Part shown: positions 1-64,000 of the stretch, one piece after another
Layout: each line of letters begins with the position of its first letter
How positions within the stretch are numbered: the first letter of the stretch is position 1
Assembly (NCBI RefSeq): GCF_018143015.1
Contig: NC_054756.1
Span: 24,407,440 to 24,471,439, forward strand
Source of the DNA: Lytechinus variegatus
Taxonomy: Eukaryota > Echinodermata > Echinoidea > Temnopleuroida > Toxopneustidae
Length of the DNA stretch: 64,000 bases
Reading direction: 5' to 3'
Notes under the pieces: model-generated
Databases searched by the model: none
The model's input: only the letters and a program-made list of their open reading frames with translations
Told to the model about the DNA's origin: nothing
Translations under genes and position numbers: made by a program

Positions 1-2450
1 CTGATCTAATATAATGATGTTGTCCTTGGAGAAACTGTCAGCCTATATATATATATATATATTTCCACTATTCTGGAAACTTCTAGTATTGTCTGAAAAA
101 GAACACTCTCCTTCTTTCTAGAGCAATCCTAATTCTAGAAGACTCTTGAATGACCTCAGTGAACATAGCTAATTCTATTGTGCCTTTCTCCGCTAGCAGC
201 CTCTATTGTGTAGCAGTCTCTATTGTCCATTGAAAATTACAAAAATACCAGACATTGCAGTGCCTCATTTAATATACATGCCTAACAAAGTTTAATTTAG
301 ACATTCTGGAATATTCTTATTATGCAATGAACTTCCCAAGAGAAAAAAGAGCTAAATGAGTGAAGTTACATGTAGTTTTTCTTACAATTCTTCTTATACA
401 TGATTACAAAATGTGCTTATAATGTCCCCTTTAAGGCTTGAATGACAAATATTTTCAGCTCGCGCTCTGCGCTCGCATCATTTGATCAGTGAGATACACA
501 TCCGTTTAATGGCGCCGTCCGTCAAGTGTCTCTATCAGGTCAGTATATCTGGCAATTGAGCGCACTTCGGAAGCCCAATAAGTGACTCAAACTTTTTGCA
601 GCCCCCCCCCCCATGTCGTGACCCACGGTACGCCATTAAATATGTACTACTCGTATCAACCTGATAATTAGCCGCTCATTTTTTTTTTTAATATTCAATT
701 TCAAAATCTATTTTGCTAAAATTAAGATTTAAAATTTGAAGAATACAGTACGTATATTGTCATAATAAGAGAGGAAACATACCCACTACCGTAGTCGGTG
801 TGTTCATTGTCATGGCGGCTGATACTGCAATTGTATTGTAAAAAATATAAGGAAGGTGAAAAAATAGAGATAGCTTTATATCGATCAATTTTTATCCATT
901 TCAACAAAATACATTCAGAGTTACAATACAAGTCTAAATATTACAAATATTTCTTTGATAATACATTTTTAAAAATGAAATAGAAAAGAACAAGAAACGG
1001 TAAACCAAACTTAATATGTTATCTGTTGAAACGATTTTGTTACTGCCGTATGTGTTTAGATTTCGTCTCATCAAAATGTATTGCATTGTGTTTGTATTTA
1101 TTGATTATTCCGTTCAAATAAACAAACAACATATTATTACAAAGTCAAATATATCAAAAAGTATGTCCATCATAATTATTCTGAATGAAGAAAAGATGAA
1201 TTCGAACTGACGTTGCCAAAATAGATAACAAAATAATAGAACGGATATATCATGTTTTAATTTCTTAATAGGCCTGGGTAAACATTACAAACATGGTGAG
1301 TATGAAGTTTATAGTCGATTTTGCAACATTAGTATTGATTTTACATGAATAAATGTACATGTTGTACTTACTAATGGATTTGTCTATAAAAAAAATACAG
1401 TGACACGTTTCTGTTCGTAGCTTCTTAGTTACCACTGCCCTCCAATTTAAAAATGTACCATTCAGAATTAAATTAAAGACCCTGGCCGGTGTAAAAGCAA
1501 TCATATATTAAAAGAAAGGTATTGATTCATAGAATACAAATATACCAAAAATATTCTATATATCTCCTTCCATTTTTTAGAAATATTAGATAAAAATCAA
1601 AGAAACTGCTCCTCCAAAGTACGCTTCGATTGAGCACCCCACGTCGCCTGGAAATGATGACGTCATGTTGTGTCTGGAGGGTTGCGATTCCATAGGTTTG
1701 TGTACAAAAGCATTGGGTATTTTCTTCCATTTCTATATTATGAATCCAATTTTTTTTTCGTTTTCAGATGAAAATGGCACTCACAATTATTCCCTGTTCA
1801 AATTGATGGAAACCTACAGCTATTCACTACCTTTTTTGTGATTTCTTTGTTTGGTTCTTATTGGGCCTAAATTGCTATGTCAGGAAAATTTGTCATACAT
1901 AATCTGAATGCAGATAGAATTGAAATCTACGCCAAATAAGCAGGAAATAAAATATGGCAAAAACTAGTTCAAAACTGTAGATTTCATAATTTAAGCATGT
2001 AGGAAAAAATATATGTGATATCACTCTGTGATGGAAGTGAAGAAAATGAAATGCGTAATCTGGAAAGCAAAAAAATAACCCAGTTTTTCTGTGTACAAAC
2101 CTATGGAATCACGACGCTTCTTACACAACGTGACGTCACGGTCTCGAGGCATTTGAAAAGCACAATAAAGCCTAATTTCTAAGCCGGGTTCGAAGCCCGA
2201 TAATTGCAATATTCTTAAGCAAAATACTCAGCTGGGAAGGGGTGAAAATGAATAAAGCTCACATTGCTGTATTAAGTAGCTTATATGCTTTCGATTGGTA
2301 TGAAATTTGTCAATTTCATTATTGGGTCCGGTCTGGGTCTTTAAACGAACAAAATGATATGTATCTCCTCCCATGAACATGATGAAATATTAAAAGATAA
2401 TGACACACTATTGCCTGGAAAATCAGATTCATTTAATTTAGAATTCATAC
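1..2450. other. Non-coding flank of gene 1 (presumed intron)
   Basis: No exon of the array type (stalk, membrane helix or tail) could be recognised here on the minus strand, so the rest of gene 1 probably lies beyond the left edge. The stretch holds a short TA run near 46-62, a GC-richer patch at about 460-620 containing a 'ctcgcgctctgcgctcgcatc'-like repeat, and an inverted-repeat element listed separately at about 1651-2145. Confidence 0.4.
1651..2145. repeat. Foldback/MITE-like inverted repeat with TGACGTCA-like cores
   Basis: Arms at about 1651-1730 and 2075-2145 are inverted copies of each other. Both contain GATTCCATAGGTTTG or its complement together with a TGACGTCA-like palindrome and a TGTTGTGT motif. 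Between them is about 350 bp of AT-rich sequence without a coding frame. This is a non-autonomous inverted-repeat element; the family was not recognised. Confidence 0.5.
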
Positions 2451-7462
<5,012 letters not shown>

Positions 7463-9450
7463 TCCTATTTCTCATATACAATCACCCGTGAATCTGCAGA
7501 TCAATTAGAATTTGGGGCTATATTATCAGAAGTACAACTTAGATGTTGGGACGTTCTGAGCAGAAATAAATGTATATAAACATATTCAGGGGCTATCCAT
7601 TGTGTGCTAACAAGGCTTCCTCTCCTACACTTTGCCTGCTCAGAACAATTTAGGCTCACTAAACATATTTCATATTTTAAAAAGTCTATTAATGTTTTAC
7701 ACCAAACTATACTTACACAAATAGAGTGTTAACTCTATGTATAAATCTACACTCGGCCTTCTTTGAAACCGGTGACCAATACCGACAAGCAGGGGCGACT
7801 AATTCGTGATGCCTTTGGATCCTTGATAGGCGTACCTGACGTACCTTAATAGGAGATGGTGTACAAAACTCAAATTCGATGGGAGATACGTCGAAACTAA
7901 AACAACCTTCTGCTTGCCGGTCTAATGTAACAGGTGGATTTTGGAAAAAAATTTACCCAAATACGGGAAGATGTGAAGTAAAGCGGACAAACAATATACC
8001 CATGAACAATTTCTGAATTTGGAAACTTTAGTAACAATGAAGGTTCTATCATCTTTGGAAATTTCATGCATGACCAAATGTTATATTATGATGTAGGGCA
8101 AGAACTCATCTATTTGTTCTAATACATAACATGACTAATGTATCATATTAATCAACAGCTATTTGAGCAGAATAATTTATTTTTAACACCATCCATCCCT
8201 TTTCTATTGATTTTTGCTTGCTGTCCGAAGTGCATGAAGAATGGACAAAAGTCCTTATCACTTAATAATTTACTAAACGTTTTTATCATTATTTTCATGA
8301 ATGCTAGTATTATTATAAATTTCATTATACTGTTATTATCATTACTATCATCATCATTATTACTGCTATTATTATCATTATTATTATTTGATATTTACAT
8401 ATTCTTATTCCTTTGAATCTTGTACCACGGTTCTCTTCACATTTGTTCCCTTTTCCCTCGCACAAAACTCGATTTACTACCTAGGCTAAATTCCGCTTTA
8501 TTATAGAGTCCCCATCACACACACACACACACCCTCACACACGCACACACACAGAAAAAATGGGGAAGTTAATTTACACGAAAAAATGATAAATCAGAAA
8601 GTTACATGGACGATTGTTTTTTTCAGTCAAAGAAAAACAATAAGAAAGTCAAATACATTTATAAAATGGTACAGAAATGGTACTCGGGACAAAACAAACT
8701 CTTGGAAATTAAATTCCCAATAAAAGGGATGATTGTCTCTATCGCACGTTAATACAAAAAAAGTTTGCAATTTGCGAATTCAGTATTCCTACTAATTTGT
8801 TCCTGTTTCTTACAGTCACAAATTTCTTATTCCTTGTCTGATTCTGAGAAACTTCTACCACTTTGTTGTTATTACGCCCCCCCCCCCCCCCCCTATATAC
8901 ATCCTTAACATTATTATTCTTTTTATAAGAATTTATTCTATCTGCAGTTCGAGCATATCTAATAATCGAAAAGAAATCTGTTTCCCCTCGTTATACAGTA
9001 TGCATGTACACATTCATTATTCTAATAGTGACAATAATGTAATGTAATTTAAATGTTTTTGTAACGACTTACCCTAAAAGGACAGACGAAATAATGAAAA
9101 TATAAATACCTTTATTCCTAATTAGTTCTCCTTGTCTTTCTTGTCTCTTTCAATCAATCCAATAATCATCTGCCAACAAGTTAAAACAGCTGCCGTGTAT
9201 GATTATACTATACTGCCGCTACTACTATTGCTTGTCACAATATTGTACAGCACTGTATCAATGAATCCTGCAAATTAACCGTTGGATCGTTGACATACAG
9301 CAGGTGCACGGGGTCAGAAAACCCACATCAAAGAATCCACCTTCCGCCTCGTAAACGATATGGGATAAGACTGGGTTTCAAAAAAAACTACCATCTTAAC
9401 GAATATGCGGCAGTCCAATTACGCTTTTCAAATTGTTTTTAACAAATATT
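7463..9450. other. Intergenic, upstream of gene 1
   Basis: No coding sequence could be supported. The stretch contains a degenerate ATT/ATC-rich block (about 8280-8400), a CA/TG microsatellite (8516-8555) and a C-run (8877-8893). A promoter for gene 1 must lie here or just above, but no convincing core element was seen. Confidence 0.4.
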
Positions 9451-9463
9451 CCATGCATAGTAT

Positions 9464-9650
9464 TACAGAAAGCACTGTTTGAGAAACATGGCCTGGAACA
9501 TTGTTTATTTTGGCATTCCGTTTTTATGTCAAAAGGAGCAGCCTTTTGTTTGATTCATATACATGTAAGTCCACCCAAAATTATTGAACCGATATAGGAA
9601 CAAAAGTTTACCCGTGTCAATTTCAAAATCAAGTTCCTCTTTTGGGAACA
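9464..9650. promoter_or_regulatory. Upstream block conserved among paralogues
   Basis: The sequence around GAAACATGGCCT, 'tggcattcc' and 'caagttcctctttt' recurs in the same order upstream of gene 2 (about 42391-42566) and gene 3 (about 55866-56045), about 2 kb and 0.85 kb before the start codons. The gene 1 copy is clearly diverged, so short shared islands may be under constraint. It could instead be an untranslated 5' exon or an old shared repeat. Confidence 0.35.
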
Positions 9651-9824
9651 AATATTCAACATAATATCCATAGCATATTTGTAAATATTTGACAATAATG
9701 AATTGGCATTTGTTCGTATAATAACTTGTTCCCCAAAAGACAAAATTGCATAAAAGTGTACTTCGTCATTCGTATATCTAGATAGCCTCTTATTTATTAT
9801 CATAATTTGTTATGATTACAGTAA

Positions 9825-9916
9825 GTAGCAGCAGTAGTAGTAGTAGTAACAGTAGTAGTACCAGTATCTAGTTGTAGTAGTAGTAGTAATAGTAGTAGTA
9901 ATAGTAGTAGTAATAC
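9825..9916. repeat. TAG/GTA trinucleotide microsatellite
   Basis: An interrupted (TAG)n array lies directly before the CTTATGGAACAAACACAG junction of the satellite that follows. The same junction with a TAG array occurs in reverse orientation at 21004-21280. Confidence 0.85.
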
Positions 9917-10152
9917 CCTTATGGAACAAACACAGTGTTACCACAGTGTGTACCACAGTGTGTAACACAGTGTGTACCACAGTGTGTAACACAGTGTGTA
10001 CCACAGTGTGTACCACAGTGTGTTCACAGCGTGTACCACATGTGTTTAATATATGATTTTGGGACGTGTGGTAACACTGTGTTTACAACACTGTGTAACA
10101 CAGTGTTGCCACACAGTCCGAAACACATATTAAACACACTGTGTACCACACG
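9917..10152. repeat. CACAGTGTG short-palindrome repeat block
   Basis: About ten near-tandem copies of ACCACAGTGTGT (12 bp) are followed by degenerate CACTGTGTT/AACACAGTG segments. The unit contains the near-palindrome ACACAGTGT, so each strand can fold. It shares its first 33 bp with the end of the satellite at 20155-21018 in inverted orientation. Non-coding. Confidence 0.8.
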
Positions 10153-10189
10153 TTTATAACCACATAGTCCTTTACACTGTGGCATTCAC

Positions 10190-10645
10190 CACATAGTCCA
10201 CCACACTATGACATACACCACATAGTCCACCACACTATGACATCAACCACATAGTCCACCACACTATGACATATACCACACAGTCCACCACACTATGACA
10301 TATACCACAGAGTCCACCACACTATGACATGCACCACATAGTCCACCACACTATGACATACACCACATAGTCCACCACACTATGACATATACCACATAGT
10401 CCACCACACTATGACATATACCACATAGTCCACCACACTATGACATATACCACAGAGTCCACCACACTATGACATATACCACAGAGTCCACCACACTATG
10501 ACATATACCACAGAGTCCACCACACTATGACATACACCACATAGTCCACCACACTATGACATACACCACATAGTCCCCCACACTATGACATACACCACAT
10601 ACTCCCCCACACTATGACATACACCACATAGTCCCCCACACTATG
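10190..10645. repeat. 29-bp tandem repeat, 16 copies
   Basis: The core CCACACTATGACAT recurs every 29 bp without drift from about 10200 to 10640, with a CACATAGTC segment in each unit. Variants CATAGTCC and CAGAGTCC come in blocks, as expected from local unit duplication. This is a minisatellite, not a CRISPR array: units abut without unique spacers. Confidence 0.9.
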
Positions 10646-10988
10646 GTGCTCATCTTACTGTGATGTCTACCACACAGTCCACCACACGGACATTGACTAC
10701 ACAATCCACCAAACTGTGGTATGCATGTGCCACTAGCTCATTTACCACATGCAGTCCACTACATACCCATGCAGCACATACCATGTAGACCACTGCAACA
10801 CAGGCCAACTGGAACGAAGCACAGTGTCCCGCAATCTTGACCACAAAAGTATACCATCATTGCCAATTAGTGCTGATCTCAATAGGAGTGGAAGCTAATA
10901 ATAGTGTCACCAATTCAAATCAAATTTTAGAATATATCTTTCATCATTTTGCATACCCAGTTGTAAAAAAAGGGAAAAAAAATCAACA

Positions 10989-11104
10989 CTAAAAACTTCC
11001 ATCCTCCTGATCACAACATAATTGATTTGAGAATTTGTCTGTTGTCACTGGCTGTAGGTACTTGGGTGGTTGTATCATGGTAGACATTGTGCTTTGGTCC
11101 AAAT
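10989..11104 (-). CDS. Unknown gene, last exon
   Basis: A strong polypyrimidine tract and acceptor (ctctccctactcttcag) precede a frame of 38 codons. It starts with a split Asp codon and LDQSTMSTMIQPPKYLQP, and ends CCDQEDGSF and stop at 10989-10991. It accepts the phase 1 end of the exon at 15793-15868. Coding status rests on the acceptor and the open frame. Confidence 0.4.
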
Positions 11105-14100
11105 CTGAAGAGTAGGGAGAGCAATCCACAAGACACGAGAAAATATAATTAGAAATAAAAAAAGAAAAAAATTCATTTCGTTCAGTTTAATAAACAGTAA
11201 TAAAATAAAAGGAACATGAAAATAACTGGGTCATAAATACCAGCACTGTGAATACAAATATGAATTTTTCTCCTTGATTTTCACAAGTAAACATACGTTG
11301 TGGAATGAAATTGTTTGGGAAAACAAGCCTGGTATGAAATTTTTTCTTAAATGTAAACATATTAACGGGGTACTCCAGGCTGACATAATACAATTTTAAC
11401 AAATAAAGTAAAATGAGACAAATAAAATACTGAAAATTTCATCAAAATCTGACAAGGATGACAAAGTCATTACATTTTTAACTTTTGCATTACTAGGGCA
11501 AAACAGTGCTATGCATGTCTTCATGAATATGCAATGAGCAAGCTGATGATATCCCCACGTAATCTTTTGTATTTTATTTCAAAAAATTATATTTAGTCAA
11601 ATTTTGTCACCAAATATAATTAAAAAAAATTGGATTGACAACTGATTTAGTTTGTAAGAAAATCATTGTGCCAACTTATTTTGTTACAAGGGAGACATGT
11701 CGTGTACACATGTAGGAAAATATGAAATGATCATGATTTTATTAAATAAAATAAGAAAAAGGAAGGTGGGGACATGACATCATTAGTCAACCTATTGCAC
11801 ATTCATGATGACTTGCATATGACTATTTTCACAAAATATTGCTAAGCTTGAAATTCTATAACTTCACTATTTGCTATCAGATTTTCAGCGTTTTGCTCGG
11901 TGGATTTTACTATATTTATTTTGATATGATTATTTTCAGCCTGGAGTACCCCTTTAAGGTATCTAACATTTATGAGTCTATATTCTGACAAATTTATCTT
12001 TGAGGTTGTTCTTTCATTCAAATGCAAGTATCTTCATTCGAAACAAGACTTGCAAGGTTACAAGTGATGAAAACACCGAACTAAAATAACCTGTTTAACC
12101 TTAAAAGAAAAGGTTACTTGAAAAAAAAAAAACAAGTGGAACGCCTCTGACAGTCTCGCCTGCGTCACGCAATTCAATATAGCAACAATGCTGACTTTGA
12201 ATAAAAACAGTGATACTTGATTACCCTAATGTTCAAGTTTACTTTCAAAGTTATGAAGACATTTCTAAAATTACTCCCAACATAGTCAAAGTTAAATGAC
12301 ATTTGACCTTAATCATTTGACTAAAAACTAGTGCAAGACTATCAATGATACTTGATTACCCTTATATCCAAGTTTCATGAACCAGATCCATAATCTTTCA
12401 AAGTTATGACATTTAAAAAAATATCTCGAGCATGGTCACAGTTCATTGACCCTAAGTGACCTTTGACCTCAATCATGTGACCTAAAACTCATGCAAGATG
12501 ATAAGTGAAACTTAAAGCTTGTGTATAGTTTTGGTAAATCCACCAAAATGCACCTATCACTATTCCAATTCATTGCTAGCTAATATGAATGGATATGCCC
12601 TATAACAGTTATGATGTGGAGGATATGAAATGAAAATGTGTTTTACAGGATAAATTTTGCAATTTTACATGGAAATTTAACTTGATCGGGTCACCCGATC
12701 AAATTAAAATATCTGTGCGTTTTTGTCTTTCAATTAAATCCTATTCCAAATCATGGAATGGGCTTAAACTTTCAAGATATGTTCTTTGTCTGTAACTTTT
12801 GGATATCTAATCACTAAATTTATAAAATAAGCGCTTGAATGCCCATTTTTTAAATTTAAAACAAGCATCGCCGAGAGAGGGCGCTATATATCCAAGATTT
12901 GAATATTTGAAATTTTCTCAGAGAAGTGCGGTTGGAAAAATATCTAACGGTCTCTACGCTTCAGTAAGACTGTCATATTAGATGATATTCGATTATCAAT
13001 CACATTATTGACCCTTTACCAAAGCTATACACAGGCTTTAAATACTCATGTCCAATTTTCCTAAACTAGGTCGATGAAATTCCAAAGTTAAGATGACATC
13101 TCAAAAACTTTGGTTAAAGATTTCAATTTTGATAACCAAACATGGTCAAATTTTATTGACCATAAATGATCATTGGCCTTGACAATGTGACCTGAAACTC
13201 ATTGTCAGTGGTACTTGATTACCCTTATGTTCAAGTTCATGAAATAGGATCATGATGATGACACTTAAAAAAATTAACAGTTCAGGTTTCAGTGCTGTGA
13301 CCTTTGACTTTGATCATGTGACCTGACAGGCTGACACTAATGTAAGATTATCAGCAATTTAAATTACAAGTTTCATAAATAGGCCCTTATATTTTTAAAG
13401 TTATGACATAAAAAAAAACTTAGACCCTAAATGAACTTGATCATTCAACCTGGACACTCATGCAAGATGATCAGTGATACTTCGTTACACTTATGTCCAA
13501 GTTTCATGAACTAGGTCCATATACTTCCTAACTCCTAAGTTATGACATTTCAAAAACTTAACCTTGGTTAAGATTTCAATGTTGACGACGACGCCGCCGT
13601 AGTCGGAAAAGCAACGCCTATACATGTAGTAAAGCAAATCCCTACCATCACAGAGAGTTGTGAAATTTCGAAACAGGAACAAGTAACCAACATTTATTTT
13701 TCAAAAATAAGAACACTTTGCATATATTTTGCCTTTTCACACCTATAGACAAATATCAGAAAAATATGAACAAGAGCCAAAAAATGTCCACAAATCTCTT
13801 GCATGAAGTGCATATACTAGCGTCCATATAGCTGCATATAAGTATTCCTTTGTATTAGTTGGAACTTGGAAACAGTATCAAACGGAAGGCATATGGCAAG
13901 AAAATGATTTGTCATAGTATAAATATAAAAATATATCAATCTGAGTTTGATGAATATCACAAGGTGATAAAGCAGGAGTTGGAATGTCATGATAAATTTT
14001 GAAAGCACACACTATATAAACCTGAGTTGGCTGTATTAGCAGACATGTCATAATACATGAAAGACATTTTCGTGTAATATATACCCATGATCAGAATAAA

Positions 14101-17100
14101 ATGGGTTTTTTAATGACTCGTATGAGGCAATATTAAGGCTTATTTCCAAACAAAAAAAAGGTATCACACTTAAACCTGCTTTTCTGCACATCTTCGAGAT
14201 GCACGGACATCTTTCAGCTTCTGGCCCATGCGTGCACGTACTTGGCCCATGGAAGTGCAGGGAAATTTGCTTGTTGTGTGTGCTGAATATAAGAAAATGA
14301 AAGGACACAAAAACTGGCTCAAAGTCTCAAACTTTTATCAAAGACTCTACATCATTTATAAATATTAATTAAAGCCAAGTCAAGTTCCGTCTGTTTGTGA
14401 CTGTTGGTTACTCAGCTGCAGTGGAGTATCTAAGAGTCACAAACACAACAAAAAACCATGCATACCCATGAAACAGGATTATAATATTAGGGGCGGATAA
14501 GTTAAAGCAAGAAAATCAAGATTTCAGGCTCGGTAATCTTATTTCTATAGTCCTACTTGATTGAAAATATCTTATGAAATGACAAGGAAGTGACTTAAAG
14601 GAAATTAAGTTCTTAAACTGGTTGATTGTCTAAGCCTTTGACTCTGTGAATTTCTAATTTCTTTGGTCCGCCGCTCTGGAAGAAATTGTACCGGTGACAG
14701 GCAGCATCGTTGTAAAATGTAAAATGACAAGACATTTGTGAAGATCAATCACTTACTTAAAACATTAAAATGTTTTCTATGGTTACGTAGATTCAAATCA
14801 AAGTCGGTGTCCTTTTCCTCCGTTTTCTGTTCGTTTGTTTTTGTTTCCACATCAAAAACTTATTTTCACCGTAGATTACCATTTGGAGAGACTGTGCTAT
14901 TCTAGTACATGTAGTTTCTCTTTCAGGGAGATTCACCCTAACCCTCCGCCTTGAAATTATTGACAAGCTTGGTAATATGAGAAATTACAGAGCATCTTCC
15001 TATTTACAGTAATTGTGATATTCTGAATTCATTTGTAGATTCACGCAGAGACAATCATTCTTGGCAAAATACACAAGAAAATGTAAAAGCTATCAAAGGG
15101 GAAGTTCACCCTGATGAATAATTGGTTGTAATAAGAAACAAACAAAAATTGAGAAATATATCAGTGAAGGTTTGATAAATATCATTAAAGAACAGAGATT
15201 TTTTTAGAATATGATTTTACGACATCACAGACGATATGAATTGGCCAAAATGCAATTTTTTCAAAAATTGAAAGTGATTTTTTTTTTGCGGTGGATATAT
15301 CCTCTGACACATCATTTCATAGCCCCTTCTACTAGAATTTACCATAACGGAAATCTGTGTGTGAGACACAGTGTTATTTGAGAATGTTGATATGCCAGGG
15401 CTAGCAATGGAAATTCATCCGTTTAGAGTGCCAATATCCTACAATGATATACCAAGAGAGTCAGAAAACAACTTTTACATTTAAAAAATCACAAATTTAA
15501 TGAAAAAGCATGGCCGGAAAACATAACTCTCATCTCATATAGATGTATGTCCTGAAAGAGCATCTACTCCATCATAATTTCAGATACCATTTTTATGTGG
15601 TATATGTTTAACCTTCGATAATTAAGAGGTATTCTTTGTTGTGATGTAAAATTCTATTTGCACCAAAAGCATGAATGCAATGCTCTGGAGAAGATACTCT
15701 TTCTGGACATATGAGAATTTTGTTTTCTGGTCATGATTTTTCATTTAATTGGCCACAGAATCTTGCCGTAAATAATAAACTTTTAAACTGACCTTTATGG
15801 TTCCGCTGGTCTTCAGTCTTTTTCTTCTTTAGAAGCTCTGCCATAGCAGATCTGTCAGCTTTCCCAACCTGCAACCAAAAATGGAAATAAAATATGAACA
15901 GATATGGAATATGTTTAGAATTTTTAAAATTAAAATTTAATGTAGCCCCCCCCCCCTCCGCTCAACATTTTTCAAGACCATCCAGCTGCGATTTTTTGGG
16001 GTGACCGCGCCGCGCCACTCACATTTAAGTCTCAAATCATTATTTTTAGTTTTTCTAATGAATTTTCTTTTATTGAAGTAGTACCACCAATACTTTCCAA
16101 TTCCATCAATTTTTTTTTCAAGTAGAAATTTAAGAGCAATTTTTTGAATCACCACTGGCAGCGATATCAAGTTATGTATAAGTCATTTTTTTTTTGCAAA
16201 TCACAGAATAAAGTCTGGCCTGCTTCAGGTAAACACTTATCACTTTGGACTAAATTTCCTGGCTAGTATGCTTCAAAATTTCCTGATCCATGCACGTCTT
16301 AAAATTTAAGTTGAATGTAAAGTTTCAACGTACCCTCTTTCTCACATCTTTTTTTGAGGTTGAAGCCTCATCCTCCATGTCCTCATCTGTGGCATCAGAC
16401 TCATCCATAGCCTCATCTACTCTGGTTGCGGTGTTTAGGAACTCCTTCTCTTTCTTTAGTACATCAGCTTTTTTTTCTGTAAGGGACAGGCACATTAAGG
16501 ACAGACATAAATAATCAGAGTAATTTCAAAGAGCCATTTATGAAATGCATTGTAAAAATGGGGTTTTAGCATTATTAGAATTATTACTACAGAGTACAGA
16601 CAAGTTATCAAATCAGATTTCAGACACCAGTTTTTAAGTTATAGACGTAAATAATTTTATCTGAATTCTGTACACACAAACTATTTTGAGTTGTAGACAT
16701 ATTTTTCAGTAGATCTAAATAAGATAATTATTATTTAAAAACTAGTAAGAATCTTTCACATCATTAAATTTGTCCCAAAATTTGTTAATTAGCCGATGTA
16801 ATGCTAATCCAGCCTAGCCAGGAGGCTTCTAGAGAGTAAAAATCATTTACTAACGTAACTTACTCTCATACGAAGCCAGGGCTTCTATTGTATACATGTG
16901 CATGTAGGCAGCCAAAACCTGAAACTTTTGCCCCCGAGATTTCTACTTTCTCTCTAAAAGATCTAGCCCTAAATCATGTACCTGGGATACAACTTCATTT
17001 CCGACATTTCTATGCTATGGATTTTATTTTTAGACAAGAATTCATTAAAAAAATGAAAAAATATCATGAAAAAAAGAGACTTGCCCGATGTTTACACCGC

Positions 17101-19596
17101 CATCTTGTTTTCTATTGTTCTTCACCCACGATACGGACGCTTGAGTCGCGTAACGTGGGTGAGAGTAGCCAGGCGGCTTCTAGAGAGTAAAAATCATTTA
17201 CTAACGTAAGGTTACTCTCATACGAAGCCAGGTCTTCCTTCTCATAGACGCGTGCGTCGGGTAACGTTGGCGAAGAACAATAGGAAGTAAGATGGCGGCG
17301 TAAACATCGGGCAAGTCTCTTCCGTCTTTTCACAATATTTCTCTCATTTTTTTTATGAATTCTTGTTCAAAAATAACGAGAGCGTAGAAATGTCGGAAAT
17401 GAAGTTTTTTCAATGTACATGATTTAGGGCTAGATCTTTTCTATTAAGGAAAGTAGAAATCTTGGGGGTGAAAGTTTCAGGTGGTTGGCTTCCGTCGTGT
17501 GGGTCAACGAGAAGGAAGACCTGGCTTCGGATGAACCTTACGTTAGTAACTGATTTTTACTCTCTAGAACTAGAAGCCGCCTGGCTAGGTGAGAGAAAGG
17601 CCGTGTTTATGCTTCCACTTTTCAGGCCAGAATCAGCGTTTCCAAACGTGATTAGTCCAAAACACGGTTGCGTCCATGCTTACTTTCATTTAAACGCTGT
17701 TTCAAAACGCCGATCGTAAACTCACAAAAAGGTGCGTTTGTAAACGTCGTTTGACCAGAATCAGGCTTTCTGGGGAAGTATAAACAGAACCACGATCGTA
17801 AACGTGTTTAAATGACGTCATTTGGTACATGCTTCCGGTGAGATGAAAATCCGCGGGCAAATACAGTCGTATTGCTCCTTGTTATCTCTACGTAAAAACA
17901 ACAATCGGAAAAAAAAAACTTTTGAAAAAAGGCGCGCCCAATTTGACCTCGCTTTACGATGCGAAGCCAGCTGGAGATGATATGCTCTGAAAAGTTAAGC
18001 ATAAACAGCACTCCCAGAACCACGTTTACGATCAGCGTTTTGAATCGACGTTTGAAATCGCTGATTCTGTCCTCGCAATGGAAGCATAAACACACCCTAA
18101 GATACGTTAGTATTAGTCTTGAGGACGCAATGATGATGATTTTTTTTAGATATGTCATACATGTATACTTCTTCATCATTGACGTCTTGACACTCTCCAT
18201 AGTGTCTTAAGCGAAGGACCAAAACAAAGATGGATTTCCCTAGAAAATCCATCTTTTTAAACCAAAATCACAAGAATTCTATTCATTCTTACACCTTCCT
18301 ACGCCTAATGCGTAGGAAGGTTTTAAATATTATTATAAAAAATATAAAAAAATGAAGATTTCTTACCTAACTGATGCCGCGTAGACCCCCCGTTCCACAT
18401 GTAAACAACGGAAATACAATAGCGTCGACCCTTGAACCGCTTATGTATGACGTACTTCCGGAAAGCAATCCCGTCTTAACAATTTAGAGATAAAAATTCT
18501 TATTTAACAAATATTAAAATTTATATTTTGATTATAAATAATTCATATTAATATATATAAATTATTTATGATCACGAAATAAATTTTAAGATTTGTTGAA
18601 TAAGAATTTTCATCTCTAATTTCTATCTCTAAATTTTATATTTTTATATAATAATATTTAACACCTCCCTACGCATTAGGCGTAGGAAGGTGTAAGAATG
18701 AATAGAATTAATAGAATTCTTGTGATTTTGGTTTAAAAAGATGGATTTTCTAGGGAAATCCATCTTTGTTTTGGTCCTTCGCTTAAGACACTATGGAGAG
18801 AGTGTCAAGACGTCAATGATGAAGTATATGACATATCTAAAAAAAATCATCATCATTGCTTCCTCAAGACTACGTTAGTATAGTATTAGTAAATGATTTT
18901 TTACTCTTTAGAAGCCTCCTGGCTAGTAGAAAAGATGGAAAGAGCTTACGGCCGTGTTTATGTCGCCATCTTGATTTCTTTGTCTTTCGCTTGGCGACAG
19001 CACGCAAATCGCGCGATTCGTTTTTTTTATGAATTCTTCTTTAAAAATGAAATCAATATCGCAGAAATGTTACACCCGGTAATCTACTTCACTTGGAAAA
19101 TAAGTTGAACCCCATGACAGGTAGGCCTACATGTTTTAGGGCTAGATTTAGAGGGAAAGTAGAAATCTCGGGGGCGAAAGTTTCAGGTTTTGTACCAGTA
19201 CGTGGGTGAATATAGCTCGTGATCCCAGGCGTCAGTGGGGAGTAACCCTACGACTACGTAGAGTACTGTGTAGAGCTAAATTCATAGTAACCCATGCAGG
19301 CCAGGAAACTGGGTTAAATTAAATCATGACTTTCAGTTTCAGACGCCTCCAGGCTAGTCGAGCACCACATAGCCTATAGATCTATATACATACGGTTCTT
19401 CGGCAATTACCCCTGGACAAAGGGAGAGCATAAATAATTACATATTAGGTACAAATCAGGATATAATAATGTATATTTACCACTGGCCACTAACACCTTG
19501 GCCTTCCACATCCCAGCCAATGTTTCGGCCGTTTCTCTGCGGGGTTCCGGACTCCACCAGGCCCTCAAACTTCGGGTCCACCAAGTTGACCGACAT
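10989..19596 (-). CDS. Probable unrelated gene of unknown function (four exons seen, at least one probably missing)
   Basis: Candidate exons in transcript order are 19481-19596 (start MSVNLVDPKFEGLVESG), 16334-16476 (acidic and Lys-rich), 15793-15868 (KKKK cluster) and 10989-11104 (stop). The last three join in frame: phase 0 at 16334/15868 and phase 1 at 15793/11104. Exon 1 ends at phase 2 while exon 16334-16476 needs phase 1, so either a small exon between them was not found or exon 1 is separate. The predicted protein is small, hydrophilic and charged, with no membrane segment or domain I recognise. A nuclear or cytosolic role would be a guess. It is not related to the receptor genes around it. 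Confidence 0.45.
11365..11954. repeat. TA-flanked MITE (GGGGTACTCCAGGCTGA ends)
   Basis: The inverted ends share GGGGTACTCCAGGCTGA, preceded by TA at 11363-11364 and followed by TA at 11955-11956. The 590-bp interior is AT-rich, with 'gaaaatttcatcaaaatctga' near the left and 'tcagattttcagcg' near the right. Non-autonomous, in an intron of the unknown gene. Confidence 0.85.
12180..13620. repeat. Degenerate tandem repeat, about 135-bp unit, interrupted by a MITE
   Basis: Copies of 'gatacttgattaccctta', 'tccaagtttcatgaac', 'caaagttatgacat' and 'tgacctttgacc' recur at about 12210, 12347, 13070, 13209, 13344 and 13480, a spacing near 135 bp. The array ends with 'gttgacgacgacgccgcc'. The interruption at 12516-13037 is a separate element. 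Such TGACCT-rich repeats are non-coding. Confidence 0.75.
12516..13037. repeat. TTAA-flanked MITE nested in the 135-bp repeat
   Basis: The terminal repeats AGCTTGTGTATAGTTTTGG and AGCCTGTGTATAGCTTTGG (complement of the right end) pair over about 25 bp. TTAA flanks both ends (12512-12515 and 13038-13041), as in piggyBac-type target duplications. Removing it restores a continuous 135-bp repeat unit, which confirms the insertion boundaries. Size 522 bp, no coding frame. Confidence 0.85.
13621..15095. other. Intronic/intergenic AT-rich DNA
   Basis: No exon, tRNA or clear element could be supported. A 40-codon open frame near 14637-14760 on the minus strand has no splice acceptor between it and an upstream in-frame stop, so it is not called. 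Confidence 0.35.
15096..15340. repeat. Partial MITE (AAGGGGAAGTTCACCCTGA family)
   Basis: The left end AAGGGGAAGTTCACCCTGA and about 240 bp of interior match the element at 28963-29460. No matching right end follows, so the copy is truncated. Confidence 0.6.
15793..15868 (-). CDS. Unknown gene, third exon seen
   Basis: A 76-bp exon lies between the acceptor 'ggttgcag' and the donor GTCAGT. It reads VGKADRSAMAELLKKKK and TEDQRNHK. It starts at phase 0, matching the AGG|GTACGT end of the exon at 16334-16476. The basic KKKK cluster could be a nuclear targeting signal (inference). Confidence 0.5.
16334..16476 (-). CDS. Unknown gene, second exon seen
   Basis: A 143-bp exon with acceptor 'cccttacag' and donor GTACGT. 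It encodes a Lys-rich start (ADVLKKEKEFL) and an acidic run (DEAMDESDATDEDMEDEAS), ending KKDVRKR. Only one of three frames is open. Its composition suggests a disordered, possibly helical linker. Confidence 0.5.
16812..17590. repeat. Large foldback element (TAGCCAGG..GAGAGTAAAAATCA ends)
   Basis: The left arm (from 16812) and right arm (to about 17590) are inverted copies for roughly 300 bp. They share 'ctagccaggaggcttctaga', 'gagagtaaaaatca', 'gaaacttttgcccccgagat' and 'gatctagccctaaatcatgta' with their complements. A second copy of the terminal motif sits internally at 17165-17215, so the element is itself compound. Non-coding. Confidence 0.8.
17599..18098. repeat. MITE with GTGTTTATGCTTCCA inverted ends
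   Basis: Left end GGCCGTGTTTATGCTTCCA and right end TGGAAGCATAAACACACC are inverted copies. Both also carry CAGAATCAGCG or its complement about 25 bp inside. The 500-bp interior has 'aaacgtg/cacgttt' repeats. It directly abuts the foldback elements on each side. Confidence 0.75.
18104..18880. repeat. Long palindromic element with AT-rich inner hairpin
   Basis: Arms of about 225 bp (18104-18330 and 18661-18880) are nearly exact inverted copies. They include 'tcatcattgacgtcttgaca', 'aaagatggattt', 'ttctattcattcttacacct' and 'ctacgcctaatgcgtaggaa'. The spacer holds a second inverted pair ('ttagagataaaaattcttat' at about 18484 and its complement at about 18600), so a double stem is possible. Confidence 0.85.
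18893..19360. repeat. Additional arm of the foldback family
   Basis: 'ttactctttagaagcctcct', 'ggctag', 'gggctagattta' and 'gggggcgaaagtttcaggtt' repeat the right arm of 16812-17590 in the same orientation, ending near 'gcctccaggctagtcg'. The cluster therefore holds at least three related arms. Confidence 0.65.
19481..19596 (-). CDS. Unknown gene, possible first exon
   Basis: An ATG at 19596 opens MSVNLVDPKFEGLVESG, then TPQRNGRNIGWDVEGQG, and ends at a GTAAAT donor in phase 2. The region is GC-richer than its surroundings, as often seen at 5' ends. No signal peptide. Its link to the exon at 16334-16476 is uncertain because the phases do not meet. Confidence 0.4.
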
Positions 19597-20154
19597 CTTT
19601 TTGTTTGTTACAAAATCGCTAGAAGTAACAGTTCCTTGTTTCCACCCAGTGTACTAAGACCCACATGGTTGATATCCTTATCAATTCAAGAAGATTAAGA
19701 CAAAGTGCAGTAAGATCAGATTCTAACGGGCGTAAATATTGGATGAAGCGATAAACTGTAACGGGCGTCGGTGAGCTTTCGCGAGTGAATTTGAAACGCA
19801 CATGTATTACACTAGCGCGCTAGCATGCCTCGCCGAAAATAGATTTCCGAGGCCGAGATTTACCGAAGAGTTCCGGATATCTAGTATAGATCTATAACTC
19901 TATTAACGTTATAGCCTTTACTGATAGTTTATCCATTGCGATGATGATCTTAAAAGAAAATAAAAAATCATCAAATATCAAAATTACCGGCAAAATTTCA
20001 GTGTAAATTAAAAACTAAATGGAGATTGTATTGGGAATAGTGCATCAAACAATTTTTCAAGTTTAGTACTCCCTGCTCCCCCCCCCCCCCTGACGCGAGC
20101 TTGAAGACCCTTGTTTTTGCTTGTTAAATTTTTCTCGGGTATGATTGAAGAACT

Positions 20155-21018
20155 TACTGTGGTAACACTGTGTTTGTTACCCAACTATGTGGGCAATTAT
20201 GTGATTAACAATGTGATCTGAAGTCTAACACTGTGACCACATAGTTTACACATAGTCAACTATGTGAACACACTGTGGTAACACTGTGTTTGTTACCCAA
20301 CTATGTGAGCAAAATTTGTGATTAACTATGTGATCTGAAGTCTAACACTGTGTCCACATAGTTTACACATAGTCAACTATGTGAACACACTGTGGTAACA
20401 TTGTGTTTGTTACCCAACTATGTGGGCAATTATGTGATTAACTATGTGATCTGAGTCTCACACTGTGACCACATAGTTTACACATAGTCAACTATGTGAA
20501 CACACTGTGGCAACACTGTGTTTGTTGCCCAACTATGTGGGCAATTATGATTAACTATGTGATCTGAAGTCTAACACTGTGTCCACATAGTTTACACATA
20601 GTCAACTATGTGAACACACTGTGGTAACACTGTGTTTGTTACCCAACTATGTGGGCAATTATGTGATTAACTATGTGATCTGAAGTCTAACACTGTGTCC
20701 ACATAGTTTACACATAGTCAACTATGTGAACACACTGTGGTAACACTGTGTTTGTTATCCAACTATGTGGGCAATTATGTGATTAACTATGTGATCTGAA
20801 GTCTCACACTGTGACCACATAGTTTACACATAGTCAACTATGTGAACACACTGTGGTAACACTGTGTTTGTTACCCAACTATGTGGGCAATTATGTGATT
20901 AACTATGTGATCTGAAGTCTCACACTGTGACAACACTGTGACCACATAGTTAACACACAGTTTACACATAGTCAACTATGTGAACACACTGTGGTAACAC
21001 TGTGTTTGTTCCATAAGG
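20155..21018. repeat. 117-bp higher-order repeat of CACTGTG/CACATAG palindromes, about 7 copies
   Basis: The motif CACTGTGGTAACACTGTGTT recurs at 20271, 20388, 20503 and on to about 20985, spacing 115-117 bp. Each unit contains the hairpin CACATAGTCAACTATGTG and 'acccaactatgtggg'. It ends GTTTGTTCCATAAGGG and passes into a TAG microsatellite. It is the inverted relative of the block at 9917-10152. Confidence 0.9.
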
Positions 21019-21063
<45 letters not shown>

Positions 21064-21103
21064 ATAGTAGTAGTAGCGGTAGTAGTAGTAGTAGTAGTAG
21101 TAA

Positions 21104-21181
<78 letters not shown>

Positions 21182-21280
21182 AAGAAGATGTTGTAGTAAT
21201 AGTACATATAGTAGCAACAGTAGTACAGTATTAGTAGTAGTAGTAGTAGAAGTAGTAGTAATTGTAGTAGTAGTAGGAGC
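21019..21280. repeat. TAG trinucleotide microsatellite
   Basis: About 85 mostly perfect TAG units with a few AAT or CGG interruptions. Long Ser, Tyr or Leu open frames through it are repeat artefacts. Confidence 0.95.
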
Positions 21281-21718
21281 GAAGTGGCAATGAAATATGA
21301 AATACTGCATCAGTATTAATGACTATGTAGTGAATATAGTTATTCATTTGACATTAATAAACATCAAACTGTACACCCTAAGGAATATACCAGTCCATAT
21401 ATATATATATATATACTTACAATTTTTCATGGCAGTTCATATTCAAACTCTCATATACAATAAACGAATGCATACATGATCATTCTCTACAAAAATTATG
21501 CTCAAAATCGTCACTCAAATAAATATGTTACAAAATGGAATCCACTTCTACTAACAACAGAAATAGTAATAAAAGTGAAAAATAAAAAATGCAAATTATC
21601 GACTAAAACATGAAATGATAAAGATATCTTAACCTAACTTCTGTAGAAAAAAAATGTGTAGGGCCTACTTAATGGAAAATCTTTAAAATTACCAGGGTTT
21701 GTGTGCGTGTGTGTGCGT

Positions 21719-21905
21719 GCCGTGGCCGAGTGGTCTAAGGCGCCGACTATACATTTGAAAGTCCGCCGGGGTTCGATCCTCAGCCACGGCACCTATGCCC
21801 GTGAAAAAAGCAATTTATCGACAGTGCTCTTTTATCCTGTATTCAATAAAAGGAAAATGCTATATGCATTCTTGAAACTAGGTGTGGTCTCGTTTGAAAA
21901 AAAAG
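21719..21905 (+). mobile_element. tRNA-Leu-like SINE, copy 1
   Basis: The head GCCGTGGCCGAGTGGTCTAA is a leucine-tRNA-like acceptor and A box. The B box GGTTCGATCCT and closing GCCACGGC follow, then a body with 'ctcttttatcctgtattcaa' and 'atgctatatgcatt'. The anticodon region cannot form a normal 7-nt loop and there is no variable arm, so it is not a functional tRNA gene. Confidence 0.75.
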
Positions 21906-21917
21906 TGTTTTTATGTG

Positions 21918-22105
21918 GCCGTGGCCGAGTGGTCTAAGGCGCCTGGCTATACATGCAAAGTCAGGGGTTCGATCCCCGGCTGTGGCGCCTATGCCCATGA
22001 GCAAGGCATTTAATCTACAATGCTCTTTTATCCTGCTTTCAAATAAATGGAAATGCTATATGCATTATTGGTATAGGTGTGCGCTTGTTTAAAAAAAAGT
22101 ATTAA
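21918..22105 (+). mobile_element. tRNA-Leu-like SINE, copy 2 (tandem)
   Basis: This is the same element 199 bp downstream in the same orientation. It has the A box (GGCCGAGTGGTCTAAGGCGC), a perfect B box (GGTTCGATCCC) and the same body ending 'ggaaatgctatatgcatt'. The predicted anticodon loop is about 12 nt. The head-to-tail arrangement suggests a dimer or a local duplication. Confidence 0.75.
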
Positions 22106-22140
22106 AAAAAAGTGTGTATGTTTATATATTTGCATTTACA

Positions 22141-22310
22141 GTGCCGGCCGCGGGAAACGTCACGCCCGAGCACGCAAACAGCCTAGGGGGCTTTCGCGTC
22201 TAACCGAGGGTATTCAAGGGGAGCAGTCTAGGGCGTTTAGACGGGCCCGCGGTTTCCTGCGTGCTATATAATATTGGCCGTGCCCGCACTTACCCTAGGA
22301 AATCTAGGGT
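22141..22310. other. GC/CpG-rich block
   Basis: A sharp compositional island with many CG dinucleotides. It has a weak inverted pair, 'gccgcgggaaac' and 'gcccgcggtttcctgcgtgc'. No open frame or RNA gene was recognised. It may be a repeat end or an isolated CpG island. Confidence 0.4.
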
Positions 22311-22430
22311 ACGTACATTGCACTATGTTTACATGTACTTCGATTATCTTGTGATAGACCATTATGTTTTTAAACTAGCGTGATCGGGATCTATTGTAGG
22401 TTGAATTTTTGATTTAAGATGTTATTTGTT

Positions 22431-22860
22431 TTCTTTTCTTTCATCCTTTCTTTCTTTCTTTAATTTCTGTTTCCCTGTTTTAATTCTTTTCCCTTCTTTC
22501 CTTCCCTGTTTCCTTTCCGTTTTTCTTCTGTCTTTGTTTCTTTCAAATAATGAAGGAATTATTTTTCTTTCGTTCTTCCCTTCTTTCTTTCTCTTTTTTC
22601 TTACTTTTCTCTTTTCTCTCAATATATTTTTTCTTTCACACATTCATTCATCTTCCCTTCCTTTATTTTAATTCTTTCTTCCTTTATTCATTTCAAGTAA
22701 TGACAGAAACCGTTATCTGTCTTTTATTCTTTCTTTCAACCTTTTAATCATACTTTTTCCTTTAAATTTTACTTCATTTTTTCTTTCTTTCTTTCCTCTC
22801 AATTCATTTCTTGCTTCCTTCTTTCTTCCACTAACCCTCCCTTCCCTTTCTTGATATATT
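22431..22860. repeat. Polypyrimidine (TTTC/TTCC)n tract
   Basis: More than 400 bp of almost pure T and C on the plus strand, built from degenerate TTTC and TTCC units. The Lys/Arg/Glu-rich open frames on the opposite strand are artefacts of this composition. Confidence 0.9.
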
Positions 22861-22961
22861 TTGTTAACAAGTCTAACATTAATACTAAATAGGTTCATTA
22901 TTGCTGATTGAAATAATTGCTAGAGGGTATTCATTTGTCTCGCAATCTACTATGGTCAACA

Positions 22962-23036
22962 AGGAAATTCGTGATCACTCTCGCAAAAAGTGTTCACTGG
23001 CTTTCTAGGAAATTCGTGATCACTCTCGCAAAAAGC
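22962..23036. repeat. 28-bp direct repeat, two copies 47 bp apart
   Basis: GGAAATTCGTGATCACTCTC followed by GCAAAAAG occurs at 22962-22989 and again at 23009-23036, identical in both. Each contains the palindrome GTGATCAC. Confidence 0.8.
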
Positions 23037-23059
23037 CTAAAAGCCAGATCAGAATGATG

Positions 23060-24310
23060 TAAACAGTGACCAGTCAAAGACTGGCTATAATTTAAACGCA
23101 AAATCTATATTTCTTAATCTCAAAGGATTTAGATTGAAATATCAGATCTAATCTATCAAAATTCAATAACTGACTGCTCCCTATTGACAGCTAGTCTGAA
23201 GTCAAATTTAAGTGTAAAGTTTCATAAACAAGAAATTATTACAGGAATCCTTGAATGATACAAATATGTATACTGTGCGTTAATAACTTATCTTTTTCGA
23301 AATCAAAGGTTTTTCCCCACTTGTATATCCTACATTTTACAATCTTGTTTATAAAAATGTATGAAAATATATATCAAAAAATAGAAAACAATTCTGAATA
23401 GCATTCGTAGTATTGTGATAACGATAATGCTACGTAGTACTGAATATCCACTGATTTGCATCGTCACCAGTCACCAAAATCAAAATAAGTGCTTTAACAT
23501 CTACCAATACAGTAGGTAAGAACACAACCAAAATCAGTTTAATGGGTAATATCATTTATGCCTCGTTTGCATTTGCTATGTATTTCTGTCATCTTTCATG
23601 GTTATATGAATCTACTGCATAATCAGATAATATTGATCCAATACAATTAGCTTTGAGCACTGCATACACCATTCAGCATATTGCGTTTTTTCAGCAATCT
23701 AACATAAGATAATAAGATTTCCCATATTCTGCATAATAAATGTCTGAAGTACACAAAATTAGTTATTTGTCAGAGCGTAATTTCATAAGCAATATTAATA
23801 AGAGATATGCAATGAATCCCCTTATCTTCATCATTATTCTATGCTGCAATTTTGGTTGCTATGCATCGTCAAAACACATTAGCTGATCAATTAGTGTAAT
23901 CATCGTAAAGATGAAATTATCCTTATTTTAGTACAAAAAGAAGATGGATTTATCTTTTCTGTTGTGGCATTGCTTTTGATTTAAGATGAATTATTCTCCT
24001 TATAGTATTTGTACAAATATGTTTGTGTTTATTAACATTCATTTGACAATTCTGCAATAAGATACATGTACATTTCTACATCTTGTTTTCTTCTGTTCAC
24101 ATTTTATGTCTTGAAGGAACGCAGTTATTGAATGAACAGGATAGTGTAGAAAGATTGATTAAAAGCAAAATAATAATTGTGTGGATGATTTTGTACAGCT
24201 TTGCAAATTCCCAAATCTAATGATCAGTTATACGACATTTAAAAAAAACTGAACAAAGATTTTGTAATGTTTTTCATTCATTTACCAAGTTTGCTCTTAC
24301 TTCACTAACA
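23060..24310. other. Intergenic DNA downstream of gene 2
   Basis: AT-rich sequence with no supportable exon, RNA gene or mobile element. It lies 3' of the gene 2 stop codon. Confidence 0.4.
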
Positions 24311-24314
24311 CCTC

Positions 24315-24320
24315 TTTATT
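24315..24320 (-). terminator. Poly(A) signal AATAAA overlapping the gene 2 stop codon
   Basis: On the minus strand the end of gene 2 reads TTG TGA ATAAAG, so the last A of the stop is the first A of a canonical AATAAA. It would give a 3' UTR of only a few tens of bases if used. Confidence 0.45.
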
Positions 24321-25073
24321 CACAAAGAATACAGTTCGTTTTCAACCATCTCCATTTCATCAAACTGATCAACAGAAAACGAGTCATTAGCTTTAGCGTA
24401 GAGATACTGGTCACCATCGTGTCCAACCGGCTTTCCTCGGAATTTATCGGGCATCGCGTACAAACTGCCGACATCTTCCGAAGTATCATCCGAAGGGTTT
24501 CGATTTCCATTCTTATCTGGCATGGCATACAGACTGTCCTTATCTTCCGAGGTGCCGTTTCGTTCGCCGTTCTTATCGGGTGCAGCGTAAACGACGCTCA
24601 TTCTGTCGGTCATCTTCGCCGAGGATGTTGGCTGCTTAGGATTTTCAAAAGAAGAGTAGGGTGCAATTCCGAGATTAATTTCGTCGTAGCCGTCCTGTGC
24701 TCCGCTTCCGTTCTTGTCAGGCGTGGCGTACAGGACGCTTAATCGGTCGTTGCTGTTCTGTTTAATCGCAGTGGTGCCACAAGAAGCATATGACGTCAGT
24801 TCTGTGTCTGGGATTTCATCCATTGTCTCCTCATATATATTCGATGATTTCCTGGGACTCAGATTAACAAGGAGAACATTTTTGTTTCCTCTAGAAGAAT
24901 TCGCGTTACTCTGTGCTCGTGCCCCAGGTTGGAAGCTTCTGGTGGATGACGCCTCTGCCATTGCACCGTTGCGGATACCGAAGTCATTTATCTCATCGTA
25001 TGCTTGAGGCCTACCGACTGGAGTCAACGTCGCTCTTTGTGAAGAAGCGATACCCTTTCTTCGCTGTCGTGAC
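24320..25073 (-). CDS. Gene 2 exon 8: cytoplasmic tail with repeated Tyr motifs
   Basis: The last exon has acceptor 'aaattacag', completes an Arg codon and runs 250 residues to TGA at 24320-24322. It starts with a basic stop-transfer patch (SRQRRKG). Tyrosine motifs in order are AYDEIN, IYEETM, LYATPDKNG, GYDEIN, VVYAAPDKNG, SLYAMPDKNG, SLYAMPDK, YLYAKA and ELYSL. YDEI and YEET resemble Src-family SH2 ligands (pYEEI type). The YAxPDKNG unit repeats about four times with Asp/Gly/Ser spacers, so the tail grew by internal duplication. No kinase, TIR or death domain is present. Confidence 0.85.
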
Positions 25074-28000
25074 CTGTAATTTAATTTTTTGATACAATTA
25101 GGTAGACATATGAAAAATTGTGTACATTCCATAGTAGGTATCCAACACTTTAATTATTTTGTCGTGAATCTTAGCGATATTTTTGATGACCACCCAGGAT
25201 CTCATCCTATAAAACGAGTATGGAGATTATTTTGCTGTCCATTTTTTTCCATTGATGTACCAGTGTTTAGGAAAGACAAAAACATCACAGCAATTTCGAG
25301 AGTTATTAGCTTCAAATTTAACTGTTTTTTGTGACAACATAAACATCGTCACAATTGTAGTCAACAATCATGTTTTAAATCATTTTAATCTGGAATTATC
25401 TTTCTATTTCACAGTTTCTTTATTTCCATTCTATATAATATATACGGTTGCTACAAACCTCCTTGTGGAACAAACGGTGACGATGATAACTATGATGATA
25501 ATCACAACAGCAGCAACACCTCCACCGATCCCTGCATATAAGCCTGTGGTAAAAAAAAATTATAATTGTTCCTCAATATTATTAGTTGCATGTCTATTAA
25601 CGACTTCCTGAGTATGGCCTATATTCATGCATTTTAATTTAGTTTGATTGACCAGCAGCATGCTATGTTTCATTCTTCTGCAGTACCATGTTTGTGTTGG
25701 AAGTTCTCTTCACCAGAAGCTCACCGTGCATTTACTCATAATAACGGGACTTGGTTAGATTATGGTCAAAATATCTAGCAAAATAAATTGTGAAAACAGA
25801 AATTATGCACTTACCACGATTATATGGATGAAGGTCTATCGTGTGGCAGTATACTGACATCGAGGCACAGACTGGAATCTCAGAAAACGAAAAAAATTCT
25901 CTCCTTCTCCCCAGTCTCGATCGGCCATTTTGTTATGAATTTTGAAAGTATTAGGAGAGGTATCGCGACAGAATTTTTCGTGTTTTTTTTTTTTTTTTGA
26001 GGTTCCAGTCTGTGCCTCGATGTCGGGATATTGCCACACGTTAGACCTTCATCCATTTAATCGTGGTTAGTGCATAATTTCTGTTTTCACAATTCAGTTT
26101 GATAAATATTTTGACCATAAATTACCCTAGTCCCGTGTCTATGGCCAAATACACGGTAAGCCCCTGGGCTCCCTGGGTTAGACTGGGACGCGTCTCTGAT
26201 TTTCCGTTACCAATATGCTTGTGACCGGACACATGGTGCATTGGAATTGATGGGGCTTTCGCGATGAGCAATACCTTCATTTATAAATTTACTTACTGAG
26301 AAGCGTTTTAAAGGCTGTTCAATGCATGAAAATGGGTCTATTACTATACATGATTTATGTAATACAAGAAGCGTCATAATCTGACGAATGCCACATCAGC
26401 TAATGCATATGATACTAGAAATATCCACACATTGTAAACTCCTGAAGAAAACGGAGGACCGTCAAAAATTCGAGCGAATAATAAAAACTTCAATGGCAAT
26501 CAAGGCATTATCATCGGCATTATTTTGGTACAATACTGAAGCCAATACTTGAATCTTTAAGATGTCTGGACCACACGGTATGTCGAATATGCACTCATCT
26601 GTGATTTCAGTAATATTCCATAATTCGTGCAATATTTCTGGTATTACATTAAGAGGTATATATTTATTTTTGTTGCTCATATCACCGTAAATAGACAAGT
26701 TGACTTCATCATCACTATTAGAGTAATATTAACAGTAGCATAATTATTTAGCATCATCATTTTTATTATCAATTTTATCGTTTCTTGTAGATTTTCAACA
26801 AAGCAAAAATCGATAACAATATAAATGTAATTGAAGAATAGTTGAATGAGTAGGGTTTACAAAATTCAATATTTATTTGTTCGGAGTTTGTTGGTTACCT
26901 GTGCTTTTTCCCGCCAAAGGAAGATTGGACGTCCCTTGGGTACCCAGAGGTGATGATGATGATGATGATGACGATGATGATGATAGCGATGGCGATGATG
27001 ATGATGATGACAAGGACGACGATAATGTGGAAAGAATTTCATTACTTGATGTGGCAGTCTGGCTGGTTGAAGTAAGCAAGGTTGTCGGTGGTGGTGAGTA
27101 ACCTGGTTTTAATCCATTAATAAATGACTTGAATTTAATTTTACTACCATTTTATCGTTTATACGCAACACAAATCATTAATTTGTAAAGTAAAGACTAC
27201 ATATATCAGGAATATATATTTTGTAATAAGAAAGAAAACTTACCCATTGGCTTAGTTGATGTAGTCATCGTTGTTGGTGATACTGCAATATCATTTTGAA
27301 CATGATAAAACGAGAATACCAGAATGTATCGTGAATATCAATTTCAACTTAATTTTCACAAGGAGTGAGAAAATTCATGAACTAATCGTTTGAGTTTTAA
27401 TGGATAAGATAAAAAAAGGAAAGAGTCTAAAACTAGACTGACAATATCATGATATTGTTCGAAATATATTTTTTCAAACCATTGCCATTGGCTTATGGTT
27501 GCTGTTGCATTGTTGCTTTGTTATCAGAATTATACCAGCTTGTAAAAGGAGGCGTACCTCACTAAATACTTAACAGAGAGCTGGAATCAGTATTTTTTTC
27601 GTTCCAAAAAAAGGTGATTTAACATGTTTAAAAAATCGACTGGCGTCACTAAAAACAATCACGATTATGGTCTCAATTTCCAATGTTGTATCGTAAATTT
27701 CTTGTTCATTTTTATTCGAAATCAATTTTACATTTCAATTTGCTATAAAAGTACAAGTCCATTTGATTATCCGTATCATTATGAAAATGCATGCTTCCGA
27801 AAATCTCTACTAAAGTATATTGACTCATATTAATTCCGGCAGAGACAAAATGAGTCTTCTGTTTAATGAAATGGGAACACTTGCCTCTCTAAATTATCGG
27901 GTCAAAATGTTAAATATTTCCTGACGACTAATTTACGAGTGATATTTGGGGATTCTTTCTCATAACAGATAGGTATACTGATATGAACGTTACATAAAGT

Positions 28001-31000
28001 TTATAGGCAATTTTTACTTTATAAGAAAAAATATTTACCAAAATTAAGTTTCATTACAAGCCCGCGAATGTGAACTGGAAGAGATCCCAACAGTCCCCTA
28101 ACAATAATGTCCGCCCTTGTCTAAAATGATTTAACAAAGCAACTCGATAGTTGAATGTATTTTCTTAGTTCATGGACAGGCAGCGGTAGGAGAGCTATAT
28201 CATAGAAACTTTACCTCTTCTAACTTTGTGTAAGTGACGTTGTGTGTATGTGTAAACGAGTCTCGATAAGCAAATACTAATTACATACAGCCCCCCCCCC
28301 ACACACACACACACACACATACAAACACACAATCGTGAACGTTTGATAATCCGTCTGAATGAAATACATTTTCTAAAGGAAAAGTCCACCCAAACAAAAA
28401 CTTGACTTGAATAACAAGAGAGAAAAATTCAACACGCATAACAATGAAAATTTCATCAAAATCGGATGTAATATAAGAAAGTTATGGCATTTTAAAGTTT
28501 GCTTCATTTCACAAAACAGTTACATGCACATCTCGGGCGGTATGCAAATGAGGTCACTCACTATTTCTTTTTGTCTTTTATTATATGAAATATGAAATGT
28601 TTTTATTTTCTCGTCATGTGAAATGAAGCTTCATTTCTTTCTGAACACGTGGAATTCCATTATTTTAACATTTTGTACCTCAGGCAAGGAGGTTCTAATC
28701 GTCAAAGTCGTAAAAATTGAAATATTTTATAATTCAAACAATAAAAAACAAAAGAAATAGTGAGTGAGTGGCATCATCGACTCTTTCATTTTGATGTAAC
28801 TGGCTCGTTCATATAACAATTTTGTTAATAATAAGCGGAACTTTAAAATGTCATAACTTTCTTATTTTACATCCGATTTCGATGAAATTTTCAGCATTGT
28901 GCTTGTCTGATTTTTCTTTATAGATTCAAATCAACACTTTTCTGAGGTGGACTTGACCTTTAAAGGGGAAGTTCACCCTGACAAAAAGTTTATTGTAAAA
29001 ATAGTAGAAAAAATATAAAAAATACAGCTGAAGGTTTGAGAAAAATTCATCAAAGAATTAAAAAGTTATTAGAATTTCAATTACTTGATTTGTGACGTCA
29101 TATGCGAGCTGCATTCCTACATAGCGAATGGTAAAAAATCAATGAAATGTCATTTTCTCAGAAAATTGAAAATGGTTTTCACTGTACCTTTTGTATATCA
29201 ATAGACAAATCATTTCACACCCGATCATGAATAGAAAACAAAATTAAGTCATCAGGAACCATAAAAAATTTGAAATTCATGCATTTTATATTACATAACA
29301 TATGGGGCAGCTGCTCGTTTATGACGTCACAAATACAAAACTTTGAACTCTAATAACTTTCTTAATCTTTAACGGATTCTCCTCAAACCTTCACCAATAT
29401 TTGTTATTATTTTTTCTGCTATTTTTACAACAAACTTTTCTTCAGGGTAAACTTCCCCTTTAGGCATGTTGAGATCAGGGCGTATCCTATCATTCAATTA
29501 TAAATATGAATATTAGAACTGCCGAAGTTCATGATAGCTCTTTTCGGGTAAATCAGGAAAGTCAGAATGATTTTTTTTGTGTGCGTGTCCAATGTCATTT
29601 CCATATCCATTTATGCTCTATATTATACTGTTGTTTTTTTTACGAAGTAAGAATGCCCTTCTGTAAAATTGTATTTGATTTGTATTGTTTATATTACTTT
29701 GTATTATGTTTTGAATGGAAATGAAATAAAAGAATTGAATTGAATTGAATTGAATGTACATTTTGGTCAAGTTTTTGTTCATGTTGTGTATTACCGAATG
29801 GAATTCCGGGATACACATAACACACAAGATCTGTTAACGTATAAGCAACAATATAACCCAATTTTGACTCACTTTCGTCAAGAGATGGAGGTTGTCCATA
29901 TATACATGTACTCAATTTATGTTTGAAATGGCTTTACCTGGAGTTTTTCTTGCCAACTACCCCTATAAAATACCTAGGCACCTATACCCTCGCCTAGGTT
30001 ACTTTCAATTGGTGGTATTTCGATAGCCATCCATATATTTCTGTTTCAAAATTCTAGGTTAGACTAGGTTTATACCAAGGTTTTATCATCAGAATACTAC
30101 CCATAGAGTTCAAGAATGATACTCACTGTTGAATACAGCTATGTTTCCTGCCCCACCACAGCTGTCCGTGGGATATCCTGAACATGCAACATGGCATTGA
30201 TCGTCCGAATGCTTTTCATGTTTAGTATAGTTATCACTGGCTTCACCACAGTAACATTCATTTCCATTTTCAACACCAGCGAATGTATAGTTAGATGTGG
30301 TAGACCCTTGACAGAACTGGATGCAATAAGGAATGGTCATCATTGAAATATTTACCAGACTTTCGCCTGACAACACCCTCTCACTCCTCATGTCCACAAA
30401 ACATCCAAGATATCCCTCACCTATGAGAAAGAATTATATGGTGTTAGACATCGCTGGAGCCCAAAGGCATTTCATAGGCATGATAGAACTGAGCTGACTG
30501 ACATGGGACAAATTCATGTTACGCTACATTTAGCTTGACATTCTACGAATTTCATATTCACTCTACTTCCCTAATCAATTCATGGTGAAATGGAGTTACC
30601 CTATATACACCATTTATTTATTTTTTTATCTATTTATTTATTTATTTAATTATTTATTTATTTATCTATTTATTTATTTATTCACTATTTATTTCATTTA
30701 TTGGTTTTTGCAACATTTTTCATAACAAAATTCCTTACACGAAAATACATCCATTAATTTCATAATTTTATCAATTTATTCGGCACTTCAACATATTCAA
30801 AATTACAAAGCAATATCAAGCATTACAAATGGCATAACACTTGTACAGGTACGTGCAATATTTGATAGCAGTTTGCCCAGTTTATCAGTTGGTGGCCAGG
30901 GAAGAGGAGAGCAAACTTAATACTGTGACCTGATGGTCCCTCCGCCAAACCAACCGATGTACTGGGAATACTGGTAAAATATAGCATGAAGAAAAATACG

Positions 31001-34000
31001 ACAATCGCGGGAATTATGGTAAATAATAAAGGCATAAAAAAGTATTACGCTTTTATAACAAATATATTCAAGATAGAAAATCATAGATAAGTAATAGAAA
31101 TATATATTGTTAAAAGCAAAATGTGAAATCGTGCAGGGTACGTACTGAATTTATATGAGTAGCCAGATTTATACAGAATTTGAAACATTGAATTAAGAGT
31201 TGCATGAAAATAATCCAATCAGAAAATTAATAGGGATTATCAAATTGAAAATGATTGCAGTAAATGTAGATGTCCCATTTTAACTAAATGTTGTTCAAAG
31301 GGTTCAAAAGGGTCTAAGAATAAGGTAATCAGTATATAGATAAGTCAATTTACAACTGAAAATTAGAAATATACACTCGGCAAAGAAAATGTTCTTGGAC
31401 ACTTACAAGAGTTAAATATTCCATATACATGTAGATGATTAAAGGCAATTCCATATACATGTAAATGATTAAAGGCAAATTACTGTATGTCTTCATGACA
31501 ATAATCCTCTTCCAGTATGACATGGCATTTTCATGTGAACAGTCATGCATGGGTGGTTAAATGTTTTAACCAAAAGCAATGTCAGCAAAAGAAACTTGCA
31601 AGGAATGGACCATTGAAATGCTAATGATCATGGCCATTTTGTAGGCATACATTCAACAAATTCAACAGGTGGTTATCAACTGAATTGAATGCTTAGCGTC
31701 TTAGCGATGCATAATGAGATAGATCACTCACTTTTGGCATGTTTGGACACTCACTTTCAAGATGCAGCTTTCCAACCAAAATCGTGCAAGAGCAATAGGA
31801 ATGTTGCAGTCTGGGCAGTCATTTAGACAAGTGGCTCGATATTTCCAAGTTTCCCCAACAACAATGTCAAATTTGAACCAGCAGTATTTGGCTACTAGAG
31901 GCTACCCTAGGAGTGGTCGACCTAGGGCCACCACCCCTGCAGAAGATAGGAGGATAAGGATGCATGCGTTAAGAAGGCGATTTGTCACTGCACCAACTAT
32001 CGGATCTGGATTTCATGGTGCAAGAGGTCGAGGTGCCCGTCGAGTTTCTTCTCAAACGGTCAAAAACAGGCTGCGTGAAAACGGCTTGTACTCCTGCACA
32101 ACGTGCACGAAAACCAAAGCTGTTGCCTCGACACATTCCAGCTCGTTTGGGTTGCGCACGTGATCATGCACGGTGGGCAATACGAGACTGGAGCCCTGGA
32201 GCCATGTCCTTTTCACGGATGAATCAAGATTCTATCTCCATCATAATGATGGTAGGGTTCATGTATGGAGGTGGACACGTGAAAGATTCAGAGACTGTTG
32301 TGTGCAGGAGAGGCAACAAGGCCAAGGGGGAACTGTTATGGTCTGGGGTGGAATTACGGAACAGGGTAAGACACAGCTCATTCTTGTCAACGGAAAACCT
32401 CACCATCCAGCGCTACATCGATGAGATTTTGGAGCCAGTTGTCGTACCTATTGCTACAAATCATGGAGAACGGTTCCTTCTCATGGATAACGATGCACGT
32501 CCCCATCGAGCTAACATCGTCCAAAGATTAATGGATGACCACAATGTGCAGCGCTTAGATCCGTGGCCCGCTTGTTCACCAGACATGAACCCGATTGAAC
32601 AATTGTGGGATCAGCTCGGAAAATCGGTCAATCAAAGAGTTCAATCAGGAGACACTCTTCAAGATGTCCGGCGTTATCTCCTGGAAGAATTGGACAACAT
32701 TACCCCAGAGAAAAATTCGCCGACTTGTGACAAGCATACGACGTCGATGTGCTGAACTCATTCAGAGACAGTGTGGACAAGCGAGAAATTGAATTTTCTT
32801 TTGCTTATGCCAAGATACTGAAATTTGACATTTTTTAATCGTTTAACTTTGACTTAAAATTCCAGTGGAATAGTGATGCATCCAAGGTGAATAACTTTCT
32901 CTTCTCTTTTATAGTGGTAGTTGACTTTAAGTTTGCTTTTATCGATGAATGAATAATTATGATGTCATTGGCCCGAATTCACAAAGGTGGATTCTGCAAA
33001 ATCCACGGATGAATCCACGGATTTTACCAGATCCACAGTCCACAGATTCGCTTTTGTGATTCACAAAGGTGGACTCGACCGAATCCACGGATTCTACCAA
33101 GTCTATTACGTCATGATTTCGAGTCAACACTGTTTGGGGTGGTCTGAAATAGTGGACTCCACAGAATCCGTGGATTTTAGGCGTAATAGGCCAATCAAAG
33201 CGCAGCATTTGGGTACATAATTGTGCAGACAACAACCGATGGACGATAATTTTGCAGCAAAATTTTAGGTGGAAGATTGGACGTGAAAGTGGTGGAAAAA
33301 TACATGCTGGACCGAGCTCCGAGAAAATTGTGAGTAATTTGACATATTTGTTTAATGAGCAATATTTTTTGTAACTTTTTGATGCATTGATTTGTGAAGT
33401 AATGTCCGAATTTATGTCATAAATGCATGTATCTTAGGTACGATCATGAGAGTCGAGTTAGTGAAAAAAATTCTCGGGAATGGTTTTGTGTAGCCCCATA
33501 AGTGCACTTCTGTGTTGGTCTTTCGCGAGCTCTGTGACACGGCTAGACGTACTCGTTGACGTTAGACGATTAGACCCTTGACTTGTTCCTCTTTTTCACT
33601 CGGTTCTTCCAAAATTTCTGATTCCCCCTGACCCTGTCGCTGGATTTTCTTAGATAGACACGTACATGGGCTATCTTACTCTAGCCTGCACGCCTGAAGG
33701 CTCCTGGAGAGTAAAAATCAGTTGAGTTACCGTACTCTACGGTGCACTCAGTCTCAGAATGATAAATCAGATTCAGAACTGACAGAAGTTCAGTTAGTAC
33801 TATCCATGGTCATGATGGTCATGAGTAAGCCTACGGGCCGGCTATGACTACGTATGCCTAGACTGATTTTTACTCTCCAGGAACCTCCAGGCTAGTCTTT
33901 TCAGCAATTTTGAAGATTTCATTTGAGATGATGAATCGTTTCAAAGAAAATAAATTTGGGAGAGCAGTCATGTATTTTTATTTTAGCAAAGAAAAAAAAA

Positions 34001-37000
34001 TGGGCGTTTTCAGAGATAAAATAGGGGATGTCCTTACAGAGATGAGACAATTTTCAGAATACAGATTTTAGAGAATTTTCTCAAACTGTTATCTCAATGA
34101 CTGATGACTGAATCTCATTCTAGTCTCATGCTCATCTTTCTTATGACTATTTTCGTTGCCATTGAAACTTAACCCTATGTCATCTTCATTTTCTATGCAG
34201 AACAAAAATGGCAGAAAAACACCTTGCTCATTTCATGCATCTTGATCGTGTGAACAGGCTCAGAAGGTAAGCTTTGTTTCAATTGAACAATAAACCGATG
34301 CAGTGCTTATTGCAAAATATTTCCCTTTTTTATAACTGACAAAATTATGACTTGTTTCTATATGGAGGAGATACTGGTTGAAGCACTAGTGATGAAACCA
34401 ACATGACAAATTTTCGTTCCTACTTGCACAAGCAGTGACAATTTTCAAGATTTAAAAATGGATGGAGTCAAAATGAATGAAAGGAGTACAGCAATTAAAG
34501 CAGCAGATTATTTGAAACATTTGACTTGATGTATGCAATGTACATATTAATGTAAAAACAAAATTAGGAAAACAAACTTATGTTCGTCGACTCTAATTCT
34601 TTTTTTTATGTATACACAGATAGCCAACAGGCCCAGACCCTGACAGGATTACAGGAATGAATGAATCCTTTTGAGTTGTACATGGATGAAGCCTTTCGAA
34701 TGCGGTATCGCTTCTCAAAAGAGACTGCACTCCATCTCATCAACATGCGTGAGGGTGATCTGAGCTGAGGAGGAATACAGAATCTAGTGAACCTTTACCT
34801 GTTGTCATGGGACTCATGTCTACATTAGGAGTCCTGGTGGGGAACAAGCCTTGTACTTTCTTAACCGGAAGAACAGGTATTCTGTCAATGTTCAGATTGC
34901 ATTTTTAATATAAATGTATACTCTGTTAAGCCAGTCGGAACTATTGGGAAAGGGTCGATAATGTACTTGACTTGTACTCCTATCATCATTCCAATGTCAC
35001 TAAAGTATAATAGCGGTCATTGACTTTTTTTTAAGCATTGAAATTTAGATTTTTATTTAGCACCCTCTCTTTGTAATGTACTGTACATTTTTATTTGTCC
35101 TTTAACTATGCTCTTGAGCATTTTCCTTACAAATTCATTTATCTAGATATTAGACGCTACAGACTAAGAATTTAAGTGAGTCTTTCGATAATTGTGTTTG
35201 ATATATCAACATATATACAAAATCTTATAATTCCATTGTATTTCTTTAAGTTAGAGAGGTGTGAAAATCATTCAGACAAAGACCAGATCCTTCTAACTAG
35301 GTTTACTTTAAAAATAAATACTCACTTTCTTACTGTCATGCTCTTCGTGTATTTTTCACTTGATAATACCGAAGTCATATATCAATATTCAATAAATACT
35401 TAATCATCATACAGAGTGATGAATATAAGTACATTAATAACATAAATATAATATAGTATTACCCCTATCTGACGTCTGAGCTGGACATTTAAAATGTATT
35501 GCCCTAGTTTTCATGAATATTGATAATGAGTCAGGTATATTTGTTTTTCTTGGTCTTTATAGTACAATGTCATCCATTGCAACATAATTCCTAATTTATG
35601 AATAGATATGTCTATATACAGTTTTTATGATATCAATATTCAAATGAATTCTCCCAACCACATCAACAAATCAAGAACTTCTGTTATTTCTTTATCTCTG
35701 AGTATTTAATATAATCTGCAGTACTGTTGATACAATATAAACCCCTAAAAAAAGTTTGTAAATCTGTGTTTGGCAATTAATTTCTCCCAACTCCCAATTT
35801 CACGTAATGCATATTTGATATCATTGTTTTTTCAATGAAATTTGTTGGGGACTCTTCTGATCATAAGCAGCATAAAATAAATACATTTAAACCTGCAAAA
35901 CGAAAAATAATCATACATTAATGATTTTTGGTTGAAAACATAATTTGCATTGATTTTGTACACGAAATCAGGCTTTTTAGCAATTTTTGGTCTGACATAA
36001 TGTTACGTAATTTCGGAACCGCTTACCCGGTGACGCAAAACTGGTCTCATGCAAGACTTGAAAGTAAAAAGTCAGCGAGCGCGTTAAAAAATATTCGCGC
36101 TGCGAAAATATTGCGTAAATCATTCAGAGGAGGGGGGGGCTCCGAGGCCTGTATAGGGTTAATGGTATTCCATGATAGTATGATGTATATAAATTTTTAC
36201 AAAATAATTTTTATACGCATATCACTTGACTTGCAGAAAAATGAATTTTAACAGTCATAATCTATGTAATCATAGTTAAATAATCATGTTAAAATTGTGG
36301 TTATTTATGTATGGAAAATGTGACAAAACAATATATTAAATTGTTGTCTGTTATCAAATTGAATTGATTGTGCTTTGAATTATTCCAGATGTTATTCCCA
36401 TTGATAAGAGTGATCATGGTGATGATATGTTTTTTGTGTGTGTCAAAATCAAATATAATGCTGTGATATTTTAGATTAGGTGATGATGTTTAAGTATAAA
36501 GGATTGGGATGTCTGAAAACGATATTCATGATTAGCTTCCTGATTGTATCATGATCATGGCGTGATTCAAAGTGAATTGGCAATCAGTGATTACCTTGTT
36601 CTTAAAGATGGATCCAGTGGTGCTTCAGTGATGTGGAATTGGTTGCTGTAAAAAAAGATCGTGATTAGTTTCTCAGTTCCATATCTTATCCTGTCTATCT
36701 GAGATTAATTCGATTAAATAATGGATTTCTGCTTTTTGCCACTTCACGGCCATGGTTGATCAGGTGCAGCTAGCTGATGGTGTGCTTCTATTTTGTGTGT
36801 GTGTGTCTCTAAAGATACACAACAATCAATGCCAGCAAACACAATTCTTGGGAGATGGGGGGGTACCAGCAAACATTTATTTTAGAATAATATTTTTGGT
36901 ATATTGTGTATATGCTGCAGGTGTTTGTTTTCATGACACTGAGCATGCGCAGTGCAGTCTCAAAAAGGGGAAGTCCCTAAATTTGATTGAAAATCCATGG

Positions 37001-40000
37001 TTGAATCCGTGGATTTAGTCGAGTCCACGGTTGAATCCATGGACTCAACCGTGGGTCTGGTAGAATCCGTGGATTTTTAGTCCACTGTTGGTGAATCACA
37101 AACTGAAGAATCCGTGGATTTTGCAGAGTCCACCTTTGTGAATTCGGGCCATTGAGTTCGAAAAACAGGGGGCCCACTATATGCTTTCCTGGGGCACCCT
37201 TGAAGCACATTGCCCCACTGAGAGAAGGTACCACTACAAATGACACGCTGTCGACGGCCATAAAAAAACTAATTGATCTAATGCCACAGAGTACCACATA
37301 TGTTGTACTGAAGAGATAATTTGTTCAAGAGGATATCATGTGGTATTTTATCGACAGCTTGTGAAAAATCAAGGGAAATCACTTCTACTGGAAAAGAAGG
37401 ACCTTCCAGACAATGCATTAAAAAAAACAAATTCTTCGGTTGTATGCAAATAATCATTGCAAATAAGATATCTTGCTTAGCATGCTAAGAATGCATTACC
37501 ATATGTGGAAGAACTGGGAAGTATAAGAAATACTTTAGAAATACAAGGTAATATCAATAAAATAGATATAAACTTCCCTGTAACTAAAAACAATGACGGG
37601 CATTCAGATCAAAGTGTTACGTGCGTTACATATTTGATTAACTCTCATTATTTAGAATACATTCCAAGTAGTTGTTGGTCGTTTTAATGTTTTCTCCTAA
37701 CACAATAACGGATTGGACAGGTGTAAGATGTTAAATTCGTAATGATTAATATGACATCGTTCCAATGTTTCTATGTCAAATAAATGTAATTCTTGCAATT
37801 TCAATGGATAATAACTCAAAAATCTTATTTATCATACATGTTATAACCCCAACCTTGACTAGGAAGAATTGTGACAATAGCTAAATATACCCCTACGCAG
37901 TGTAACGGTACATGAAACTTTAAAAATTGCTAGCAAAATATTTCAGTTTGTTTAAATCTCTTGTGATATTGCGAGTTATAAGGTCAGACTAGATATATTT
38001 CATCATGATCATGTATGATGGTGAATAGAGGCCATTCAAACATAAAAAATAAACAAAAACAATAGTGATTTAAACAATCAATGAAACAAAATAAGAATGA
38101 AGTGTAAATTTTAATATGAGGTTAAATAAAAAAAATCGGGCAGTGGATTTTGAGAACAATGAAAGCGGAGAGATGATTTAGGTCTCGATCGAGAACTTTG
38201 ATAAGTAAAACATATTTATATTAGCAAGTGGTGTACTGTATCTCCCCAGTCCTAGTTCATAGCGTTTTCTGTGTTTTATTATGGAGGCTTTATTGGTGGA
38301 CAATGTGACTCCACAAGATATCAATTTAATTTGCACTGTTAACTTAATTAAATAATTAATAACAGTGCAAATTGAAAAGGTGTTATTGGCGTAGGCATGG
38401 AATTTCATATACCTACGTCAAAGAAAACAAATATCTTAATTGCAGTAAAATGAGGGGAGGATGAATCAACATATGCCACTTAATTTGGGATTTAAAATAA
38501 CATTTTGTTGATAATATTTCGAAGTTACAGCGAAAGGATTAAACTAATATCATGATTTCATCAAAGTATATTTAGCTTATAAAGGTGTATGATCATAGCG
38601 AACATGACAAGTGTGCAAACCAGTAGGCCTAATTATATATATGTAGTTCATGCTATTAAATTTTTCTGAACATTGTACAATAGCTGGCTATACTGAAGAA
38701 AACAGGAAGCTTAAGCCTCAGTGTGGAACATTCGCACCATCGCACTCATGTACCATCTTAATTGAAAATTAGACATAGTTCAGGGGTATGTCAAATATCT
38801 AAGTTACATTTAACGACATAGAAGCCGTTTAAACAATTTTAACGGAAACCTTACCATGGCAAGAAGCTGCTCCTGCTACAGAACATCCCATTACCAATGA
38901 ACACTCCGACAGGTTAGTATCATCTGAAGGATTAAGTAACAACAGTGACATCGAATTATTTTTTAAATATATCATGCATCTCTCAGGCTTGACGAATAGA
39001 AAGAAGCAACATTTAATTCTAGGCCACACCTCTTCTTCTTGCAATTCATACGTGTAAAATTCAGAATAGCAACTTAAAGTTCAATTGTTGTGGAGCATCA
39101 TACATGATGAGCTCAAAGAATTTCGCCAATAATTATTGATTAAATATGTGGAAGGGAGGCTAAGGGTGCTTAACCCCCCCCCCCCCCACACACACACACA
39201 CACACACACTTCTTTTACTAGTTGTAGACAATAAACAACACATGAAAATTACCATATGATTGTGATTTATTATCCGCCCCGATACTCGCGCACACACATG
39301 CACACCCTTTCAAAAACGTTTCATCGCTCCTGATTTTTTTTTTTTTGGGGGGGGTAAATGTTGGATTTTGTAGAAATAAATTAGGTTTTTTTTCAAACTG
39401 CAAAACTAAAAAGCAAATCACATTGACGATCTGCTTCAGAACACACCTAAGTTTGTCTACCCCGATTTCATTCATATAATTATCATAAGTCAAGAACAAT
39501 TAATATCTAATAAATTTAACTGATACGCCATTACCTTCAGCACACAATAACCCATGGTTGGGAGTTGAATTCTGTCCATAAGACGTCTGCTTTATTGCTC
39601 TGCTTGCTCCCTTGAATCCTAAATGTTTACAGATTAGAATGACATCAGTGGTATCGATATTAGTCCCACATACTGTCTCCCATGTCCCGTTGTCTATCTT
39701 GATCTCAATTGTTCCTTTATTAGAATCCGGCCCACCAACAAGTTGCACATCTGTCAACAACAATACGAGGGAATGAAAAAATAATAATTTTTTAATTATC
39801 GAAAAGCACTCTCGATTTCATTGAAGTTTGCAATAATTTTTCTGTATATTGAACAACCCTTCACCGAGGTGTATTAAGCTCTAAATTTACAGACAAATAT
39901 ACGCGTTTTAGCTATCCTTTGCGGGTGTACGTAGGGCAATTCGTTTACTCATGTTATCCCATTTCTGAATATCACAAAATCAAAGTATTGACACTAAAAA

Positions 40001-41562
40001 GTAATTTTTACCCTTTCCTTTCAACTCTGTAGCGTCCCAAAACTGAACTCAAGATTTGAGGTTTGATCACGTTGATGGAGAACCCGAACTTTCAATACTT
40101 TGAAACCATGTAAACAGATATCAGGACACTATTATCACCATTTTCATCATGTCATGTTTGCAACCCCTTTATTTAAAAACTTTGCATCTACATTCCAATT
40201 TGACAGGTACATCAGTTTACTGTCCAATCTTCAGCAGAGTTTTTTTTCCGTGAAGTCATATAATTTGAAATTCATGATAAACAAGTATTTTCTTAGCAAA
40301 GACAAAGAGAACTTTCTCGGTAAGTAATAATGCCACTTCATTTGGAAGATGGATACCCTAATACTTGTGACCGAAGTATTTTGAAGTCTCGGAACTTGGA
40401 AAGGAGACCAGAAACTGCTCCCAATAAATTCACCGTTATGATATATTTTGGAATACAAATTCCATCGGCTTCAGATATGATAACGACACGACTAGAACAT
40501 CTACTTCACAGAGAACTCCATGTGCCCGTGGTTTAATGTATAGCCTTTTTAATAATTCATGTTACTGTCTTTTTACCATATTGACGGTGCCAACACCACC
40601 TTGTGAACATAAATTGTCCAACTCCGACTGTTTTCTTTTTTTTCATGTGCGATTGTTATTTATGTGTTTGAATGGACCCTATTTACCTAATTGCTTGAAA
40701 ACAGGGAACGCTGTTATGTAACCACCCGTATGATCTGCATCAACGCTGCACAGCTATAAGTCCTCTCCGAAAATCCTATAAATGGATATTGAGGATTGTA
40801 ATGTATATCCTACCAGAAGAAGGTAGCGCATTGTTTCACGAATCCGGTCTATTTGAGTGACAACTGCCATACCACCTGAGGTATTGCCATGTTGTTAAAG
40901 GAGAATGAAACCTTTGGAACAAGATAGCTTGTATGAAAAAGAAAATCAAAGAAACAGATTAACGGAAGTTTGGGAAAAATCGGACAAATAATGAAAAGTT
41001 ATGAGCATTTCATTTTCAATATTGCGATCATTAATGCTATGGAGATCCTCATATTGGCTATGCGACAAAGATGTGTGATGTCTCTTGTGAACAACTCCCC
41101 CATTACTTTAGTATATATTTCACTTAAACTGCTTCTTTTATCACATCTATCAGTAGATCATGTGTAATACAGACTTTTAAAGAATACATCATGGATAAAG
41201 AGTTGGTATCACCATAAGAAAAAGCAAAAAGAAAGTTGTCCACATGAGACATCACAAATCCTTGTCGCATTGCCAATGGGAGGATCTCCATAGCATTAGT
41301 GATTGCAATTAATGCCCATAACTTTCTCATTATTTGTCCGATTTTTCTCAAACATTCTTTGTTATCATTCTTTGATTTTCTGTTTTGACACAAGCCTAGT
41401 TGTTTCAAAGGTTTAATTCCCCTTTAAGGTCTTCAAAATGATGAGGTTTTGAATTCGGGTTTTGTGGTTACCTGTTATGACGCACGTGCTGAACCGGCTC
41501 CAAATCACCACCAGGAACATAGTGGTTATCCGATTACAATCCATGCCGAATAGTGTTGCCAT
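24320..41562 (-). CDS. Gene 2: complete SRCR-WSC receptor with long multi-tyrosine tail
   Basis: Eight exons: 41472-41562, 39535-39750, 38855-38923, 30127-30420, 27244-27282, 26899-27102, 25459-25543 and 24320-25073. They sum to 1752 bp with no frame conflict, giving 583 residues. Layout: signal peptide 1-30, SRCR about 31-125, WSC 126-223, Ser/Thr-rich stalk 224-304, membrane helix about 308-328, tail 333-583. The tail carries YDEI twice, YEET, and YATPDKNG, YAAPDKNG, YAMPDKNG and YAMPDK, resembling docking sites for SH2 proteins. Role (inference): a cell-surface recognition receptor that signals through tyrosine phosphorylation. Its 5' half (SP to WSC) lies in duplication unit 1 and is nearly identical to that of gene 3; its 3' half is unique in this window. 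The 8.4-kb WSC-SRCR intron holds a Tc1-like and a Harbinger-like element. Confidence 0.8.
25459..25543 (-). CDS. Gene 2 exon 7: transmembrane helix
   Basis: An 85-bp exon with acceptor 'ttaccacag' and donor GTTTGT, phase 1 in and phase 2 out. It encodes YAGIGGGVAAVVIIIIVIIV followed by TVCSTRR: a Gly-rich entry, about 20 hydrophobic residues and a basic cytosolic edge. The phase 2 exit matches the membrane exons of genes 3 and 4. Confidence 0.85.
25745..26137. repeat. Foldback MITE in gene 2 intron
   Basis: Arms of about 150 bp (25745-25900 and 25995-26137) are inverted copies sharing ACGGGACT ends, 'ttatggtcaaaat', 'acagaaattatgcac' and 'gacatcgaggcacagactgg'. A spacer of about 90 bp separates them. 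It lies between the stalk and membrane-helix exons. Confidence 0.85.
26461..26730 (-). other. Unassigned protein-like open frame in gene 2 intron
   Basis: About 88 codons stay open on the minus strand, containing HELWNITEITDECIFDIPCG and PDILKIQVLASVLYQNNAD, then a stop. The composition looks protein-like, with two cysteines and alternating hydrophobic residues. No acceptor in the phase 1 pattern of the gene was found, and it ends in a stop before the membrane exon. It could be an alternative terminal exon (secreted form), a relic, or chance. Confidence 0.25.
26899..27102 (-). CDS. Gene 2 exon 6: Ser-rich stalk
   Basis: A 204-bp phase 1-1 exon with acceptor 'aaaaccag' and donor GTAACC. It reads YSPPPTTLLTSTSQTATSSN, then a long serine run and PLGTQGTSNLPLAGKST. 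The serine run comes from a (GAT)n-like microsatellite on the plus strand (26951-27012), so its length is probably polymorphic. It is likely an O-glycosylated spacer (inference). Confidence 0.75.
27244..27282 (-). CDS. Gene 2 exon 5: small Thr-rich stalk exon
   Basis: A 39-bp phase 1-1 exon between acceptor 'atattgcag' and donor GTAAGT, encoding SPTTMTTSTKPMG. Both splice sites are good and the frame fits the exons on each side. No equivalent is seen in genes 3 or 4. Confidence 0.65.
28376..28960. repeat. TA-flanked MITE (AAGTCCACC family); contains the left duplication breakpoint
   Basis: Inverted ends AAGGAAAAGTCCACC and, as complement, AAGGTCAAGTCCACC, with TA on both sides. It is related to 3077-3631. 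Homology between the two duplication units starts inside it, at about 28790, which pairs with about 46918. Confidence 0.85.
28963..29460. repeat. TA-flanked MITE (AAGGGGAAGTTCACCCTGA), unit 1 only
   Basis: The ends AAGGGGAAGTTCACCCTGA and TCAGGGTAAACTTCCCCTT are inverted copies, flanked by TA at 28961-28962 and 29461-29462. It abuts the previous MITE and shares its TA. The equivalent site in unit 2 (about 47083) lacks it. Confidence 0.9.
29594..29752 (+). mobile_element. LINE-like 3' end with (GAATT)n tail, unit 1 only
   Basis: An AT-rich segment ends 'gaatggaaatgaaataaaag' and a run of GAATT repeats. It has short flanking AATGT duplications and is absent at the matching site in unit 2 (about 47223). 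It looks like a severely 5'-truncated LINE copy inserted after the duplication. Confidence 0.6.
30127..30420 (-). CDS. Gene 2 exon 4: WSC domain
   Basis: A 294-bp exon with acceptor 'tttctcatag' and donor GTGAGT. It encodes GYLGCFVDMRSERVLSGES, YCIQFCQGSTTSNYTFAGVE, ECYCGEASDN and DSCGGAGNIAVFNS. Eight cysteines and the CYCG and SCGG motifs fit WSC. Only a few residues differ from gene 3 (for example VENGNE against VTNENE). Confidence 0.9.
30613..30690. repeat. TTTA tetranucleotide microsatellite
   Basis: A run of (TTTA)n with few interruptions. It is much shorter at the equivalent place in unit 2 (about 48070-48085). Confidence 0.85.
31762..32792 (+). mobile_element. Decayed Tc1-like transposase, unit 1 copy
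   Basis: It reads as a Tc1-type transposase across several frames. It has an N-terminal helix-turn-helix (GQSFRQVARYFQVSPTTMSN), then LFTDESRF (Asp codon 32218), MVWGGI, DNDARPHRA (32492) and SPDMNPIEQLWD (Glu codon 32597). Thirty-four residues separate the second and third catalytic residues, giving DD34E. At least two frameshifts break it, so no active enzyme is made. It sits antisense in the gene 2 WSC-SRCR intron. Terminal repeats were not delimited. The same copy is present in unit 2, so insertion preceded the duplication. Confidence 0.85.
33682..33896. repeat. Small foldback MITE nested in the Harbinger-like element
   Basis: The ends 'ctagcctgcacgcctgaagg' and 'cctggagagtaaaaatcag' recur inverted at about 33858-33896 ('ctgatttttactctccagg' and 'aacctccaggctag'). 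It has the same terminal motif as the elements at 16.8-19.4 kb. Confidence 0.75.
34208..34880 (+). pseudogene. Harbinger transposase fragments
   Basis: A possible first exon starts MAEKHLAHFMHLDRVNRLRR at 34208 and ends at a GTAAGC donor. A second segment (34664-34768) reads NPFELYMDEAFRMRYRFSKE and TALHLI, like the region before the DDE domain of PIF/Harbinger transposases (FRxRFRLSKET). A stop and a frame change follow, then MGLMSTLGVLVGNKPCTFL to about 34880. The catalytic domain was not found, so the copy is non-functional. Confidence 0.6.
34900..36960. other. Non-coding interior of the Harbinger-like element
   Basis: AT-rich sequence without recognisable transposase domains. It holds an inverted copy of the dispersed poly-C repeat at 35990-36165 and a TG-rich patch near 36795. 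Confidence 0.4.
38855..38923 (-). CDS. Gene 2 exon 3: second part of SRCR domain
   Basis: A 69-bp phase 1-1 exon with acceptor 'atccttcag' and donor GTAAGG, encoding DTNLSECSLVMGCSVAGAASC. It supplies three cysteines of the SRCR fold. In gene 3 it is identical at the protein level. Confidence 0.85.
39535..39750 (-). CDS. Gene 2 exon 2: first part of SRCR domain
   Basis: A 216-bp phase 1-1 exon with acceptor 'ttgttgacag' and donor GTAATG. It contains VQLVGGPDSNKGTIEI, TWETVCG, DVILICKHLGFKGAS and LLCAEG. The three cysteines here and three in the next exon make a six-cysteine group A SRCR domain. The usual GTVCDD and DAxVVCRQLG motifs are diverged (ETVCGT, DVILICKHLG). Confidence 0.9.
40898..41424. 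repeat. TA-flanked MITE with long inverted ends, unit 1 copy
   Basis: The ends AAGGAGAATGAAACCTTTGG and AAGGGGAATTAAACCTTTG (complement of the right end) extend into arms of about 180 bp, including 'aaaaatcggacaaataatga' and 'ctatggagatcctc'. TA flanks both ends. It lies in the first intron of gene 2, 47 bp from the signal exon. An equal-length copy is in unit 2. Confidence 0.85.
41472..41562 (-). CDS. Gene 2 exon 1: signal peptide
   Basis: The first ATG at 41562 gives MATLFGMDCNRITTMFLVV, then IWSRFSTCVITG and a GTAACC donor at phase 1. The hydrophobic core is short (TMFLVVIW). In-frame ATGs at 41544 and 41520 are alternatives; the MDCNRI start resembles the MDWHRI start of gene 1 and gives a more typical signal peptide, so translation may begin there. 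Confidence 0.75.
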
Positions 41563-41663
41563 CACTGATGAATCTGGAAATTAATTGAAATCGAGTCAAC
41601 CAGGCTATTTCTCCATGATGTTTAGCAGGTGAATTGTGGGATATACAAGGGTGGTTGTGGTCA

Positions 41664-41818
41664 GTGGCGTACATAGGCAAATTCGTCCGCCAAAAAATTT
41701 GACAAGCAAAAACAAAGGTCTTTAAGTTAAAAGGAGCGGGCCACTTGTGGCTCTTCAGGGATCAGTTGTGACTCGCCAGGGGGGCAGTCTGCCCCCCCCC
41801 CATGTAGGTACGCTAATG
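41664..41818. repeat. Small repeat with GTGGCGTACATAGG end and C-run, unit 1 copy
   Basis: 'cagtggcgtacatagg' on the left and 'tgtaggtacgctaatgg' on the right are roughly inverted, with a CT/C-rich tract before the right end. The copy at about 55105-55275 in unit 2 shows it predates the duplication. Confidence 0.5.
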
Positions 41819-42390
41819 GTTGTGTTGAACTAGATGGCAAAAGTACAATTTTAAAACATTCGTGTCAAAGAGAAAATAATGTTCACAGTCAATGTCGGTA
41901 GAAATTGATCAACAGTTATTGTGATTTCGACCATTATTTTCTTTGGTATACAGTATCTTAAGTTATGTTAATCAATTTGTAAGTCGTATTCAGGAGAATG
42001 AATTCAAAATAAGGTGATGATTACCATTTTATGTATGTTCCATGCATAACATCTGAGAGGCAGATTTCACCCCTTTGTCTTATTTACGACGAGCGGGCGA
42101 GGACCCTCTTTAAACTATATCAATGCATGAAGATACCAAGAGCTGTTATGATTATCAGGTTTTTGATAGAGTACTCCAAATTGTCTCGCTATATTTCAAT
42201 ACATAACTTCATGACACGTGCATTCCGGAAACTAAAAATTTTCTTGGTAGAGGGTATGAAGTATGTACCTGGTTTCACAAACTTTCTATCTCAAACGAAG
42301 GTGGGATGCTGTCAGTACTACGCGACGTGCCTATGCGCGAATTCTATTTCGAATTTCCAATACATTCTAGCGGTTATTGCATCGTTATGC

Positions 42391-42566
42391 AGAAAGCACA
42401 TTTCGGGAAACATGGCCTAAAACGCTACCCTTTCTGGCACTCCCTTTTATGTCACAAAAGAACCTCTTTGTTCGATTTCTATTGAGTCTACTCCACTGAT
42501 CAAATAATTGGATAATAGGCGATCAGATTCATTTTCAGAGCCAAGTTCCTCTTTTACGAACACATC
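42391..42566. promoter_or_regulatory. Conserved upstream block, gene 2
   Basis: It contains GAAACATGGCCTAAAACG, 'tctggcactccctttta' and 'aagttcctcttttacgaaca', matching blocks before genes 1 and 3. It lies about 0.8 kb upstream of the gene 2 start. No TATA box was recognised. Confidence 0.35.
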
Positions 42567-43659
42567 TTATTTATAGAACGTGTGAGAATCTCGCTCTAAA
42601 GTGATTGTTTTTCTTAATGGTAAACAATCCTTATCCCAAAACAACAGTGTGTTTCAATTTATCCTTACTCTTATGTATCGTTTTAGGTTGTCACTGATTC
42701 AAAATTATTCGCAGAATAATTCAGAATTATTACTATTTATTTTTTTTTTGCTCTCCCCCCCCCCCCCCCTCTCTCTTTCCCATATACTACTGCACATTCT
42801 TGCCATATTTTCAATTTATTCAAGTTTCAAAGAAAATTTTCAAATAAAAGGTGATTCTATTTCATTATGTTTAATGAATAGTTTTGTGATTTATTTGTGT
42901 CTTCTTGTACATTCACGATATCATCTTTCGACCTCAAAAATATTACAATATGGGAAGATTTTTGTTTTTAAATCAATTTCTCAATACATTATCAAGGAAG
43001 AAAGAGAGAAAGTAATCAAATGATCAATGTTCATGAACAATAATTGTATTTCCAAATATTTCATTCGCCTAATTTTAAAATGCGCGTTTTTTTATTTTTT
43101 TTTCCTAAAAGATTTATTGCTATTATAAAGGGTTATATTATTAAATGTACTCATTATACCAACTAAATAAGCCCCCCCCCCCCCTCTCTCTCTCTCTCTG
43201 TCTCTACTTTTCTCTCTTTCTCTTTATCTTCTCGGCACTATGAGTAAATCATTTTGCTATTTCAGATAAATACTTCCTAAATATCAGGAAATAGCCTTTT
43301 TCATCATGTAACCAAAATCAAATTTCGAATGAAACAGAAATGACTAAATTAATAAATGTATCGTATGTGTATAACATTCGAGTATGGAAATTACATACCA
43401 TGAAGCCATAACCATCTGGTCATTGAATTTATTTTTTAAACACAGTGGAACAAGCCAGAGTACATTCGTACAAAATCTAAACCAAAATAGATTTTACAAA
43501 TCTTTTTCTGTTTCATATGACTACCATCATGCCCTTACACGTATGATTTGTCAGTGACGACGGGGTCTAATGAACCTTCCATACATGATATACGCAAGAA
43601 CACATTTGACAACCACATTCCCATGCTTCATTTTATTGCCGAGAAAAATATATTTTATG

Positions 43660-44108
43660 TATTTATTCATTTCGTTTTGTTTACCCAGGGTTACCCCATC
43701 GGTGGACTAAGCACTGCATACATGTACAAGTAACAAATACATACATGAAATAAATAAAAACAATGAAAAAGTATAAAACAACGACGAAAATATGTTCAAA
43801 GAGACAAGCAACCTGCAGGACATACACGCAGTCATACTGAAGTACATGTTTGTATGTAGAGCAAAATTCAAAATATATATTGTGCATATGCAAATCCATA
43901 TAAGTGTATATTCCCTATGATCATATGTTTATTGATAAATTTTGTGTTAACTTGATTGCTCGTCCCTGTAATCAGCTAGATAGGGGTAGTTCTTTTTTAT
44001 TAAGTAGTTTCTCGCTCTCCAATAAGATATAGAGAAGGACTGCCTCGAAACTGCACTACGGGTACTACTATCCAGCTGATTCCAAAGAATGGCAGCGCTG
44101 TGAGAAAA
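43660..44108 (-). mobile_element. 5'-truncated LINE (CR1/L2-like), unit 1 copy
   Basis: On the minus strand a frame reads SAAILWNQLDSSTRSAVSRQ, then SFSISYWRARNYLI, and stops at 43947-43949. This matches the usual C-terminus of CR1/L2-type reverse transcriptase proteins (lWNxLp...R...sFk). A 3' UTR with 'ggtaaccctgggtaaacaaa' and an A/T-rich tail follows to about 43660. Everything upstream of the last 50 or so residues is missing. The same copy is in unit 2. Confidence 0.7.
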
Positions 44109-44313
44109 TTATATGTGTATAAAATATTACATAATAAGTGGTCATACAATTAAAAAGTCTTCCCCTAAATGCGTAAACCGTATTCTTCTCCACTTTCACA
44201 ACTTGAGTATGTCCGACGTTACACACACCAATACACACACTAATCCATCCTCACACATAAAACCTCCCACCCACACACGCACATACCCTCCCCCACATAC
44301 ACAAACATATATG

Positions 44314-44665
44314 GAAGACCCGTGGTGTAGTGGTTCTGACTCTCGCCTGGTAAACAGAGGGTCGTGTGTTCGATTCCTACCGCGGTCTAGCGTCCTTTGG
44401 CAAGGCGTTAATCCACACTTTGCCACTCTCGACCAAGGTGCTAAATGGGTTCCCGGTAGGATGCGAAAGATATTGTATGTTTGATTTTGCCAGCGCCAAA
44501 ATGTGGCTGCGATGAATGCAAGGAATTCTCCCAAGGGAGTGGAAATTGTGCACTTTTCGTGCTTGATTGAAATGATTCCAATGACTCGGGTAATAATATG
44601 CTGTAACGCGCTTTGGGCCATTCTGGGAAAAGCGCTTTATAAAAATTGGTTATTATTATTATTAT
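44314..44665 (+). mobile_element. tRNA-derived SINE, unit 1 only
   Basis: A tRNA-like head (CGTGGTGTAGTGGTTCTGAC, B box GTTCGATTCC at 44368-44377) and a body follow. The 3' end reads 'gggaaaagcgctttataaaa' then (ATT)n. Probable target duplications ATATG lie at 44309-44313 and 44664-44668. The equivalent site in unit 2 (about 57660) has no SINE, so it inserted after the duplication. It sits just downstream of gene 3. Confidence 0.8.
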
Positions 44666-44736
44666 ATGTGTGGTTGTGCGTAAGAGTTTTTGTGGGTGAA
44701 GGTGCTGGTGTGTGTGTGTGTATGAGTATTCCTTCC

Positions 44737-44974
44737 TTAGATCATATAGGAGTGGGGTGGTGCACTGGTGTCGTCAGGATCCAATACATTGGCACGTTTA
44801 TGTTCGTATATCTGAGAAGAGTAGTGAACATCGCCATCAGATGTTGCCGATGGATCAGATTTTCTGACATCCTCGATATCATGATAAAAACCTGTATCTT
44901 TTTCAGGCAAACTTGATGACTGGAACAAATCTACTTGTTGTGTCTTCTGATCCTTGTTAGGGTCTTTCATCATC
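44737..44974 (-). CDS. Gene 3 exon 7: cytoplasmic tail
   Basis: The acceptor 'cactaaag' completes a Lys codon; then MMKDPNKDQKTQQVDLFQ and on to the stop at 44737. Tyrosine motifs are GFYHDI, VHYSSQ, IYEHK and a C-terminal SYMI. YSSQ fits the STAT3-type YxxQ pattern and YHDI the YxxI pattern (family knowledge); whether they are phosphorylated is unknown. Confidence 0.8.
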
Positions 44975-47900
44975 CTTTAGTGTATCAAGAAGTTAAGACA
45001 AAAATGCAATAGGATAAGTCGAGTGCGTATCAAGAATGATAAACAAAGAGGCACGGCATTCTGATGAATCATATAATAAGATGAAATTTTACTCTCAAGA
45101 TGTCAATCCCCTGTTAGAGCATTAGTTATTATAAAGATTTCGATTTTTTTTTTCAATACTTGGACGCCCCTTGATTATACGGGTAACTGCTTGGTTGGGA
45201 AGATCATTTATGTTTTGGCCTAAATATTACTTTGAGTTGTCTTTGGACACAAAGCGAATATTTAAATGGTTAAAGATCAGGTGTTTTATTCAAATTAAAT
45301 GTATGATTTTATCTAGTTTGCGATACAGTTATATGCTTCTGCTTTCCGAAAGTCAGTTAATGTGTAAACATCTACTCCTTATGTTAATAATACAAAACTT
45401 TGTAGAAGTAGGGGGACTCACTTTCGGATTCGAATGATGTATATTACCGAGAGGATGAGAAGGACACTAAGGATAATGATGACAACACCTTCACCAACTA
45501 CGGCACCAAAATCTGTAGAGATTACAAATAATATGCAGTATGCGTAGATCGAAAATTACTCAAACTCGTCACAGGTATCATATGAATAAGTGCATTTTAT
45601 TGCATTTCTGTGGTTATCATATTTAAGCACTGAATCAATATAATTTTATTGCAACCGGTAGCGATATGTTTTCTATTCTTATCCTTCTTACTGGCCCTCA
45701 TATGTTTTTTTTTGTTAAATGATGAAAATAAACATATTTCTTTAGAATTTCATATGACTAGAGTTACTCTGACTTAGTCTCTAATATCAAATTGACCACT
45801 AAAATACCATTACTTTCATTTTAGAGGCACGTTGGTAACTTATTCATATCAGAAAAGAATGGCGTCTCTTTTTAAAAAAATGATCAATTTTGTATAATTA
45901 CAAGAGCTGTTACAATATTGCTGGGGTGTTGGGGAGAAGGTTGTGGTCAGTGGTGATGAAGTCAGATCGTCCCTTGGACTATGGCCACTGGTCCTGTCAG
46001 AACTTGGTTGATAGGTCATCACTTCCGTGTGGGGGCTTACTTCTTGTATCTCCTCAGTTGACCATGTTGACCCAATAGTAGGTGTGGTTTCAATAGTCTC
46101 TGTTACTATGGGTTAAGCATGTCATGTATACTTTAGTAAATTGCAAATGCCTCGCACTATAATGATGATAATAGTAATAACGATTATTATGATAATAATA
46201 ATACAAAATACATCATGATAATGCTAAAAGAAAATAATAATGATAATAAGAATCAAAGTAAGAAGAAGGAGTCGTCGAAAAAGACGAAGGGTCAATGTGT
46301 GATGTGTCAAAAGATTATTTAAAGAACATATCCGTTATCATCATCTTCATCAATAACAGCACCATCATCATCACCACCACCACCATTATATTCATCATCA
46401 TTATCAAGAGTCTCTATAAACTTCTTTTTTCTTAGTTTGTTTATGGATTTCCATTCTCCTCTATTTATTATATCCTATTAGCTTTGGGGACTGTCATACC
46501 TCCATTCGCATTATGATTATGGCATTTGCTTTTCTTTTACAAAACCAATGTTGAATGAACAATGATAATTAATATTAAATATTGTTTGATATCATCTTTT
46601 AGGTATTTTTAGGGGTTGCGTTTTGGGGAATTATTAAGATTTATTTGTTTCATTATATCATTCATTATTGATATTTATACTTTCTACGTATCATATTATT
46701 TTTTGTAAAAAAAAATGTATCATTTACGAATGCAGGAGAAATATAAATAAACAAAAGTGCATCATTCCATGTCAGCTAGGTCTTGATAGATACCTCATTA
46801 TCGAGGAAATAATGATCTATTAAGTTTAAGATTGGTACCCACTTGTAAACACAGCTATGTATCGCACTCCACCACAGCTCTCATTCCTGATTTACCCGAA
46901 AAGAGCTATCATTAATTTTGGATGTAACTGGCTTGTTCATATAACAATTTTGTTAATAATAAGCGAAACTTTGAAATGTCATAACTTTCTTATTTTACAT
47001 CCGATTTCGATGAAATTTTCAGCATTGTCCTTGTCTGAATTTTCTTTATTGATTCAAATCAACATTTTTCTGAGGTGGACTTAGGGTTAGCATGTTGAGA
47101 TCAAGGCGTACCCTTTCATTCAATTATAGATATGAATATTAGAACTACCGAAGTTTATGATAGCTCTTTTCAGGTAAATCACGAAAGTCAGAATGTTTTT
47201 TTAAGTGTGTGTGTGTCCAATGTATATTTTGGTCAAGTTTTCGTTCATGTTGTGTATTTCCGAATGGAATTCCGGGATACACATAACACACAAGATCTGT
47301 TAACGTATAAGCAACAATATAACACAATTTGACTCACTTTCGTCAAGAGATGGAGGTTGTCCATATAATATACATGTACTCAATTTATGTTTGAAATGGC
47401 TTTACCTGGAGTTTTTCTTGCCAACTACCCCTATAAAATACCTAGGCGCCTATACCCTCGCCTAGGTTACATTCAATTGGTGGTATTTCGATAGCCATAC
47501 ATATCTATATTTCTAGGTTAGACTAGGTTTATACCAAGGTTTTATCATCAGAATACTACCCATAGAGTTCAAGAATGATACTCACTGTTGAATACAGCTA
47601 TGTTTCCTGCCCCACCACAGCTGTCCGTGGGATATCCTGAACATGCAACATGGCATTGATCGTCCGAATGCTTTTCATGTTTAGTATAGTTATCACTTGC
47701 TTCACCACAGTAACATTCATTTTCATTTGTAACACCGGCGAATGTATAGTTAGCTGCGGTAGACCCTTGACAGAACTGGATGCAATAAGGAATGGTCATC
47801 ATTGAAATATTTACCAGACTTTCGCCTGACAACACCCTCTCACTCCTCATGTCCACAAAACATCCAAGATATCCCTCACCTATGAGAAAGAATTATATGG

Positions 47901-50900
47901 TGTTAGACATCGCTGGAGCCCAAATGCATTTTATAGACATGATAGAACTGACCTGACTGACATGGGACAAATTCATGTTACGCTACATTTAGCTTAACAT
48001 TCTACGAATTTCATATTCACTCTACTTCCCTAATCAATTTATGGTAAAATGGAGTTACCCTATATACACCATTTATTTATATATCTATTCATTATTTATT
48101 CGGCACTTCAAACATATTCAAAATTACAAAGCAATATGAAACATTACATAAAATGACATAAAACTTGTATGGGTACCTGCAATATTTGATAGCAGTTTAC
48201 CCAGTTTATCAGTTGGTGGGCAGGGAAGAGGAGAGCAAACTTGATACTGTGAAATGATGTTCCCTCCGCCCAACCAACCGATGCACTGGGAATACTGGTA
48301 AAATATAGCATGAAGAAAAATACGACAATCGCGGGAATTATGGTAAATAATAAAGGCATAAAAAAAGTATTACGCTTTTATAACAAATATACTCAAGATA
48401 GAAAATCATAAATTAGAAATAGAAATATATATTGTTAAAAACAAAATGTGAAATCGTGCAGGGTACGTACTGAATTTATATGAGAAGCCAGACTTATACA
48501 GAATCTGAAACATTGAATTAAGAGTTGCTTGAAAATAATCCAATCAGAAAATGAATAAGGATTATCAAATTGAAAAATGATCGCACTAAATGTAGATGTC
48601 CCATTTTAACTAAATGTTGTTGAAAGGGCTCAAAAGGGTCTAAGAATAAGGTTATCAGTATACAGATAAGTCAATGTACAACTGAAATTTAGGAATATAC
48701 ACTCGGCAAAGAAAAAGTTCTTGGACACTTACAAGAGTTAAAATATTCCATATACATGTAAATGATTAAAGGCAAATCCATGTAAATGATTAAAGGCAAA
48801 TTATTGTATGTCTTCATGACAATAATCCTCTTCCAGTATGACATGGCATTTTCTTGTAAACAGTCATGCATGAGTGGTTAAATGCTTTAAACAATAGCAA
48901 TGTCAGCAAAAGAAACTTGCAAGGAATGGACCATTGAAATGCTAATGATCATGGCCATCCTGAAGGCATACATTCAACAAATTCAACAGGTGGTTATCAA
49001 TTGAATTGAATGCTTAGCGTCTTAGCGATGCATCATGAGATGCATGAGATAGATCATTTGGACACTCACTTTCAAGATGCAGCTTTCCAACCAAATCGTG
49101 CATGAGCAATAGGAATGTTGCAGTCTGGGCAGTCATTTAGACAAGTGGCTCGATATTTCCAAGTTTCCCCAACAACAATGTCAAATTTGAACCAGCAGTA
49201 TTTGGCTACTGATGAAGTTAGAGGCCGCCCTAGGAGTGGTCGACCTAGGGCCACCACCCCTGCAGAAGATAGGATAAGGATGCATGCGTTAAGAAGGCGA
49301 TTTGTCACTGCACCAACTATCGGATCTGGAATTCATGCTGCAAGAGGTCGAGGTGCCCGTCGAGTTTCTTCTCAAACGGTCAAAAACAGGCTGCGTGAAC
49401 ACGGCTTGTACTCCTGCACAACCTGCACGAAAACCAAAGCTGTTGCCTCGACACATTCCAGCTCGTTTGGGTTGGGCACGTGATCATGCATGGTGGGCAA
49501 TACGAGACTGGAGCAATGTCCTTTTCACGGATGAATCGAGATTCTATCTCCATCATAATGATGGTAAGGTTCGTGTATGGAGGAAGACACGTGAAAGATT
49601 CAGAGACTGTTGTGTGCAGGAGAGGCAACAAGGCCAAGGGGGAAGTGTTATGGTCTGGGGTGGAATTATAGATAACAGGGTAAGACACAGCTCATTGCTG
49701 TCAATGGAAACCTCACCATTCAGCGCTACATCAATGAGATTTTGGAGCCAGTTGTCGTACCCATTGCTACAAATCATGGAGAATGGTTCCTTCTCATGAA
49801 TGACGATGCACGTCCCCATCAAGCTAACATCGTCCAAAGATTTATGGATGACCACAATGTGCAGCGCTTGGATCAATGGCCCGCTTGTTTACCAGACATG
49901 AACCCGGTTGGGATCAGCTCGGAAAATCGGTAAATCAAAGAGTTCAACCATGAGACACTCTTCAAGATGTCCGGCGTTATCTCCTGGAAGAATTAGACAA
50001 CATTACCCCAGAGAAAATTCTCCGACTTGTGACAAGCATATCGATGTGCTGCACTCATTCAGAGTCAGTGTGAACAAACGAGAAATTGAATTTTATTTTG
50101 CTTATGCCAAGATACTGAAATTTGACATTTTTTAATCGTTTAACTTTGACTTGAAATTCCAGTGGAATAGTGACGCATCCAAAGTGAATAATTTTGCTCT
50201 TCTCTTTTATAGTGGAAGTTGACTTTAAGTTTGCTTTTATCGTTGAATGAATAATTATGATGTCAGTTCGAAAAACAGGGGGCCCACTATATGCTTCCCT
50301 GTGGCACCCTTGAAGCACATTACCCCCACTGAGAGAGGTTACCTCTAAAGATGACACACTGTCGACGGCCATAAAAAACTATTTGATCAAATGCCACGGA
50401 GTACCACATATGTTGCACTGCAGAGATAGTTTGTTCAGGAGGTTATCATGTGGTATTTTATCGACAGCTCGTGAAATATCAAGGGAAATCACTTCTACTG
50501 GAAAAGAAGGACTTTCCAGACAATGCATTTGAAAAAATCAAATTCTTCGGTTTTATGCAAATAATCATTGCAAATAAGATATCTTGCTTAGCATGCTAAG
50601 AATGCATTACCATATGTGGAAGAACTGGGAAGAAAGTATAAGAAATACTTTAGAAATGCTTGAGGTAATATTAATAAAATATGTATAGACTTTCCTGTAA
50701 CAAAAAAAATGACGGGCATTCAGATCAAAGTATTACGTGCGTTACATATTTGATTAACTCTCGTTATTTAGAATACATTCCAAATAGTTATTGGACGTTT
50801 TTATGTTTTCTCTTATCACAATAACGGTTTGGACAGGTGTAAGATGTTAAATTCGTAATGATTAATATGACATCGTTCCAATGTGTCTATGTCAAATAAA

Positions 50901-53900
50901 TGTCATTCTTGCAATTTCAATGGATAATAACTGCAAAAATCTTATTTATTATTTATATTATACCCCTAACCTTGACTAGGAAGAATTGTGACAGTAGCTA
51001 AATATACCCCTACGCAGTGTAACGGTACATAAAACTTTAAAAATTGCTAGCAAAATATTTCAGTTTGTTTAATCCCTTGTGATATTGCGAGTTATAAGGT
51101 CAGACTAGATATATTTCATCATGATTATGTATGATGGTGAATAGAGGCCATTCAAACATAAAAAATAAACAAAAACAATAATGATTTAAACAATCAATGA
51201 AACAAAATAAGAATGAAGTGTAAATTTTAATATGAGGTTAAATAAAAAAAATCGGGCAGTGGATTTTGAGAACAATGAAAGCGGAGAGATGATTTAGGTC
51301 TCGATCGAGAACTTTGATAAGTAAAACATATTTATATTAGCAAGTGGTGTACTGTATCTCCCCAGTCCTAGTTCATAGCGTTTTCTGTGTTTTATTATGG
51401 TGGGTTTGTTGGTGGACAATGTGACTCCACAAGATATCAATTTAATTTGCACTGTTAACCAAATTAACTAATTAATATTAAAAAAAAACAGTGAAAATTG
51501 TAAAGGTGTTATTGGCGTAGGCATGGAATTTCATATAACTATGCCAAAGAAAACAAATATCTTAATTGCAGTAACATGAGGGGAGGATGAGACAACATAT
51601 CTTAATTTTGGATGTAAAATAACATTTTGTTGATAATATTTCGAAGTTACAGCGAAAGGATTAAACTAATATCATGATTTCATCAAAGTATATTTAGCTT
51701 ATAAAGGTGTATGATCATAGCGAACATGACAAGTGTGCAAACCAGTAGGCCTAATTATACATAAATGACCAGAACTTTGTTATTTCTTGACCATTTTCTG
51801 TAATTTAGGTATCAAATTAAAGAGGAGATATTGAACTTTTCAAAAATGTGGTTTTCTTTTTGAAACCCAGATACCCCCCGCCAAATGAGTTTTTGATATC
51901 CTTTCTTCAAATTGTATTTGCTCACTCATGCGTGAATGAGAAATAATGTAAGTAATATCAGATGAAAGAAGAGATTCTAAGCTTTAAATTGGTAGGTCAT
52001 TTGTCTATTTTATTTATGATTAAGTAATGATAAATGATCGCTAAATATCGGTTTCGTTTTTTCTAGGTCGCACTGTATATATGTAGTTCATGCTATTAAA
52101 TTTTTCTGAACATTGTACAATAGCTGGCTATACTGAAGAAAACAGGAAGCTTAAGCCTCAGTGTGGAACATTCGCACCATCGCACTCACGTACCATCTTA
52201 ATTACAGTGAAAATTAGACATAGTTCAGGGGTATGTCAAATATTTAAGTTACATTTAACGACATAGAAGCCGTTTAAACAATTTTAACGGAAACCTTACC
52301 ATGGCAAGAAGCTGCTCCTGCTACAGAACATCCCATTACCAATGAACACTCCGACAGGTTAGTATCATCTGAAGGATTAAGTAAGAACAGTGACATCGAA
52401 TTATTTTTTAAATATATCATGCATCTCTCAGGCTTGACGAATAGAAAGAAGCAACATTTAATTCTAGGCCACACCTCTTATTCTTGCAATTCATACATGT
52501 AAAATTCAGAATAGCAACTTAAAGTTCAATTGTTGTGGAGCATCATACATGATGACCTCAAAGAATGTCGCCAATAATTATTGATTAAATATGTGGAAGG
52601 GAGGCTAAGGGTGCTTAACCCCCCCCCCACACACACACACACACACTTCTTTTACTAGTTGTAGACAAGAAACAACACATGAAAATTACCATATGATTGT
52701 GATTTATTATCCTCCCCGATACTCGCGCACACACATGCACACCCTTTCAAAAACGTTTCATCGCTCCTGATTTTTTTTTTTTTTGGGGGGGGGGGTAAAT
52801 GTTGGATTTTGTAGAAATAAATTAGGTTTTTTTTTCAAACTGCAAAACTAAAAAGCAAATCACATTGACGATCTGCTTCAGAACACACCTAAGTTTGTTT
52901 ACCCCGATTTCATTCATATAATTATCAGAAGTCAAGAACAATTAATATCTATCTAATAAACTTAACTGATATGCCATTACCTTCAGCACACAATAACCCA
53001 TGGTTGGGAGTTGAATTCTGTCCATAAGACGTCTGCTTTATTGCTCTGTTTGCTCCCTGGAATCCTAAATGTTTACAGATTAGGATGACATCAGTGGTAT
53101 CGATATTAGTCCCACATACTGTCTCCCATGTCCCGTTGTCTATCTTGATCTCAATTGTTCCTTTATTAGAATTCGGCCCGCCAACAAGTTGCACATCTGT
53201 CAACAACAATACGAGGGAATGAAAAAATAATAATTTTTTAATTATCGAAAAGCACTCTCGATTTCATTGAAGTTTGCAATAATTTTTCTGTATATTGAAC
53301 AACCCTTCACCGAGGTGTATTAAGCTCTAAATTTACAGACAAATATACGCGTTTTAGCTATCCTTTGCGGGTGTACGTAGGGCAATTCGTTTACTCATGT
53401 TATCCCATTTCTGAATATCACAAAATCAAAGTATTGACACTAAAAAGTAATTTTTACCCTTTCCTTTCAACTCTGTAGCGTCCCAAAACTGAACTCAAGA
53501 TTTGAGGTTTGATCACGTTGATGGAGAACCCAAACTTTCAATACTTTGAAACCATGTAAACAGATATCAGGACACTATTATCACCATTTTCATCATGTCA
53601 TGTTTGCAACCCCTTTATTTAAAAACTTTGCATCTACATTCCAATTTGACAGGTACATCAGTTTACTGTCCAATCTTCAGCAGAGTTTTTTTCCGTGAAG
53701 TCATATAATTTGAAATTCATGATAAACAAGTATTTTCTTAGCAAAGACAAAGAGAACTTTCTCGGTAAGTAATAATGCCACTTCATTTGGAAGATGGATA
53801 CCCTAATACTTGTGACCGAAGTATTTTGAAGTCTCGGAACTTAGAAAGGAGACCAGAAACTGCTCCCAATAAATTCACCGTTATGATATATTTTGGAATA

Positions 53901-55005
53901 CAAATTCCATCGGCTTCAGATATGATAACGACACGACTAGAACATCTATTTCACAGAGAACTCCATGTGCCCGTGGTTTAATGTATAGCCTTTTTAATAA
54001 TTCATGTTACTGTCTTTTTACCATATTGACGGTGCCAACACCACCTTGTAAACATAAATTGTCCAACTCCGACTGTTTTCTTTTTTTCATGTGCGATTGT
54101 TATTTATGTGTTTGAATGGACCCTATTTACCTAATTGCTTGAAAACAGGGAACGCTGTTATGTAACCACCCGTATGATCTGCATCAACGCTGCACAGCTA
54201 TAAGTCCTCTCCGAAAATCCTATAAATGGATATTGAGGATTGTATATCCTACCAGAAGAAGGTACGTAGCGCATTGTTTTTCGAATCTGGTCGATTTGAG
54301 AGACAACTGCCATACCACCTGAGGTATTGTCATGTTGTTAAAGGAGAATGAAACCTTTGGAACAAGATAGCTTGTATGAAAAAGAAAATCAAAGAAACAG
54401 ATTAACGGAAGTTTGGGAAAAATCGGACAAATAATGAAAAGTTATGAGCTTTTCATTTTGAATATTGCGATCACTAATGCTATGGAGATCCTCATATTGG
54501 CGATGCGACAAAGATGTGTGATGTCTCTTGTGAACAACTCCCCCATTACTTTAGTATATATTTCACTTAAACTGCTTCTTTTATCACATCTATCAGTAGA
54601 TCATGTGTAATACAGACTTTTAAAGAATACATCATGGATAAAGAGTTGGTATCACCATAAGAAAAAGCAAAAAGAAAGTTGTCCACATGAGACATCACAC
54701 ATCAGTGTCGCATTGCCAATTGGAAGATCTCCATAGCATTAGTGACTGCAATTAATGCTCATAACTTTCTCATTATTTGTCCGATTTTTCTCAAACATTC
54801 TTTGTTATTATTCTTTGATTTTCTGTTTTGACACAAGCCTAGTTGTTTCAAAGGTTTAATTCCCCTTTAAGGTCTTCAAAATGACGAGGTTTTGAATTCG
54901 GGTTTTGTGGTTACCTGTTATGACGCACGTGCTGACCCGGCTCCAAATCACCACCAGGAACATAATGGTTATCCGATTACAATCCATGCCGAATAGTGTT
55001 GCCAT
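44737..55005 (-). CDS. Gene 3: complete chimeric SRCR-WSC receptor with short tail
   Basis: Seven exons: 54915-55005, 52981-53196, 52300-52368, 47586-47879, 45914-46105, 45422-45512 and 44737-44974. They sum to 1191 bp in frame, 396 residues. Layout: signal peptide 1-30, SRCR 31-125, WSC 126-223, Thr/Ser/Pro stalk 224-287, membrane helix about 288-317, tail 318-396. The first four exons lie in duplication unit 2 and are near copies of gene 2; the last three lie in unit 1 and match gene 4. The gene therefore spans the unit junction and is a fusion of a gene-2-type ectodomain with a gene-4-type stalk, helix and tail. All splice sites look usable and no stop interrupts it, so it may be expressed. 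Confidence 0.8.
45422..45512 (-). CDS. Gene 3 exon 6: transmembrane helix
   Basis: A 91-bp exon with acceptor 'tctctacag' and donor GTGAGT, phase 1 in and phase 2 out. It encodes FGAVVGEGVVIIILSVLLIL then SVIYIIRIRK: about 23 hydrophobic residues and a basic cytosolic end. Confidence 0.85.
45914..46105 (-). CDS. Gene 3 exon 5: Thr/Ser/Pro stalk
   Basis: A 192-bp phase 1-1 exon with acceptor 'aacccatag' and donor GTAACA. It reads TETIETTPTIGSTWSTEEIQ, EVMTYQPSSDRTSGHSP and SSPLTTTFSPTPQQY. It is a mucin-like spacer with many O-glycosylation candidates and is 65-residue-scale like the gene 4 exon. Confidence 0.75.
46843..46884 (-). pseudogene. Stump of a WSC exon at the duplication junction
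   Basis: The minus strand reads ESCGGVRYIAVFT then a GTGGGT donor, the last 14 codons of a WSC exon. The rest of the exon and its acceptor are missing: homology is cut at 46884/46885. It aligns with the 3' end of the gene 4 WSC exon (ESCGGDGHITVF) and marks the right breakpoint of the duplicated segment. Confidence 0.85.
46885..46912. other. Short inverted templated insert at duplication junction
   Basis: The 28 bases beginning TCCTGATTTACCCGAAAAGA are the exact reverse complement of sequence at about 29530-29557 in unit 1. The unit 2 counterpart (47157-47184) has since changed at two positions. It lies exactly between the exon stump and the start of unit 2. Confidence 0.8.
46918..47085. repeat. 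3' part of AAGTCCACC MITE starting unit 2
   Basis: The sequence matches 28793-28960, including 'acatccgatttcgatgaaat' and 'gaggtggactt'. Only the right-hand part of the MITE is present because the duplication began inside it. Confidence 0.8.
47586..47879 (-). CDS. Gene 3 exon 4: WSC domain
   Basis: A 294-bp exon nearly identical to gene 2 exon 4, with the same splice sites. It has eight cysteines and the motifs YLGCFVDM, ECYCGEASDN and DSCGG. It is the first exon boundary transcribed before the chimeric junction. Confidence 0.9.
49078..50060 (+). mobile_element. Decayed Tc1-like transposase, unit 2 copy
   Basis: This is the counterpart of 31762-32792, with the same helix-turn-helix start, FTDESRF, MVWGG, DDARPHQA and DMNP motifs. 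Different small indels from the unit 1 copy show independent decay after duplication. The region for the third catalytic residue is damaged by a deletion (PVGISSENR in place of PIEQLWDQLGKS). Non-functional. Confidence 0.85.
51760..52075. repeat. TA-flanked MITE, unit 2 only
   Basis: A 316-bp insert relative to unit 1 (site about 38632-38645), flanked by TA. The ends CATAAATGACCAGAAC and, as complement, CAGTGCGACCTAGAAAAAAC are imperfect inverted copies. The right end resembles the CAGTGCG terminus of 4972-5379. Confidence 0.7.
52300..52368 (-). CDS. Gene 3 exon 3: second part of SRCR domain
   Basis: A 69-bp phase 1-1 exon with the same sequence and splice sites as gene 2 exon 3, encoding SECSLVMGCSVAGAASCH. 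Confidence 0.85.
52981..53196 (-). CDS. Gene 3 exon 2: first part of SRCR domain
   Basis: A 216-bp phase 1-1 exon. It differs from gene 2 at few residues (GPNSN for GPDSN, FQGAN for FKGAS). All three SRCR cysteines of this half are kept. Confidence 0.9.
54341..54867. repeat. TA-flanked MITE with long inverted ends, unit 2 copy
   Basis: The counterpart of 40898-41424, identical in length (527 bp) and flanks. It shows the element was present before the duplication. Confidence 0.85.
54915..55005 (-). CDS. Gene 3 exon 1: signal peptide
   Basis: An ATG at 55005 gives MATLFGMDCNRITIMFLVV, IWSRVSTCVITG and a GTAACC donor at phase 1. It differs from gene 2 at two residues. The internal start MDCNRI is an alternative, as in gene 2. 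Confidence 0.75.
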
Positions 55006-55865
55006 CACTGATGAATCTGGAAATTAATTGGAATCGAGTCAACCAGGCTTTCTCCATGATGTTTAGCAGGTGAATTGTGGGATATACAAGGGTGGTTGTG
55101 GTCAGTGGCGTACATAGGCAAATTCGTCCGCCAAAAAATTTGACAAACAAAAAAAAGGTCTTTAAGTTAAAAGGAGCGGGCCACTTGTGGCTCTTCAGGG
55201 ACCAGTTGTGACCCCGTTGTGACTCGTCAGGGGGGCAGTCTGCCCCCTCTGCCCCCCCCCGTAGGTACGCTAATGGTTGTGTTGAACTAGATGGCAAAAT
55301 TACAATTTTAAAACATTCGTGTCAAAGAGAAAAGAATGTTCACAGTAAATGTCGGTAGAAATTAATCAACAGTTATTGTGATTTCGACCATTATTTTCTT
55401 TGGTATACAGTATCTTAAGTTATGTTAATTAATTTGTAAGTCGTATTCAGGAGAATGAATTCAAAATAAGGTGATAATAATTATAATTACCATTTTATGT
55501 ATGTTCCATGCATAAAATCTGAGAGGCAGATTTCACCCCTTTGTATCATTTACGACCAGCGGGCGAGGACCCTCTTCAAATTATATCAATGCATGAAGAC
55601 ACTTCGAGCTGTTATGATTATCAGGTTTGTGATAGAGAGTACTGCAAATTGTCTCGCTAGATTTCAATACATAGCTTCATGACACGTGCATTCCGAAAAC
55701 TACCTCTTTTCTTGGTAGAGGGTATGAAGTATGTACCTGGTTTCACAAACTTTGTATCTCAAACGAAGGTGGGATCCTGTCAGTACGACGCGACGTTCCT
55801 CTGCGCGAATTCTATTTCGAGTTTCCAATACATTCTAGCATGTCTAGCGGTTATGGCATCGTCAT

Positions 55866-56045
55866 GCAGAAAACACTTTTCGGGAAACATGGCCTAAAAT
55901 GCCACCCTTTCTGGCACTCCTTTTTATGTCACAAAGGAACCTCTTTGTTTGCTTTCTATTGAGTCTACTCTACATTGCTGATCAAATAATTGAATAAAAG
56001 GCGAACAGAATAATTTTTAGAGTCAAGTTCCTCTTTTACGAACAC
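55866..56045. promoter_or_regulatory. Conserved upstream block, gene 3
   Basis: The copy of the block at 42391-42566 created by the duplication, with GAAACATGGCCTAAAATG and 'caagttcctcttttacgaac'. It is informative only together with the more distant gene 1 copy. Confidence 0.3.
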
Positions 56046-56649
56046 AACCTATTTAAAGATCGTGTGAGAATCTCGCTCGAACGTGATTTTTTTTTTCTTA
56101 ATGGTAAACAATCCATATCCCAAAGCAACAGTGTGTTTCATTATATCCTTATACTCTTATCTATCGTTTTAGGTTGTCATTCAAAATTATTCACAGAATA
56201 ATTTAGAATTATTACTATTGAAAATGTTCCCTCCCCCTCTCTCTCTCTCTCTTTCCCTCTATTTCTCCCTCTCTCTCATATACATGATGCACATTCTTGC
56301 CATATTGTCAATTTATTCAAGTTTCAAAGAACAATTTCAAATAAAAGGTGAGTTTATTTCAATATGTTTAATGAATGGTTTTGTGATTTATTTGTGTCTT
56401 CTTGTACATTCATGATATCATCTTTCTACCTCAAAAATTACAATATGGGAAGATTTTTTTTCAAATTAATTTTTCAATACAGTATCAAAGAAGAAAGTAA
56501 ATAAACAATCAATGTTCATGAACAATTGTATTTCTAAATATTTTATTTGCCTAAATTTAAAATGCACATTATTTATTATTTTTTCCTGAAAAATGTATTG
56601 CTGTTATAAAGGGTTATATCATTAAATGTACACATTATACCAACTAAAT

Positions 56650-56712
56650 AAGCCCCCCTCTCTCTCTCTCTCTCCCTCTCTCTCTCTCTCTCCTTCCCTC
56701 TCTTTCTCTTTA
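56650..56712. repeat. CT microsatellite
   Basis: (CT)n with CCCTC interruptions. A shorter C-run plus CT run is at the unit 1 counterpart (43173-43205). Confidence 0.85.
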
Positions 56713-57034
56713 TATTCTTGGCAATATGAGTAATTTTTTTTGCAAGACCAATTTTGAGATTTCAGATAAATACTTGCTTAATATCAGGAAATAGCCTTTT
56801 TCATCTTAGAACCCCGGGCCAAATCAATTTCCGAATGAAACAGAAATGAATAAAGTAATAAATGTATCGTATGTGTATAACGTTCGAGTATCATAGCCAT
56901 ACTATACATGTATGATTTTTCAGTGACGACGGGTCTAATGAACCTTCCATACATGATATACTCAAGAACACATTTGACAACCACATTCCCATGCTCCCTT
57001 TGATTGCCGAGAAAAACATTTATATTTTATTTAT

Positions 57035-57495
57035 TTATTTATTTCGTTTTGTTTACCCAGGGTAACCCCATTGGTGGACTAAGCACTGTTTTTCTTGGGG
57101 GCCCTGCATACAAGTAACAAATACATACATGCAATAAATGCAAACAATGGAAAGGTATCAAACAAGGAAGAAAATATGTTCAAAGAGACAAGCGACCTTC
57201 AGGACATACACTCAGTCATACTAAAATACATGTGTGTATGTAGAACAAAAGTCAAGATTGTGCTTATGCAAATCCATATAAATGTAGATTCCCTATAATC
57301 ATTATGTTTATTGATCAATTTTGTGTTTACTTGATTTGCCCGTCCCTGGGATCAGTACAATAGAGGCAGTTATTTTTAATTTAGTAGTTTCTTGCTCTCC
57401 AATAAGATGTAGCGAAGGATTGCCTCGAAACTGCTCTACGGGCATGACGGGTATTACTATCATGACTATCCAGCTGACTCAAAAGAATGACAGCG
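57035..57495 (-). mobile_element. 5'-truncated LINE (CR1/L2-like), unit 2 copy
   Basis: The counterpart of 43660-44108, with the same reverse transcriptase C-terminal block in degraded form and the 'ggttaccctgggtaaacaaa'-type 3' UTR. Confidence 0.65.
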
Positions 57496-57843
57496 CTATG
57501 AGACAAATATATTTGTATAAAATATTATGTAATAAATGGTCATACAATTAAAAAGTCTTCTAAATGCATAAACCATATTCTTCTCCACTTTCACACCTGG
57601 ACTATGTATGACGACACACACCCACATTCACCCACCCTACACACCCAAGCTCCCTCACACACAAGCACATGCTCTCTCTCTCTCTCTCTCTCTACACTCA
57701 CATAAAATATGTGCGTGCAAGTGTTGGTGGGTGAGGGAGGGTGCATTTGTTTGTATGTGTGTGTGAGGGAGTGTGTATGTATTCCACCCTTACATCGTGT
57801 AAGAGTGGTGTAGAGCAATGGTGTCGTCAGGGTCTATCACGTT

Positions 57844-57849
57844 TTTATT
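57844..57849 (-). terminator. Poly(A) signal AATAAA containing the gene 4 stop codon
   Basis: The minus strand reads TAC AAA TAA AAACG, so the TAA stop lies inside AATAAA. Gene 3 reads TACGAACATAAACG here, with neither stop nor signal. Confidence 0.4.
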
Positions 57850-58019
57850 TGTATATCTGAGAGGAGTAGTAACCATCGCCGTCAGATGTTGCCGATGGAT
57901 CCGATTCCCTGATATCCTGAATATTCCGATAAAAACTTGTATCACTTTCAGGCGAACTTGATGACTGAATCAAATCCACATGTTGTGTCTTCTGATCCTT
58001 GTTAGAGTCTTTCATCATC
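57845..58019 (-). CDS. Gene 4 exon (last): short cytoplasmic tail
   Basis: Acceptor 'actctacag', then MMKDSNKDQKTQHVDLIQSS and an end at QIYK and TAA. Tyrosine motifs are SFYRNI and GYYSSQIYK. YRNI fits the Grb2-type YxN pattern; the gene 3 equivalent is YHDI. The tail is 21 residues shorter than in gene 3. Confidence 0.8.
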
Positions 58020-61000
58020 CTGTAGAGTACAAAAATTGAAACAAAATATGAGACTAGAAAAGTCAAATGGCGTATAACAATTAAGTATTGGTGAAGGATT
58101 CTGATGAAACATAAGATGATTTTTCTTTAAATAGAGCATTTGGTATTCTAAATTTTTTCAACTTAATTGGACGTCCCTTGACCTTTTGGGTAACTGCATC
58201 ATGGGTTGCAATGGTCATTTATGAATCTTGACCAGAATATTACGTTACCTTTGGGCTTAAAACCGAACATTATCATCGCTAAATCATTCCTAATAACAAT
58301 AAGATCGGGTGTTTGCATTAAAAATGAATGCATGATTTTGCCTAGTTATATGCTTCAGCTCCCAGAAAGTGATGTTCCATTGTGTAAACATCTACTCCTT
58401 TATGTTAATAATACAAAACTTTGTTTAAATAGTAGGACTCACTTTCGGATTCGAATGTTGTATATTACCGAGACGATGAGAAGGACACTAAGGATAATGA
58501 TGACAACACCTTCACCAACTACAGCACCAAAATCTGTAGAGATTACATATTATGCAGTATGCGCATATCAAAAATTACTAATTTTCGTTTAGGTTAAGGC
58601 ATATATGTATGATATAAAGTGCATTTTATTTTTATTTTTATTTTTATTTCCATTGTGTTTTATTCATGTGAATATATGCATTTTGTTGCATTTCTGTGGT
58701 TATCCTTGTTTTATTACTTAATCAATGTTACCTTATTGCGACCGGTAGCGATATTTTTCTATTCTTCTCCTTCTTATTTGTCGTTATAAAGGGCCAATGT
58801 TTGCTATATGATGAACATAAACATATTTCTTTAGGAATGATATATGTAATTTTATTTGACTAGAGTTACTCTGACCTACAGTAGTCTTTAATGTCAAATT
58901 GACCACTTAATACCATCATTTTCATTTAGAGACACGTTGGTGGCTGCTTCAAATCAGAAAAGAATGACGTTCCTTAAAGAAATTAACAATTTTGTATAAT
59001 TACAAGAGCTGTTACAATATTGCTGGAGCGTCGGGGAGAAGGTTGTGGTCAGTGGTGATGAAGTCAGCTCGTCCCTTGGACTATGATCACTGGTCTTATC
59101 AGAACTTGGTTGATAGGTCATCACTTCCGTTTGGGGGCTTTCTTCTTGTATCTCCTCTGTAGACCACGTTGACCCAATAGTAGATGTGGTTTCACTGGTC
59201 TCAGTGTGAACTATTGGTTAAGCATGTCATTATACTTTAGTCAATTGCAAAAGTCTCGCACTATAATGATAAAGATAATAATAACGATAATTATGATAAT
59301 GAAAAAATGTTTCTCTTTTTTAATCAAGAGAACATATCCCAAATCATCATCATCATCATTACCACCACCATCATCATCATTATCAGTACCATCGGAGTCT
59401 CTATAAACTTGTATTTTTAATGAACATAAGTTTATACATTTCGATTCTCCGTAAGTTGAACCCGTGGAAGCAAGCCAGGAGGGCCTGCCGTCCCTGGAGG
59501 ATGACCTGTCCTCCGAGACGCATGCCCTTATTATATCCTATTACCTTTCGGGAACTGTCATACCTCAAAGCGCACTCCATTGTGGCATTTTGTTTTCTTT
59601 TGCGTAAACAATATTGAAAATGAACCATAAATATCTGTTTACATTGCTTTGATTCTTTCATTCAGATGTTGCATTTTTAGAAAAAAATAATAATCTCTGT
59701 ATCATCTACTAATGAATGGAGAGCAAATTTGACAAAAGCAGGCATTCAAAGAAAAATATTCATTTGTGCTTCATTCTAAATGGCAAGATCGGCTAGATGC
59801 ACCATTGTCTAGGAATCCCGGGGGCCACTTCCATTCACGAGTGGATACCATGCGCGACCATGGGGTCTCGAAAAGCACCCTAAACACGTAATTTCCATAT
59901 TCTGAAAATGCACCCCTTAACAAGTAGTGGCGAGTGAAACCCTACCCTTAACAAGTATAGGAAACAAAACGATACTCTTGGCAAATATTCCCTGAAATGA
60001 ACCCCTAAACAAGTACAGGAATGTTTTATTCTTACGGGTCTTTCGGTCGTCGGCTCACCCTATTTGGTTTAGTACGACCCCACCTTCTGCACCTCGCGCA
60101 AATCGGACTCTAAACACGAAGTGTTGGGGCAAAAAGGACATCCTTTATGAAACATTTTAATTTTGTTTTATCATCCCCGCAAATTCGACCCTAAATACGT
60201 AATTTTCCTAGTGAAATAGACACTTTTTTTTTATTTTTTTTTGTGTTTTTGACACCTAATCACGTTACGTATGTAACGTGCCCTATCGTGAAAAAGACAT
60301 CCTTTTTACATGTTTTTTTTTTGTCGCGCAATGGTATCCACTCGTCAATGTAAGTGGCCCCCCGGGCTAGGAATGATGACTTAATGCAGGGGCAGCTCCC
60401 GCCAATAAGGGGGCCGATTTTTTTCACCCATTTTCTCCCCGATCGGCTGCTCAAAGTTGATTTTTGTTTGTTTCTATGGGCGGGTTGTCCAGTGGCGTAA
60501 TGAGCCAACATGTTTGAGGGGGGTCGATACGACATATCGCGTAAAACTAATAAGAAGCAAAAATGTTTAATACAAAAGTCAAAGTTTGTGATAAATTTTG
60601 ACATAACATTTGGAAAATAATAGGCCTATATTTCACCCTTATCCCTTTCCTTTTCATTTTCAACAATAATGCGAGCGCAAATATAAACTGTCATAAAATG
60701 GAGATTTTAAGTAGTTTTTCATAGAGTTGATATATAAAGAATCTTATGGAATAAACAAAGACATTATGTAGCGCACAGCGCAAAAAGCTGAAAATTATAT
60801 CACACAATAAATTGGACATTTTACAGAGCACTTTAAAAATCAATACGAAAATCAAACAAAATAATGAAAGCTCGATGTCCGAGCTTAAATATGCTTTGTA
60901 TATTGACTAAAAAAATAATATTTTAACCCTATCTAGGCCGGGGGTGTCGGAGGCCCCCCCCCCCCCCTCCCCTCCTCAACGATTCGCGCAATATTTTCGC

Positions 61001-62284
61001 CGCACGAATTTTTATGGCCCCGTCGCTCGTTGACATTTTGCTTGCGCAACATTTGAGACCAACTTTGTGTCACGTCTTCCCTGCCTGATCTTATTTTTAT
61101 TCACTCATCTCCCTCCTCTTGTTTTTCCTCCTTTCTTTCCCCTTCTTTTTCTTTTTTCTTTTTCTTTCTTTCCCCTTTTTCATTTTTTGTTCCGCCAATA
61201 TGGGGGCCCCTCGGGCCTTCCCCGTTGATCCGCCTATGATTTACATGTATTGAGTTTAAGAGTGTAACTAACTTCTAAAGACAGTTATGTGCCCGTCTCC
61301 CCCGCAGCTCTCGGTACTGTCTCCTGAACATGCAAGTTGGCACTTCTCATCTGCTCTCACTCCATGTCTAGTATAGTTATCACTGGCTTCACCACAGTAG
61401 CATTCATCTCTGTATTCAACACCAGCGAATGTATAGTTGGCCGTGGTAGACTCATTACAGAATTGGATGCAATAAGAAATGGTCATCAATTTATCTATTA
61501 GGCTTTCGCCTGACAACACCTGGTCAAACCTCATATCCAAAAAGCATCCAAGATATCCCTCACCTATGAGAAAGAACGAAAAATGTAGGACGATACTTTC
61601 TGGTTTGACGGTTCTTTATTTGTAGAAGACAGGGCAGAGCGGGCTGAAGTGGGACGAAACAGACAAGACTGTTATACTTGAAGAAACATAATAACCCGTC
61701 TACATTTCTAATCAGTTTATGGTAAATACAGAAGTAACATGTGCTATGTGATCGATCCTTGACGAAATTCCCGATTGGGCAGTTTCTTGAAAATAATCAT
61801 TACAAATAGGGAATCTGTTACAAGATTTGATCCGTACACCGTGTATCGAGCTTGGACGAAATGCTCAAGTAATAGATTTTGGGAACTTGTTTAAAATAAA
61901 TGTTGGTTTATTTAAAGCCTATCTAAAAATAATAAATCATAATCTTTATACGTATAAGCCTTACTAAGGAGTATAGGCAAATGTGTCACAAGCCCAAGCT
62001 ATCCCTACACATAGGTACGATTTTGCTTTCCTCATGCTCAATCATGTCAATAGCGTATGTTTATTTCATTGATTTTGATAACAATAGAAATAAAATACCG
62101 GTATATTGTTTATTTGTCTGTTTGTTTTGTTTTTGTATAATGTTAGATATTTTAGGTATAATAAATTATGATTTGCAGACAGATTACACACTTTTAACAG
62201 GAACGTTACCATGACAAGAAGCTGCCGCTGCTACAGAACATTCCGTTGAGTTTGCTACCGAACAATCAGACAGGTTGGTATCAT
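57845..62284 (-). CDS. Gene 4: SRCR-WSC receptor (partial, 5' end off window)
   Basis: Exons in the window: 62210-62284 (SRCR second part), 61273-61563 (WSC), 59016-59210 (stalk), 58443-58533 (membrane helix) and 57845-58019 (tail). They sum to 827 bp with phase 1 entry and correct frame to the stop. The first SRCR exon and signal peptide must lie right of 64000. The WSC domain is diverged from genes 2 and 3, but stalk, helix and tail are close to gene 3 because that part was duplicated. It is the likely donor of the gene 3 3' half. Confidence 0.8.
58443..58533 (-). CDS. Gene 4 exon: transmembrane helix
   Basis: A 91-bp exon with acceptor 'tctctacag' and donor GTGAGT. It is a near copy of gene 3 exon 6 with the same hydrophobic core (GVVIIILSVLLIVSVIY-like) and RIRK end. 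Confidence 0.85.
59016..59210 (-). CDS. Gene 4 exon: Thr/Ser/Pro stalk
   Basis: A 195-bp phase 1-1 exon with acceptor 'aaccaatag' and donor GTAACA. It reads HTETSETTSTIGSTWSTEE, VMTYQPSSDKTSDHSP and SSPLTTTFSPTLQQY. It is one codon longer than gene 3 exon 5. Confidence 0.75.
59817..60366. repeat. hAT-like MITE with 8-bp target duplication, unit 2 only
   Basis: Inverted ends of about 36 bp (CCCGGGGGCCACTTCCATTC and its counterpart, both followed by GACGAGTGGATACCA-like sequence) are bounded by CTAGGAAT at 59809-59816 and 60367-60374. An 8-bp duplication fits hAT transposons. Size 550 bp, non-coding, with ACGTAACGTG near its right end. Unit 1 (about 46795) lacks it. Confidence 0.9.
60375..61245. 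other. Intron DNA with dispersed repeats, gene 4
   Basis: No exon seen. It contains a copy of the poly-C/GCTCGTTGAC dispersed repeat (60930-61070), a CT-rich tract (61080-61190) and 'gtggcgtaatgagcc', a motif shared with other repeats. Little of it has a counterpart in unit 1, so most is inserted or was lost there. Confidence 0.45.
61273..61563 (-). CDS. Gene 4 exon: WSC domain
   Basis: A 291-bp exon with acceptor 'ttctcatag' and donor GTTAGT. It reads YLGCFLDMRFDQVLSGES, YCIQFCNESTTANYTFAGVE, ECYCGEASDN and ESCGGDGHITVF. Eight cysteines are conserved. It is one codon shorter than in genes 1 to 3. Confidence 0.9.
62210..62284 (-). CDS. Gene 4 exon: second part of SRCR domain
   Basis: A 75-bp phase 1-1 exon with acceptor 'atatttcag' and donor GTAACG, encoding DTNLSDCSVANSTECSVAA and AASCH. 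The three cysteines match the other genes; the loop between them is two residues longer than in genes 2 and 3. Confidence 0.8.
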
Positions 62285-62403
62285 CTGAAATATTACAAAT
62301 AAAAGCTTATGACATCGAATTTATTATGCTTATCTTAACCTCGACAAATTGTATTATATATCAAGGGCGCATCCATTGTTCTTGCATATCATGTGTGGAA
62401 ATA

Positions 62404-62660
62404 TCTTGGTCGTGGTCTAGTGGTTACGAACTCGTCTATCAATGAAAAGGACGTGGGTTTGAATCTCACCCACGGTGGGTTTTCCTTCAGCAAGAAATGT
62501 ATCCACATTGTGCTGCACTCAACCCACGTGAGGTGAATGGGTCCTCGGCAGGATTACTTCCTTGAATGCACTAAGCGCTTTTAGCAACTGGAGCTACAGC
62601 CGCGTAATAAATAGTGTGCCATTAAATAGGAAACTAGATAAATCGGCGCCTCAAAAAAAT
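62404..62660 (+). mobile_element. tRNA-derived SINE in gene 4 intron
   Basis: The head GGTCGTGGTCTAGTGGTTAC has an A box, with B box GGTTTGAATCTC near 62456. The body 'atccacattgtgctgcactc' and 'taagcgcttttagc' matches the SINE at 6735-7016 on the other strand. Confidence 0.7.
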
Positions 62661-62787
62661 ATTTGTATTATCATTGTTATTGCCATTATTATATCATCAT
62701 TCTTTAAATAAACTTTAAGGTTGTGTAGCATCATACACACAATGATGAGCGCAGATTATGCCGCCAATTATTTTGTGTATACATATA

Positions 62788-63435
62788 CACACTAAGATAT
62801 CCCGGTGCAAATGGGGTGTACGATAGCTCTTGTGCGAGAGTACGTGTCTGTTGTACACCCATGTACTCTTTGCGTGCACCCAACCAGTCTCGCTGATAGA
62901 CGTATGGTATAGGTAAAGTTGATTTGTGATCGAAGATTACTCGAAATAACAATGAACTTACGCCACACTTAACCGAAGGGAAATAATTTTTTTAATATTT
63001 AATATTCATGTGATGATAATTGTTTCCAAAACACATTTGATTACGTATACGCTTGGATAAACAGTAATTATTATTATTATTATATTGCTAAAGACCTCAC
63101 CAGGTCTCAGCGCTTTTCACTGGCAGCGGGAAGAATCTTGACTGCAGATTTAATGAGGTGCGTTCGAATCGAACTAAGGTAACAAAAAGTAAGTAAAAAT
63201 CGATACAGAAAGTGAATGGACCGGAAATCTAGAAAATCTTTTTATCATTTTAGGTGGTGGTACATTATGCACCCTAAGGGGTAGACGAGTACACCTTCTC
63301 AGGTGCAGATGGTCACCCTAAATAGAGCACTGCACACCCATATTCTGGGTGTACGTGTGCACCGCTAGGGGTACTCGTCAGGGACAAGCCTTTGCACCCC
63401 TAGAGTGTAAAATTGAACCCGAATTTCTTAGTGTG
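62788..63435. repeat. MITE with CACACTAAGA ends
   Basis: The left end CACACTAAGATATCCCGGTG and the complement of the right end CACACTAAGAAATTCGGGTT are inverted copies. GTGCACCC-type motifs repeat inside, and TATA lies on both sides. It is 648 bp and carries a nested SINE tail at about 63064-63130. Confidence 0.75.
63064..63130 (-). mobile_element. SINE 3' tail fragment
   Basis: (ATT)n followed by 'gctaaagacctcaccaggtctcagcgctttt' on the plus strand corresponds to an inverted SINE tail with a GCGCT motif. The head is absent. Confidence 0.4.
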
Positions 63436-64000
63436 TATATATATATGAAGAGTTTGATTGCAAAAGAAGTTAAGTCCACTTTGGCCCATTGCGAGAAAAA
63501 TCATATTTCTATTCTCACTTATTGTAATATATTAGAAACTAAATTGTCATGATGTACTACCCTATCATGTGAACATAAATTTGTGTATGAAACAAATCTA
63601 TCAGTCTTCCATTTTTTTTCTATATATTTAAAAAAAAATATCATTGTGAAGCTAGCCCCTTTTACAAGCAAACTGAAATGAATCAAATCTCTTTTGAATA
63701 AAAAAGTGATTTTTCTTTGTCACTTTTATTCACGTTTTAAAGTGAATTTCAAATTGTCTTCGGGTATCATCATAGCGACTAGAAATCTATAGGTTCTGAG
63801 ACAGAAAACATTAAAATTTATGAAAAATGGACCTAACCCCTTGTGACAAATGAGCTCTTCAGAAGAGTTTTGTTGCAAAAGTGGTAATTTCCACTCCAAA
63901 AAATGATTTCTCTTATTCTCCTATACTACAATATTCCTATGCGAAACTAAATTATCATGATACCCTACCATGTTAACGTAAAATTGGGTATAAAAGAAGT
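63436..64000. other. AT-rich intron of gene 4
   Basis: No exon seen. The first SRCR exon of gene 4 (expected 216 bp, LVGG and WxTVC motifs) is not in this stretch and should lie beyond the right edge. A 'catgatgtactaccctatcatg' motif at about 63549 has a similar partner near 63955. Confidence 0.4.

Follow-up and report, generated by a model that had tools for sequence, protein, structure and literature searches.

Gene 3 and its neighbours

The window, a 64,000-nucleotide stretch of Lytechinus variegatus DNA (contig NC_054756.1, positions 24,407,440 to 24,471,439), lies within a same-strand array of 14 SRCR-WSC receptors in 331 kb, 6 with a long tail and 8 with a short tail. Gene 3 was modelled from the sequence on the minus strand (55005-44737), with seven exons, all on that strand, encoding 400 amino acids. 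Introns 1-5 are in phase 1 and intron 6 is in phase 2, the borders are GT/AG, and the frame is open throughout. Exon 1 (54915..55005) contains the start codon and a hydrophobic leader and shares 89/91 bases with gene 2; exons 2 (52981..53196) and 3 (52300..52368) encode the first and the last part of the SRCR domain (211/216 and 69/69 bases), and exon 4 (47586..47879) encodes the WSC domain (287/294 bases), giving 656 identical bases out of 670 for exons 1-4. Exon 5 (45902..46105), a Ser/Thr-rich stalk of the short-tail (Y) class, showed 88% amino acid identity to gene 4 and fell into one clade with g4/m8/m9 in the tree of Y-class genes. Exon 6 (45422..45512) encodes the transmembrane segment (hydropathy 3.17; 93% identity to gene 4), and exon 7 (44737..44974) a short cytoplasmic tail that contains YHDI and YSSQIY (60 of its 78 residues align to gene 4, at 75% identity). 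The relative of the 5' half is gene 2 and that of the 3' half is the g4/m8/m9 clade, which identifies gene 3 as a chimera.

The earlier note had proposed that exons 1-4 nearly equal gene 2, that exons 5-7 match gene 4, that gene 3 is a chimera joined between two homologous units with its frame preserved at the join by phase-1 introns, and that a recognition domain has been moved to a different tail. All of this was recovered, the chimera by a switch of homology and by a scar at the join, and the domain moved being an SRCR-WSC ectodomain. The uninterrupted frame also stood, with the protein length corrected from 396 to 400 residues.

SRCR and WSC were the only domains of gene 3 above the Pfam cut-off. 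The SRCR domain scored 45.1 bits (cut-off 26.1; profile positions 1-81 of 100), and its six cysteines fit group A of the superfamily, group A having six and group B eight per domain according to PMC10855680. The WSC domain spans the full profile (positions 1-82 of 82) with 63.1 bits (cut-off 27.8; E 2.9e-17). Kremen proteins contain Kringle and CUB domains besides WSC. The best solved relatives of exon 4 were Kremen-1 chains (PDB 5fws and others); the WSC domain is common to Kremen-1 and gene 3, but gene 3 has an SRCR domain and Pfam lists neither Kringle nor CUB in it, so that it does not belong to the Kremen proteins.

Gene 2 (24320..41562, minus strand; 8 modelled exons, 583 amino acids), from which the 5' half of gene 3 derives, has a long tail with four YAxPDK repeats. 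Gene 4 (57845..62284, minus strand) is of the short-tail class, with exons 3-7 inside the window and a match to exon 2 past its right end (C17:24472269-24472063). Genes 2 and 3 differ at 9 amino acids across the first 224, and none of the motif patterns listed was common to their tails. The gene 2 tail contains four YxxP motifs, by consensus docking sites of the Crk-type SH2 domain, and the gene 3 tail contains YHDI and YSSQIYEHK; a canonical ITIM was absent by pattern from both, only YxxP and YxxI motifs being found. Among the nine Y tails read, YHDI was kept in seven and YSSQIY in eight. Genes 2 and 3 are thus neighbours whose ectodomains are highly similar while their tails differ, as in paired receptors.

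Duplicated units and the scar in intron 4

Unit 1 (28782..46883) comprises the 5' half of gene 2, intergenic DNA and the 3' half of gene 3, and unit 2 (46909..59300) the 5' half of gene 3, intergenic DNA and the 3' half of gene 4. Positions 28782-46196 align in order to 46909-59300, except where unit 1 contains a 4.2-kb insertion (32967-37155) whose ends are inverted, and scattered unit-2 homology continues to 59628 and at 61245-61310, in intron 4/exon 4 of gene 4. The units had been described as homologous along their length; the collinearity held, but the similarity was far from even. Segmentation of the substitutions gave three blocks of 4.83, 1.61 and 12.03% (1.61% versus 4.83%, p = 1.4e-16). 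The low-divergence block of unit 1 (38498..42065) covers the exons for the leader and SRCR together with 0.5 kb upstream of them, and likely results from recent gene conversion. A sharp age step at 43385/43536, suspected from percent identities, was rejected, since substitution counts place the step at ~42066. To the right of 42066, outside the supposed conversion, the unevenness was also beyond that of 2000 permutations, so unevenness by itself is no proof of conversion.

Between genes 2 and 3, exons 1-4 differ at 14/670 bases (2.1%) and introns 1-4 by 1.3%, 1.8%, 4.7% and 4.5%. A divergence of exons 1-4 above that of the flanking introns, which had been named as evidence against the chimera, was not found overall (2.1% versus 1.3-4.7%); exons 1 and 2 (2.2% and 2.3%) slightly exceed introns 1 and 2, so there is no sign of strong constraint there. 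Synonymous divergence was 0.027 for exons 1-4 versus 0.179 for exons 5-7 (Fisher p = 1.5e-4 on rounded counts). The uneven blocks and the gap in dS call for a further explanation, either gene conversion at a later time or a 3' half with its own history; the mosaic fits gene conversion and, read from one haplotype, would also be compatible with several duplications. The near-identity of exons 1-4 is no clock for the age of gene 3, and its description as new was not upheld by these blocks and dS values.

We examined the join in the direction of the minus strand. Exon 4 is followed by 0.67 kb of gene-2-type intron 4 (gene 2's own intron 4 is 1.3 kb), ending in one arm of an inverted-repeat element (46913..47082, minus strand; 94% to 28782-28954) that is cut at the join. 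The complete element lies in gene-2 intron 4 (28374..28963) and is self-inverted along its length; unit 1 starts inside it, at 28782. Another copy is present at 3075-3634 (69%), and a genome search found matches on many contigs, indicating a dispersed element. Next comes a 29-base insert (46884..46912, minus strand), an exact inverted copy of gene-2 intron 4 sequence, with 0 mismatches to its template copy (29531..29559, plus strand) and 2 to 47157-47185; none of 100 shuffles gave a match. It is followed by a 36-base relic (46847..46882, minus strand; ESCGGVRYIAVF) that derives from a WSC exon's 3' end, and then by short-tail-type intron sequence. The relic gave a local score of 68, and the best of 2000 resampled sequences gave 38. 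The gene-2 side of the join starts at 28782/46909 and the other side ends at 46883. The join in gene 3 is a non-homologous scar.

Non-allelic homologous recombination between copies of the dispersed repeat was considered as the cause of the join and rejected, since the far side consists of exon sequence and the inverted insert, with no second repeat copy. The relic scored 68 to gene 4 and 67 each to genes 1, 2 and 3. With so little difference among the four paralogs tried, the relic was discarded as proof of gene 4 as donor, and its Y-class origin rests on collinearity. The earlier note had missed both the relic and the 29-base inverted copy.

Tail classes and ectodomains in the array

On the 14-gene ectodomain trees, tail class required 5 changes, compared with a mean of 4.8 for shuffled labels. 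The starred branches force at least 4 tail changes on the WSC and joint trees and 2 on the SRCR tree; in m4 the first SRCR exon lies 20 kb from the WSC exon and its assignment is less sure, and the WSC-only tree is independent of that assignment. A single clade of long-tail genes was rejected by AU runs with gene 3 included or left out (one run without g3 only, another without g3, g5 and m7), extreme p values being taken as rejection and not as exact odds.

Pairs of genes were compared by blastn (E <= 1e-8, 4.5 kb). Homology ended within 50 bases beyond the WSC exon in 42 of the 48 different-tail pairs, the six exceptions being g3-g2, m6 with four long-tail genes, and g1-m9, the last probably a shared repeat. 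Same-tail pairs showed homology past the WSC exon in 26 of 42, m1-m5 having been omitted from the 43 for want of a WSC block.

Outside the window, m6 has the same architecture as gene 3: a long-tail-type intron, then a WSC relic, then a short-tail (Y-type) intron. All 14 non-self matches of the front part of its intron 4 in the 331 kb lie between the WSC and membrane exons of four long-tail genes, and its WSC relic scored 178 (best of 1000 shuffles, 61). The sequence of m6 shows it to be a second chimera. Stops, frameshifts or a lost cysteine were found in m7, the g1 tail and the m6 WSC, and at the ends of the m5, m6, m9 and g4 tails, and some products of the array may therefore be dead. Gene 3 is not a single case; the discordance of tails and ectodomains, together with m6, is best read as recurrent re-pairing of heads and tails across the array. 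In the other genes, reassortment may have come about through ordinary homologous exchange and not in the way seen in gene 3.

Origin of gene 3 and comparison with known systems

The following origin appears probable as a whole: a non-homologous tandem join made gene 3, conversion followed, and re-pairing recurred across the array. A tandem rearrangement would have fused intron 4 of the long-tail gene 2 to the WSC-exon end of a short-tail Y-class gene, the fragment of the WSC exon remaining as a relic within the new intron 4. The 29-base inverted templated insert suggests either replication-based repair with template switching or end joining of the polymerase-theta type. Intron 4 was checked in genes 2, 3 and 4 and is in phase 1 in each, so that a join within it leaves the frame open. 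Subsequent conversion with gene 2 would have held the 5' module (upstream side, leader and SRCR) near-identical. The outcome is two adjacent genes with an almost equal recognition part and different cytoplasmic tails; both would be expressed, and they may share ligands and differ in signalling, perhaps with a benefit.

Within this origin, and compatible with it, the interval from gene 2 to gene 4 may have been duplicated once in tandem, with gene 4 as tail donor and later 5' conversion; this version is possible but somewhat doubtful. The units are collinear through intergenic DNA into gene 4, and exon 6-intron 6-exon 7 groups genes 3 and 4 (99/97) in Y trees that include introns (8 of 9 rows; m5 omitted for length). 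Next to the join and across exon 5-intron 5, however, gene m9 (C17:24257036-24260024, 150 kb away) is nearer to gene 3 (86-90%) than gene 4 is. In addition, the insert equals its template at all 29 positions, for which p is about 0.025 if the join has the age of the 12% block, so the join and the 3' half may differ in age. The attribution of the 3' half to gene 4 in the earlier note agrees with the grouping of exon 6-exon 7, and the sequences do not clearly point to gene 4 as the tail donor.

It is unlikely, though to be weighed seriously, that gene 3 lacks a function and was merely left behind as the array turned over, open by the chance of phase 1 and unexpressed or decaying. For exons 1-4, dN/dS was 0.74 (10 N, 4 S), with no difference from neutrality (p = 0.40), and other array members are damaged. 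Exons 5-7 of genes 3 and 4 gave a dN/dS of 0.42 (binomial p = 0.006); this constraint spans all the time since the two tails split, may partly predate the fusion, and may be located in the gene-4 line. Against decay, 400 codons are open, of which conversion alone could have kept those of exons 1-4; exons 5-7 stayed open despite a dS of 0.18 to gene 4, which a simulation without constraint allows in about 0.5-1% of cases; and the two tyrosine motifs are kept in most Y tails.

That gene 2 overwrote the 5' half of a full-length short-tail gene by homologous conversion, without a new join being formed, is highly improbable. Conversion is probably active at the locus, and the other different-tail pairs switch at the end of the WSC exon, as expected of homologous exchange; but overwriting predicts a single WSC exon leading directly into the Y intron, as in m9 or g4, and in gene 3 the gene-2-type intron 4, the cut repeat arm and the inverted insert precede the WSC relic. 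Heterozygosity is very high in marine invertebrates, and some stretches of the units are only 1.6-5% apart, but two haplotypes or reads wrongly set in tandem deserve hardly any weight, as a false join does not easily make an inverted copy of a nearby intron, other blocks are 12% apart, N bases are absent from the window and the surrounding 331 kb, and another array gene has the same kind of join.

Recurrent tail swapping in the array, as best read from the sequences, would yield paired-receptor-like genes. It is possible, though somewhat doubtful, that one pool of SRCR-WSC heads and two alternative signalling modules, with continuing recombination and with conversion matching heads across tails, form an echinoderm paired-receptor system, an invertebrate one that arose independently of the Ig-type systems of vertebrates, with intron 4, in phase 1 in each of the genes checked, as the swap point. 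If so, its joins are still legible in the DNA, SRCR ectodomain trees may tell little of signalling class, and the array would be a test bed for the rate at which illegitimate joins in a shared phase-1 intron give usable receptors.

No paper in the literature covered combined SRCR, the WSC domain and sea urchin, and the term invertebrate paired receptors occurs in no paper among the matches listed, which does not imply absence. In the accessible part of PMC10855680, 253 of 359 purple sea urchin SRCR genes lie in tandem clusters and WSC, with 36, ranks high among the partner domains, a tandem expansion with a WSC partner like the array; exon loss and exon shuffling between paralogs are discussed there, and that part contains no tail classes. 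The text has no match to 'gene conversion' or 'chimer'. As in gene 3, the Drosophila chimeric genes in the part of PMC4503668 consulted arose by tandem duplication with breakpoints within genes, fusing two genes; those, however, are a genome-wide class of young polymorphisms, whereas the array holds receptors with at least two chimeras of different age.

Among vertebrates, the parallels are the Siglec and CEACAM paired receptors and, by a literature listing, CD300. The consulted part of PMC2832619 describes CEACAM1 and ITAM-bearing CEACAMs as close ectodomains on tails that differ, maintained through conversion and recombination, a pattern that the array may share; in a dog pair, the similar region comprises the first intron, the leader exons and about 1 kb upstream. 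The domains are others; in the array, long and short tails are found in all parts of the ectodomain tree, and non-homologous joins can be seen along with their exon relics. Siglec paired receptors are reported to be neighbouring genes with opposite signalling whose 5' exons and upstream DNA are kept similar by gene conversion; genes 2 and 3 are likewise neighbours, with a 5' module probably kept alike by conversion and tails that may differ in signalling. Siglecs are mammalian Ig-like lectins with known inhibitory and activating signalling and measured glycan binding, whereas the receptors of the array are of the SRCR-WSC type and come from an echinoderm. If our reading is true, the mode of evolution described in these sources for Siglecs and CEACAMs also arose in an unrelated receptor class, in an animal without adaptive immunity.

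Chimeric make-up of gene 3 and the scar at its join

The window was placed at C17:24407440-24471439 in an assembly of 870 Mb and 33 contigs, and exon structures of genes 2, 3 and 4 are sequence-based models. Gene 3 (minus strand, 55005 to 44737) has seven predicted exons encoding 400 residues, and its predicted product reads as a single-pass receptor with a leader, an SRCR domain in which six cysteines were counted, a WSC domain, a Ser/Thr-rich stalk, a membrane segment and a short tail. Gene 2 (41562-24320) is a complete predicted receptor of 583 residues with the same ectodomain layout and a long tail of four YAxPDK repeats; gene 4 is a short-tail gene with exons 3-7 inside the window. Intron 4 is in phase 1 in all three genes. 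Exons 1-4 of genes 2 and 3 were identical at 656 of 670 bases, and exons 5-7 of gene 3 are of gene-4 type, confirming the chimera observed in the earlier note. Synonymous divergence agrees with this make-up, being 0.027 between genes 2 and 3 over exons 1-4 and, between genes 3 and 4, 0.179 over exons 5-7 versus 0.51 over exons 3-4.

Intron 4 of gene 3, where the two homologous units meet, begins with 0.67 kb of gene-2-type sequence (1.3 kb in gene 2, owing to insertions there), which stops within an arm of a dispersed inverted-repeat element; gene 2 carries this element whole (28374-28963). The next 29 bases (46912-46884) are an exact inverted copy of gene-2 intron 4 (29531-29559), the upright gene-3 copy of which carries two differences. 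After this insert, 36 bases (46882-46847) coding ESCGGVRYIAVF represent the end of a WSC exon without its start, followed by an intron of the short-tail class. The relic's score hardly differed between the WSC exons of genes 1-4 (67-68), and the relic was assigned to a short-tail gene because of the intron that follows it. Inverted templated inserts are a mark of template switching or theta-type end joining, and the presence of one here speaks against an assembly fault at the join.

Donor of the tail and age of the join

The 3' half of gene 3 was compared with those of the eight further short-tail loci in the 331 kb. Gene 3 fell in a clade with gene 4, m8 and m9 (array members outside the window) at 100/100 in both the exon tree and the exon 5-intron 5-exon 6 tree. 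Within it, the exon tree grouped gene 3 with m8/m9 (85/88; 90% identity to m9), m9 was nearest over exon 5-intron 5-exon 6 (90%), and exon 6-intron 6-exon 7 grouped with gene 4 (99/97). In the intron adjoining the join, m9 was nearest (85.8% over 415 columns), and gene 4 matched in short pieces only (79-89%). The donor was thus a member of this clade; gene 4 itself, named as the source in the earlier note, is not demonstrable as donor. The m8 locus (C17:24267636-24269466) is an orphan short-tail 3' half highly similar to the m9 one; neither SRCR nor WSC matches occur between it and the next gene.

Substitutions between the units fell into three blocks: 4.83% (28782-38497), 1.61% (38498-42065) and 12.03% (42066-46170). 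In the gene-2-derived part, counts were more uneven than in all 2000 permutations; a clean run as long as the observed maximum of 351 bases arose in 1 of 2000. The region right of 42091 was likewise more uneven than its own 2000 permutations; therefore, unevenness by itself is no proof of conversion. The 1.61% block covers the leader exon, the SRCR exons and 0.5 kb upstream, and is most simply explained by conversion between genes 2 and 3. If so, near-identity is no clock, and the argument that gene 3 is new, drawn from that near-identity, falls away. The 29-base insert differs from its template at 0 of 29 positions (probability 0.24 at 4.8% divergence and 0.025 at 12%), which favors a young join, though 29 bases are few.

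Several repeats were also observed. Gene-2 intron 3 holds a 4.2-kb insertion (32967-37155), with 46-base inverted ends 96% alike, that is not in unit 2. Broken pieces resembling a Tc1/Tc3-type transposase (intron 3, 49106-49933; Pfam matches weak and below cut-off) sit in DNA common to both units. An inverted-repeat element lies in intron 1 of gene 2 (40895-41427) and gene 3 (54338-54870), the two copies also matching each other inverted, and on the 3' side of gene 2, ~115-base tandem repeats adjoin a TAC-rich microsatellite (20150-21010).

Re-pairing of heads and tails in the array

Scanning C17:24230001-24561439, contiguous with the window, identified 14 SRCR-WSC genes, all on one strand; further matches lie outside this interval, farther left on C17. 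Long tails occur in g5, g2, g1, m2, m3 and m10, and short tails in g4, g3, m1, m4, m5, m6, m7 and m9, plus the orphan m8. On ectodomain-exon trees, tail class required five changes, as shuffled labels would (mean, 4.8; 380-393 of 500 shuffles equally low); supported branches by themselves forced four changes on the WSC tree and on the joint tree, and two on the SRCR tree. Constraining the long-tail genes to one group was rejected on the WSC exon, whether all 14 rows were kept (p 1e-56), gene 3 was dropped (5e-32) or g3, g5 and m7 were left out (9e-44); with SRCR and WSC combined and gene 3 dropped, the constraint was also rejected (p 7e-7). Supported WSC clades mixed the tails: g2 (long) with g3 (short); g1 and m3 (long) with m4 (short); and m2 and m10 (long) with m9 (short). 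Together, these sequence comparisons indicate repeated re-pairing of heads with tails. The earlier note was right about the kind of event, and its history and scope were incomplete. A single fusion is less interesting than an array with recurring fusion and head exchange. The SRCR exons of g1 (C17:24413890-24414096) and m3 (24366873-24367079) show no difference and lie within a 4.8-kb stretch 97.5% alike, likely another conversion tract; downstream blocks differ by 9-18%.

Change-over points were scored by blastn (E up to 1e-8) to ~4.5 kb past the WSC-exon start. Homology ended at most 50 bases beyond the WSC exon in 42 of 48 different-tail pairs and ran on in 26 of the 42 scored same-tail pairs. 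The six exceptions were g3-g2, m6 with g1, m2, m3 and m10, and g1-m9, the last probably a repeat; window positions 1472-2357 match, with 91% identity, DNA lying past the m9 tail. By its sequence, m6 (C17:24298658-24290626, outside the window) is another chimera, built like gene 3. Intron 4 of m6 has a front part that matches, in order, the interval from WSC to membrane exon of four long-tail genes; all 14 non-self matches fell in those intervals, with no others in 331 kb. Within 58 bases of this front lies a 44-codon WSC-exon relic, best matched by m1 with a score of 178 (maximum in 1000 shuffles, 61), then a short-tail intron (76-80% to m1) and a short tail. Given an identity of just 67-78% between this front and its relatives, m6 probably predates gene 3 by far. 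Its WSC exon lacks one cysteine present in relatives, and a stop falls late in its tail. No long-tail gene with a short-tail intron was found in the compared pairs; gene 3 and m6 share one polarity, and two cases do not suffice for a rule. In the remaining mixed genes the change-over lies at the end of homology, as would be the case if homologous exchange upstream moved heads between tails.

Constraint and putative function

Exons 5-7 of gene 3 are still open (~0.5-1% expected without constraint), with dN/dS of 0.42 against gene 4, which speaks for function, though this constraint may be partly older than the fusion or lie within the gene-4 line. Against function are exons 1-4, in which no constraint was detectable, and several damaged array members. 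Stops occur near the tail end, after YSSQIY, in m5, m6 and m9, and m7 has several; the gene-4 tail (57845-58019) ends ~20 residues earlier than that of gene 3. The long-tail exon of gene 1 (C17:24404370-24405123) shifts frame midway, which may reflect damage to gene 1 or a sequencing error.

Four YAxP motifs lie in the gene-2 tail, and the gene-3 tail has none but contains YHDI and YSSQIYEHK; among nine short tails read, YHDI occurs in seven and YSSQIY in eight. A pattern search of the gene-2 and gene-3 tails found no canonical ITIM. Phospho-YxxP is described as the consensus for the mammalian Crk SH2 domain, bound also by a choanoflagellate Crk relative (PMC5043372). Genes 2 and 3 are neighbors with nearly one head, similar upstream sequence and different tails, the arrangement termed paired receptors in vertebrates, and gene 3 may act as one. 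In vertebrate paired receptors, conversion is described as keeping heads alike, as in Siglec-11/16 and the CEACAM receptors (PMC2832619), and genes 2 and 3 share with these the likeness of heads and the difference of tails.
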